From NCBI GenBank assembly GCA_030737835.1, contig CM060850.1, forward strand, positions 20,490,216 through 20,554,215: 64,000 nucleotides of DNA, written 5' to 3'. Below are positions 1 to 64,000 of this stretch, one piece after another. Under the pieces are notes generated by a model, which searched no databases, was not told the origin of the DNA, and saw only the letters and a program-made list of their open reading frames with translations. This DNA comes from Acorus gramineus (taxonomy: Eukaryota > Streptophyta > Magnoliopsida > Acorales > Acoraceae). The position numbers and the translations under genes were made by a program. The stretch's first letter is position 1. Every line of letters begins with the position of its first letter.

Positions 1-274
1 TGTAACAAATAGTGAGAAGAGGGAGGAAGGTCAATGTCAGAGAAGTTGAGATCCTGAAGGGGGTCCCCTCTTGGGATCTTGATCTCCTTTTACAGCTTAC
101 GCTAAGCTTTTTAAAAAAACAAAAAAATTAATCTGTATCTTTTGTATACAGAGAGAGAGAGAGAGTGAAGAGTTGAAAGAATGGAAATGAAATAATTTGG
201 AGGAGAGGGTGTGGAAAAGATGTTATGAGGGGACGCGGACTGATGGGTGGGGTCCATAAGTGAAAGGTTTGAAA

Positions 275-297
275 GGGGGGGGGGGGGGGGGGGGGGG
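275..297. repeat. poly-G tract (23 G)
   Basis: An uninterrupted run of 23 G on the + strand, followed by AGAGGAATG. Such a run can form a G-quadruplex and is prone to length errors in sequencing, so the exact length is uncertain. Confidence 0.9.
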
Positions 298-1538
298 AGA
301 GGAATGTGTTCCATTGATGAGTTTAAATGATGCGGTCCGCGGCATGATTGGAGCTTTGGCCGACCAAACACCGCAGTCCTACGTGGACGACACATCAACA
401 TCTCTCTCTCTCTCTCTTTCCCCTATTCGGGGCTGGGCTCATCGCGAATTGGGGTCTAGATCAAGTCATATTTAAATTTAATAGTATCGAACTATACAGT
501 CTATAAATTGATCTATACAATCAATTGTTAAGTATAGATATAAATTTAACTAGTACTATTAGTATCCAATAAAAAAGTGACATTTGTAAACAACAATTGA
601 CTATTATAAGTTGCATGTGTAGTTCAATTTATTACTTATGCTATTCAATATTGAAGGAATTAACCAAACTCAGACCTGATTAGATCTAGACTTTGTGAAC
701 TGGATATGATGAGATCCAACAATAATGTAATTAGTTCACATGCAATCCATTCAAAAATACACATGTCAATTTCTAATTGAAAATTGATTTGCACTCAGAA
801 CCGGATCCAATCTCGTAAAGTGATTTGATATTACCCTGGATTTGCAGCACATATCGGTTCAATCTTCATTAGAGAGCTACTATATTGACACCTTATGTGT
901 CTCTCACTTGAGAGATTCATTTAACAGAAGTTTTACATTGGATTGAACTTGACTCACATGTATGTTTTAAATTGAGAAATGAAAAATTCATGAACTTTAT
1001 TAATTAAATAAGATGTTAGTAAAATACACTGTTTTAATAACATTGACTAAACTAAATAATATTTTGCATTGAACTGAAAATGACATTGTATTAATCTTAA
1101 ATAACTGATCAATAATGTAAGTCTTAATCTGAATAGAATCATCCATCAATTAAACTGCAATATTCATGAATCATTTCCTCAAAGAATGTGTCACGCATGT
1201 ATGACACATGAGGTGTACATGTGTAGTTATTCCCATGTGAACGTCTCCATATTTTGTGAATTATTCAATCTTATTAATTATTTAGCGTTGTTATACACAA
1301 TCTTGTTTACAAGCTCATGTATAGTTTCATATATTTTGAATTCTATAAATGAGTTCATACAAATTATTTCAATACATATCTCATTTTGAAAAAGTATATG
1401 TTTTACTATATGAATATATACCTTTAAAAAAGTAAAATATCTAAGATTTGCACATGAGACTGTTCCTAACATTTTTCTAATTATTTGGAAGGAAACACCA
1501 AAGTGATTGAGAATTTTTTTATACTTATAACAAAAACA

Positions 1539-1541
<3 letters not shown>

Positions 1542-1614
<73 letters not shown>
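1542..1614. repeat. (TA)n microsatellite
   Basis: About 36 uninterrupted TA units. It lies 165 bp upstream of the copia insertion. The minus-strand open frame crossing it (a YIYIYI run) is an artefact of the repeat. Confidence 0.95.
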
Positions 1615-1618
<4 letters not shown>

Positions 1619-1779
1619 CATGTTTCTGGTATGAGGAAATACAGACTATACATGGGAATGTATATAAGACATATATATAACAATGTTTTATCCAAATGAC
1701 TGTTTTTCTAGGAATTATTGTACGTTGCGCATAATAAATAAGAATCAAGTATACAGGATTATGTGATTTTCATTATAAT

Positions 1780-1903
1780 TGTTAAACTATATGTGTTATG
1801 TCATAGTTTATTACATGTGTAATCCTATGTGTAATTGTATATAAAGGGATTAAACCCTAAGTGCAATACAAGGATTCCATTATTCCATCATCTGATTGTA
1901 ACA
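1780..1903 (+). repeat. copia 5' LTR (124 bp)
   Basis: Begins TGTTAAACTATATG and ends GATTGTAACA. It contains a TATA box (GTATATAAAG, about 1839-1848) that would drive the element transcript. The ATAAT duplication lies just outside. Confidence 0.93.
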
Positions 1904-1915
1904 TGGTATCAGAGC
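1904..1915 (+). other. copia primer binding site
   Basis: TGGTATCAGAGC directly follows the LTR and is complementary to the 3' end of plant initiator tRNA-Met, the usual primer for copia reverse transcription. Confidence 0.92.
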
Positions 1916-1969
1916 TACCACTTCAAAAACTCTAATTTTTTTTTGAATCCTTCATCGCCTCCATCACCG

Positions 1970-3130
1970 TTGTGCCCTTGCCGCTGCGAGCGCCGCCCCT
2001 ACCGCTACTAGCACATCCCCAGCCGCTGCGCGCGCCGCCCTGCAGCTGCTCGTGCCGCCCAGCTCTACCGCGCGCCCTGCCGAGCCGCGCCTCGCCCTGC
2101 CGAGTGCCTAGCCTTGCCGCGCGCCCTGCCCTGCCGAGCGCCGCTCCCTACCCAAGCACCCTGCCCTCTACGCGGGTGATCCTACTGTTTCCGAGATCCT
2201 GTTTGCTCGCCAGCGCGTCAACGCGTTTTGACAGCGCACGCACCAGCGCCCGCGCTCGCGATTCCCGGACGTGATTTGCCAGTACGCATGCCAGCTGCCC
2301 ACGCCATTTTTCCGAACGCGCTCCTGGATTTCCCAGAATCCTATCCAGAACCCTGTCCGGGCACCAGCGTGCTAGATCCCGGATCCTCTAGGATCCTGTC
2401 CGGGACCCCTCCCCAATGAACCCTAGCTCGCCTTGCCAGATCGCCCCTACCATCCCAGAGCCACCCCTTGCCGCCTGTGCGCGCCATCACCAGCCGCCCT
2501 GCACCGCCCTCCGCCGCCGGTGACCGCTGTCTATCCGCCATCACCGCCGGCCGCCCTCCGGCGTTCCACTGGCCCCCTCCGCCATTTTCGGCCACTCTCC
2601 AGCAATTCTCCAGCCACCCTTCGCTACTTTCGCCCATTCTTTGATGGCCCTCAGCCACCTACGGCAGCGCTTAGCCACCTCCGACCGTCACCTCGGGATC
2701 TTAAAACACCAAATTAGACATTATTTTCACTTCAGAGGTCCGATTAAGGTGTTCCAAGGGTTTGTTTTGATCGATTTTTCATCCCTGACATCCTCATTGG
2801 GTTTTTAGCCTCATCCGGGATTTGCAAATGTCAGATATCGCTCATCTTCAAACACGCATGGTGTTTCATCAGGCCTCTTCATCATTCATCTATGAGGGCA
2901 TCCTGGGAGCTGCTCCTGCTAAGAAGCACCATAGAACACATAGACGAAGACCTACTAAGAAGCGCCATAGACCGAAAAGACGAGGACATTGTTTTCATCC
3001 TGTTGCCACTGCGACTACTACTTCGCTCAGCTCTATTCAGCCACACTTGGATCAGCTTGACCAGATTAGTTGACGCCTTGACAACCTGATTCTGCAGCAA
3101 TTTGTCTCTGGTTCTTCTACTCCCTTTGCC
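1970..3130 (+). other. GC-rich leader in place of gag, followed by degraded gag/pol linker
   Basis: 1970-2560 is very rich in C and G and would encode only proline, alanine and arginine-rich peptides. It shows no gag family signature. From about 2800 the reading becomes ordinary, and the last about 60 codons before the protease look like the linker that normally follows gag (a QLDQISRRLDNLILQQ-like stretch with stops). I cannot tell whether gag was deleted or replaced, or has diverged beyond recognition. Confidence 0.55.
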
Positions 3131-6100
3131 TTGTCTTATACTACGGGTACTCCTGCTTATTGGATCTTTGATTCAGGTGCCTCACATCACATGACGCCTG
3201 ATAGTTCTGTCCACACTGCATGGTCACCTGCACCCTCACACCTAACTTTGATTCATACTGCTAATGGCTCTCCTTTAGTCATCACGCAGTGTGGATCGAT
3301 CACCACCACATCTCACCCTACTGGCCACCTTTCATTACCATTTGTTTTGCATGCTCTTGAGCTTTGCATGAATCTTGTGTCTATTAGTCGATTGTGTGAT
3401 TCTGGATTCACCGTTACCTTTACTTCTTCTATGTGTTTTGTGTAGGATCCACGTTCAGGGCAGATGATTGGTGTTGGTCGTAGGATTGGTGGACTATATT
3501 ATGTGGAGTATCTTCATCTTCTAGTACCCGATCCCTCAGTTTTCTGTGGCACTGTCACCTCTGATACTAACTTGTGGCATAAAAGGTTAGGTCATGTTTC
3601 TGAGTCTCGTCTTAAAGACCTTATTTAGTTTGGTGACTTGGGTCATGTTTCATTTTCTCCTCTTTCTGTCTGTGAGAGTTGTAAACTAGCCAAACCCGTT
3701 GCTACTCCATTCCATTCTAGTAATCATCAGTCCTTTAGTCCATTTGAGCTAGTTCATTATGATATCTAGGGTCCTTCGCAAATTATGTCAAAGAGTGGTT
3801 TTTCATATTATATCAGTTTTATTGATGACTATTCTAGCTTTACCTGGATTTATTTATTGCATCATCGATCTGAGGTCCCAAAGATATGAGGTCTTTACCA
3901 CTATGATTCACACCCAGTTTCAGACTCGTCTCAAGACCTTTAGGTCTGATTGTGCTCGAGAATATATCTTTTCCACGATGCGTTCTCTTCTTCAATCTCA
4001 TGGCACTCTCTTTCAGCAATCATGCCCTTATACTCATGAGCAAAATAGTGTTGCTGAAAGAAAACATCGCCATATTCTTGAGACCGCTCGTTCCCTCTTA
4101 CTTTCTTCTTCAGTTCCCAACATATTCTGGGCTGAGGCTGCTCTTCTATCTGTTCATCTTATCAATATTACTCTCTCATCTGTCCTCTCTAGTATGACTC
4201 CGAGCGCCTTTACTCCTCCAAACCTGATTATAGCAGACTTCGCACTTTTGGATGCACTTGTTTCATTCTTCTCCCTCCTCATCAACGTACCAAATTGGCC
4301 GCTCGGTTAGTCAAGTGTGTATTCTTAGGGATTAGTTTCTAACACAAGGGATATCGCTGCTACGATCCTGTTGGAGATCGTTTTTAGCTCGTTCGTCATG
4401 TGTCATTTGTCAAGGATGTTCCCTATTTTTCTTCTACACACACTGCCACCTCTCCTCTTGTGCCTTCTCATGTTCATACCTCTCCTATTGAGTCTCTACC
4501 TCTTCTTGGGCCATCTGTTGTGCTTGAGCCCGCTCCTAGCTTTACTCTCCCTGAATCTCCTTTTGGCACTCCTACTGCTAACTCTCTTGGTTCTTCGTCT
4601 CCTCTTAGCACTCCTGCAGCCAACTACCATGGTCCTCCTTGTTCTCCTTCTATTGTGCTTCCTCTTGCTCCTCCCGCGGATGACTCCACTGGTACTCCGT
4701 CTTCTACAACTGACGCACCTCTCTCTGATGTGGATCCTCGTCCCTCGACTCACTACCTCAGCGAGAGCGTCATCCACCTGCCCACTTCAGCTTTGACTCT
4801 GGACCACTTGACCAATTCGGCTTTGCATCCGTGAGTACCTATTCTCCAGAGTTCCACGCCTATCTCACCGCTATACATGCCCATCGTGAGCCCCGATCTT
4901 ATCGAGAGGCAGTCGAGTACCTTGAGTGGCAGCAGGCCATGGCAGAGGAGTTTAAGACGTTTGAGCAGACACAAACTTGGGATGTTGTTCCCCTTTTGGA
5001 TGGTGTCACTCCTATCAGCTGCAAATGGATTTTCAAGATCAAGCATCGCCCTGATGGTTCCATTGGATGACATAAGGCTCGTCTTGTTGCCAAAGGTTTC
5101 ACATAGGAGTATGATATTGACTATGAGGAGACCTTTGCTCCCATTGCTCAGATGACTACTGTTCGCACCTTTATCGTTGTTGCTGCTGTTCGTCGCTGGC
5201 CTCTCTTTCAAATGGACGTGAAGAATGATTTTCTTCACGGTGATTTATCTCAGGTTGTCTATATGCAGCCACCTCCAGGTCTTAGCACACCTCCTCAACA
5301 TGTCTGTCATCTTCGAAGGGCTATATACGGACTGAAACAGGCTCCTCGTGCCTGGTTTGAGCGTTTTCGTAGTGTTATTCTGACAGCTGGTTTTGTTGAG
5401 AGCCACCAGGACCATTCTATGTTTGTGCGTTCTTCATCGCAAGGACGGGTGATCCTTCTTCTATATGTTGACGACATGATTATAACCGGCGATGACTCTG
5501 CTGGTATTACTCTGCTCAAGAATCACCTTAGTCGACAGTTTCAGATGAAAGATCTTGATACTCTTCGCTACTTCCTCGGTCTTGAGATTGCATAGAGTGA
5601 TCGTGGGATTCTACTTTCTCAACAAAAGTATGCAGCTGACATTTTAGAGCATGCTGCCCTCTCCGATACCCGCAGTGCAGATACTCCTCTTGAGCTTCAT
5701 GTGAAGCTTCGTCCTGTAGATGGTGAGCTTCTCTCAGATCCTACTCAATACAGACAGATTGTGGGTCAGCTTGTATATCTCTGCATCACCAGACCTAACA
5801 TTGCTCATGTTGTTAGCATTGTTAGTCAGTTTGTCTCAGCCCCTCGATTAGTGCATTATGGTGCTCTTATGCGTATTCTCAGATATTTACGTGGTACTAT
5901 CACTAGATCATTGTATCTGTCGTCCTCTCTTCGACTAGTTCTTAGAGCTTACACTGATGCTGAATGGGCTAGAGATCCGACCACTAAACGCTCTACAACT
6001 GGGTTATGTATATTTCTTGGAGATTCTATCATCTCTTGGCACAACAAGAAACAGGAAGTAGTTTCCCTGTCCAGCACTGAGGTTGAGTATCGCGCCATGG

Positions 6101-6420
6101 CTATTACCACCAAGGAGATTGTTCATCTTAGACGTCTCTTGGTGGACTTAGGAGTCACTATGACTAGTCCTACTCCTCTTCATTGTGATAACCGGTCTGC
6201 TATTTAGATAGCCAGCAATCCGGTCTTTCATGAAAGGACCAAACACATTGAGATCGACTGTCACTTCGTTCGTCAGCACTTCCTTGCAAAGAGCCAGAGA
6301 CAGTATCGCTTTCGCATATTTCCTCCGCAGAGCAGCTTGCTGATTTCTTTACGAAGTCACATCAAGTTTCTCGATTTCAGTTTTTCATTCGCAAACTCAC
6401 ATATAATGATCCACCATGAG
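3131..6420 (+). pseudogene. broken copia pol (protease, integrase, RT, RNase H)
   Basis: Protease shows WIFDSGASHHMT with the catalytic Asp at about 3170. A GAG-pre-integrase motif (LWHKRLGH, about 3573) with the CxxC zinc site follows, then the integrase core. RT has the FKIKHRPDGS and RLVAKGF stretches, and the YVDD active site with MIITGDD near 5464-5500. RNase H has YTDAEWA (about 5950) and SSTEVEYRAMA (about 6075). In-frame stops lie at 3443, 3626, 3767, 4385, 5068, 5104, 5593 and 6205. Most fit CAG to TAG, TGG to TAG or CGA to TGA. Frame changes near 3885 and between about 4100 and 4260 also break it, so no enzyme can be made. Confidence 0.93.
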
Positions 6421-6432
6421 TTTGAGAGGGAC

Positions 6433-6562
6433 TGTTAAATTATAAGTGTTATGTTATAGTGTATTACATGTGTAATCCTATGTGTACTTGTATATAAAGA
6501 GATTAAACCCTAAATGCAATACATTATATGTAATTCTATTATTCCATTATCTGATTGTAACA
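6433..6562 (+). repeat. copia 3' LTR (130 bp)
   Basis: Matches the 5' LTR with an extra 6 bp and scattered substitutions, keeping TG and CA ends and the TATA motif. It is preceded by TTTGAGAGGGAC, the polypurine tract, and followed by the ATAAT duplication. Confidence 0.93.
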
Positions 6563-6567
6563 ATAAT

Positions 6568-9500
6568 TATAAAATCTTCAAAACCTAGCTATATATGACA
6601 AACCATAATATTTGATATATAGTTCTCAAGTAATGCAATTTGTTTCTCAGAATGATTATATGTCTAGCTGTGGTAACTTTTTTATCCATAGATAGGTGTC
6701 ATCCACTATACATGAAGGGGTATAAGTCAAAATCATCATTCGAAATAACCGAATTACATGAAAAAAATCACCTTATAGATTGCAATGGAACACCAGAAAA
6801 CATTAAAAAAAATCTAACTTTAAAGATCATATTTTTCTCACCAAACCAGTGAGGCACAGCCACCAATTTATCCAAAAAAAAAAAAAAAAAAGGTTTGAGA
6901 GTGTGGACCCCATTATTCAACAATCAAATCCCTTGCTTTCAATCAACAGATAGACGCGCTTCAAAATGATGAATAATTTGTTGGTATTCATTGAGAATTA
7001 CTATTCCTTTTTGAAGGTGAAACGTTGACATCACACTCAAAATTTCTCTGTGGACAGATACATGACAGACACATGTCACACCTTTGGGAAATTCAGTTCT
7101 TGGTGAAAAAATAATGCTTTTAATTTTAAATTTCCCGATGCGTTGACCTTTTCCCTAACATGATTATAAGAAGATTCTTCTGTTACATAATTAGTTGTAG
7201 TCATTCAATCTTTCATGGTTTTTTCTTTTATGCTATTTATTTATATTGCATTTGCTTTATGACTTAGTAACATTTACATCAAGCATTTTATTACGTGTGT
7301 TGGAGTAACTATGATTACGGATTTTTTTAATGTAATTGACCTAGTCCTCCACTTCTAACTAACACCCATGTAATTGTTCATGATGTTTTTCAACATTTAA
7401 ATGTATACCAATTAAGCTTTTATGATTCATAACTAATATGGACACCTAAGGGGAAAAAAGAAAGAAAAAACTTTCTAGAAAAGAACATACTATAGATGGT
7501 CATGTGAATTATGACATGATTTAGCTATCCTGCTGCATGTATGAATTTGGAGTGTTATCCATTGTGGCCATTCTTTTTACAGTCTTAAATACAATTTTAT
7601 ATACTCATTAGCCTCTCCATTAATTGTAATGAGATATATATATATCTTGTTGAAAATTTTTCTTTTAACATTTTTTTTAAAATAATAATTCAATTAATTG
7701 CAATATATATACTTCATTTTTTATAAAATTAATTAAATATGTTAATATTAGATGAGGTAAATGATGTTTAAAAAAAAAAAGAACACGGGTGAACTGTGTT
7801 TTGGGCAATGTAACATTTTACATGAATCTGACATTGAGCCCACAATGATAGTTAATTTTGAAATCCAAGTATGAATACTCAATATATATATTCTTCAATA
7901 TTCTCAAGTATAAATTTTCATACATATCTGATGTAGAGTTTGGGGGTTATTCTGTACACTTGTTCTCAATCCTTGTTAGGGTTCCTCATCACCAAAAGGA
8001 ACTAGTAAGACAAAAGAATTGTTTGGGTTGTTCTCTACAATATGGCTATGTAAATCCATGTTTTTTTTTCATTGGTCTATCATTTCATTCTAGTAATTGG
8101 ACATCAATTGATACTACATGCATGTGATTCTTCTATCTTCGTTAGTGAAGCTAGCGTTATAACCACGTAGGTGTAATTGTAGCAGGTGACATCCAAAAAA
8201 TTTAATTAGAAGTATACATGAGTGTAGCACATCAAACTTTTCATGTTCAACAAGTCCAAATATATAAACGATTTAAAATTAGAAATATGATGAGAGTTGG
8301 ATTTCCATTTATTCTTTGTCTCCCATTCATTGATGTACTTCGAGTAGAAGCTATTGCTTGAGTCAAGAATAATCATTCTAGCATGGTTTTTTTTATAGTC
8401 ATTGGATAATCTAAAATACAGTGGTTGAACTTAAAATTTATATAGAACATGCTAGCTGTTTCAAGCCATCAAAACCAACACCAAAAAAAAACTTTAAAAA
8501 TAAAAATGGATTGTTGGAGATGCATAGTGGTAACACACAAGAACCTTTATAAATATCAAAAGTGAGCCTTTGTTAATAGATTTATTTAGTGAATCAAAAG
8601 TGGGAGAGCTCCTCAATAACTAATTATATTCAACCAGTGATATTTACGTAACTAAGTGGCAAACTTGACAATTAACCGCGCTAAAGATCTAGCATATTTA
8701 GATCATCTCGCAGGATGATGACTTGGTAGAGGGATACTCTTCCAATATAGATTCCAGATCAAGTCTCGAATAACAATTGTTATCACGGTTCAAAATAAAA
8801 ATAAAAATCTAATTGGACAGTGTGTGCACGTGAGCCTGTATTTAATTTTCACATTGATCTAAGTTTAAAAATAATAATTGTGGTTTAATTTAATCCATTG
8901 CTCTCTATAATGAGTGTGGGAACTAGGTTAAAGAAAAATCTATAACATATATATGACCTAAGATTACTTTCACTAAAACAAATAGGTGTACTCACTTTGA
9001 ATAGTGGGTGTGGGACATAATCATAAACAAAAAGTACATAAAGAACTTTTTATAATGAAGTATCTCTTGTTTATCTTGTACGTAAAGGACCTTTATTTTC
9101 TCACTACCTACCTTGAAATGTACACGTGTCTCACTGTACCATACCCTTTGAACTTTCTTCTTCTGAATCATCCTTCAATTCCTTCCCCAGGATACTTGTC
9201 TCAGCTTTTTTTTTTTTTTTTTTTATCAGAAAAGACATCTGTTGTATATATATATTTGAGGGTTAAATATAAATCACTAGCCTTCCACCAGACAAGAAAT
9301 GTTGAGATTTATTCCTCAGATATTTTTTGTTATATACCTGCGTATATACAATGAGTTTTTTTTTTTTTAATGAAACGATAGGCAATCAGTCTCCAAATGT
9401 GATAAATTGAAGAGAAGAAATGTTTAAGACAATGAAAGAAAATAAGGAAAATATATAGCCCAAGACAGTAGAAGAGAACTCTACCGTAGAAGCCCCCGGG

Positions 9501-12180
9501 GAAAACACTACTGACTACTCACAAATCGCTCCCTATCCATCCAAATCGAGCTCGCAGAAGCACAAAAACGACTCCATTCCTGGATGAGTGCCACTACGGC
9601 TCCTTGTACAATGAGTTAAGTAAATGTATTTGAAAAGAATAATTTTAAGCCCAATATGTTTTCCCAATCTCATTTTAATCCACACCAGTTTTGACTTTAT
9701 ATATCTCATTAATGAGAATATACGCAATTGATAAGGTATATTGAACTGAAAATAAGGTTGATAAAAGGATTGTATGTAACATTATATTACACATTTGAGG
9801 ACAATGGTTTTAGGGCCCCATTTTGCATCTCAAAAGTTTAAGATGAAATGCAATTATCATTCATGTTATGTTAATTTGTAGTGTGATAGGTTTTTTTTAT
9901 ATTTTCTTATATGTTCTAGTTAAACAAAGATGTGGTGTTAACATCTTTCTGTCACATCATGTGAAAAAAAAAAAAAAGGAGAATAGCAGTATAGTTATAT
10001 AAATTAAAAAAATTGATTATCTTTTTATGCTAGCTATATTTTGGACAACATTAAAAATCATCATTTTTTTATTGTTTATTTCTTCTTGAATAAATTGAAG
10101 GGAAATAAATGTGACATGTTTGAAAATATGTTTATACTTTTTGGTTTTCTTTCAAAAACAAAATTGAACCGTGTTTTCAAATATTGTTCCTTCATATTAG
10201 AAAATATAATCATGATTTTTGTTTTCATTTTACGCCTCATTTTTTAACAAGAAACCTTTTATGGGTTATATATTTTAATTTGATTGGATGATTTGTTTTG
10301 TGTTACATATCTTGAAATATTTCTTTCAAATGCCTTATATGATAAAACGTTATAAAGAGCAATTCATATTTTATACACTTTTAGATGTTTAGTTTGATTA
10401 GGTTAGCATAATTTATACTTCTTTATAAGTATAAGTTTATTTTTATGGCAACTAGATTAATTTATTAATAAAATTTAGATTGTGTTGTCAATAGTATGTA
10501 TTTAGCTGATATGAACAACTCTCACATAAACATGATAGTGTGGGACAAATATGAATTTCAAGTTGTAGAATCCGAGATAGAGTAAAACGGGTATAGATTT
10601 TCAAATCAAGAAGAACTGAGGGTGCATTCAAGACTAGGCGTGCAATATCGTGCATGCGTGGGGAGGTCAATTTATCGAGGAGTAGAGCATGGTCAAGGCC
10701 GATCTGCTCAGTTAGATTTCTCTTCTAACTGGGGGGTACGTGAGCTCGATAATTGTATTTTTTTTTCTATTTTAATTTTTTGTCTTCGTCTCACCTCTTT
10801 CAGAATGTTTTTCAAATTCAATTAATAAAATCAATTTTTCATTCAAAAAAATGAACCGAGTATGAAATCAATTATTACTGAAGACAGGTAATACTTTTAA
10901 CTGGAGCTCTAGCCGAGTTGGACGGTGACTGCAGCTCAACAAAAGGAATGTACGTGCCAACATGGCACAAAAGGTTCATAGGTCAGCACCACCAGCTATA
11001 AAGGCAACACTTTAACTACCCCTTTTGTTAGGGGGGTGGTGGAAGCTGAGAATATGGGATAGGAGAAATTCAAGAAAGTGTGTTTGAAGGCATTGCAACC
11101 CTCCCTCTCTATCACCTTAGATGAGTAAAACAAGTTATCTAAAATATTTTTATGAATTCATGTAATATATTAGAAAATGATAGGTTAAGTATCATTTATA
11201 GTTTGCATATTTTTTTACTTTTTTGTTTATATATATGTTTAGTTAGTAAAGTATATTTATATATATAATAACTAAATGCATATTTTTTAACATTTTTAAT
11301 TTATAATTGAATATATGTTGAGATAGTGAAGTATACATTATATTAGACGATTTCATACATTACGTTAATGATATGATGATTATATAATGTGATGCAAAAC
11401 GAATTGAGTGTATTAGCATGCTTAGAAAAATGTCAGACAAAACCTCATTTAGCCACAGTCTGGATATGTTTGGATTTTAAGAAAATAATATATCTCATTT
11501 CTTTTCTATGCTACAACGAATTGTATAAAGTCATTTATAACAAAAAAAAATCTAATGAGATATATAGCTTGATAAAGTTAGACAATGATCAAGAAACAAG
11601 AGACTATAGGCGAGGTTATAAATAGAGTTGCATCTAACTAGATACTATAGGCGGTGTACATTATATGGATGGGGTGCTCATTCACTGAGTCATTCATCTA
11701 ATCATTCCTATGATCTCAATCTGGTATATGATTTTTTCTAATGGAATATACAAAAGGAATGTTTGAGCAGAGAAAATGCAAGAAAGTTTGCATCCAATCT
11801 ATTTGAGTATATTTTTCATTAAATATATGTAATTAAGTTTGCATCCAATCTATTTGATTAAGTTTGCAAGAAAGATGTGTAATTCACCAAACAAGTACTA
11901 TTTATCATTAAAAAATTAAAAACATTTCGTAGCTGCAAAAGTGACAATACCCAACAGATTTCCTATATGGATTATAATGCAGGACATTCATATTTGAGTT
12001 GAATAATTAATCTTTTAATCAATTTAAAAGCAAATCAAATCTATCTATAGCAGTTGTAGAGAAGAAAAAGAAAAATTTCATTTTCTTGTCCCACAGTTAC
12101 TAGCATTCTCATCTGTTCTTGACCTTTGTTGATCCAAATCTCTTTTAATACTACCAACAGGTAACAGTAGAATCATCCCG
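6568..12180. other. AT-rich intergenic DNA, no gene seen
   Basis: No open frame here resembles a known protein. The stretch has A and T homopolymers (about 6876, 9207, 9357, 9964) and short TA runs. A moderately GC-richer patch at about 9480-9610 and another at 10600-10740 could be remnants of old repeats, but I recognise no family. A TATA-like CTATAAAG near 10995 has no gene after it. Confidence 0.5.
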
Positions 12181-12184
12181 CATG

Positions 12185-12328
12185 AGTTTAAGCATGTCAA
12201 TTATCCAAAAAAAAATCCCAATCCGATCTGATTCCATATCCGAAAAAATCATATATATCCAATAGTCGAAGATCCGAGTGCGGATATGTATGGATATCAG
12301 TGTATCCGACCGAAAAATATTTGTATCC

Positions 12329-12371
<43 letters not shown>

Positions 12372-12665
12372 ATTATATATTACCCATATTGTTATCTTGT
12401 ATGTTTAATCATGATAATAATATTGTAATACTATTAAATTTTCAATGTATAATATCTGAAAGAGAAAATAATCTTTAAAATCTCAATCTTAATTTTCATA
12501 TTTCTATACTTAAATTAATGTTAATATTTAAACATGGCAGTTGTCAGAAAAATGTTTGTATCCGATCTGTATCCGAAAATTAATATTCGCATTTGAATTT
12601 AAAAGTTAGGATATGGATATTGATGTATCTCATCCGTATCCGTCCGATTAACAGGTTTACATGTA
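12185..12665. repeat. possible non-autonomous hAT-like element with ATCCGA repeats
   Basis: Both ends carry runs of ATCCGA/TCGGAT-type motifs in opposite senses: CCGATCTGATTCCATATCCG on the left, ATCCGTATCCGTCCGATTAA on the right. Imperfect inverted termini AAGCATGTCAATTATCC and (complement of the right end) AAACCTGTTAATCGG enclose an AT-rich core with a TA microsatellite at 12332-12367. Sub-terminal short repeats of this kind are typical of hAT-derived MITEs. I could not define an exact target duplication. Confidence 0.4.
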
Positions 12666-13261
12666 CGGGCTAACCCATGGTTACTTTTACTCATATTCCA
12701 TGAAAAATTAAGAGTGAATAGTCATGAAAATAAAAATAAAATAAATTACATTTTAAAAAAAATGATAGCCATTCAGTCTTAATTTATATAAAGAAAAGGA
12801 ATGTCAAAGCGAAAAAAACACTCAAAATAAGCTACTAATATGTATGGTTTCTAAAACACATGTTGAACTCATGCAAAACATTTTATTGAAGAGTGAGATC
12901 CTCGATTTGTGCTTTTTTTTTTTGGGTGAATCAGAGTGCCATGCCCTTGTTTGATCCGAGAATATGGTTTAGAATAAATGAAAATAAGTCGAAATAGTCT
13001 CCAAATGAATGTTTGAAAGACGGTAATAAATGAAAATATATATGCCATAATTGAATGGTATTAAGTGGTATATGGATTACGGTCAACCCTTGTAATTAAA
13101 TTATTTAAAATTATTAAACCTAAAAGAATACGTGGGTTCATTGTGAAGTCAATTGTCATTACCTCTTATATATAAATCAATTGTAATTTTTTTTACCTTT
13201 TATAAATTTTTATTCACACATTATTCATATTTTATTCAAACAACAAAAATTTTATTAACTG

Positions 13262-13395
13262 AATTTACTATTGGTAGGATGGGAGAGGTACCCCTCTTTA
13301 GTAAGAGGACTTGAGTTCGAGTATTGTCGCCTGCTGATAGGGGAAGATTTGACCAAGAAAAAAAAATTTCACCCACAAAAAAAAAAAAAAAACAA
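13262..13395 (+). repeat. SINE-like sequence with A tail
   Basis: TTGGTAGGATGGGAG resembles a pol III A box and GAGTTCGAGTATTG a B box, about 40 bp apart. An A-rich tail ends at 13377-13392. The size (about 130 bp) and layout fit a tRNA-derived plant SINE. I could not define a clean target duplication. Confidence 0.4.
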
Positions 13396-13763
13396 AACAA
13401 AATCTTTATTATTATGCGTTTCACAACAAGAAGAATTAAAAACACAATCAAATAAAAAATCACTTTATTATTCTTATTTATAATAAAATAGTAGTCATAA
13501 ATATCAGAATAATTTAATTATACATTGAAATTCATTTCGTATGTTAAATTCACCCAAATAAAAACGAGCACAAGCAAGCATTTGATTTGAGCACTGTAAG
13601 TGAGAAGAGACAACCCATGAAAAAGAGAAAACCCTGATATGAGAAATTGAACATAAAAAAAAAAAGGTGAAGGGTGATGTAATCCACTTTTGGGGGGAGT
13701 GGCGCAGCTTTCAGTCGCACAAATCCACGCGCAATTGAGAGTCCACCCTCCCCGACCTTTTCT

Positions 13764-13775
13764 TTTATATATACT
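13764..13775 (+). promoter_or_regulatory. TATA box of a leader exon upstream of the NAC gene
   Basis: TTTATATATACT followed about 25-30 bp later by a CT-rich leader. A GC-richer patch with CCACCCTCCCC lies just upstream. The arrangement is a typical plant core promoter. Confidence 0.55.
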
Positions 13776-13795
13776 CTTCTTCTCCTTCCCTTCTC

Positions 13796-13896
13796 ATCTC
13801 TCCAATTCAAACTTCTCTTCTTCTTCTTATTATTTTTGCCTTCTCTACCATACTTTAATTTGTGTTTTCAATCTCGGCTTCTACTAGCCATTTCAG
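13796..13896 (+). other. putative non-coding first exon (5' UTR) with consensus splice donor
   Basis: A pyrimidine-rich leader without a long ORF ends in TTTCAG followed by GTGAGT, a perfect plant 5' splice site (donor 13897-13898). Candidate acceptors are TTTATGTGCAG ending at 15459 and CAATGTAG ending at 16380, three bases before the NAC start codon. I infer that this is the untranslated first exon of the NAC gene, with a leader intron of up to 2.5 kb. It could instead belong to a separate non-coding transcript. Confidence 0.4.
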
Positions 13897-14394
13897 GTGA
13901 GTTTCACAGGGTTTCTAAACAAATGCGCATGTTATAGTGCGTGCCTTCTCTCTTTGTTTTTTTTTGTTTTTATTCGTGTTTTCTGTTATGGGTGTGTTCA
14001 ATGCATTCACTCTGAATGATTGCTTTGCATGGTTCATGTAATGGGTATAGGACATTTAACTTCGATCTGTTTCTTTGTCTTCTGACCATTTCTTTAAATG
14101 TTATTTTCTTCTTTGATGGGTTGGTAAGATCAGAATTTGATTGACTGATATCTTTTTCATTTGGACTATCTCGAAAAGCAACTCCCTCTCCCCTCACATC
14201 CATTCCAGAGAAGTGACTCAACTGGAAAAGTCTTGTCTTGCATGGACAGACATTGAATTGAGTAGCAGATGTGTATTAGATGCTCTTGTTGGCATTTTCT
14301 TTTTCTATATATACATCTTGCCTTCTTGCTCCATTTTTTCCCTAGCTTCCACAACCAGTTGTGGCTACCAAAAAAAAAAAAAAAGAGATGGGAT

Positions 14395-14640
14395 TCAATT
14401 AGAATAGCTCTGGATCTCATTAGATGTGATCAGTCTCGGATAGAATACAAACTTGTGATAATCTCATGTGTTTAACACGTGTGATTATGATAGTTTTTAT
14501 CACAAATTAGTCTCTTACAAGATGATAAGTTTTCAATTAATAAGTTGTCGCAACCTCATATGTTTACATATGAGATTGTTATAATTTCTTAGTCTTTGAT
14601 TGAAAACTAGCTAGCCACATCTAATGAGATTTAGTTATGA
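14395..14640. repeat. fold-back (MITE-like) repeat
   Basis: Outer arms TCTCATTAGATGTG (about 14417) and CACATCTAATGAGA (about 14616) are perfect inverted copies. Inside are further inverted pairs: TTGTGATAA with TTATCACAA, GTTTTCAAT with ATTGAAAAC, and ATATGTTTACATAT, so the whole piece can fold into a multi-arm structure. It is consistent with a small MITE inside the proposed leader intron. No protein is encoded. Confidence 0.5.
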
Positions 14641-16380
14641 TCTTGTCCTCAAGGAAATTAAACGAGAACATGAAACAATATTTGTACCAACCCTTCGATG
14701 AGTAGGGACATTGCTCCTTTGACCCTCTCTCTCCCCTTATTGCGGCTAGGAAAAAAATAATTTACATGATCCAATGGGCTAATTCTAGTGGACTAAATTT
14801 AGTCCACAATCTATTAAGGGTGACAAAAATCTCTCTAGCACTAAGTGAACTCCCACTGTACGTTGGTAATTTGGCGCTCTTTTAAAGGTCTTGATTCCAA
14901 AAAAAAAAAAAAAACTTTTGTTTGTGATAAATGCTTCATTAAGATCTTGATCACACACAACACGCGCGCGCATGCATGCATGCATGTTACACACCAACAA
15001 ATCATACACAAAACCCACTTCGTATATATTTCGGCATTGCATGCCCCCTGTAGTTGGCGCACAAAGATGCCTACACAATTGACTGAGCTTGCAGATGTTG
15101 CCCTGGAAATCCCAGACAAAGGGACAACAAAGTCAGAGCCATAGACAATTCACAGACTCTCAGTGACTCCCCCCACACTTTATTATATAATTTTGAGAGC
15201 AGGCTATCAATCCAATGACATGAGTCATCGAACCGATCCCCTCCTCAAATTTGTCTTTTGGCTTTTGTTCATTCTTTATTTTATTCACTCCAACAATGGG
15301 AGGAGCGCGTGCCTTTGCAAACGTCACTCCTCCTTTTGTCCCTTGTTAATGAGATGTCATGCCAATCTGATTAGAGAGACCAAGCTTTGTCTCTTTCTTT
15401 CTTTGTTTTTTCGCTATCATGTCTTTTGATGTCCTGTGGGATTTTTATTTTATGTGCAGAGCTTGGGAGTGGAGCGCAATTGATGTTATATCTTTCAGTG
15501 GGTAAAAACATAATGATGCATGAATTTTTCATTTCCATTCCTGTTTAACTTTATAAACTGATTGAATAGAAAACAATAAAATCCACTGTCATTCCCTTTA
15601 TGGATTCAATGTATCTCATTTCTTGAGACCCCTCTTTATTTTTTAGTAATTCATCTTTTCTATGATGAAAAGATAATCAAGTTATTCCCTAATGAGACCT
15701 AAAAAGCAGAAGACATACATATATCCTTAATACAAGAAAATGTTGAAGACTTGGCTCTTTTTCTTTTTCTTTTTTGGAACTGTAGATGAACCAGCTCATA
15801 AGTGGAAATCAATCACAAGGTTTGTTTTGGGGGACATCCATAACAGTATGACATTAGTAGAGCATATAATTGTCTTTCTAAATCTATTTCACAATAACAA
15901 ACATTGGGATCCACAAATTTTCACTGCATTTTAACTTGGATTATTGTAATATACCATTTTAGCTGGTCTCTCTCTCTCTCTATCTCTTACGAAAAGAAAT
16001 ATTATTCTGAAAAAAAAAAAAGTTATCCTCTTAAAGAGGTCTCATGAAGAATGATTTCCACCATCCATGGCCAGACAACATCATTAGCTCAGGTTATTAA
16101 ACATGTCTGCCCACCTTCACTCACTCAGCCCAAACTAACCAGTTGTGACACATGAGTGACTACAACTCTAACTCCTCATTTATTTCAGAAAAATGAATGA
16201 TTCTGTTTTCCTCATCCTTAATTTGTTTTCCTGACAAGTTCTGATTACACTTAAAGCCTACAACAGCTCGTATACATGTGATTTCACTAGGAGGGTCTTG
16301 TTTTTCTTCTCATTATATCATCTACTCTTGCATAATATATGAAGTATAAGATGATGAAGGATTTGGTGGATCCAATGTAG
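14641..16380. other. upstream region or leader intron of the NAC gene
   Basis: No coding region is recognisable. It contains A and T homopolymers, a CT repeat near 15968 and an alternating GC/ATGC stretch at about 14964-14984. A short possible leader exon (15460-15501) lies between a CAG acceptor and a GTAAAA donor. Confidence 0.4.
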
Positions 16381-16383
16381 GAG

Positions 16384-18851
16384 ATGGATGCGACGGAATC
16401 CTGTGTTCCTCCCGGCTTCCGGTTCCATCCGACCGATGAGGAGCTCGTCGGCTATTACCTTAAGAAGAAGATCGCATCACAGAAGATAGACCTCGATGTC
16501 ATAAGAGACATCGATCTCTACCGGATCGAACCATGGGACCTCCAAGGTGCACAACAAGTCCATCCCGAGTTAGGAACAGTTTGGTAACCCATCTTATTCT
16601 CATGTTTGCAAGAACAATCAAGAAAATGACGTTTGGAATCATTCATTTGTATGATCATTCTTGACGGTCTAAGTAAAATTTTATTCATTCCTCTTATACA
16701 ATATATCGATCAAATTTAAATATATGAGGAACGAGGGATTCTCCTTTTGAGTGTTAGTTTGATAAATTTAATTCAAAAAGAGAACAACCAAGAAAATTTC
16801 ATTCATTCCAAACGTCATTTACCTAGGTGTTCTAGTAAAAGAAGAATGAGAATGAACGTCAAACTGCACCTTAATTTATGTGGCCAAAGAAATGTTGTGG
16901 TTGTTTATGGACTAGGTTGTGTTACGTAGAGAGATGCAGGATTGGATACGAGGAGCAAAGCGAGTGGTACTTCTTCAGCCACAAGGACAAGAAGTACCCA
17001 ACGGGGACAAGGACTAATAGGGCAACGATGGCAGGGTTCTGGAAGGCGACGGGGAGGGACAAGGCGGTGCATGACAAGAACCGTCTCATTGGCATGAGGA
17101 AGACACTCGTCTTTTATAGGGGGAGGGCCCCCAATGGACAAAAGACTGACTGGATCATGCACGAGTATCGCCTCGAGACTGACGAGAACGGCCCTCTTCA
17201 GGCAAGCTCTCTCTCCCAACACTGAAACCGCTTTTTAATAGACACACACACATCTAGAAGGGTGTAAGGTTTTCTTCATAGTGGTTGTCCACTTCTTAAT
17301 ATTACTTCCTTTTTTGGTTGCACCAATATGCGCAAATACTTCAGAAGTACTATGATCATGAGGGCTCAAGTAAGAAAATATCTTGTAATATAGGCTGATG
17401 ATCAAATTAATGTTTCAGTTGAACTGTGGCTTTGGCATACCAATGCATATGCCCATGTAAGATGTTTAGTTTTCAAGGGATCCACCGATAATTTTGTTTG
17501 CTCATATGATTATTCAGTTCTTGAATGTTTCATTTCGTTTCAGGAATCGCTTTGTTCCATTCACATTGTTCATTTCAAATCAAAAGTTTTTCCTTCTCAA
17601 GTAATTTCTCCAACACGTAAGGTGTTCACGTGTCTGTCCCTGCGGTATTCATTTATTTATTTGTCTGATTTTCATAGTTAAGTCTATTGGTTGGAGTTTA
17701 AAAAAAAAGGTTTTTTTTATCTAGATGTATAAAATACTAAATCCTTCTTTACACTCTCATGCTTCACCACTATATCTTTTTTTATCAATTGTTCTGATGA
17801 AGATTGAAAAAATTGAGTTCAGAACTGCCTGAAGGAGTTCATTCTCCGTCAGTGTCAGTGGAAACCTTTTTCTTAAAGAAAGACAAGGATTTCCGCAGGC
17901 CTTCCACTGGAAAGCAAACACATAAAACATTATTTCTTCAAATGCATAAATGCATAACCTAAACATTTTTAAATATATAACAATATTGTCAGGACTCCTT
18001 TATACAACCCTATTCTTTTATGGGGGAAAAACCTCTTGCCATTGTAAAGGCAAGACAAGTCTTTCACCCCGCGTGCACAATAGGTGGGGTTCATCCTTGC
18101 TTTATAGATTTCTCATATTCAACCATCGGATCTCAGCAAGTCTGGTCAATCTTCAATAGAAAGGTTTCCATCCTTGTTTTATAAATTTTTCATATAGATG
18201 TAGTCTGACTGGATCCCATCAAGTATGATCAATCTTCAATAAAACTTCTAATTCACAATCTCTTATTTGCAGGAAGAAGGGTGGGTAGTTTGTCGAGCAT
18301 TCAAGAAGAGAACAACAAATTGCCAACAAGCAAGGATCAACGGATCGATATGGGATTCCAGATACTCATCCTACGACGAATCAATCAACTCAAGCATGAC
18401 TGCGGTCGATCCCATCAACTACCTTCAGAGGCACCCACACAACCTCGAATGCAAACATGAGACTGAAAACGTTGAAAACTTGAGCCACTTCATCCAGCTC
18501 CCCCAGCTGGAGAGCCCCTCTCTGGCTTTGCTCAAGAGGTCGGGCTCAATAACAATCGCATCGGAGAATTATGAAGAGGAGGATGTACTAATCACAAGGG
18601 AAACCTCTAATCAAGTTAACATTGTTGATGAAAAAGTGAGAGATTGGAGAGACCTCGATAAGTTCGTGGCCTCCCAATTGAACCACGGCGATAGTACTAG
18701 TACTAGTAGATATGATGGTGATCAAGGTGAGGCTCACAGTGATTCTGAGCTCGCTTTGCTTCTTCTTCATGGTAACGAAGAAGGGGCCAAGTTGGGGGAG
18801 TTCTTGGGATCAGGCGATCGAGGGATCGAAATCTGCATATTTGAAAAATGA
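16384..18851 (+). CDS. VND-type NAC-domain transcription factor (three exons)
   Basis: The exons join 16384-16546, 16930-17201 and 18273-18851, giving 337 residues. All five NAC subdomains are intact: [18 protein letters not shown] (A), [19 protein letters not shown] (B), [20 protein letters not shown] and [10 protein letters not shown] (C), [14 protein letters not shown] and DWIMHEYRL (D), [13 protein letters not shown] (E). NAC proteins bind DNA as dimers. This combination, plus the C-terminal [12 protein letters not shown] motif, matches the VND (vascular-related NAC domain) 1-6 branch, which switches on xylem vessel differentiation and secondary-wall genes. Length is normal for the branch. 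A split Glu codon spans intron 1 (383 nt). Intron 2 (1071 nt) follows codon 145 and starts with GC. The acidic, Ser-rich C-terminal half is probably the activation domain. No disabling change is visible. The exact VND number cannot be assigned by eye. Confidence 0.93.
17202..18272 (+). other. GC-AG intron 2 of the NAC gene
   Basis: Homology fixes the junction at ...PLQ/EEGWVV. The donor there reads CAG/GCAAGC and the acceptor TTTGCAG/GAA. No GT within reach keeps the frame, because translation stops after nine more residues. GC-AG introns are a minor but real class in plants and are often linked to alternative splicing. Confidence 0.85.
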
Positions 18852-19309
18852 ATTCTGTATTTGATTTCACTAGTTCTACTACTATATATATATATATATA
18901 CATACATACACATGTGTGTATACTTGGATTGGTGTTGCAACTTGCAAGGATTTCTCTAGTCCATGGTCCCATTTTTTATTATCATTCCTTGTGTGCAAAT
19001 AGGTCATGTTTTCTGGCACATGAAAAAGACAGACAATTTTTCCCAGTTTGGGATGTGTTTTTGAAATTTATGTAACCTGGATTCTGTACAACAACTGACA
19101 AGAACAGGAGCGCACACACCATTGTTGCATTTTAATTTGTTATTATATATTCTCCACTTGGTTTATATAGCAGAACAAATTATGAACACTTTTCATGAGT
19201 GTCCATCAGATAATGTTGTGAAAAGTTGGTTTTGTCTCATAATAAGCAGATTTATCTCTGCTCTTACATCTCAAACATGGGGAATCTGAATATAATGACA
19301 TGACATGTT
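18852..19309. other. 3' flank of the NAC gene
   Basis: AT-rich sequence with a TA/CA microsatellite at about 18884-18915. It probably holds the 3' UTR. No clear AATAAA signal or other gene is visible. Confidence 0.45.
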
Positions 19310-19311
19310 TA

Positions 19312-19700
19312 GCCCCCGTTTGGATACAAAATACAACTTATTTTTGGGTATACACTTATTTCAGCATAAGTAAGGATCAATAAGGATAAAATGATTTTGT
19401 GTTTGGTGGTGTTTTGAATTATTCTTGTTGAGAAACGTAATTATAATTTTTTTTTTGTGGATAAAATGTGAATAAAGTATGGATGAAGATTTATAAAAGG
19501 TGAAAAAATAATGATAGTTGATTGACAAGTGATATATTAGAGGTGATGACAGTTGATTTGACAGTGGACCCACATATTCTTTAGATGAAATAACCTGGAA
19601 TTATTTAATTCCAAGGGTTGGTTGGAATCCATATACCACTTTATACCAATATATTCTGATATACTTTATCCTTGGGTATTCCCTGCATCCAAACAACCAA
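19312..19700. repeat. MITE-like element
   Basis: The left end GCCCCCGTTTGGATACA and the right end GCATCCAAACAACC form an imperfect terminal inverted repeat around GTTTGGAT. The 389-bp interior is AT-rich and non-coding. Ends of the CCGTTTGGAT type are common in small plant DNA transposons. Neither superfamily nor target duplication could be fixed. Confidence 0.5.
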
Positions 19701-19876
19701 AAACACATATTGTGACGATTGCATATTTTGAATTTAAATTTTATTTATTTATTTATTTAAAAAAAAATATTCATTGCATACATAATTGCATTTCAATCAA
19801 ATTTCAATGTTTAATTATTTTTAAATGTATAAGATATTAAATTAGAATATGTGGGTGTGTGCAAATGAAATAGGGG

Positions 19877-22192
19877 TGTTGGTTCAGCCCATGATGGGCC
19901 TTATGAGGGAAACCAAAGAGGGCCCATATGCATGAAAAATCATGCATGTGAGCAGTGCATACCATTTTCTTATATGGCATCTCTTATCTTCTATATAGTC
20001 ACCCTTAATGAAAAAAAAAATATTAGGGTGAGCGGCCATGTATCCTATTAGGCGTAGAGAGAGAGAGAGAGGTACTCTTCTGACCTTTTGATTTTCTTTT
20101 AAATCATTGTTATTTATTTAGTGATATTTGATTTATGTTTGGGTTATTAAGTTTTTATTCATTTATTTATTTATTTATTTTAAAGATAAAATTAGGCTTT
20201 TGATTTATTTTAAGGATTTAATATATTTTTATGTTATGGGATTTTTAGTTTTGATCAAGTTAGAGTTTTGATATATATGTTCGTGTTGTTAGATTCTTAT
20301 GATTTTATAAAAAACAAGGGTTTTGATTTATTATTTATTATTATTAGATGTATGTTAGACATTTGGATTTTTTTTTAGTCTTCATAAACTGAGGGTTTCA
20401 ATTTATTATTTATTTTAAAGATCAGATCTGTGTTTAGATTTCTAAAATATGAGTTTCTAATCATACGAGGGTTATGATTTATACAAATACATGATAATTT
20501 TAATATATTTTCAACTTTTATTAATTAATAATTATTTTTATAAAAAAAAACGTATGCTTTCATAGTATTTTATGAATTTTTGTTATTTTATTATTATTTT
20601 GAATTTCTAAATTTTTTTATCTTTTCTGTTTTGTCTTTTCTTGTTTCGTCTTTTAGTGCCTGGTTATATGGTAAATAGATTTTGATCATCTTTTTAGGTT
20701 GTGTGTCGGTATATGTGGATATGGGTCTATATTGTTGAGTAAAAATTTATACCCATTAATTATGGATAGGTATTTAGGTCTTGGGCCTAGGCTTAAATCA
20801 TAGATTTTAATTAATCATTTATATGGTTCATCTAGGTTCTAATTGCGAGCTTCGTTCTCCGGACCTAGGATCCATTTGAGGTGAGTGGGCTTACTGATCT
20901 ATTCACATGGGTTTTTACCCTAGAACCATGTATTCGTGATTCTCAAATGTTGATTTAGATTAATTTTTCTAGCGACATTATAAGTTATTCATGCATTTAT
21001 ATTATGATAATTAACTATGCATGATTTTATTGTTGTACATATTGTAAAAATTGCATCATTTATTGAATAAAGTTGCATGATTTTATTCCTTCATCATGTC
21101 ATTTAAAATAGCATGAATTATGCTATTCATGTTTCAAGAATTATTATAATACAATTTCTGATGCTTATATTTTTGAAATAATATTTGGATTAAATATTAT
21201 CATTTTTTAGATTTTTGGAAAAATTTAGGACTAGTGGAGGCAACCTAGTCCTAGAAGATTTTATTAAGATGCACATCATAGCATATTTCAGGAATAAATC
21301 CCCCCGTTGTATTTCGCCTTTGGGGAGGAAGGTCTAGGACTCGAAAAGTCCTAAGATCAGTGAGGGGTGTGGTAAAGCATTCCTTGCAGCGGCAGATTCC
21401 TTTGTTTGGAGTTTGCAGCAACTGGGGCATCCTGTGCTGGTGTTCTCGTAGTGATGGCAGTGGCGACCCATCAGCGTCTTCTAGATCTGACGTCTCCTCG
21501 AGGGAGCTTTTTGAGCGATTTTGTCGCTTGGGGCTTGGCACACCTGTTTTGGGGGAACGGTTCTTCCGATTGAGAACCCTACCCAGTCATACCATTTTAA
21601 CTGCATGATTTCTATAACGAGGGCCAAGGATTGGGCCACGTGATTGCATTAAAATACTTTTATGTTCATGATCATGATTTTAAATTGATTTATCAAAGGA
21701 AATTCTTGTTTTTCACATAACTTTATTTTTTATATATATAATTGTCATATGAGATAATATATCTGTGAATCTATTCACTGAGTTAATCGCTCACCCTATT
21801 CCGAATGGCTGGTTGTTTCATAATCAGGTAGTTCATCTTCTGAGGATCAAGACAAAGCTTGAACTTCTCATACGCTTCCGGGATCTCGAGGTAGCAGTGT
21901 TGGAAAATAAATAATAGTCATAGCCGACTATTTGGTTTTATTTTAGTTAGATGTTTCCCATAGGGGTGGTTTGGTATGTCTTTTAATTCTAGTATTTTAT
22001 TTTCGTCAAACTCTGATATTTTGTATGACCATGAGTGGTTTGGAAATTTTGGATATTGTTTTGTCTTTTTCAGTTTTATTATATTAGTATGTTTTAAAAA
22101 AAAAGTGCACATTTTGGTTTTGTGTTTTATATAGGTGTGGTAGCGACCCATTTACCATCCGATTAGTGGTTAGGTAAATGTGGGGCGTTACA
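19877..22192 (+). repeat. 5' LTR of Ty3/gypsy element D
   Basis: The right end GGGGCGTTACA is followed two bases later by a tRNA-Met primer site, which fixes it. The left end is inferred from the first TG-starting candidate, TGTTGGTTCAGCCC. A TATA-like TCTATATAGTC lies near 19990. At 21775-21800 it has ATTCACTGAGTTAATCGCTC followed by ACCC, the counterpart of the CACTGAG...GCTCACCC motif in the A, B and E LTRs. No copy of this LTR is seen elsewhere in the window. Confidence 0.6.
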
Positions 22193-22194
22193 GA

Positions 22195-22207
22195 TGGTAT
22201 CAGAGCC
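22195..22207 (+). other. primer binding site of element D
   Basis: TGGTATCAGAGCC, complementary to initiator tRNA-Met, two bases after the LTR. Confidence 0.85.
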
Positions 22208-22309
22208 ACGTCCTGTCAGAGCCTAGGTTAGGGTTGAGTCTAAGGGGAAAAAAAAGAAAATATAGGTGTCATTAATATTAACGTTTGTTAATCTATTCAG
22301 GATTTTTCT

Positions 22310-24022
22310 ATGGCACGAAGTCGTAATGTTCCAGTGTCTAGTGCACCTCGCATTCCAACAGTGGAACCTGAGGAGGTCAATCCTCCAGTAGCTAATCCCC
22401 AAGTGCTGGATCCTGCTATGGCCCTCGTACATCAGTCGCTTCAACAATTGATTGGAATGTACACAGCTATTCAGGCGCAAATGCAACAACAAGGCCAACA
22501 GATGAATGCGATTCAACAGCAGTTGCACCATGATGCACCACCTGAGGTTGTCGAGAATAATCCACCATCTGTTGCCCAAGATCCTCCGGCTGGTGTTCCA
22601 GATGAACATCATGTTCCTCACGCTCCTCAGGCAGACATTGTTCATCCTCAGGCTCCTGCCCCTGTGATAAATCCTAATGAGGATTGGCTTACTCGATTCC
22701 AAAGGACGCATCCAACTGCGTTCACTAGCATGGGTGATTCCAAAGAATCGGAGGCTTGGATTGCTGAGATGGAAAAGAAATTTGATGTGATGGATTGCCC
22801 AAATTGTCAAAGAATCAAGTTGGCATCTTTCCAACTCCGTGATGAAGCGGAGCAGTGGTGGAAGACTACCAGGAGGGGTCTTAAAGCAGAGTATGATACT
22901 CTATCATGGGATCGATTCATGGAGCTCTTCTATAAACGTTACTTTCCTCCATCTGCACGAAGAGCGAAGATCAGCGAGTTCACCAACCTGAAGCAGAATA
23001 GTATGACTGTCAACCAGTATGAGGCCCAATTCATTGCACTGTCTCATTTTGCTCCTCATCTTGTTGAAGGCGAAGGTGAACGCTGTCGCTTATTTGAGGG
23101 CGGTTTGAGGGGGCAAATCAAGGGTCGAGTGGAAGTTTTGAGGATAGACAATTTCTTCGACTTGGTGGAGAGCGCGCGCACAGCTGAGCGGGGTGTGCAG
23201 AGGCATCACAGGCTCATGATGCTCGAGTTAAACATTGTCAGGATCAACAAAACTTTACCCCTGCGAAGAAAGCAAATCAGCGACCACCTACTACAGCCAT
23301 ACCCTTGAAGACACTTCCTCCAGCACCTCATGCAACACCAAACCAGACTCGTGGACCAGATACGAGGACTTGTTTTTATTGCAAGGAACAAGGCCACATA
23401 ATGACATTTTGTCCCAAACTTAATAACAAAGGAGGCCAAGATCGATCTCAAGCTCAAGGAAGTTCTACGCGGCATGTTCGTGCATGTGTGGTGGCACTTA
23501 CACCAAGTGATGCTCAGGCCACTGGAGATCCTGTCAGAGGTATTGTTTCTATTTCTGGTCATTCAGCGCATGTTCTTTTTTATTGCAGTTCCACACATTC
23601 ATTCACATCATCAAAATTTTCAAAACTCCTGGCAAGGGAGCCTAGCATCTCTATGTTCTCACTTCATGTGACCACCACCGTTGGTGAACAAGTTGTCACC
23701 AAGGTTTGCTTTCCTTCTTGCATGGTTCAAATCAATGGACATGAAATGCATGCTGATCTCTTTCTTCTCGATATTCTCGGCTTCGATGTTATCCTTGGCA
23801 TTGATTGGTTGTCAGCTTTCCATGCAAGTGTTGAGTGTTTTTCTAAGGTTGTGACCTTCCATATTTCTGGACGGCATTCGTTCCACTTCGAGGGTTTCGG
23901 TGGTTCATATCCAATCGGATTCATCTCCTCTTCATGCTCAAAGATTGCTAGATAAAGGGTGCGAGGGATATCTAGCAGTTATTGTGGTTGCTACTACTGA
24001 CTTGAAGGCCTCAGTCAGTGAC
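22310..24022 (+). pseudogene. element D gag and protease, frameshifted and truncated
   Basis: The retrotransposon gag domain (AWIAEMEKKFDVMDC... and AEQWWKTTRRGL) runs about residues 120-290. A frame slip near 23205 moves the reading to the next frame, which carries a perfect CX2CX4HX4C knuckle (CFYCKEQGHIMTFC, about 23366). An aspartic protease region follows, with GFDVILGIDWL intact. The catalytic Asp motif, normally D[ST]G, reads YCS at 23581-23589, so the protease is dead. The reading stops at LLDKGCEGYLA and a linker at 24022, just before RT, where a family-A LTR begins. The composition fits a chromovirus. Confidence 0.88.
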
Positions 24023-25530
24023 TGTCACGCCCCAGGGCGGCCGTCCCCGGGACGCGGCAAGTGTATACATGATATCAGCAGTCTATACAAGAGATCAATA
24101 AAATACCCTAAACAACATCAACAATTTCAACACAGACAACAAAGAGGCTGACATGATATATACACAAATAGCAGAAGCTAAAAGACTGAATCTGTAAATC
24201 AAAAACATACTACAGACTCGATACATAATCAACTGTCCTGTGAGAGCCAATATATATAATGACATCCAAATATAATACAAACGTGTGCCCAAGCACAGAA
24301 TACAATACATACAAATCAAAAAAAGGATCCTGATAGCCTCTAACACTTGCTGAAATGTGGCACTGCACCGCTACTGCTGAGGTCCCTCGGGGAGCTCCTC
24401 CTTCTGGACCGACTCAGAAGCACTGGAGAATAATATTATGCAAGGGGTGAGCCACACGCTCAGTGAATAGCACAACCCATGCATCACAATTCATATTAAC
24501 CACAATTTATTATTAAAAGCCTCAAAGTGGCAGGAACTACACAATCCAGTGGGTCGCTACATCGCTGACCCACCACACCCTCACCCTCACCCCTCAATAG
24601 GTGACATAGGATATTGGGACTCACAAACCGGGGGGTCGCTACATCGCCGACCCACCACACCCTCACCCTCACCCCTCAATAGGTGACATAGGATATTGGG
24701 ACTGATAATCATCACTACACAAATCCAGTGGGTCGCTACATCGCCGACCCACCACACCCTCACCCTCACCCCTCAATAGGTGACATAGGATATTGGGACT
24801 TACAAGGCTGATAATCATCCATACACAAATCCAGTGGGTCGCTACATCGCCGACCCACCACACCCTCACCCTCACCCTCACCCCTCAATATGGTGACATA
24901 GGATATTGGGACTGACTAGGCTGTTGGTCACCCTTGGTCCACCGATAGTCTCTCCTCCACTCCGTAGGTCGCTTGGCCACTCCCACATTCAGCACAGTCT
25001 GTCCCAAATCAGGAGGTGCCTACTGATGGGAGCCCTCTCACGGGACGACCTTTCTAACGCTGAGGCAGTCTCTACACGGATCCAACGAAGGGAACAGAAC
25101 AGCCTATCCATACACATATGATCCACTCGGATCCGCCGACAACACATCTCAACAACTCTAATGTCTTGAATTCTTCAGAATTCCTCCAGGGCGCATAACC
25201 AAGATGCGGGGAATATATATTAACATAATGAGGAAAAGAAACCTTGGGAGGGCAACCTGAGGTCCCGATATAGGACATCCCGACAACCAAACAAGGAACA
25301 CGGAGTACCCTAGCCCGGGTCTCAATGTTGACCTCGCAAGGCCCCCTTAATATTCCCCAAGGCATACTAATAGACATATGCTCGCATTTAATTTAATAAA
25401 TCAAACTAATAGGACGCATGCATAGGTCGAGGCTTTCCTAGCATGATAACAAGGTGACAGGATGCACGGCTCTTACACATATCCTAAGGGTGCAAGTCCC
25501 TAACATACAAGTCTAGGGTGGCATGCATTC
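24023..25530 (-). repeat. family-A LTR fragment, inverted (A1)
   Basis: Starts TGTCACGCCCCAGGGCGGCC, the reverse complement of the family-A LTR 3' terminus, and runs to 25530, where homology ends abruptly inside the LTR. It includes four copies of an 80-107 bp unit (24545-24905), each with a G-rich tract (C-rich on this strand) and a hairpin. It also has the TGAGCCACACGCTCA motif near 24450. It is an inverted copy of 26105-27442. Its continuation (micro-exon, GC-rich domain, LTR start) is missing. Confidence 0.9.
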
Positions 25531-27442
25531 GGCGCAGTGCGCGCGGTGCACCCGGGGCTGGGCGAGCGGGTGGTGCGAGCAGGCGATGCGAGCTGGTGGT
25601 GCGCGCGGGATGCTGCGAAGGGGCGCTGGGCGTGCGGGTGTGCGCGCGGGTTGCTGCGCTGGGGCGCAGTGAGCGCGCGGTGCACCAGTGGGGAGCTCGG
25701 CGGGGTGTCCGGGCGTGCAGGCTGGGCTCGGTCGTGCGACTGGGCGCGCGGGCTGAGGCGCGGCTGTGCGCCTGGGTAGGGTGGCTGTGCGTACGGCTGC
25801 CCGGGGGTTCGAGAGTGAGTCGGGGTGCTCGGGCTCGCGTGCGTACAGGCCGTATGTATGCTTGTCCAAGTGTTGTGTATTTTTAATGTATTTTTGTCGT
25901 ATTTGTGTATTTTACTCACCAAGTTGGTTACCCTATCTTGAAGATCTCGACGGACGGTCGCGCGACGACCCGGTCTTTGGTCAGTGGGACAATCCAACCC
26001 AGTTGGGAGGCGCTATACGCACTTGGGCGTATACCGTCCTCCCCTGGGGCACCGTAGTTGATATTAACCTGTGTAGTATGTAATCCATGCAGGCATGATT
26101 AATGTGTGGAATGCATGCCACCCTAGACTTTGTATGTTAGGGACTTGCACCCTTAGGATATGTGTAAGAGCCATGCATCCTGTCACCCTGTTCTCATGCT
26201 AGGAAGCCTCGGCCTATGCATGCGTCCTACTAGTTTAATTTATTAAATTAAATGCTAGCATATGATTATTAGCATGCCTTGTATAATTTGTATAATATTA
26301 TAGGGAGGGGCCTTGCGAGGTCAACATTGAGACCCGGGCTAGGGTACTCCGTGTTCCTTGTTTGGTTGTCGGGATGTCCTATATCGGGACCTCACGCTGC
26401 CCTCCCAAGGTTTCTTTTCCCAATAATATTATAACCCTGTTATTATTATAATATATGTTCCCCGCATCTTGGTTATGTGCCCTGGAGAAATTTTGAAGAA
26501 TTCATGGCATTAGAGTTGTTGTGATGTGTTGTCGGCGGATCCGAGTGGATCATATGCGATGGATAGGCTGTTCTGTTCCCTTCGTTGGATCCGTGTAGAG
26601 ACTGCCCCGGCGTTGAAAGGCTGTCCCGTGCAGGGGCTCCCATCAGTAGGCACCTCCTGATTTGGGACGGACTATGCTGAATGTGGGGGTGGCCGAACGG
26701 CCTACGGAGTGGGGAGAGACTATCGGTGGACCAAGGGTGACCATCAGCCTAGTCAGTCCCAATATCCTATGTCACCATATTGAGGGGTGAGGGTGAGGGT
26801 GTAGTGGGTTGGCGATAGCGACCCACTGGTTTGTAAGTCCCAATATCCTATGTCACCTATTGAGGGGTGAGGGTGAGGGTGTAGTGGGTTGGCGATAGCG
26901 ACCCACTGGATTTGTGTAGTTCCTGCCATTTTGTGGCTTGAATAATAAAATTGTGGTTAATAATATCTGGTGGTTAATATAGCTGTGATGCATGGGTTGT
27001 GCTGTTCACTGAGCGTGTGGCTCACCCCTCGCATAATTATTATTCTCTAGTGTCATCTGAGTCGGATCTGGAGGAGGAGCTCCCCGAGGGACTTCATCAG
27101 TAGCGGAGTAGCGCCACGTCCCGCGAGTATCAGAGGCTATCAGCATCCCTTTTGATTGTATGTGTTATATTCCGTGCTTGGGCACGCGTTTGTATGTTAT
27201 TTGGATGTCTTTGTATATATTGGCTCTCACAGGACAGTTGATTATGTATCGAGTCTGTAATATGTTTTGAATTACAGATTCAGTCTTTTAGCTTCCGCTA
27301 TTTGTGTATATATCATGTCAGCCCCTTTGTTGTCTGTGTTGAAAATTGTTGATGTTGTTATGGGTATATTATTGACTTCCTGTATTGACTGCTGATATCA
27401 TATATACACTTGCCGCGTCCCGGGGACGCCCGGGGCGTGACA
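25531..27442 (+). repeat. family-A 5' LTR, 5' truncated (A2)
   Basis: Begins inside the CpG-rich domain and ends GGGGCGTGACA. The micro-exon is at 25944-25979. Its acceptor reads AAG instead of CAG and its donor GTCAGT instead of GTGAGT, the only copy with both sites changed. Two G-tract/hairpin units lie at about 26785-26910 and CACTGAGCGTGTGGCTCACC at 27007. Confidence 0.88.
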
Positions 27443-27447
27443 AAAGT

Positions 27448-27460
27448 TGGTATCAGAGCC
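27448..27460 (+). other. primer binding site of element A
   Basis: TGGTATCAGAGCC, five bases after the LTR end. Complementary to initiator tRNA-Met. Confidence 0.9.
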
Positions 27461-27561
27461 TGGTCCTGTCAGAGCCAATGGTCTTCTTTTCGTAGAGATG
27501 AGTTCTAGGATTTCTATATGAGTATTCTGATCCTAGTGTCTGGTTTTCTTAGGTTGTTGAT

Positions 27562-28905
27562 ATGCCTCCTCGCAGAGGACGGCGCGGACATGGTCCCTCT
27601 CGACCTTTGGAGGTTTCCGGACCTACTAGAGGCGAGGATGCTACTGGAGAGTCCACGGCTGTGAGGCCAGGATCGGCGCAGGAGCCTCCCGCATGGGAAC
27701 GTGCGTTCGCTCGGATAGCGGATTTGGTGGAGACTCAGACCAAGGCACTGGAGGCCCAGACCAGAGTGTTGGTAGAGCAGGCGCGGGAGATTCAGGAGCT
27801 GAGGGCGGCCCGTGATGCAGTTCCACAGGTCCCCTTGGTGGCAGATCCGCCTGGTGTACCCGAAGTACCCCCAGTCCCCGTGGTGATTCCAGCGGCGAGA
27901 GTTCAGGATCCCCTGGCGAGGGAGGTGGGGCTAGAGGCTGCAGCGCGGGTGCAGCAGAGTGGCCTCGCAGCCTTTCTAAAGCTCCATCCTCCCGAGTTCT
28001 ATGGCCAGACGGCGGATCCCCTTGCCCCAGAGCGATGGTTGATGGAGGTGGATGCGATCTTCTCGACCATGCTCTGCACCGATCGCCAGCGAGTCTCCCT
28101 GGCCACCTTTATGCTGAAGGGTAGCGCTGCCGACTGGTGGGCTACCCGAGTGGTGGACATCCCCGAGGGAGTGGAGCAGCTTCTATGGGCAGGATTCCGG
28201 AGGTATTTCCTGGAGGAGTACTTCCCGTTCTCGACGCGGCAGATCGTGATGCAGGAGTTTGAACAGCTGACGCAGGGCTCTATGTCCGTCGCTGATTACT
28301 CCACGCGCTTCACGAGGCTTTCCAGATTCGCTCCAGCCTTGGTGATGGACGAGGAGACGCGGTGCCGTCGTTTCGAGCTTGGTCTCTGCAGCGCCATTCG
28401 GGTGCATGTCTCCTCCCAGGCTTTCTCGAGGTTCTCGGACTTGGTGTCTCGGGCGAAGACAGTCGAGCGAGACCTCGGGATCCTCGTAAGGGTTCCGCCC
28501 CCTTCTGCAGACCAGAGTCCTCCCAGGAGCCAGGACCAAGGACAGCGCAAGAAGAAGAGGCCCCGCTTTGATCTGTTAGCGGCTGCCTCTCCTCCAGCAG
28601 ATGTGGTGCCAGTGCGAGGTTCAGCACCCATTGCGGTGGTGCCAATCCAGGCCAGGCGACCGGAGACGCGGCGCTGCTACCACTGTCAGCGCATCGGGCA
28701 TATCTCGTATAATTGCCCAGATGCTGGCCGACCCCGTGTGCAGCCTCAGCGTCAGCAGCAGCAGCCACAGGGTGGCCGTATTGACCAGTGGAGGCAGCCA
28801 ATGCAGCCGGCGAGGCGTGCCCCTGCTCCTCAGCCGCAGTTCGTTCAGGGCAGAGTTGCAGCACTTTCGGCCGAGGAGGCGCAGGTTCCGGGCATCATGG
28901 TTTGA
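27562..28905 (+). CDS. gag polyprotein of element A (447 aa, intact)
   Basis: A single open frame from ATGCCTCCTCGC, a start shared with the family-B remnant at 37408. A basic N-terminus and a heptad-like helix (about residues 50-85, ETQTKALEAQTRVLVEQ) are followed by the gag capsid domain (PERWLMEVDAIFSTM to about residue 310, with ADWWATRV and FRRYFLEEYFP). A basic RKKKRPRF stretch comes next. Then the CX2CX4HX4C knuckle CYHCQRIGHISYNC (about residues 372-385) and a Gln-rich tail. Capsid forms particles and the knuckle binds RNA. The TGA at the end (GTTTGAGGT) probably replaced CGA, so the original gag-pol likely read on into protease. Confidence 0.93.
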   Translation: MPPRRGRRGHGPSRPLEVSGPTRGEDATGESTAVRPGSAQEPPAWERAFARIADLVETQTKALEAQTRVLVEQAREIQELRAARDAVPQVPLVADPPGVPEVPPVPVVIPAARVQDPLAREVGLEAAARVQQSGLAAFLKLHPPEFYGQTADPLAPERWLMEVDAIFSTMLCTDRQRVSLATFMLKGSAADWWATRVVDIPEGVEQLLWAGFRRYFLEEYFPFSTRQIVMQEFEQLTQGSMSVADYSTRFTRLSRFAPALVMDEETRCRRFELGLCSAIRVHVSSQAFSRFSDLVSRAKTVERDLGILVRVPPPSADQSPPRSQDQGQRKKKRPRFDLLAAASPPADVVPVRGSAPIAVVPIQARRPETRRCYHCQRIGHISYNCPDAGRPRVQPQRQQQQPQGGRIDQWRQPMQPARRAPAPQPQFVQGRVAALSAEEAQVPGIMV

Positions 28906-29724
28906 GGTAATGTTTTGTTTTCCCAGCTCCCTATATATTTATGTGTGTTGATTGCGGTTAAGCATGTGTGTGATGTCTCGATGAGCGGGTATCGAGAGTG
29001 GTTGTTCGAGTTAAGGAGGCCGGGTTGTAGCCGTCCTGGCAGAAGGTTCCCATCCGTAGGTACCACCGATGCAGTCGGAGGGGTACTGATCATGGGAGTA
29101 TACCAGGTAGAGGCTACCCGGGAGAGGATTAATGAATGATGTCGCGAGCGTGGAATCGTTCTCCCCCTTCGTTGGATCCAAGTAGGGACTCCTCAGCGTT
29201 AGACAGGCCTTCCTGACAGAGGGCTCCCATCAGTAGGCACCTCCTGATTTGGGTTCGGACTGTGCTGAATTGTGGGAGCGGACCAGGCGGCCCACGGTGT
29301 GGAGGAGAGGCTACCGGTGGACCAGGGGTGAAGAGCAGTCTAAGTCTCTCCCAAAGTCCCAATATGTCTCCTTTCGGGAGTGAGGGTGTGGATGAGGCGA
29401 AGACGCGTCGCCTCGTGACCCAATTGTTGTTCGACCGTTCCCAAGGATGTTGGGTCCGGTCTTGTGATGGATGTGGAAGGATATCGGTGGGTGATTATCT
29501 AGAGGTAGATGATCCAGTGAGGTTGGTAGTGTTCTTTAAAAGTGATGTCTTCTCCTAGTGTTCCTTTTCTGGTTTAAGGGGCCGTGTGAGGTCAGCGTTG
29601 AGACCCGGGCTAGGGTACTCCGTGTTCCTTGTTTGGTTGTCGGGGTATCCTATGTCGGGACCTCATGTTGCTCTCCCGAGGTTTCTTTTCCCAGTCAAGG
29701 AATACCCTGGAAGCATCAGCTGAT
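28906..29724 (+). other. LTR-homologous non-coding tract between gag and RT
   Basis: In place of protease and most of RT lies sequence that matches LTR interiors. TCTCGATGAGCGGGTATCGAG (28977) matches 42861. 29150-29560 matches B/E LTR stretches such as 46495-46800. 29580-29700 matches the module GAGACCCGGGCTAGGGTACT found in A and E LTRs. The family-B internal region has part of the same tract (51281-51440). No protein is encoded. Confidence 0.8.
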
Positions 29725-30356
29725 GGTGGATTAAGTGCGAGATTTGGTTGGAGCGTATGGTTTTCTGGGCCACTTGATTTCCGGCGAGGGCATATCTATG
29801 GACCCGGTCAAGATGCTCGCTGTGTCAAATTGGCGTCGACCGTCGAACCCCGCAGAGATTCAGAGCTTCCTGGGCTTGGCGGGTTATTGCGGGAGGTTTG
29901 TCGAGGGTTTCTCGAAGATAGCTGTACCTCCTAACCGCCTCGCTCGGAAGGATGTCCGGTTCGATTGGTCCCCGTCTTGCGAGGAGAGCTTCCTGGAGTT
30001 TAAGCGAAGGCTCACCTCAGCGCCAGTTCTTACCCTTCCGTCTGGGAGGGGTGGGTTCGCAGTTTGCTCCAAGGTATCGCGGTTGGGTGTGAGTGTGTCC
30101 ACGATCCTGCTCACGTCATCCCGTTCGAGCCGCTCATCTTCGAGCCGGACTTGTCATTCGTCGAGCAGCTGATTTAGATCATGGACCGCCGCGAGAAGAG
30201 GCTCCGCACCAAGACCGTCCATCTGGTCAAGGTGCGATGGCTGCACTGTTCCGGTGACGAGGCCCTTGAAAACTGGAGGATGCCTTGCGTGACGCGTATC
30301 CGCATCTCTTCCCTTCCTAGATGTTTTTGTATTATTTTGAGGACAAAATTTCCTAA
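29725..30356 (+). pseudogene. element A pol remnant: RT/RNase H junction fused to chromodomain tail
   Basis: The first part reads GFLGHLISGEGISMDPVK, then IQSFLGLAGYCGRFVEGFSK and RLTSAPVLTLPSGRGGF, the conserved end of gypsy RT. At about 30072 it jumps to the integrase C-terminal/chromodomain region (HDPAHVIPFEPL, then MDRREKRLRTKTVHLVKVRW). RNase H and the integrase core are deleted. Frame changes follow, and the last codons run into the polypurine tract. Confidence 0.88.
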
Positions 30357-30367
30357 GGGGGGAAGAA
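30357..30367 (+). other. polypurine tract of element A
   Basis: GGGGGGAAGAA immediately before the 3' LTR start TGTTATATATG: the plus-strand primer site. Confidence 0.88.
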
Positions 30368-33300
30368 TGTTATATATGTGTCACTTTTAACCTTCTGGTC
30401 ACCATTGGAACATTCTGGTAGTTTTCAGTTTTTTTCGTTTTTCGATCGGAACCGCTAAAAATTTCAGGCTTTTAGCTATCACCCTGAGTTTGAGGGCTCC
30501 GATTGAAAATCTAACTGCATATTATGTGTCCTGGTGCCATTCCAAGCCGCTCACAAAAATTTCATCGAATTCCGGTAACGTTTCAGAATTTCACAGTTCC
30601 GAAGCGTATCCGGGTTTTGACCGAGCGAGAAGTCATTGGGAGAGTTGACTTGGTCAAAGTGGGCCCATGACTTGGTCAACCCCTTTTGTTTTTTTGTGTG
30701 GTTGGGTTGACCCAAGTCAAATCTCACTTAATCCCCTCTAATGCTAGCTTAAACCCTAATTAACCTAGCTTAACCTAATCTAAGTGAGGGGATTATATAT
30801 AAGTGAATCTAAAATATCTCCCCCACTATTCATCATCTTCCCCATTTGATTTTCTCTCTCCCCCTCTCTCTTTTTCTGGATTTTGACCTAGCTAGAGGGG
30901 TTAAAATCAAAAGCACAAAGAAGAGAAAGGTTAGATCTCATCCCGATCTATCCACCGGTGGTCTCGGATTCGAGTTCCCACGAGTTTGACCCCCTCTAAC
31001 ACCCTCTTTTCTTCTCTGATTTCAGCCCCCCTTGGGCTAGGTAGAGATCTTGGTGGTGGAGGTCTTTGGGGAGGTGTTTCGGTGCACGAAGAGCTCCTGA
31101 TCCCCTTCCCTTCCTTTCCTCTCCTAGGGTAAGCTTTCTTTCCTTCCTTTTCTTGCTTAGATGCTTGTTTAGGAGGTGTTTTGGGTGCTGGTGGCTGTGG
31201 GTGGTTGTTGGTGGCTGTTGGAGGCCATTGGTGGCCGGAGAGAGGTGGTAGAGTGGCTCGGGCAGGGTGGTAGGTTGGCTCGGGTGGGCAGGCAGCGCAG
31301 GCAGGCAGCGCAGGCAGGCTGGCAGGCAGGCTGGCAGGCGCAGGGCTGGGCGCTGTCGGGCGTGCGCGCGGGTGGAGCAGGGGTGTTCGGGTGCTGCGCG
31401 CTGGGCGCCGTGCGGGGGCGTGCGCGCGGGGCACTGCTCGAGGCGCAGGGTGTGCCATGCGCGCGGGGCCGCGTGCGGGTGCTATGCGCAGGGCGCCGAG
31501 CGGGGAGTGTGTGCGGGGCATTGCGCTAAGGCGCAGTGCGGGTTGGTATGCGTGCGGGGCGCTGCGCTAGGGCACAGTGCGCACGGGTGCCCCGGGGCTG
31601 GGCGAGCGGGTGGTGCAAGCGGGCGATGCGAGCTGGTGGTGCCCGCGGGGTGCGCGCGGGATGCTGCGAAGGGGCGCTGGGCATGCGGGTGTGCGCGCGG
31701 GTTGCTGCACTGGGGCGCAGTGAGCGCTCGGTGCACCGGTGGGGGGCTCGGCGGGGTGTCCGGGCGTGCAGGCTGGGTTCGCGGGCTGAGGTGCGGCTGT
31801 GCGCCTGGGTCGGGGTGCTCGGGCTCGCGTGCGTACAGGCCGTATGTACGCTTGTCCGAGTGTTGTGTATTTTTAATGTATTTTTGTCGTATTTGTGTAT
31901 TTTACTCACCAAGTTGGTTACCCTATCTTACAGATCTCGACGGACGGTCGCGCGATGACCCGGTCTTTGGTGAGTGGGACAATCCAACCCAGTAGGGAGG
32001 CGCTATACGCACTTGGGCAAATACCGTCCTCCCCTGGGGCACCGTAGTTGATATTAACCTGTGTAGTACGTAATCCATGCAAGCATGATTAATGTGTAGA
32101 ATGCATGCCACCCTAGACTTTGTATGTTAGGGACTTACACCTTAGGATATGTGTAAGAGCCATGCATCCTGTCACCCTGTTCTCATGCTAGGAAGCCTCG
32201 GCCTATGCATGCGTCCTACTAGTTTAATTTATTAAATTAAATGATAGCATATGATTATTAGCATGCCTTGTATAATTTGTATAATATTATAGGGAGGGGC
32301 CTTGCGAGGTCAACATTGAGACCCGGGCTAGGGTACTCCGTGTTCCTTGTTTGGTTGTCGGGATGTCCTATATCGGGACCTCATGGTGCCCTCCCAAGGT
32401 TTCTTTTCCCAATATTATTATAACCCTCGTTAATTATTATTATATATGTTCCCCGCATCTTGGTTATGTGCCCTGGAGAAATTTTGAAGAATTCATGGCA
32501 TTAGAGTTGTTGTGATGTGTTGTCGGCGGATCCGAGTGGATCATATGCGATGGATAGGCTGTTCTGTTCCCTTTGTTGGATCCGTGTAGAGACTGCCTCA
32601 GCGTTAGAAAGGCTGTCCCGTGAAGGGGCTCCCATCAGTAGGCACCTCCTGATTTGGGACGGACTGTGCTGTATGTGAGAGTGGCCGAACGGCCTACGGA
32701 GTGGAGGAGAGACTATCGGTGGACCAAGGGTGACCAACAGCCTAGTCAGTCCCAATATCCTATGTCACCATATTGAGGGGTGAGGGTGAGGGTGTAGTGG
32801 GTTGGCGATAGCGACCCACTGGTTTGTAAGTCCCAATATCCTATGTCACCTATTGAGGGGTGAGGGTGAGGGTGTAGTGGGTTGGCGATAGCGACCCACT
32901 GGATTTGTGTAGTTCCTGCCATTTTGTGGCTTGAATAATAAAATTGTGGTTAATAATATATGGTGGTTAATATAAGCTGTGATGCATGGGTTGTGCTATT
33001 CACTGAGCGTGTGGCTCACCCCTCGCATAATTATTATTCTCCAGTGTCATCTGAGTCGGAACTGAAGGAGGAACTCCCCGAGGGACTTCATCAGTAGCGG
33101 AGTAGCGCCACGTCCCGCTATCAGCATCCCTTTTGATTGTATGTATTATATTCCGTGCTTGGGCACGCGTTTGTATGTTATTTGGATGTGTTTGTATATA
33201 TTGGCTCTCACAGGACAGTTGATTATGTATCGAGTCTGTAATATGTTTTTTATTTACAGACTCAGTCTTTAGCTTCCGCTATTTGTGTATATATCATGTC

Positions 33301-33423
33301 AGCCCCTTTGTTGTCTGTGTTGAAAATTGTTGATGCTGTTATGGGTATATTATTGACTTCCTGTATTGACTGCTGATATCATATATACACTTGCCGCGTC
33401 CCGGGGACGCCCGGGGCGTGACA
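30368..33423 (+). repeat. family-A 3' LTR, full length 3056 bp (A3)
   Basis: TG at 30368, CA at 33423. In order: TATA box ATTATATATAAG (30792-30803); leader; donor CTAGG/GTAAGC at 31129; intron 1 (31129-31933) with a CpG-rich domain at about 31260-31820; acceptor TTACAG; micro-exon 31934-31969 (36 nt); donor GTGAGT at 31970. Then the GAGACCCGGGCTAGGG module (32280-32420), two G-tract/hairpin units (32770-32910), CACTGAGCGTGTGGCTCACC (33001), acceptor TTCTCCAG ending 33044, and the terminus GCGTCCCGGGGACG...GGGGCGTGACA. Splice roles are inferred from sequence only. Confidence 0.92.
30792..30803 (+). promoter_or_regulatory. TATA box in family-A LTR
   Basis: ATTATATATAAG upstream of a CT-rich leader (CTCTCTCCCCCTCTCTC). 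It would place the transcript start near 30830. Confidence 0.6.
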
Positions 33424-33535
33424 GCACTATCGTGGACGGGATCAAGAAGTGACTCGACGCGGCCAAAGGCAACTAGGTGGATGAACTCCCTTCGGTATTA
33501 TGGGTGTACTGCACAACGGCATGAAGGGATACAGG
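33424..33535 (+). pseudogene. element C integrase, upstream piece
   Basis: Reads TIVDGIKK*LDAAKGN*VDE and then LPSVLWVYCTT, a Tat/Retand-type gypsy integrase. The two stops replace CGA (now TGA) and TGG (now TAG). The reading continues after family-B element insertion at 57358, the ACAGG duplication (33531-33535, 57353-57357) marking the site. The upstream part of element C is absent and family-A LTR abuts it directly. Confidence 0.85.
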
Positions 33536-36500
33536 TGTTACGCCTGTGTCATTTGGAGCCATTTTGGTTAAGCCTTGCTCACATCTGTGTCATTCAGAAC
33601 CTTTATCTTTTTCTATCAGAGTCGCTAAAATTTTGGCTTTTAGCCACCTGCGGGAGTTAGAAAACGTTGATTGGAAATCTAACTGCATATTATGGGTCCT
33701 GGTATCGTTTTGTATTGCCCATAAATTTTTTATCGAATTCCGGTAACGTTTGGAAAAATATGTAGTTCCGAATCGTATCCTGGTTTTCGAGAGTACCTGG
33801 TTAGTCGAATAGTGTAAGATATTTTGGGGACCTTTGGTAACCTTACCCCCACCTTGCTTAGGGATGAAGAAACCTTTGGTTATTTGATATGTGAGTGGGT
33901 GAGCCTAACCCTAACCTCACCCCCCTTAAGGTCACCCCTAGGCACTATTTGGCATGAAAATGACTTTTTTGCCCTCTCTCTCTCTCTCCCCCTCTCTCCC
34001 ATTTCGTGGAACACCTTCTCTCCCTCTCTTGGTCGCTTTTTTTTCTCCTCTCTGTGTGTGAAGAAGGAGGAGGAAGAAGCAATTGAAGGAAAAGATGAAG
34101 AAGAAGCACAAGAAAGAGTGAGAAAGGGTGAGTATGTGTTGTTGTTGTTGTTGTTGTTGTTTCTCTTCTCTCTATCCCCTTCTCATGCCCCTTTGCACCC
34201 TGTTTTCTGCCATGAAGGGCTTGAGGAGATGCTGATGAGGTGGTGGTAGTGGTGGTGGTGGTTGAGGTGGTCGTGGGTGTGTCGAGAACCCCGCATCTCC
34301 CCATTTCCCTCCCCCTGTTTTGGTAAGGCAGCACTCTGTATTTTAAAGATCTCAGTGCATCTAGTATTTAGAGACACATTTTTAGGATTAAGTCTTACTA
34401 CGATATGATCATCTATGTGTCTAGTTGTTATATATGAAATTTGGCCTCATTATGATATCGGTGGTGTATGTTAGAACCTGTTTTGCATGGCCTGTCCAGA
34501 TTCGCGTAGGAATTGACCTGCTTCTGGAAATAATTTATTTCGGGCTTGTAGAAGCAAAATTAGGTTCTAATGTCTTCATGGATTATGATCCCAGCATATC
34601 AGAGAATGTGCATGTTTTATTTCATAATTTTTGGAAGTGTATTGGGTGCTGTGGAGATCAATTAGTAGGGCTGGTTGCTGCAGGTTTGGCAGTTTTGTTT
34701 GGTTGAGTGTCAAGGAGTTGTTTGCATGTGTCTTGTGTGATAATATGGAAGTATCAGGGGTTAGGGTCTTCATGAAGTAGGCTTATATGTGTGATAGGAG
34801 GTTCCATAATTTAATTATGAATCATTGGTTGTGTTTTGCAGATCTCGTAGACCAGACGCGCGGCGATCCGGGTATCAGTGAGTGGTTTGATCCAACCCTT
34901 CGGGAAGCGTTGGATGCACGTAGTCGTGCGTCGTGCATCCGTTGGGCACCCTGACTATACTACTTAATTAGATAAGTAGTATGGTCATGTCTAACTCATA
35001 ATATGTTAGATATCTTGCATGCTAGGCTTATATTGCATGTATTGTATCCATGTATGAATGACTGTATCGCATGCGCCCCTCTAGTATGGGCATGTATTCT
35101 GTAATGTGTATAGATGTATAGAATATGACATGCCTTAGGTAGTATTGTAATACTACTCCCACCATATTAATTGGAATATCCAACATGATTAAGTCTGGGT
35201 TAATAACGGGCACCTGCCTAATATTCCCTTGCGATAAGACTCGAGGGCGTGGTGTAGTTGTTGCGCCCATGCTAATGGGGCAAGGCTATGACCAACTTCA
35301 TGAGATGATGATCTCTCTCGCCCTCTCCCTCTGCACGAACTGAGTAAGTAGATGTGATTTCCTACTCGACTCAGGTTCGTTTGGAATATTGGCATGCACC
35401 TGTTAAGTGCGCGAGATTTGCACTTGACCCTTACCTTTTAAGTTGGTGATATCCAACGCATGCTTAAGTTAGGCCTTGTGTGCTTATGTGATTAATGGCC
35501 ATGTATGCATGTTGTATGATTTATTATGATGTAAATCCATGTTAGGGAGTATCCCTATAATTATTTGATAAGTTATCGTGCATGTAGTTCATGTACATAA
35601 CTAAGATATAATTCTCCTGGATATATATGCGCATGTTAAAACTGATTAGGCCTATCTGAAATAGGCGTGGGCATGACCCGTTGTTGGGTTGTACCTTATT
35701 AGTTAGAGCGCTAGCGATGTAATCGCCCCTGTGCATCTGAGCGATGCACTCGTTTGGAATTCAGGAGAATTCATTATCTTATCGATTTTGTTAAGCCGGT
35801 AGTTGTGGCATTAAGCTAGGCCTACCCGTGTTAGGCGTGTATATGAACCGCCTGTTGGGTTATGTGCCTTGGGATTATTTCTGCGTGAGAGCAGAGGCAA
35901 CCCCCTTGTGTTCGAGCGACGCAACCGTGTGGGAGTACAATAGTATTTGATATCATCGATATTTGATTATTGAGAGTAGTTGTATGTCCATTGGGATCGC
36001 TTTGTGGATATGGAATGTTTACTCCCAATGTCGTCCGGGTTGAAGAGGCCCGGGTTGTAGCTGTCCTGACAGAGGGCTCCCATCCGTAGGTACCACCGAT
36101 ACGTTCGGGAGCGTACTGATCGTGGGAGTGTACTAGGTAGAGGCTACCCGGGAGAGGGTTAACGAATGATATTGCAAGCGTGGAATTGTTCTCCCCTTCG
36201 TTGGATCCGATGTAGGAACTTCCCGGTGTTGGAAAAGCTGTCCTAACAGAGGGCTCTCATCCGTAGGTACCACCGAGGCGTTCGGAAGCGTACTGATCGT
36301 GGGAGTATACCAGGTAGTGACTACCCGGGGAAAGGGCTACCGGTGGACCAAGGGTGTAGAGGAGTCTAATCTCTCCAAAATATCTATGTCACCTATAAAG
36401 GGTGAGGGTGAGGATGAGGTGAAGACACGTCGCCTCGTGACCCATTCGTTGTTCGTCCGTTCCCATAGTTGTTGGGTCCGGTCTCGTATCGATGTTCAAA

Positions 36501-37292
36501 GACATCGTTGGGCAGTTATCTCGATGTAGAAGATCCAGTAGTGTTGCGTAGACCAATAATCCCGGGTCTCCTCGACCAACGGTATGGTCTCTCCCCAAAA
36601 GTCCCAAGAGTCTCCCTTCGGGAGTGAGGGTGAGGGTGAGGTCGGTGATCCAATAGTGTTGTATGGACCAGTAATCCCGGGTCTCCTCGACCAACGGTAT
36701 GGTCTCTCCCCAAAAGTCCCAAGAGTCTCCCTCCGAGAGTGAGGGTGAGGGTGAGGTTGGTCGCGCCGCCGCGTGACCCTGTTATCCATGGGTTTCCACC
36801 CATGTTTACCTTGAAAGGAAATTGTTTATGCATTGAACTGCTGTATGGTGATTGGTTTCCAGCCACTCACTGAGCTTGTAGCTCACCCCTCGCATACTGT
36901 TTCTTTTGAGGGGCAGTGTTGGGCGTGGAGCTGGAGCTTTCCTGTGGCGGTGTCTTATGGGCGTGGAGCGTTCTTCCAACGGGTGGCGAGTGCGAGGCTG
37001 TCAACAGTCCTAGAGTCATTGTATGTATTGTAAATCGTGCATGTGGCACAGGTTGTATTTTCTTTGGTCTAGACTTGGCTCTCACAGGACAGTGATTGTG
37101 TATTCGAGTCTGTAATAATGTTTTTGGTTTACAGACATTGTTTATATATTATGCTTCGCTTTTCAGTCAGTTATCATTATCCTTGCTTTGCCACCTTGTG
37201 TGTTGTTGTTGGAGTCTTTATTGACCTCAGGTATTGATAGCTGATATTTTATTATTGCCACGTCTTGGGGACGGCCGCCCTGGGGCGTGACA
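33536..37292 (+). repeat. family-B 5' LTR (3757 bp)
   Basis: Starts TGTTACGCCTGTGTC and ends CTGGGGCGTGACA. Donor TTTTG/GTAAGG at 34323, intron 1 34323-34841, acceptor TTTTGCAG, micro-exon 34842-34877 (36 nt), donor GTGAGT at 34878. Two tandem duplications: about 177 bp (36060-36330) and about 120 bp (36530-36760, containing GAGGGTGAGGGTGAGG). CACTGAGCTTGTAGCTCACC lies at 36867. A (TTG)n run is at about 34139-34160. Confidence 0.93.
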
Positions 37293-37297
37293 AAAGT

Positions 37298-37310
37298 TGG
37301 TATCAGAGCC
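37298..37310 (+). other. primer binding site of element B
   Basis: TGGTATCAGAGCC five bases after the LTR end, complementary to initiator tRNA-Met and identical in spacing to element A. Confidence 0.9.
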
Positions 37311-37407
37311 TGGTCCTGTCAGAGCCTAAGTCTAGTCGTATAGATGATGAGTCGTAGGATTGCCATCCGAGTACTCTTGTTTTAGAAGTATATCTTAGGT
37401 TGCTAAC

Positions 37408-37701
37408 ATGCCTCCTCGCATCCGTTGACGTGGACGTGACCCCCCTGGACCCACCCTTAAGCTGTCGACTGGGTCGACTGAATAGGGTCAGTTGTTGGAT
37501 CCCTTGTGGTGGGATTAAGGCTTGGGTAGGAGATTTTAGCCTAGTAGTGTTATAATGATGAATTGGTCGCAATTTCTAAGGTATGAATTGTGTCTCGATA
37601 ATGGAGCTTCTTTCCCGTGCATCGGTATTGCTGGTAACCATTGAGTTCGCGTGCAGCGCCAGTTTCAAGTTTTGAGGATGTGGCGTATTGTTCACTAAGG
37701 G
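37408..37701 (+). pseudogene. family-B gag start, degraded
   Basis: Starts ATGCCTCCTCGCATCCG like the family-A gag but meets TGA at codon 7 (CGT TGA CGT, probably CGA before). Little gag-like sequence is recognisable afterwards. It is cut by the family-E solo LTR at 37702. Confidence 0.6.
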
Positions 37702-38394
37702 TGTTGTGCCTGTGTCATTTGGAGCGCTATGTCTGAAAATTTGGGTACATAATATTTTTCCTCGAAGTTATGTATTCCTGATTTGGTATTTGGATTTGAT
37801 TTTGTTAAAATCCAAGATGATGAGGTTTAAATATGATTTTATTATGAGATGTCCAGTTTTGAGTTAGCTTTCGTACAAAAGTGGAATTAGGTCAACTGGA
37901 TTCTTGTAGTAAAAGTTATGGGTATTTTTCCAAGTATACCACGGGGATGGAAATTCTGGCAGCGGCCCTGTTCTATGTTTAGCTCTAATTTCGAAATAGT
38001 AGAGGATTATTTGATCTTGGCATAAACATGACAGTTGTAGATAATCCGCTTGGCTGTCCAACGGAATTGGAATTGTGCAATTCGGAGGTATATTGAAGAA
38101 GTTATGGCTGTTCTAGTGAAGCATGCGCAGAATTTCTAGTCAAAGGACGACTAGGTCATTTCCACCCCTCTTAAGATATTTGTGTGCAAAATATCTTCTC
38201 TCTCTCTCCCTCTCACTTCCACGCCCATTTTTCTTGGGCTCTCTCTTCCTCTCTCTCAAGCACCCTAGGTGTTTGTTTAAATGTCTCAATGAGAATGAGA
38301 TGGTGGTGGAGGAAGTGTTGGTGAGGGTTGTCTATGTGTTGTTGATCCTTCTCTCTCAAGCTCTCATATCATGATCCTCCGCCCCTTGATTTTC

Positions 38395-41302
38395 TGTTAT
38401 ATATGTGTCACTTTTTACCTTCTGGTCACCATTGGAGCATTCTGGCAGTTTTTCAACTTTTTCTTTTTTCGATCGGAACCGCTAAAATTTTGGACTTTTA
38501 GCTATCATCCTGAGCTTGAGGACTCCGATTGAAAATCTAACTGCATATTATGTGTCCTGGTGCCATTCCAAGCCACTCAAGAAAATTTCATCAAATTCCG
38601 GTAACGTTTCAGAATTTCACAGTTCCGAATCGTATCCGGGTTTTGACCAATCGAAAAGTCATTGGGAGACTTGACTTGGTCAAGGTGGACCCATGACTTG
38701 GTCAACTCTTTTGTTTTCTAGTGTGGTTAGGTTGACCCAAGTCAAAGTGCACCTAAACCTAACCTAAACCTAGCTTAACCTAATTTGATTCTAAGTGTAA
38801 GTGAGTGTGTGTGTGTGTGGTGAGTGTGTGTGCTTTAAGTTGGGCGTCCCCCTCTAATCCCCTCCCCTATTCATCTTCTCCCCCATTTCAAGCTTTCAAA
38901 AGCTCTCACCTCCCTCTCTTTAAATCCCCCATTTGATCTAGCTAGAGGTGTTGGATTGAAAAACCCTAGAAGGAGAAAAGCTTGGTAAGGACCCGATCTA
39001 CCTTTCCATGGTCTTGGAATTGTTTTCCCTTTTGTTTTTCCTCCTCTCATGGCACCTTTTCTCCTCAGCTTTCAGCCTTGCTAGGGCTGAGTGGAGATCT
39101 TGGTGGTGGTGGTCTTGGAGGTGGCGAATCGGTGCGCGAAGAGCACCCGATTTCCTCCCCTTCCCTTCCTCTCCTTGGGTGAGCTTTCTTTCCTTCCTTT
39201 TCTTGAGTAGATGCTTGTTTAGGATGTATTTTTGGGTATGCATGGCTGTTGGGGGGCTGATGGGGGCTGTTGGGGGTTTGGGGCGGCTCGGGCGCATGCA
39301 GGATCATCCCTGCGCGTGTGCGCGGGCCTGTGCGCGCAGGCAGGGCAGGGAGCTGTCAGGCGAGCTGGTGTCGGGCGCGCTGGGCGCGTGCGGTCGGGCG
39401 CGCTGGGCGCGTGCTGTCAGGCGCGCTGGGCGCGTGCTGTCGGGGGCTCTGGGGGTGTGCGCGAGGTGCTGCGCGGGGGGCGCAGTGCGCCGGAGCGATG
39501 CGCAGGGGCGCAGTGCGTGTGGTGCGCGCGGGGAGGTGAGCGGGCGTGCGCGCGGGGTGCGTGCGGGGTACTGCACTGGGGCACAGTGTGTGCGGGTGTG
39601 CGCGCGAGGTGCTGCGCTGGGGCGCAGTGCGCGCGGGTGCACCCGGGGCTGGACGCGCGGTGCGCGCGGGCGCATGCGAGCGTGCGGCGTGTCTGGGCGT
39701 GCGGGCAGGGGCTCGGCAGCGTGTCTGGGCGTGCAGGCAGGGGCTCGGCAGCGCGTCTGGGTGCGCGGGCTGGGGTGCGACTGTGCACCCGAGGCGGGCG
39801 TGCGTGCATGCACACCCGTGCGTGCGCGTGCGGGTGGCCGTGCGCATGGCTGCCGGGGGGGGGTTCGGGAGTGAGTCGGGGCACTCGGGCTCGCGTGCGT
39901 GCGGGCCGTATGCACGCTTGTCCGAGTGTTGGGTATTTTTAGCGTATTTTGTATGTATTGTGTATTTTACTCACCGTTTTGAATACCCTGTCTTGCAGAT
40001 CTTGACGGACGGTCACGCGACGACCCGGGTATTGGTGAGTGGGACAATCCAACCCAGTAGGGAGGCGTTCTATACACTTAGGAGTGTATTGCCCTCCCCT
40101 GGGGCACCATAGTTGCATATTAATTTGTATTAAGTATAACTATGCATGCATGATTATTATATAGTATCCATGCCACCCTAGACCCTGTATGTTAGGGATA
40201 CTTGCCCCTTATGATATGTATAAAGGCCCATGCATCCTGATACTATGTTTTCATGCTAGGAAAGCCTCGACCTACGCATGTGTCCCATTTAGTTTAATTT
40301 ATTTAAATCAAATGCGAGTTATTGGTAATAAGCATGCTTAGTGAATATTATAACCTTGTGGTTATAATATAGGCTTCCCCGCATCTTAGTTATGCGCCCT
40401 GGAGGAATTCACGCGAATTCATGACATTATTTAGTGTTACCATCGGTGTCGACGGATCCATGAGGATCATATCCGTGTGACTAGACTGTCTTCTCCTTAT
40501 TGCTTGGATCTGATGTAGGTACTCCCCGGCGTTAGACAGGCTATCCTGATAGAGGACTCCCATCAGTCTGCACCTCCTGATTTGGTTTCGGACTGTGCTG
40601 AATCGTGGGAGTATATCAGGCAAGCTACGGAGCGGGGAAAGGGCTACCGGGTGGACCAGGGGTGGGAAAGCAGTCTAGTATGCCCCAAGAGGCCTATGTC
40701 ACCCATCGGAAAGGGGTGAGGGTGAGGGTGAGGGTGAGGGAAGGGAAAAGTGGGTTGGCGTTGAGACGACCCACTAGATTGTGTAGTTGCTCCCGTGTTA
40801 AGGGCTATGAATATTATATGGTTAATATGAATTGTGATGTATGGGTTGTGCTATTCACTGAGCGTGTGGCTCACCCCTCGCATATATTTTTCTCCAGTGA
40901 TATCTGAGTCGGATCTGAAGGAGGAGCTCCCCGAGGTACGTCAGCAGTAGCGGAGCAGCGTCGCGTTTCTGCTAGTGAGAGGCCATCAGCATCCCCCCCC
41001 CTTTCATTGTATGTATTGTATTCCGTGCTTGGGCACACGCTTGTGTTTTTGGATGTCATTGTATATATATATATTGGCTCTCACAGGACAGTTGATTATG
41101 TATCGAGTCTGTAATATGTTTTTGAATTACAGATTCAGTCTTTTAGCTTCCGCTATTTGTGTATATATCATGTCAGCCTCTTTGTTGTCTATGTTGTCAT
41201 TGTTGATATTGTTTCGAGTATATTATTGACCTCCTGTTTAGACTGCTGATATCATATATACCATTTGCCGCGTCCCGGGGACGGCCACCCTGGGGCGTGA
41301 CA
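38395..41302 (+). repeat. family-A solo LTR, + orientation (A6, 2908 bp)
   Basis: TG...CA with the duplication TTTTC (38390-38394, 41303-41307). Donor CTTGG/GTGAGC at 39179, CpG-rich domain about 39290-39900, acceptor CTTGCAG, micro-exon 39999-40034 (36 nt), donor GTGAGT at 40035. A four-repeat GTGAGG run (40714-40740) and hairpin follow, then CACTGAGCGTGTGGCTCACC at 40857. It lacks the GAGACCCGGGCTAGGG module of A1-A4. Confidence 0.95.
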
Positions 41303-42930
41303 TTTTCAGCCAAGGAGGAGGCTGAGGAGAGGCTGAGGAGGTGGTGGTAGTGGTGGTGGCGGTTGAGGTGGTCGCGGGTGCATCGGGGGCCCCCGAGCCT
41401 CCCCCTTTCATTTCCCCTCCAAAGGTGAGCCTTTCCCTTTCTTTTCTTGATTTTTATGGCTTAGGGTTGATTGGGAGGGTAATGCATGCTAGGTAGATGT
41501 GTTAGGGTGTGTGTGAGGGGTTGGGAAGGGTTAAAATGGGGTTAGGGTTGGCTGGGTGCACGTTTCGGGTCGTCTGCGTGCGTGCGCGCGCAGGCGCACG
41601 CGCAGGCAGGCGCTGGCGGATGAGCAGACGCGCGCGGGTGCGTGCGCGCGAGTGCGTGGGTGAGCGCGGGAGTGCGCGTGGGTGCTCGCGGGTGCTGGCG
41701 CGAGCAGGGGTGCGCGCGGGAGCTGGCGCGAGCGAGAGTGCGCGCGAGCGTGCTCGCGTGCGGGGCAGTGCGCCTGGGCACGGGGCTGGGGACCAGTGCG
41801 CGTGCTGGGGCGTGCGCGGGGTGCTGTGGGAGGGCTCATGGGCTGGACGAGCAGTGCACGCGGGCGCACGGGAGCGTGCGCGCGCCTGCGACAGCGCGTC
41901 TGGGCGCGCGGGCAAGCGCGCGGCAGTGCGCCGATGGTGCTGGGGTGCGTGCGTGCGTGCATGCGCATTCATGTTTTCTATGTGTAAATTGTGTTGTTAC
42001 TCACCAAATTGGATGCCCCTACCTTGCAGATCTCATCGGATGGGATGCGCGAGGTCCCGGGTTGTAAGGTGAGTGGTTCGATTCCAATCCCCCCCCCCCC
42101 TCTCTAGGGATGCGCTTGACCCGCATAGACGCGCGTCGCGCATCGATGGGCCCCCCTAGCTATAATATGTAAATCTATGCATTCATGAATATTATGTTGT
42201 ATCCATGCCACCTTAGGCTTGCATGCTAGGGATATGCACCCTTATATCATATATAGAGGCCTATGCATGTCTAGATACCATGTCCCTTAATTGGAAATCC
42301 CCGAACTATGCATGTTCCCATCCAATTTAATCTAATTAAATCAAAATGAGAGCATATAGTTACAAGCATGCCTTAGAGAATATTTATAATCTTGTTGTTA
42401 TAATATATGTTTCCCCGCATCTTAGTTATGCGCCCTGGAGGAATTCTTGAGAATTCATGACATTAGTAGTGTTAGAAATCGTTGTCGACGGATCCAACAA
42501 GATCATACGCGCATGAGTAGGCTGTCTTCTCCTTTTGGTTGGATCCGATGTAGGAACTCCCCAGCGTTGGCTGACCTGACAGAGGGCTCCCGTCCGTAGG
42601 TACCTCCGATGTGTCGGACAGTACTGGTAGTTGGAGTGGACTAGGTCGAGGCTACGAGGGTGGGAAAGGGCTACCGGGTGGACCAGGGGTGGAGAGCGGT
42701 CTAGTCTGTCCCAAAAGACCCATGACACCCCTAAAGGGTGACCATGGGGTATATCGGCGATGTTACGACCCTCTAACTTGTGTAGTTACTCCCGTATAGG
42801 GACTATGACTACTTTAAGGTTAATATGAGTGTGTTGATTGTTGTTATGCCTGTGTTTGATATCTCGATAAGCGAGTATCGAGAGTGGTTGTTTTCCATTG
42901 GGTTTCACTTTGCGAACATGGGATCGTTCT

Positions 42931-45900
42931 TGTCACGCCCCAGGGCGGCCGTCCCCGTGACGCGGCAAGTGTATATATAATATCAGAATCTACACAGGAG
43001 TTCAATAATATACCATAAACAAGCAACTAGAATGACACACAGACAACAAGGAGGCTGACATGATATATACACCAAATGCGGAAGCGAAAGACTGAATCTG
43101 TAAATAAAACATACTACAGACTCAATACACAATCATCTCTCCTGTGAGAGCCAATATACACAATATACAACTGAATATATACAAACGCGTGCTCAAGCAC
43201 GGAAATAAAATACATACTGCCAAAAAGGGATGTTGATAGCCTCTAACACTCGCGGGACGTAGCGCTACTCCGCTACTGAAGGAATCCCTCGGAAGGCTCC
43301 TCCTGCTGATCCGGCTCAGTGGCAACTAGAGAAAACATATGCGAGGGGTGAGCCACACGCTCAGTGAACAGCACAACCCATGCATCACAGCTATATTAAC
43401 CACAATTAATTAAAAACCAGCCTCATAGTGGCATAACATCATAAATCCAGTGGTTCGTACATCGCCGAACCACCACACCCTCACCCCTCAATGGGTGACA
43501 TAGGATATTGGGGCTGACTAGGCTGTTGGTCACCCTTGGTCCACCGATAGTCTCTCCTCCACTCCGTAGGCCGCTTGGCCTTCACCCACAACTTCAGCAC
43601 AGTCCGTCACAAATATCGGGAGGCGCCTACTGATGGGAGCCCTCGAAAGGGACGGCCTTTCCAACGCTAGGGCAGTCTCTACACGGATCCAACGAAGGGA
43701 AACAGAACAGCCTATCCATACGCATATGATCCACTCGGATCCGCCGACCACACATCTCTACAACTCTAATGCCTTGAATTCTTCAGAATTCCAACAGGGC
43801 GCATAACCAGGATGCGGGGAAACATGCGTTATAATAATAAAGAGGTTGGAATATTAACAGGGAAAGAATCCTTGGGAGGGCAGCGTGAGGTCCCGATATA
43901 GGACATCCCGACAACCAAACAAGGAACACGGAGTACCCTAGCCCGGGTCTCACCGCTGTCCTCGCGAGGCCCCTCCCCTATAATATTCACTAAGACAGGC
44001 TAATAATCACATGCTCGCATTTTATTTAAACAATTAAACTAAATGGGAACATGCATCGGTCGGGGCTTTCCTAGCATGGAAAACATGATAACAGGGTGCA
44101 TGGTTCTTATACGGGTCCTAAGGGTATAAGTCCCTAGCATACGAATCTAGGGTGGCATGCATACTACATATTATCATGCTTACATGGTTTTCATATTAAA
44201 CGGGTTAATATTTACTATGGTGCCCCAGGGGAGGACGGTACACGCCCAAGTGCATGTAACGCCTCCCTACTGGGTTGGATCGTCCCACTCACTGGTATCT
44301 GGGTCGTCGTGCGACCGTCCGTCAAGATCTGCAAGATAGGTATTTAATACGGTGAGTATAATCCACAAATACCACAAAAACACTCTAAAAGTACCCAACA
44401 CTCGGGCAAACGTACATACGGCCTGTACGCACGTTAGCCCGAGCACCCCGACTCACTCCCGCACCCTCGGCAACCACCCGCACGGTCACCCGCCCCCGGA
44501 TGCACCGCCGCGCCTCAGCCCGCGCACCCAGAGCACCGCCGGGCCCCTGCCCGCCGCCTGGACACGCCGCCGAGCTCCCCGGGTGCACCGCGCGCCCACT
44601 GCGCCCCAGCGCAGCAACCCGAGCGCACACCGCATGCCCCGCGCGCCAAGCGCCTCGCCCCGCGCGCACCTCCGCTGCCCTCGCCTCGCTCCGCGCGCAC
44701 CCCGCGCGTACCACCGCTTGCATCACCCACTCGACCAGCCCCGGGTGCACCTGTGCGCACTGCGCCCCAGCACAGCGCCCCGCACGCGCACCCCACCCGC
44801 TCACCTCACCGCGCGCACGCCTGCGCCTCTGCCAGCGCCCCGCGCGCATGCTCCTGCACGGTGCTCAGCGCCCAGCGCCCCAGCGCCCAGCACCCTTGCC
44901 CAGCACACCCACGCCCAGCACCCATATCCGTGACCCAGCGCCCGGCACTCAGCGCCCAGCACCTGGGACCCTCACCCAGCGCCCACGCGCACGCCCGGCA
45001 ACATGCGCCCAGCGCGCCTGGCAGCACGCGCCCAGCGCGCCTGCCAGCCTGCCCGCGCTGCCTGCCTGCGCGCATCACCGAGTGGCCCGAGCACCGCTCG
45101 CCTGCACGCCCGGGCACTGCCCGCCTGATGCCCGAGCACCTCCTACCCAGCACGCCTGCGCGCCTAGCCTGCCTGCCCGGCCTGCCAGCGCGCACAGCCC
45201 AGCCAGCCTACCCCGCACGCCTCCCCCTGCACCCCCCGAGCGCACGCCCGCGCGCACGCGCTCGCGCGCCCGGCAATCTGGTGCGCCTGCTCCCAGCCTA
45301 CCCGGGACAGCTAGCCTCCCTGCCCGGGACTGCCTATCTCCCTACCCGACCACCCAACTCCTACCACCCCCCCCATGGCCTCCGACCACCACCCACAGCC
45401 CTCCGACGGCCACCCACAGCCACCGACCGCCTCCCAACCCCAAAACCATCATCCTAACAAGCATCTATGCAAGGAAAGAGAGGAAAAAGGGCTTACCAAG
45501 GGAAAGCAAGGATGCTCGGTTGCTCTCCGCGCACCGAAACCTCTCCCCAAAGGCCTCCAACGCCGGGATCTCCCTTGGCCCTCGAAATGGCCCAAATCAG
45601 GGGAGAAAAGAGGGGGGATGAAGGGGCCAAACTTCTCGGAATTCAAATCCGAGAACACCGGGGCGTAGATCGGGACCCGATCTAGCCTTTCTATGATTTA
45701 GGTTTTGAGTTCTAAGCACTCTAAGGGGCTCAAAAGCTTGAAAAAGAGAGAGGGGGAGAGAGAAAATGTTTTGGAGAAGACAATGAATAGTGGGCAACCT
45801 TTTTGCTCTCTTTAAATAGTCAACTCACTTGGATTAGGGCTAATCAAGATTAATTAGGGCTTAAGCTAGGTTTAGGTTAACTTAGGTGAGGTTTGACCCT

Positions 45901-46244
45901 AGTCAACCCAACCACACTAAAAGCCAAAACCATTTGACCAAGTCAAGGTCCCCATTGACCAAGTCAAAGTCTTCCAATGACTTCTCGCTCGGTCAAAACC
46001 CGGATACGCCACGGAACTGCCAAATTCTGAAACGTTACCAAAATTTGATGAAATTTTTGTGAGAGACCTAAAATGACACCAGGACACATAATATGCAGTT
46101 ATATTTTCAATCGGAGTCCTCTAGCTCAGGACGATAGCTAACAGTCCAAAATTTTAGCGGTTCTGATCGAAAAACGAAAAAACTCAAAAACTGCCAGAAT
46201 GCTCCTATGGTTATCAGAAGGTCAAAAGTGACATATATATAACA
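42931..46244 (-). repeat. family-A solo LTR, minus orientation (A4, 3314 bp)
   Basis: Flanked by a 10-bp direct repeat GGATCGTTCT (42921-42930, 46245-46254) where 5 bp is normal. On the minus strand: donor at 45496, intron 1 of 1168 bp with the longest CpG-rich domain in the window (about 44430-45370), micro-exon 44293-44328 (36 nt), donor GTGAGT at 44292. Hairpin near 43445 and TGAGCCACACGCTCAGTG near 43350. It carries the GAGACCCGGGCTAGGG module (minus) near 43900-43960. Confidence 0.93.
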
Positions 46245-47444
46245 GGATCGTTCTCCCCTTCGTTGGATCCGATGTAGGAACTTCTCGGGTTTTGCTGTCC
46301 TGACAGAGGGCTCCCATCCGTAGGTACCACCGATGCATTCGGAAGAGTACTGATCGTGGGAGTATACCAGGTAAAGGCTACCCGGGGAAAGGGCTACTGG
46401 CGGACCAAGGGTGTAGAGCGGTGAGTTGAGGAGATCGGGTTGTAGATACTACCCGGGAGAGGGTTAACGAATGATATCGCGAGCGTGGAATCGTTCTCCC
46501 CTTCGTTGGATCCGATGTAGGAACTCCCCGGCATTGGCTATACCTGTCAGAGGACTAGGCGGAGGCCACGAGGGTGGGAGAGGCTACCGGGTGGACCAGG
46601 GGTGTAGAGCAGTCTAAGTCTCTTCCCAAAGTCCCAAGATGTCTCCTTTCAGGAGTGAGGGTGTGGATGAGGCGAAGACACGTCGCCTCGTGACCCATTC
46701 GTTGTTCGACCGTTCCCATAGTTGTTGGGTCCGGTCTCCTGATCGATGTTGAAGGACATCGTTGGGCGATTATCTAGATGTAGATGATCCAGTAGTGTTG
46801 AGTAGACCAGTAAATCCGGGTCTCTTCGATCGACGGTATGGTCTCTCCCCATAAGTCCCAAAAGACTCCCTCCGGGAGTGAGGGTGGGGGTGAGGTTGGT
46901 CGTGCCGCCGCGTAACCCAGTGATCCATGGGTTTCTACCCATGTTTTCCTTGAAAGGGAATTGATTATGTATTGAACTGTAGAATGGTGATTGGTTTCCA
47001 GCCACTCACTGAGCTTGTAGCTCACCCCTCACATACTGTTTCTTTTCAGGGGCAGTGTTGGGCATGGAGCTGGAGCTTTCTTGTGGCGTGGTCTTATGGG
47101 CATGGAGCGTTCTGTCGGCGGGTGGCGAGTGCGAGGCTGTCAGCATTCCTAGAGTCATTTTATGCTTTGTAAATCGTGCATGTGACACAGGTTGTATTTT
47201 CTTTAGTCTAGACTTGGCTTTCACAAGACATTGATTGTGTGTTCGGGTCTGTAATAATGTTTTTGATTTACAGACATTGTTATATATTATGCTTCCGCTT
47301 TTCAGTCAGTTATCATTATCTTGCTTTGCTGCCTTGTGTATTGTTGTTGGTGTCCTTATTGACCTCAGGTATTGATAGCTGATATTTATTTTTGCCACGT
47401 CTCGGGGATAGCCGCCCTGGAGCATGACAAAGGGGTGATGTCCT

Positions 47445-50400
47445 TGTTGTGCCTGTGTCATTTGGAGCGCTCTGTTTGAAGATTTTGGGTACATAATTTT
47501 TTTCGTAAGTTATGTATTTTCAATTTGCCATTTGGATTTGATTTTGTAAAAATCCAAGATGAAGAGATTTAATTCTGATTTTATTATGAGATGTCCAGTT
47601 TTGAGTTGGATTTCGCACAGAGGTGGAATTAGATCAACTGGATTCTTGTAGTAAAAGTTACGGGTATTCTTCCAAGTGTACCCCGGGGATGGAAATTCTG
47701 GCAGCAGCCCTGTTCCATGTTTGGCTCTAAATTCGGAATAGCTGGAGAGGTTATTTGATCATGTCATAAACATAAAAGTTGTAGATAATCTTCTTAGCTT
47801 TCCATCAGTTTTGGAATTGAGCCATTCGGAGCTGTATCGAGGAAGTTATGGCTGTTCCAGTGAAGCTTGCGCAGAATTTCTAGTCGGAGGGCGACTTAGT
47901 AATTTTCCTTGATATTTGTGATAAATATCTCCTCTCTCTCTCCCTTCCCCTCTCACTTCCGACCAGAATTCTGGTCCCCCTTCTCTCTTTTCATTTGCAC
48001 CCCAAGTGTTTGATGATTTGTTTCAAAGAGAAGGAGGAGGTGGTGGTGGAGGTGGTGGTGGATCTTGGCTAGGTTTGGTTGTTGTTTGTTCTCCCCTCTC
48101 TCAAGCTCTCTTTGCATGATCTCCCCCCCTGTTTTTGCTGCCATAGAGGGCTGAAGAGGAGGCTGAGGAGGCTGAGTGGTGGTGGTGGTTCCGGGTGGCG
48201 GCGTTTCGGTGCGCGAAGGGCCCCGAACCTCCCCCTTTCTTTTCCCTCCCAAGGTGAGCTCCTCCCCTCCTTTTCTTGATTTTTTTGGCTTGATGGGTTG
48301 GTTGGGAGGTCATGCATGTTGGGTAGGTGTGTTAGGGAGTGTGTGAGGGGTTGGGATGGGTGAAAATGAGGTTAGAGTGGGCTGGGCGCGCGCTGGGCGT
48401 GGTCTGCGCGCGGGCGTGCGGGTACGCGCGGGTGCTGGCGTGAGCAGGGGTGCCAGCGGGGGTGCGCGCGGGCGCGCGCGTGCGGGCGGGGCGCCTGGGC
48501 ATGTGCCTAGGCGCTGGGCAGGGCACCTGGGCACTACGCCTGGGTGCTGGGCAGGGCGCCTGGGCATGCGCCTGGGCGCGGTGCTGGGGACCAGTGCGTG
48601 CGCGTGCGTGCGGTGCGTAGAGGCGCGCGGGTAGGCGCGCGGCAGTGCGCCGATGGTGCCGGGGTGTGTGCGTGCGTGCGCGTGCGGGGGGCACTGTGCG
48701 CGCAGGGCGAGCAGGCGGTGCGAGCGGGGAATGTGTGCGGGGCGCTGCGAGGGCGCGCGGGGTGCAGGCGCGGTGCGCGCGGGTGCACCCGGGGTGCGCG
48801 CGGGGCGAGGCACTGCGTGCGGGAGCGCGCGGGGTGCTCGCGGACCGGCGCAAGACGTGCGGGGATTCGCGGCGGTGCACCCGGGCGGTGGCCGGCCGTG
48901 CGGGTGGTTGCCGGGGGCCGTGCGGGTGGTTGCCGAGGCCGCGGGTAGTTGTTGGGGATGTGTTGGATGCTTGTTGTGCGTTTGGAGTGTTGGGTATTTT
49001 TAGTGTATTTTATGATATTTGTGGATTAATACTACCAAATAATGTCTGTCTTGCAGATCTAGACGGACGGTCGCGCGTCGACCCAGATACTGGTGAGTGG
49101 GACAATCCAACCCAGTAGAGAGGTGTTATACGCACTTGGGCGTATACCGACCTCTCCTGGGGCGCCATGGATGAATATTAACCTGCAATAATATGTATCC
49201 ATGTAAGCATGATTAATCTGTAGTATGCATGCCACCCTAGTATTTGTATGCTAGGGACTTTACCCTTAGGATATGCATATGAGCCTTGCAGCATGTCCCC
49301 TGTTTCCATGCTAGGAAACCCGACCTATGCATGTTTCCCATTAGTTTAAATTGTTAAATAAAATGTGATCATATGATTATTTGCCTGTCTTAGTGAATAT
49401 TATAGGGGAGGGGCCTCGCGAGGACAGCGGTGAGACCCGGGCTAGGGTACTCCGTGTTCCTTGTTTGGTTGTCGGGTATCCTATGTCGGGACCTCACGCT
49501 GCCCTCCCAAGGATCTTTCCCCCAATAATATTCCACCCTTGTTATTATATGATCTGTTTCCCCGCATCTTGGTTATGCGCCCTGGAGGAATTCTGAGGAA
49601 TTCATGACATCAGTAGAGTCTCCCTTCTCTGGATTAAAGGGCCTTGCGAAGTCAGCGTTGAGACCCGGGCTAGGGTACTCCGTGTTCCTTGTTTGGTTGT
49701 CGGGGTATCCTATATCGGGACCTCACGGTGCCCTCCCAAGGTTTCTTTTCTTTAGTTAAGGATTTCAGCGGATCCGAGTGGATCATATGCGATGGATAGG
49801 CTGTTCTGTTCCCTTCGTTGGATCCTGTAGAGACTGCCCCAGCGTTAGACAGGTTGTCCCGTGCAGGGGCTCCCACTAGTAGGCGCCTCCTGGTTTGATG
49901 AAGGACTGTGCTGAACATGGGAGTGGCCAAACAACCGCGGAGTGAGGAGAGACTATCGGTGGACCAAGGGTGACCAACAGCCTAGTCAGTCCCAAAATCC
50001 TATGTCACCCGTCGAGGGTGAGGGTGAGGGTGTAGTGGGTTGGCGATGAGCGACCTGCTAGTTTTGTTTATGGTTGATTGTAAGTCCCAATATCCTGAGT
50101 CCCTTGTTGAGGGGTAAGGGTGAGGGTATGATCTGGGTTATGGAAATTGTGAATTGAAATGGATTAATATGTTGTGGTCAATATTGTCTGTGATGCATGG
50201 GTTGTGCCGTTCACTGAGCGTGTGGCTCACCCCTCGCATATGTTTTTCGCCGGAGCTGGAGCCGGAGCAGCAGTTGGAGCTTTCCGAGGGATTTCTTCAG
50301 TAGCGGAGCAGCGCCACGTTCCGCGAGTGCCAGAGGTTATCAGCATCCCTTCTTGACTGTATGTATTTGATTTCCGTGCTTGGCACGTGTCTGTATATAT

Positions 50401-51280
50401 GTTCAGTTGTATTTGTGTATATTGGCTCTCACAGGACAGATGATTGAGTATCGAGTCTGTAGAATGTTTATTCACAGATTCAGTCTTTTGCTTCCGCATT
50501 AGGTGTATATATCATGTCAGCTTCTTGTCATTGTGTGTCATTCTGTTTATTGTGTATGATATATATTGTTGACCTCCTGTGTAGGTTTCTGATATGATAT
50601 ATATACATTTGCCGCGTCCCGGGGTTGGCCGCCCTGGGGCGTGACACTGGTTGTGGAATTGGGGTCTAAGGATGATTATTAGATTAGTATGTCCCAATAT
50701 CCTAAGTCACCTATTGAGGGGTGAGGGTGAGGGTGTGGTGGTTCGGCGATGTACGAACCACTGGGTTTATGTTGTTATGCCACTTTGAGGCTGGATTGTA
50801 TGTTTGTGGTTAATATAAATTATGGTGCATGGGTTGTGCTATTCACTGAGCGTGTGGCTCACCCCTCGCATAATTATTATTCTCCAGTATTATCTGAGCC
50901 GGACTTGAAGGAGGAGCTCCCCGAGGGATTTCATCAGTAGCGGAGTAGCGCTACGTCCCGCGAGTACCAGAGGTTATCAGCACCCCTTTTTTATTGTATG
51001 TATTATATTCCGTGCTTGGGCACGCAGTTGTATTTTATTTGGATGTCTTTGTATATATTGGCTCTCACAGGACAGATGATTGTGTATCGAGTCTGTAGTA
51101 TGTTTTATTTACAGATTCAGTCTTTCGCTTCCGCATTTGGTGTATATATCATATCAGCCTCTTTGTTGTCTGTGTGTCATTCTAGTTGCTTGTTTATGGT
51201 ATATTATTGACCTCCTGTGTAGATTCTGATATTATATATACACTTGCCGCGTCAGGGGACGGCCGCCCTGGGGCGTGACA
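47445..51280 (+). repeat. mosaic family-E/A solo LTR (E2) with tandem 3' end
   Basis: The 5' part (47445 to about 48900) is family E. From the micro-exon onward (49057-49092, 36 nt, acceptor CTTGCAG, donor GTGAGT) it matches family A. Donor 1 is CCAAG/GTGAGC at 48254, and the CpG-rich domain is about 48380-48940. The module GAGACCCGGGCTAGGG occurs twice (49430, 49660). The LTR 3' end occurs twice: ending GGGGCGTGACA at 50646, and again after a 36-bp spacer at 50683-51280. Flanking GTCCT and GTCTT (4 of 5) fit a decayed target duplication, and the flanks join into sequence matching 29544. Confidence 0.85.
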
Positions 51281-53609
51281 GTCTTCTTCCAGCCTTCCTA
51301 CTCAGGATTAAGGGGCTTTGCGGGGTCATCGTTGAGACCCGGGCTAGAGTACTCCGTGTTCCTTGTTTGGTTGTCGGGATATCCTATATCGGGACCTCAT
51401 GGTGCCCTCCCAAGGTTTCTTTTCCCAGTCAAGGAATACCTTTGAAGCATCTATTACATGATTGATTTTTCCTCTCACTTGGAAGGTGCTGTAGCGAGTG
51501 GTGATGTGTACGATCAGGATTGGGTACATCCTATTGTAGCTTGGTGGGCGATCGCTTGTGGACTGGGTTCCATAGTGGCATCTGGAGTCGCTTCGATATA
51601 TCATTGTGCGTTGTAGCTGCCCGGTTGAGGCCAGAGCCCTGTGAGGTGCTCCCATATACTATGCTTGTTGGTGCACCCATATGGTAGAGATAGTGGGCAT
51701 GGGAGGCTACCAGGTAGAGGCCACACCAGGAGAGTGATACTGGATGATGTCGAGAGCATGGACTCCCTGTGATGAATCTGCCCATTGAGTGCAGGATGCT
51801 GGAGTTTCAATGGTTGTAGTAGGGCGACCTATCTCTGGCGGCATGTGAAGCACAGTTGTGGATACTGTCGCGTTTTGCCCCACATTGGTCGCAAATAAGG
51901 AGACGCGATGCTAGCGTTCGTGATGGGACTCAACCGCCCTATCAGATAGATGACGTCGCATAGGCATTGTCGAGGTTCGACGACCCCTTATTGCGTGTCT
52001 TGTGGATTAAGTGCGGTTGAGTGGCTTACCAAGCGTGTAAGTGTCATCATGAGCGCCAGCCATGCTCGAGGAGCAGAATCTGGACTTAATTGTTCGTGGT
52101 GTTGTTTTGATCTCCCCGTGGAGGTTGAAGATCAATTACCCTTGCCGCGAATCGATGATCTGTTTGACCAGCTCTGGGAGCCAGTGTCTTCTCTTAGATC
52201 GATCTTCGCACAAGGGTACCACAAGTCAGAGATCCGGGAGTTAGACATCCCGTAGATGGCCTTTCGTGACCGTTCAGGCACTACGAGTTTTAAGTACTGC
52301 TGTCGGGGTTGACGAATGCGCCGGATGCCTTCGTGGATCTCAAAAGTTTTATTGGGCTTCCGTGGACTACTTTGGGGTAGTCTTCATTGAGATTGCTAGT
52401 GGTGCGATGAAAGAAACAAAAGGCGATATGGGTGACCTTGTTTCCCCAGGTTGGCATGCCCTCAGGCAAAGTTTGAGAATCATCATCGCGTTGGAAAGCG
52501 TCAGTCCATGGAGATTCCTCAGTGGACGTGGGAGTGGGTTATCAGGAATTGTTGCGGACTCGCTAATGTCATGTTCGGGTCATGACGCCGTCTAGGTGAT
52601 CATTGACCGACTGACTAAGTCCGCGCTTCCCTCCCTATCTGACTGATTGAGTCTCTGGACACTTTGATGTGGGTTTTCACCTTCGCGATTGTTTATCTTC
52701 ATGGCACTCCGGTCGGCGCTATTTTCGGTTGAGACGCGAGGGTTACTTTGAGGTTGTGGTGCAGCCTTGGCAGGCTTTGGCGCGAGCCTCCATTTAAGTA
52801 TAGCGTTTCATCACCGATGGACAGCCAGACAAAGGGGACGATTCAGACCTTGGAGGACATGCTAAGTGCCTGCGTGCTCGATGATGAGGGCAGTTGGGTG
52901 AGGCACCACCCATTTGTTGGGGTATGCCTGCAAGACGACTGCCATTCGAGCATCCAGATGGACCTGAAAAAGGCACTCTACAGGCGCAGTTTTATACCTC
53001 CCTTGTGTTGGGACGGTTGAGGAGCGCCAGTTGGAGGGGCCACAAGTTATTTATTTGACCTTGCAGTGGCCAGGTTGGTTCATGTGTGCATCCGCACCTC
53101 CCAGAACCGACAGAAGGGCTACGCAGGTCATCGTCGCCAGGAGCTTACCTTCGGGTTTGGCGACTATGTTTTCCTAAAGGTGTCCGGGTTTAAGGGCACC
53201 CTCCGTTTCGACGTTCGGGGCAAGCTGAGTCGGCCCTTCATCAGACCGGGTCTCGTCTTTGAGTGGATTGGGGAGGTGGCTTGACATGTAGCCTTTCCCC
53301 CACAGCTGGCTCATGCCCACGACGTCGTCCTTGTCTCAGGGCTGAGGCGTTATGTCCACGATCCTGCTCATGTCATTCCGTTCGACCGCCTCATCCTCGG
53401 GCTGGATTTGTCGTTCGTGGAGCAGTGGATCGAGATCAAGGACCATCATGAGAAGAGGCTCCACGCTAAGACCGTTTCTTTGATTACAGTGTGTCGGTAG
53501 CGCCAGTCTGGTGCATGGACCACTTGGAAGCAAAAGGTCTATGCATGATACTTGCTATATTCAGTCTCCCCTTTGGGTTTTCTTAAATTTCGAGGACTAA
53601 ATTTCCTAA
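51281..53609 (+). pseudogene. family-B pol remnant (RT, integrase, C-terminal region)
   Basis: 51281-51440 is non-coding and matches the LTR-like tract of element A. RT traces begin near 52130 (LPLPRIDDLFDQLWEP, then EIRELDIP). Integrase traces follow (GHDAV*VIIDRLTKSA at about 52590, TIQTLEDMLSACVLDDEGSW at about 52840, HSSIQM at about 52945). Then the C-terminal domain (RRQELTFGFGDYVFLKVS, about 53130), ending in IEIKDHHEKRLHAKTVSLIT. Frameshifts and stops occur throughout, and RNase H is not recognisable. Order and family match a Tekay-like chromovirus. Confidence 0.85.
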
Positions 53610-53619
53610 GGGGGGAGAA
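53610..53619 (+). other. polypurine tract of element B
   Basis: GGGGGGAGAA directly before the 3' LTR start TGTTATGC. Confidence 0.85.
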
Positions 53620-56600
53620 TGTTATGCTTGGAGCCATTTTGGTTAAGCCTTGGTCACCTTTGTGCGCCATTCAGGGCCTTTTTCTTTTTCGATCTGAGTC
53701 GCTAAAATTTTGGCTTTTAGCCACCTACGGGAATTCTAACTGCATATTATGGGTCCTGGTACCGTTTAGTACTACCCATAAAAATTTCATCGAATTCCGG
53801 TAACGTTTTGAAAAATATGCAGTTCTGAACCGTATCCGGGTTTTAAGAGTTCCTGGTTGGTTGAATAGTGTGAGATATTTTGGGGATGTGGTGACCTTTG
53901 GTAACCTTACCCCTACCTTGCTTAGGGATGAAGAAACCTTTGGTTATTTGATATGTGAGTGGGTGAGCCTAACCCTAACCTTACCCCCCACTTAAGGTCA
54001 CCCCTAGGCACTATTTGGGCATGAAAATGACTTTTTTGCCCTCTCTCTCTCCCCCTCTCTCCCATTTCGTGGAACACCTTCTCTCCCTCTCTTGGTCTCT
54101 TTTTTTTCTCCTCTTTGTGTGTGAAGGAGGAGGAAGAAGCAATTGAAGGAAAGATGAAGAAGAAGCACAAGAAAGAGTGAGAAAGGGTGAGTATGTGTTG
54201 TTGTTGTTGTTGTTGTTGTTTCTCTTCTCTCTATCCCCTTCTCATGCCCCTTTGCACCCCTGTTTTCTGCCATGAAGGGCTTGAGGAGATGCTGATGAGG
54301 TGGTGGTAGTGGTGGTGGTGGTTGAGGTGGTCGTGGGTGTGTCGAGAACCCCGCATCTCCCCATTTCCCTCCCCCTGTTTTGGTAAGGCAGCACTCTGTA
54401 TTTTAAAGATCTCAGTGCATCTAGTATTTAGAGACACAGTTTTAGGATTATGTCTGCATATGATATGATCATCTATGTGTCTAGTTATTATATATGAAAT
54501 TTGGGATCATTATGATATATGTGGTGTATGTTAGAACCTGTTTTGCATGTCCTATCCAGATTCACGTAGGAATTGATCTGTTTTAGGAAGTGATTTATTT
54601 CGGGCTTGTAGAGGCAAACTTAGGTTCTAATGTCTTCATAGATTATGATCCCAGCATATCAGAGAATGTGCACGTTTTATTTCATAATTTTTGGAAGTGT
54701 ATTGGGTGTTGTGGAGATCAATTAGTAGGTCTGGTTGCAGCAGGTTTGGCGATTTTGTTTGGTTGAGTGTTAAGGAGTTGTTTGCATGTGTCTTGTGTGA
54801 TAATATGGAAGTATCAGGGGTTAGGATCTTCATGAAGTAGGCTTATATGTGTGATAGGAGGTTCAGAATTTAATTATGAATCATTGGTTGTGTTTTGCAG
54901 ATCTCGTAGACCGGACGCGCGGCGATCCGGGTATCGGTGAGTGGTTTGATCCAACCCTTCGGGAAGCATTGGATGCACGTAGTCGTGCGTCACGCATCCG
55001 TTGGGCAACCTGACTATACTACTTATCTAAATAAGTAGAATGGTCATGTCTAACTCATAATATGTTAGATATCTTGCATGCTAGGCTTATATTGCATGTA
55101 TTGTATCCATGTATGAATGACTGTATCGCATGCGCCCCTCTAGTATGGGCATGTATTCTGTAATGTATATAGATGTATAGAATATGACATGCCTTAAGTA
55201 GTATTGTAATACTACTCCCACCATATTAATTGGGATATCCAGCATGATTAAGTCTGGGTTAATAACGGGCACCTGCCTAATATTCCCTTGCGATAAGACT
55301 CGAGGGCGTGGTGTAGTTGTTGCGCCCATGCTAATGGGGCAAGGCTATGACCAACTTTATGAGATGATGATCTCTCTCGCCCTCTCCCTCTGCACGAACT
55401 GAGTAAGTAGATGCGATTTCCTACTCGACTCAGGTTCATTTGGAATATTGGCATGCACCTGTTAAGTGCTCGAGATTTGCACTTGACCCTTACCTTTTAA
55501 GTTGGTGATATCCAACGCATGCTTAAGTTAGGCCTTGTGTGCTTATGTGATTAATGGCCATGTATGCATGTTGTATGATTTATTATGATGTAAATCCATG
55601 TTAGGGAGTATCCCTATAATTATTTGATAGGTTATCGTGCATGTAGTTCATGTACATAACTAAGATATAATTCTCCTGGATATATATGCGCATGTTAAAA
55701 CTGATTAGGCCTATCTGAAATAGGCGTGGGCATGACCCGTTGTTGGGTTGTACCTTATTAGTTAGAGTGCTAGCGATGTAATCGCCCCCGTGCATCCGAG
55801 CGATGCACTCGTTTGGAATTCAGGAGAATTCATTATCTTATCGGTTTTGTTAAGCCGGTAGTTGTGGCATTAAGCTAGGCCTACCCGTGTTAGGCGTGTA
55901 TATGAACCGCCTGTTGGGTTATGTGCCTTGGGATTATTTCTGCGTGAGAGCAGAGGCAACCCCCCTTGTGTTCGAGCGACGCAACCGTGTGGGAGTACAA
56001 TAGTATTTGATATCATTGATATGTTATTATTGAGAGTAGTTGTATTTCCATTGGGTTCGGTTTACGGACATGGAATGTTTACTCCCAATGTCGTCCGTGT
56101 TGAACAGGCCCGTGTTGTAGTTATCGTGACAGAGGGCTCCCATCTGTAGGTACCACCGATGCGTTCGGGAGCGTACTGATCGTGGGAGTGTACCAGGTAG
56201 AGGCTACCCAGGAGAGGGCTAACGAATGATATTGCGAGCGTGGAATTGTTCTCCCCTTCGTTGGATCCGATGTAGGAACTTCCCGGTGTTGGAAAAGCTG
56301 TCCTGACAGAGGGCTCCCATCCGTAGGTACCACCGAGGCGTTCAGAAGCGTACTGATCGTGGGAGTATACCAGGTAGTGACTACCCGGGAAAGGGTTACC
56401 GGTGGACCAAGGGTGTAGAGGAGTCTAATCTCTCCAAAATTCCTATGTCACCTTTAAAGGGTGAGGGTGAGGATGAGGTGAAGACACGTCGCCGCGTGAC
56501 CCATTCGTGGTTCGTCCGTTCCCATAGTTGTTGGGTCCGGTTGCGTATCGATGCTCAAAGACATCGTTGGGCAGTTATCTCGATGTAGATGATCCAGTAG

Positions 56601-57352
56601 TGTTGTGTAGACCAGTAATTCTGGGTCTCGTCGACCAACGGTATGGTCTCTCCCCAAGAGACCCAAGAGTCTCCCTCCGGGAGTGAGGGCGAGGGTGAGG
56701 TTGGTGATTCAATAGTGTTTTCTGGACCAGTAATTCTGCGTCTCTTCGACCAACGGTATGGTCTCTCCCCAAAAGTCCCAAGAGTCTTCCTCCGGGAGTG
56801 AGGGTGAGGGTGAGGTTGGTCGCGCCGCCGCGTGACCTTGTTATCCATGGGTTTCCACCCATGTTTTCCTTGAAAGGAAATTGCTTTAGTATTGAACTGT
56901 TGTATGGTGATTGGTTTCCAGCCACTCATTGAGCTTGTAGCTCACCCCTCGCATATTGTTTCTTTTCAGGGGCAGTGTTGGGCGTGGAGCTGGAGCTTTT
57001 CTGTGGCGTGGTCTTATGGGCGTGGAGCGTTCTTCCGGCGGGTGGCGAGTGCGAGGCTGTCAGCAATCCTAGAGTCATTTTATGTATTGTAAATCGTGCA
57101 TGTGGTACAGGTTGTATTTTATTTGGTCTAGACTTGGCTCTCACAGGACAGTGATTGTGTATTCGAGTCTGTAATAATGTTTTTGGTTTACAGACATTGT
57201 TTATATATTATGCTTCCGCTTTTCAGTCAGTTATCATTATCCTTGCTTTGCCACCTTGTGTGTTGTTGTTGGAGTCTTTATTGTCCTCAGGTATTGATAG
57301 CTGATATTTCATTATTGCCACGTCTCGGGGACGGCCGCCCTGGGGCGTGACA
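53620..57352 (+). repeat. family-B 3' LTR (3733 bp)
   Basis: Near-copy of 33536-37292. Donor TTTTG/GTAAGG at 54383, intron 1 54383-54900, micro-exon 54901-54936 (36 nt), donor GTGAGT at 54937, and the same tandem duplications near 56120-56350 and 56600-56815. CATTGAGCTTGTAGCTCACC is at 56926, followed by TCTTTTCAG ending 56969. Ends CTGGGGCGTGACA, then ACAGG. Confidence 0.94.
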
Positions 57353-57357
57353 ACAGG

Positions 57358-57783
57358 AGAAACCCCATTTTCCCTGGCCTTTGGGGTAGAGGCTGTAATT
57401 CTTATAGAGCTCGGGATCCCAACCTTTCAGACCGAGAACTTTGAGTCACGTGCTAATGAAGAAGTTCTCACATCCGACCTGGACCTATGGGACGAGTGAA
57501 GGGAAGCGGCTTCCATCAGAATGGCGAACTACCAGAACCAGATTGCTCGAAGCTACAACAAGAGAGTTTCGTGACGAAGCTTTCGAATCGGAGACCTGGT
57601 CTTACAAGAGGTATTCCCCGAATCCTGAAAGCGATCTAATGGTAAGCTTGGACCTAGTTGGGAGGGACCATATAAGGTCACCGGGCTGGGTCCAAAAGGG
57701 GCTTACTATTTTGAACGAATGAATGGAGAGGCACTTATTAGGCCTTGCAGTGTAATGCACTTAAAAAGTACTACTTTTGAAAT
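57358..57783 (+). pseudogene. element C integrase C-terminal part
   Basis: Continues 33424-33535. ETPFSLAFGVEAVILIELG appears with small changes, then NEEVLTSDLDLWDE*REAA, MANYQNQIARSYNKRV, FRIGDLVLQEV, GPYKV, GAYYFERMNGEALIRP and a final HLKKYYF. This is the C-terminal part of a Tat/Retand gypsy integrase. A TGA interrupts it near 57499 and single-base shifts occur (near 57570 and 57620). Confidence 0.85.
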
Positions 57784-58300
57784 AAAAGTTTTTCTCTTGG
57801 TTTCTATTCAACTCATTGTGTTCATTTTATGTGAATGAAAGCCCGTTCGAGGTCACACGTGAACTTGGTTTCAAATAACACTCTAAGGAAAAGAGGTCGC
57901 GAATAGACCCAGTTCAGGTCAATTGGATGAGCACTCTTCGTGAAAGAGGTCGCGCTGGGGACGCCCCATTCATCGATTAAGCACTTAAGTAAAAGGCATA
58001 AAAATGTGGAATGCCTAGGCTACACTCACGGGATGCGATCGTTAGGAAGTACAAGCTTCCCCTATGCCCACTGGGTCTCAAAGAGCCAAGGCTCTACAAC
58101 AAACCTTTGGAGGTCGCGATGAAAGGATAAACAAAGTTAGTCCACTAAAAAAAGAATGAGCTTAAATTCTAAAAAGGCATGTCCCTATTATCCTAACGAA
58201 TAGCACTCCAACCACAAGCATACACATCATGCAGACAAGCAAAAAAATGAACAGGCATGAAAAAGACAAGTCGTTTAAGAAAACATTGTTCTTTACAAAA
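57784..58300 (+). other. element C non-coding region between pol and antisense ORF
   Basis: No ORF is recognisable. In Tat-type elements a long non-coding stretch separates pol from the 3' antisense ORF. Confidence 0.55.
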
Positions 58301-58303
58301 TGT

Positions 58304-60060
58304 CTAAATGTTTTGGGACCCGCCAGCAGGGCCAGACTCTGAGTCAGAAGAAGGCATAGATGGGACGCGAGGAGAGACATTGTTACTTCTATCCTCGTAC
58401 TCTTGGCGATATCCACGGTTGAAATTCTTATCGGTGCAATCCATCAAAGAATCCGTGATCTCTTTCATTTGGTCCTTCACTGTCGTCAAAGCTTCATCTC
58501 AACCCTTCGTCAGACCGTCCTCATTCGCTACTGCAACGTCGACTCGGAGCCTGCAGACAATGGCTTCTTGCTCTCGTAACTCATGTGTCAAGGCCTCAAC
58601 TTGTTTCTCTACGTTGTGCGCCCGCAAAGAGAGCGAGGCTTGGTCGAAGGATTGAGAGAGTTTCAAATCGAGAAGCTCTCTCACTTGCTCCTCGACGGCA
58701 TCAACGCAAGCTTGAGCAGCAGACAACTCACGGTGAGCAGAGGGCTTAGCCAGTTCCGTAGCTAGACGAGCTCGATTCACAAATTCAACATGCTCTTCAG
58801 CAGCCTTCAACTATGCCTCTCTGCGATAAGCAAGTTCTTGCGCCGTCTTCAAGAGATCTTCAAATCGCCTCGCATCTAGACTTCGCTCATTAAGCACTTG
58901 CAGGAGGACAAAAGTTCTGAAGAGAAAAATATCAGGATATAGAAAAAGGAACTTCAAAGAAGAAATTAAGTTACGTACGTTGTAGATGCTCCAGCCAAGC
59001 CAGGTAAAAATCACCTCAGTTGTGGCTCGGCGAGCATTCTCCAGGTCAACGTCAAGAAGGCAACCCCAAAGTTGGGCACAGGCAAGCTCCTTGTTGACAC
59101 GCCCATCCAAAGGACCACCAGAAGGAATAGAGGCCGAGGCCATTGCAGTGGGAACTCCAGAGTTGGAAGCTCTGGTGGCTGTAGCCGAAGGAACTTCCAT
59201 TGGGGCCAAACGAAGAACATCTGCCGCAACGGTAGCAGGAAGGGAGACTCCCAACACCTGGACACTGGGTACACTCAAACGGACTGGGGAGACAACCACA
59301 ATCAAAATGATTGGGGGCATCCTTGGAGGAGGTACCATGGAAGGTGTGGACTCCACTACATTAGCTGGGGGCACCTCCAACGTGACTACTGCAGGAGGTG
59401 CCGATTCCATCGCCACGGCTAGGGATACCCTTGGTGAAGTAGCCAAAAGGTGCGGCCTGTACCACCTCGGCAGACGACGGCTCGACACGAGACGCATCAA
59501 CCAACAATCTGGACGTTGCTACCGGCACATTTAAATAGGAAGCCGCGACCACTTCGACTTCAGAAGAAGAGGGACCACTACCGTCTCTGGCAATGGGCTG
59601 ATGGTAGGACTTGGTAAACATCCCTCTTCAACGGAAGGAAGAGTAGGTTCCACGACAACAGCACCAGCAACACTCACGATCAGATTGCCCCAACTTTCAA
59701 AAGGGGAAGCCCGAGGGACATCTGATGAGACAGCTGCTCCATTTCCTTTTTCAGCCTCTCTGACCGTTGATGATGGGCGAGAAACTTTGGACCTTCGTTT
59801 CGAGGGGAGCGGCAGCCTGGGCTCTTCTTCAAAAGAAAGGCAGATTTGGTCGTGAGGGCAGCGGGTTGCTCAGCCCCCTCCTTGCCGACCGCAGAAGAAG
59901 AAGTCGATGGTGTGCCGGCCTCCAAGGGCGTACTGGCAACCACCGAAGAAGAGCCAACAACCTTTGAGGCGGGGAGGTGAAGGATTTTGCAAAAATCTCT
60001 CTTCCAGCTCTTGGGCATGAGCGATTTGATCAAACTTCACCACCAAAGGATTTGGGGTCG
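58304..60060 (-). pseudogene. antisense ORF of element C, C-terminal half (coiled coil)
   Basis: Read on the minus strand, opposite to pol. 59500 to 58304 is one frame broken by TAG (58811-58813, probably CAG before) and TGA (58499-58501, probably CGA before). It contains a Pro/Val/Ser-rich stretch, a short helical region (ACAQLWGCLLDVDLENARRA), then a heptad-rich coiled coil (LNERSLDARRFEDLLKTAQE, VEKQVEALTHELREQEA) and an acidic Ser-rich end. 59500-60060 is frame-shifted low-complexity. A GTACGT...TTCTCTTCAG stretch (about 58978 to 58917, minus) could be a small intron. Such antisense ORFs are known in the Tat lineage. Their function is unknown. Confidence 0.7.
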
Positions 60061-60098
60061 CTCACTCTAAGTCATCTAAAAAAATGAAATGAGATTCA

Positions 60099-62938
60099 TG
60101 TCACGCCCCAGGGCGGTCGTCCCCGGGACGCGGCAAGTGTATATATGATATCAGCAGTCTATACAGGAGGTCAATAACATACTCTAAACAACAGCTAAAA
60201 TGACAACACAGACAAAAGCAAGGCTGACATGATATATACACAAATAGCGGAAGCTAAAAGACTGAGTCTGTAATTCAAAAACATATTACAGACTCGATAC
60301 ATAATCAACTGTCCTGTGAGAGCCAATATACACAAATACATCCAAATATAATACAAACGGGTGCCCAAGCACGGAAATATAATGCATACAATCAAAAAGG
60401 GATGCTGATGGCCTCTAACACTCGAGGGAAGTGGCGCTGCTCCGCTACTGGTGAAGTCCCTCGGGAAGCTCCTCCTTCAGATCCGACTCAGTGATAATTG
60501 GAGAAAAATATGCAACGGGTGAGCCACACGCTCAGTGAATAGCACAACCCATGCATCACAATTCATATTAACCTCAGATTTATTCAAAGCCTCAAAGTGG
60601 CAACAACTACACAAACCAGTGGGCCGCTCATCGCCAACCCACTACACCCTCACCCTCCAATAGGTGACACGGCTATTGGGACTGACTAGGCTGTTAATCA
60701 CCCTTGGTCCACCGATAGTCTCTCCTCCACTCCGTAGCCCGCCTGGTCTACTCCCACAATTCAGCACGGTCCGAAACCAAATCAGGAGGTACCTACTGAT
60801 GGGAGCCCTCTGTCAAGACGGCCTTTCTAACGCTGGGGCAGTCTCTATACGGATCCAACGAAGGGAACAGAAACAGCCTACCCACACGTATACGATCCAA
60901 TCGGATCCGTCGGCAACATCTTCCTAACAATTTAAATGACATGAATTCTTGCGAATTCCTCCAGGGCGCAAAACTAAGATGCGGGGAAGCCTGTATTATA
61001 ACCTCATGGTTGTAATATTCACTAAGCATGCTCATTACTAAATAACTCACATTTGATTTAAAATAAATTAAACTAAATGGGAACATGCATAGGTCGAGAC
61101 AAGGCTTCCTAGCATGAAAATATGGTATCAGGATGCATGGCTCTTACACATATCCTAAGGGTGCAAGTCCCTAACATACAAGGTCTACGGTGGCATGCAT
61201 ACTACATAACAATCATGCTTGCATAGATTACATATTATACAAGTTAATATTAAACTATGGTGCCCCAGGGGAGGATGATACACGGCCAAGAGCATATACG
61301 CCTCCCAACTGGGTTGGATTGTCCCACTCACCAATACCCGGGTCGTCGCATGACCGTCCGTCAAGATCTGCAAGACAGGGTATTCAACACGGTGAGTAAA
61401 ATACACAATACATACAAAAATACAAAAATACCCAACACTTGGACAAGCTTGCATACGGCCCGTACGCACGCGAGCCCGAGTGCCCCGACTCACTCCCGCA
61501 CCCCCGGGCAGCCATGGGCACGGCCACCCGCACACGCACGCACGGGTGCACACGCACGCACGCACCTGAGCCCCGGGCGCACTCCCGCGCACCAGCCCGC
61601 GCGCCCAGACGCGCTGCCGCGCCTCTGCCCGCACGCCCAGACCCGCCGCACGCCGTGCACACTCGCGCGTGCCCGTGCGCACCGCGCGTCCAGCCCCGGA
61701 TGCACCCGCGCGCACTGCGCCCCAGCGCAGTACCCTGCGCGCACACCCGCACACACTGCGCCCCAGCGCAGTACCCTGCACGCACTCCCCGCTCGCACGC
61801 CTGCTCACCCTGCACGCACTATGCCCCCTGCGCAGCACCCGCACACCGCCCACTCACCCCGCGCACTGCGCCCCCTGCGCAGCACCCGCGCTCCCCGCGC
61901 ACTGCGCCCCCTGCGCAGCACCCGCGTGCACGCCCGCACGCACACGCGCTTGCCCTACCAGCTCGCCCAACAGTGCACCTGCCCTGCGCCTGCCAGCCTG
62001 CGCGCGCAGGCTCACGCGCACGCGCCGATGAGCCCGCACTGCCCGAGCCAACCCTAACACCTCCAACAGCCCCCTCCAACCACCCAACAGCCATGCATAA
62101 CAATAAAACACCTCCTAACATGCATCTAAACAAGAAAAGGAAGGAAAGAAACTCACCCAAGGAGAGGAAGGGAAGGGGAGGAAGAACGGGTGCTCTTCGC
62201 GCATCGATTCGCCACCACCAAGACCACCACCACCAAGATCTCCACTCAGCCAAGGAAGGGCTGAAAACAGGGGAGAAAAGAGGCTATGAGAGGGGGTCAC
62301 ACATGAGGAAACTCGAAAATGAAACCATGGATGGATAGATCGGAACAATACCTTGCTTTTCTCCTTCGGTTTTTTATTTTAACCACCTCTACTAGGTCAT
62401 ATGGTGGAAAAAGAGAGAAGATGAGAGAGGGCTTTTGGTGGAGAAGAAGATGAATAGGGCATTTACTATGCCTAGGCGTGGACTTAAAGTCCCCACACAC
62501 ACACCACACACACACTCACACACTCACCACACACTTAGTGAAAAAAACATTAGGTTAAGCTTGGTTTAGGTTAGGTTTAGGTGATCTTTGACCCTAGTCA
62601 ACCCAACCACACTAAAAACCAAAACCCATTGACCAAGTCAATGCCAACTTTGACCAAGTCAAGTCTCCCAATGACTTTTCGCTTGGTCAAAACCCGGATA
62701 CGATTCGGAACTGTGAAATTCTGAAACGTTACCGGAATTCGATGAAATTTTCGTGAGTGGCTTGAAATGGCACCAGGACACATAATATGCAGTTAGATTT
62801 TCAATCGGAGTCCTCAAACTCAGGATGATAGCTAAAAGTCCAAAATTTTAGCGGTTCCGATCGAAAAAAAAAAAAGTTGAAAAACTACCCGAATGCTCCA
62901 ATGGTGACCAGAAGGATAAAAGTGACACATATATAACA
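60099..62938 (-). repeat. family-A solo LTR, minus orientation (A5, 2840 bp)
   Basis: Starts TGTCACGCCCCAGGGCGG, ends ATATATAACA, flanked by ATTCA (60094-60098, 62939-62943). On the minus strand: donor TTGG/GTGAGT at 62156, intron 1 of 789 bp with a CpG-rich domain (about 61460-62040), micro-exon 61332-61367 (36 nt), donor GTGAGT at 61331. One hairpin lies near 60615. It lacks the GAGACCCGGGCTAGGG module. It interrupts the antisense ORF of element C. Confidence 0.95.
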
Positions 62939-62943
62939 ATTCA

Positions 62944-63520
62944 TTTGCCACAACAGAGGAGTTATAAGTGTAGAAGTGAAGCCACTTTTACGCTTACCCA
63001 GTTTCATCGGTCGAAGACAACGAGGCACCTTAGGCCCATCATGCGGACAGGGGGTTGGGAACTCCCAAAGACAAAACAGCTGCACGTGGAACTCTTCTCT
63101 CCACCCACTATCCGAAGAGGGAAGCTTCTCTACGAGAGGAATCACATCTTTTCTGGCCCGGAGGTAGAAGGCATGTTCTGACTTCCTCAGGTCATACGGG
63201 TGGTAGATGTCGTCTACCCCGAGGTCAAGGTGTAGCGAATGGTTGATGGTGACAATACACATCAAAACCCTCAGCAGGTTAGGGAACACTGTGTCGGACG
63301 AAGCTGAAACCGGCACATGAAATCCTTGACCAGCTGAGGAAGAGGAAAAGAAAGGGAACTTCTCAGCATCTGAAAAGGATACATGTAAAGAGAATCAGAA
63401 TTCTAATGCTTCATGAGATCAAAAAACTTCTCTGTAGTGGGTGTGATAGTGATGGAATCAAGGATGGATATGGAGGATTTCAATCTCTGAACAATGTCCA
63501 TTGACATGGTGATGCGAAGA
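62944..63520 (-). pseudogene. antisense ORF of element C, N-terminal half
   Basis: On the minus strand a likely start near 63508 (MSMDIVQRLKSS) is followed by a TAG near 63409 and a frame slip near 63310. The main frame then reads SASSDTVFPNLLRVLM, DDIYHPYDLRK, HAFYLRARKDVIPLVEKLPS and SGWREEFHVQLFCLWEFPTP. The last part resembles the 'putative gypsy type transposon' domain (Pfam PF04195) of plant Tat elements: a conserved Trp-rich block after a lysine/arginine-rich loop. Family-A solo LTR A5 separates it from its C-terminal half. Confidence 0.65.
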
Positions 63521-64000
63521 GAAAAACAAGAAGAAGTGAAGTTTGAGAACGAAGAGGGAATTTGATCTTTTTTCGTATTTCTCTCTCTCTTCTTCTTGGA
63601 GTATGACGATTACATTAAGGGGAAGGTTCCTCCTTGAGAACCTCCCGTAATCATGGTGAAGGTGCAAAAATCGAGACCATGGGAGATTTGCCACCGAAAT
63701 CTTCTACAGAAATCGAGGGATAGTTGGTGTAAAAGATGAGGCGTCGGTTTTGACAAATGTGCAGTTGACGTGGTGAGTTAATGATGCATTTATCTCAAGC
63801 TTTCCACGTGGCATCATGGAAACACAGATCATCAAGAAGATCTTCACGACCAGACATACGCGACCAGGACATCCTGCTCGTGGATATTTGACAAGGCACT
63901 TCTACTTGTTCAACGCAGATTAATCTATTCGCCTAGTGCGGGGTAGTTGCAGAGAAAATCGATGTGCCTTAGTTTTTGAAGTGTTGTGGTGAGAAAACAG
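63521..64000. other. region downstream of element C antisense ORF
   Basis: Probably the antisense ORF's promoter side and the approach to the 3' LTR of element C, which must lie beyond the window. CT-rich TCTCTCTCTTCTTCTTGG (about 63580) is visible, but I find no clear LTR border. Confidence 0.4.

Follow-up and report, generated by a model that had tools for sequence, protein, structure and literature searches.

Tekay-like chromoviruses of Acorus gramineus probably carry a multi-exon spliceosomal leader that lies almost wholly within the long terminal repeat (LTR), with splicing dividing a gag messenger from a genome that keeps intron 2. The leader would run, in order, through exon 1 (with intron 0 inside it), intron 1, exon 2, intron 2, exon 3, intron 3 and gag (Table 1). 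Some RNAs do lose introns 0 and 1 by splicing, and several times such RNA has gone through LTR-type reverse transcription and integration, leaving LTRs from which these introns are precisely missing.

The window, the whole 64-kb stretch of DNA that was analysed, corresponds to G000:C4:20490216-20554215 of a 398.6-Mb Acorus gramineus assembly. The same species was the source of seven of ten gag relatives in a protein search, and LTR/Gypsy elements make up 28.0% of the Acorus genome according to the consulted part of PMC10281966. Positions 27553-28905 of the window hold a zinc-knuckle gypsy gag, as expected of a Tekay/Del chromovirus (Pfam Retrotrans_gag, 2e-16; zf-CCHC, 2.7e-4), and one related, internally short element matched SH3_Tf2-1 at 1.6e-26 and Chromo at 0.0033, the latter under the curated cut-off. 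In front of gag stands TGGTATCAGAGC, which we take to be a primer-binding site of tRNA-Met type; exact LTR/primer-binding site junctions number 2,666 genome-wide. From the gag, the chromodomain hint, the long LTR and the type of primer-binding site, we infer that the elements are Tekay-like Ty3/gypsy chromoviruses. The LTR at 30368..33423 is immediately preceded by a purine-rich tract, AAGGGGGGAAGAA, and the start of its exon 1 was provisionally placed at a conserved CACTATTCATC.

Table 1. Features of the leader and its surroundings, in window coordinates.
Feature	Position	Strand	Basis
Family A LTR, 3' LTR by its flank; TGTTATATATGTG ... GGGGCGTGACA	30368..33423	+	sequence
Candidate TATA-like box ATTATATATAAG	30792..30803	+	sequence
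Exon 1, ends CCTAGG/GTAAGC; holds intron 0 site	30824..31128	+	alignment, 22 unspliced copies
Intron 1, G-rich	31129..31933	+	exactly missing from 11 LTRs elsewhere in the genome
Exon 2, 36-nt block	31934..31969	+	left border by intron-1-less LTRs; right border predicted
Intron 2 (predicted), donor GTGAGT, acceptor TTCTCCAG	31970..33044	+	conserved sites
Hairpin, imperfect in the 31934 copy, ~18 nt past the exon-2 donor	31988..32037	+	folding z
Exon 3 (predicted), ends GATT/GTATGT	33045..33138	+	conserved sites, ATG count
Exon 2 of 5' LTR; acceptor AAG and donor GTCAGT, both changed	25944..25979	+	sequence
Exon 3 of 5' LTR	27051..27157	+	sequence, ATG count
Intron 3 (predicted), GTATGT ... TTTTCTTAG; primer-binding site within	27158..27552	+	acceptor context, ATG count
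Primer-binding site TGGTATCAGAGC	27448..27459	+	sequence
gag; ATG 9 nt past predicted acceptor	27562..28905	+	Pfam, acceptor context
Exon 2, family E, LTR ~33553-37296	34842..34877	+	sequence
Exon 2, family B	39999..40034	+	sequence
Exon 2, 39-nt form	42030..42068	+	sequence
Exon 2	44293..44328	-	sequence
Exon 2	49057..49092	+	sequence
Exon 2, second LTR of family E	54901..54936	+	sequence
Exon 2	61332..61367	-	sequence

The leader was approached through a short block that a sequence-only reading of the window had reported nine times in LTRs of three families. All nine copies were recovered, with a length of 36 nt in eight and 39 nt in the other, and, as that reading had stated, CAG precedes and GTGAGT follows the block in every copy but the one at 25944. 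The donor it had placed 0.5-1.2 kb upstream is of G/GTAAG or G/GTGAG type in all eight copies that retain the region, at distances of 789, 803, 805, 820 and 1168 nt, about 520 nt in both family E copies and 605 nt in the 42030 copy. Its downstream acceptor held for six of the nine, where a YAG occupies the expected place (CTCCAG in 31934, 39999 and 49057; TCTAG in 25944 and 44293; TTTTCAG in 54901), but has been lost from the 61332 copy (CTCCAA) and the 34842 copy (GAG), and was not found in 42030; L017 also lacks the exon-3 acceptor. Allowing up to one mismatch, the 14-mer pattern was matched 10,172 times genome-wide and its reversed form 42 times; CAG/ATCTNGACGGACGGTC occurs 6,933 times. The 28 loci listed, which represent 21 distinct places and were selected by the 14-mer pattern, have CAG before the block and GTGAGT after it. 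Over 29 copies, mean column identity is 0.93 at -10 to -1 against about 0.6 at -60 to -11, giving a left border that is sharp at the acceptor, while identity of about 0.8 continues for some 70 nt past the donor, to about +110. Conservation of the block thus does not exceed that of both its flanks.

If RNA lacking intron 1 was once reverse-transcribed, some LTR should read the end of exon 1 followed by ATCT. A genome-wide search with the junction pattern Y-N8-GG/ATCTNGACGGACGGTC returned 22 matches, and the reversed control none. Eleven of these read ..TTGCGG and are CAG>CGG mutants; in the other eleven, ends of exon 1 (such as CCTCCCCTTGG) are fused to the block and intron 1 is exactly absent, the precise GT-AG removal expected of a spliceosomal intron. 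All eleven have exon 1 upstream and GTGAGTGG.. downstream, with intron 2 retained. The LTR 5' end, TGTTATATATGTG, is present in every one, and the 3' end was reached within 1.5 kb of sequence in six. Wherever both flanks are present, target duplications of 5 bp were found, in four insertions: GTAGG at L031 and L050, which share the same flank and are one insertion, duplicated; TGGAG at L040; GGTTT at L045; and GTATA around L044+L059, an element with a primer site, gag and two LTRs, both of which carry the junction and which are 96.3% identical over 1,442 nt. A spliced junction therefore occurs together with hallmarks of the copy's own integration (LTR 5' ends and 5-bp duplications), as in the spliced integrated copies of L1 discussed below. 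Only about 3.4 kb, containing gag and the integrase end, lies inside the spliced LTRs of the latter element (L059:310-3680), which was perhaps mobilised in trans or later deleted. The L045 copy (G000:C63:1883296) is an intron-1-less solo LTR inserted where intron 2 begins in an apparent second copy.

Seven of the eleven intron-1-less copies (L031, L032, L038, L040, L042, L044 and L050) are also without about 100 nt of exon 1, and the missing stretch lies between GT and AG. Where L032 reads GAAAAGCAAG/CCCTTCC, the 61332 copy reads GAAAAGCAAG/GTATTG...TTTTCAG/CCCTTCC, so that this stretch, intron 0, has likewise been removed precisely from GT to AG. It is missing from none of the 22 unspliced copies in the alignment (Fisher p 8e-5, on counts scored by eye from alignments). 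A motif check found the intron-0 core in 19 of 21 unspliced copies scored and, among the intron-1-less copies, in L029, L034 and L043 only; L045 retains its 3' part, as judged by eye. In exon 1 of family E no clear intron-0 acceptor was seen.

The intron-1-less copies are not a single lineage. In a quick tree of 59 copies the spliced state takes nine changes, at least eight of them forced by well supported branches, although three rows are long-branched, the 42030 copy stands among the spliced ones and the exact number of changes is unsure. A single origin does not fit, and the scatter of spliced copies indicates that splicing recurred in several families. The proposal that a spliced leader was kept across families is thereby established for the upstream intron, through the intron-1-less LTRs, and for intron 2 it continues to depend on conserved sites and ATG depletion. 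An empty site predating a late insertion of intron 1 would give an equally precise junction, but such a history of the eleven copies is very improbable: they are scattered among intron-bearing ones with the forced changes just described, intron 0, elsewhere in the LTR, is missing from seven of them, and family E has intron 1 at the corresponding position. Still harder to credit is the suggestion that the splice-like words are chance or functionless ancestral sequence in copies that are merely closely related. Copies are indeed similar throughout within a family, and at three mismatches the window holds no significant excess of 14-mer matches (10 against 5.8 expected, with 8 of 100 shuffles reaching 10); the precise excision in eleven copies already contradicts this suggestion for intron 1, and the sites recur in family E, which is set apart by a branch of 1.13 changes per column.

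Among copies otherwise exact, the acceptor A of exon 2 is changed in 26 unspliced copies as against 6,933 in which it is intact; a 27th match with this change is the spliced L040 and was excluded. Comparison with changes of an exon A (26 vs 984) was rejected as an unclean measure, the exon change listed being nearly always to G, which looks like a subfamily variant. Toward the 3' end of intron 1, 16 of 22 copies have a branch-point-like CTCAC.

Introns 2 and 3 are likely also removed from RNA. The right border of the 36-nt "micro-exon" and the removal of intron 2 are suggested by conserved sites together with ATG depletion. The exon-3 acceptor could be scored in 19 of 22 copies, and in all 19 a CTCAC lies within 50 nt of it, followed by a variable pyrimidine tract and YAG; family E2 has the same layout. 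The last exonic base at the exon-3 donor is T, and TGTATGTAT follows exon 3 in most copies. The motif TTAG/G(T/G)TG(C/T)T.AYATG, with its predicted acceptor 9 nt before the gag ATG, is common to A-type and E-type elements, TTAG being present in 21 of 23 copies and TTGG in two, while the sequence preceding it differs between the two types. The distant family E shares with the others the end of exon 1 with its donor, exon 2 with its donor, and the gag acceptor; its exon-3 acceptor is present in E2 and L073 and lost in E1. By eye, the ACTCACC that precedes the acceptor might pair with the donor GGTGAGT, but this word is more simply read as the branch-point-like CTCAC. A poly(A) site was discarded as the reason for intron 2, AATAAA/AATAAT being inconsistently placed in 19 copies.

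The distribution of ATG triplets follows the predicted exons and introns. Relative to letter shuffles (in 22 copies for exon 1 and 19 for intron 2; the counts of exon 3 and intron 3 omit L069 and one E copy, leaving 20 of 22), ATG was observed 14 times in exon 1 against 74.3 expected, twice in exon 2 against 7.6, and once in exon 3 against 29.2, with none against 16.1 in its first 60 nt. Intron 1 holds 162 (174.7 expected), intron 2 holds 623 (376.7 expected) and intron 3 holds 180 (142.2 expected). A ribosome scanning the fully spliced RNA would therefore meet few ATG before gag, while unspliced RNA would present it with many. A contrary observation is that 6 of 22 unspliced copies, and 4 of 6 spliced copies scored, have an ATG in exon 1, and family E has several there. 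The weight once given to block lengths that are multiples of three is affected as well: the lengths of 36 and 39 nt are as reported, but count for little, since with so few ATG in exons 1-3 of the families counted no reading frame through them is needed. That exons 2 and 3 encode a small peptide or an N-terminal extension, with the length of exon 2 kept for frame, would agree with a single frame that, judged by eye, stays open through both in family A, and with several synonymous differences in exon 3; the scarcity of ATG, and an exon 3 start that is 11 nt shorter in one subfamily and breaks the frame, make it improbable.

Just past the exon-2 donor lies a candidate structural element. The 65 nt beginning at +15 fold with a minimum free energy z below -2, relative to letter shuffles, in 50 of 54 copies. 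Compensatory double changes, some of them confined to a single copy, occur in six of nine consensus pairs. The consensus fold, at -3.5, is lower by only about 2 sd than those of column-shuffled alignments (mean -0.8, sd 1.2), the lowest of which, at -7.0, falls below it, so that support from covariation is modest. Exon 2 itself was rejected as a stable hairpin (mean z +0.6, none of 54 below -2), and an Rfam search of window positions 22000-64000 gave no matches up to an E of 1. Retroviral packaging signals often sit just past a splice donor, and from its place alone we would guess that the hairpin may be a packaging element.

Loss of intron 2 was sought with several junction patterns. The exon2/exon3 pattern gave eight matches genome-wide, all unspliced copies with GAC>GAG. 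For exon 2 without a following G, no intron-2-less copy was present among the matches listed (100 of 173), and in 98 of these the first base is altered or shifted and TGAGTGG or TGAGTAG follows; this pattern omits T at the eighth base, including common exon-3 starts, and those starts are covered by the exon2/exon3 pattern. Exon 3 without A at -2 gave 23 matches, 22 of which still have the pyrimidine tract, their acceptor being altered or displaced, and the exon3/gag junction with exon 3 ending in T gave one, with a changed acceptor; CAG followed by the exon-3 start occurs 3,230 times. Two candidates were dismissed: C54:323972 (L060), a possible intron-2-less copy, is unspliced with a local change, and G000:C64:2040045 (L089), a possible exon1/exon3 copy and the remaining one of the 23 matches, has exon 3 attached to an internal point of exon 1, away from the predicted splice sites. 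The latter retains intron 0 and arose perhaps by template switching. C3:5398727, which with L060 makes up the two odd copies among the 100 listed, carries an internal repeat past exon 2. Loss thus stands at 11 of 6,944 for intron 1 and 0 of 6,509 for intron 2 (p = 0.001, or one-sided p = 0.005 when eight events are counted), values that are a guide only, as the search patterns differ.

The lack of intron-2-less copies in these searches is predicted by the favoured model and equally by intron 2 never being spliced. In the latter case only introns 0 and 1 would be real, GTGAGT would be part of a structured RNA serving packaging, dimerisation or 3'-end formation, and the leader would be unspliced after exon 2. 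This we regard as unlikely, though a serious competitor: the sequence past the block is kept in all eleven intron-1-less copies, the unspliced exon-2/donor sequence occurs 6,501 times with no intron-2-less counterpart found, and the stable hairpin recurs at the stated frequency. It leaves unaccounted for the strong donor, the branch-like CTCAC, the variable pyrimidine tract with YAG and the ATG-poor exon 3, found also in E2, and it would put the many ATG of intron 2 before gag. An alternative route to an LTR without intron 1 and with intron 2 is copying from the RNA 3' end: were polyadenylation to occur within intron 2, the last exon would consist of exon 2 together with the first part of intron 2, which would explain the asymmetry between the two introns without a packaging signal.

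In the model of a fully spliced leader, which we prefer, the messenger would additionally lose introns 2 and 3, its ATG-poor leader would bring the ribosome to the gag ATG and, being without the primer-binding site and the hairpin, it could not be copied. Only RNA retaining introns 2 and 3 would be the genome. Reverse transcription ought to purge introns from the LTRs, and we propose that thousands of copies still have them there because only such RNA is copied. Intron 1 would leak away occasionally, loss of intron 2 not being seen. A stricter version holds that a packaging hairpin and the primer site both belong to leader introns, three to four in number and mostly in the LTR, making spliced RNA purely gag messenger and RNA keeping introns 2 and 3 purely genome, and that the introns are kept in LTRs because RNA without intron 2 or 3 cannot be copied; we advance it tentatively, judging it somewhat more apt to fail than to hold. 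Intron 0, the probable third intron before gag, the ATG-poor leader and the hairpin past the donor had all escaped the sequence-only reading.

Deltaretroviruses and foamy viruses have their major splice donor in R of the LTR and keep unspliced RNA for packaging; they place only a donor there, whereas the Acorus element has a complete intron, with both sites, in the LTR. Human L1, of the non-LTR class, is copied starting from its 3' end, and BARE1 of barley is a copia element. L1 yields spliced integrated copies, SpIREs, and in the consulted part of PMC5860796 these resemble the Acorus copies in that the 5' untranslated region is spliced and spliced copies integrate as rare, mostly dead-end members. 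Unlike those of L1, the Acorus introns sit in the LTR, so that splicing altered both LTRs of a new copy, and their sites are kept by element families. BARE1 has separate RNA pools for translation and replication, its spliced RNA encoding Gag only (PMC3735527, in the part consulted); the proposed model would likewise have separate pools and a spliced RNA that favours Gag, but the Acorus introns lie in the leader before gag, several in the LTR. Spliced Gag mRNAs of LTR elements are also described from triticale seed, where GAG-RNAs with one intron are nearly all copia and the single gypsy GAG-RNA is intronless (PMC7765848, consulted portion).

Plant LTR elements are generally without introns, Ogre and EVADE being the exceptions given in the consulted part of PMC12786077. 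Like EVADE shGAG and Ogre, the Acorus elements are plant LTR elements with functional spliceosomal introns, but for EVADE and Ogre the introns are described in the coding region, with the protease domain named (passages of PMC12786077 and PMC6317226). For introns inside plant LTRs, we found no report in the literature searched, and none are described in the portions consulted of PMC4558846, PMC10281966, PMC10282084, PMC7765848, PMC9289625, PMC2832683, PMC6317226 and PMC7010299. The division of one retroelement transcript between translation and replication is, in the section of PMC3735527 consulted, a major question, and one element making separate messenger and genomic RNAs would provide a testable case. 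In this abundant Acorus element group, whole introns lie inside repeats that are rebuilt by reverse transcription at every jump. Loss of intron 1 and not, as searched, of intron 2 offers a way to test how splicing and packaging are linked, in part with nothing but genome sequence, in any plant with Tekay elements. Acorus itself is sister to all other monocots.

Intron 1 has a GC content of 0.71 and a GC skew of 0.36 over 22 copies; it is G-rich and of low complexity (31129-31933 and equivalents), a candidate for G-quadruplexes or R-loops, and its long minus-strand ORFs look like artefacts of composition. Elsewhere in the window, an ORF at 18252-18851, which presumably resembles the C-terminal part of a NAC transcription factor, gave no match in a Pfam search, and positions 3753-6207 hold remnants of a copia-like pol in several frames (by eye), one ORF among them being without a Pfam match. 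The two family E LTRs, at 33553-37296 and 53628-57356, are 3.7 kb each and 94% identical, and about 16 kb of nested LTRs lie between them.
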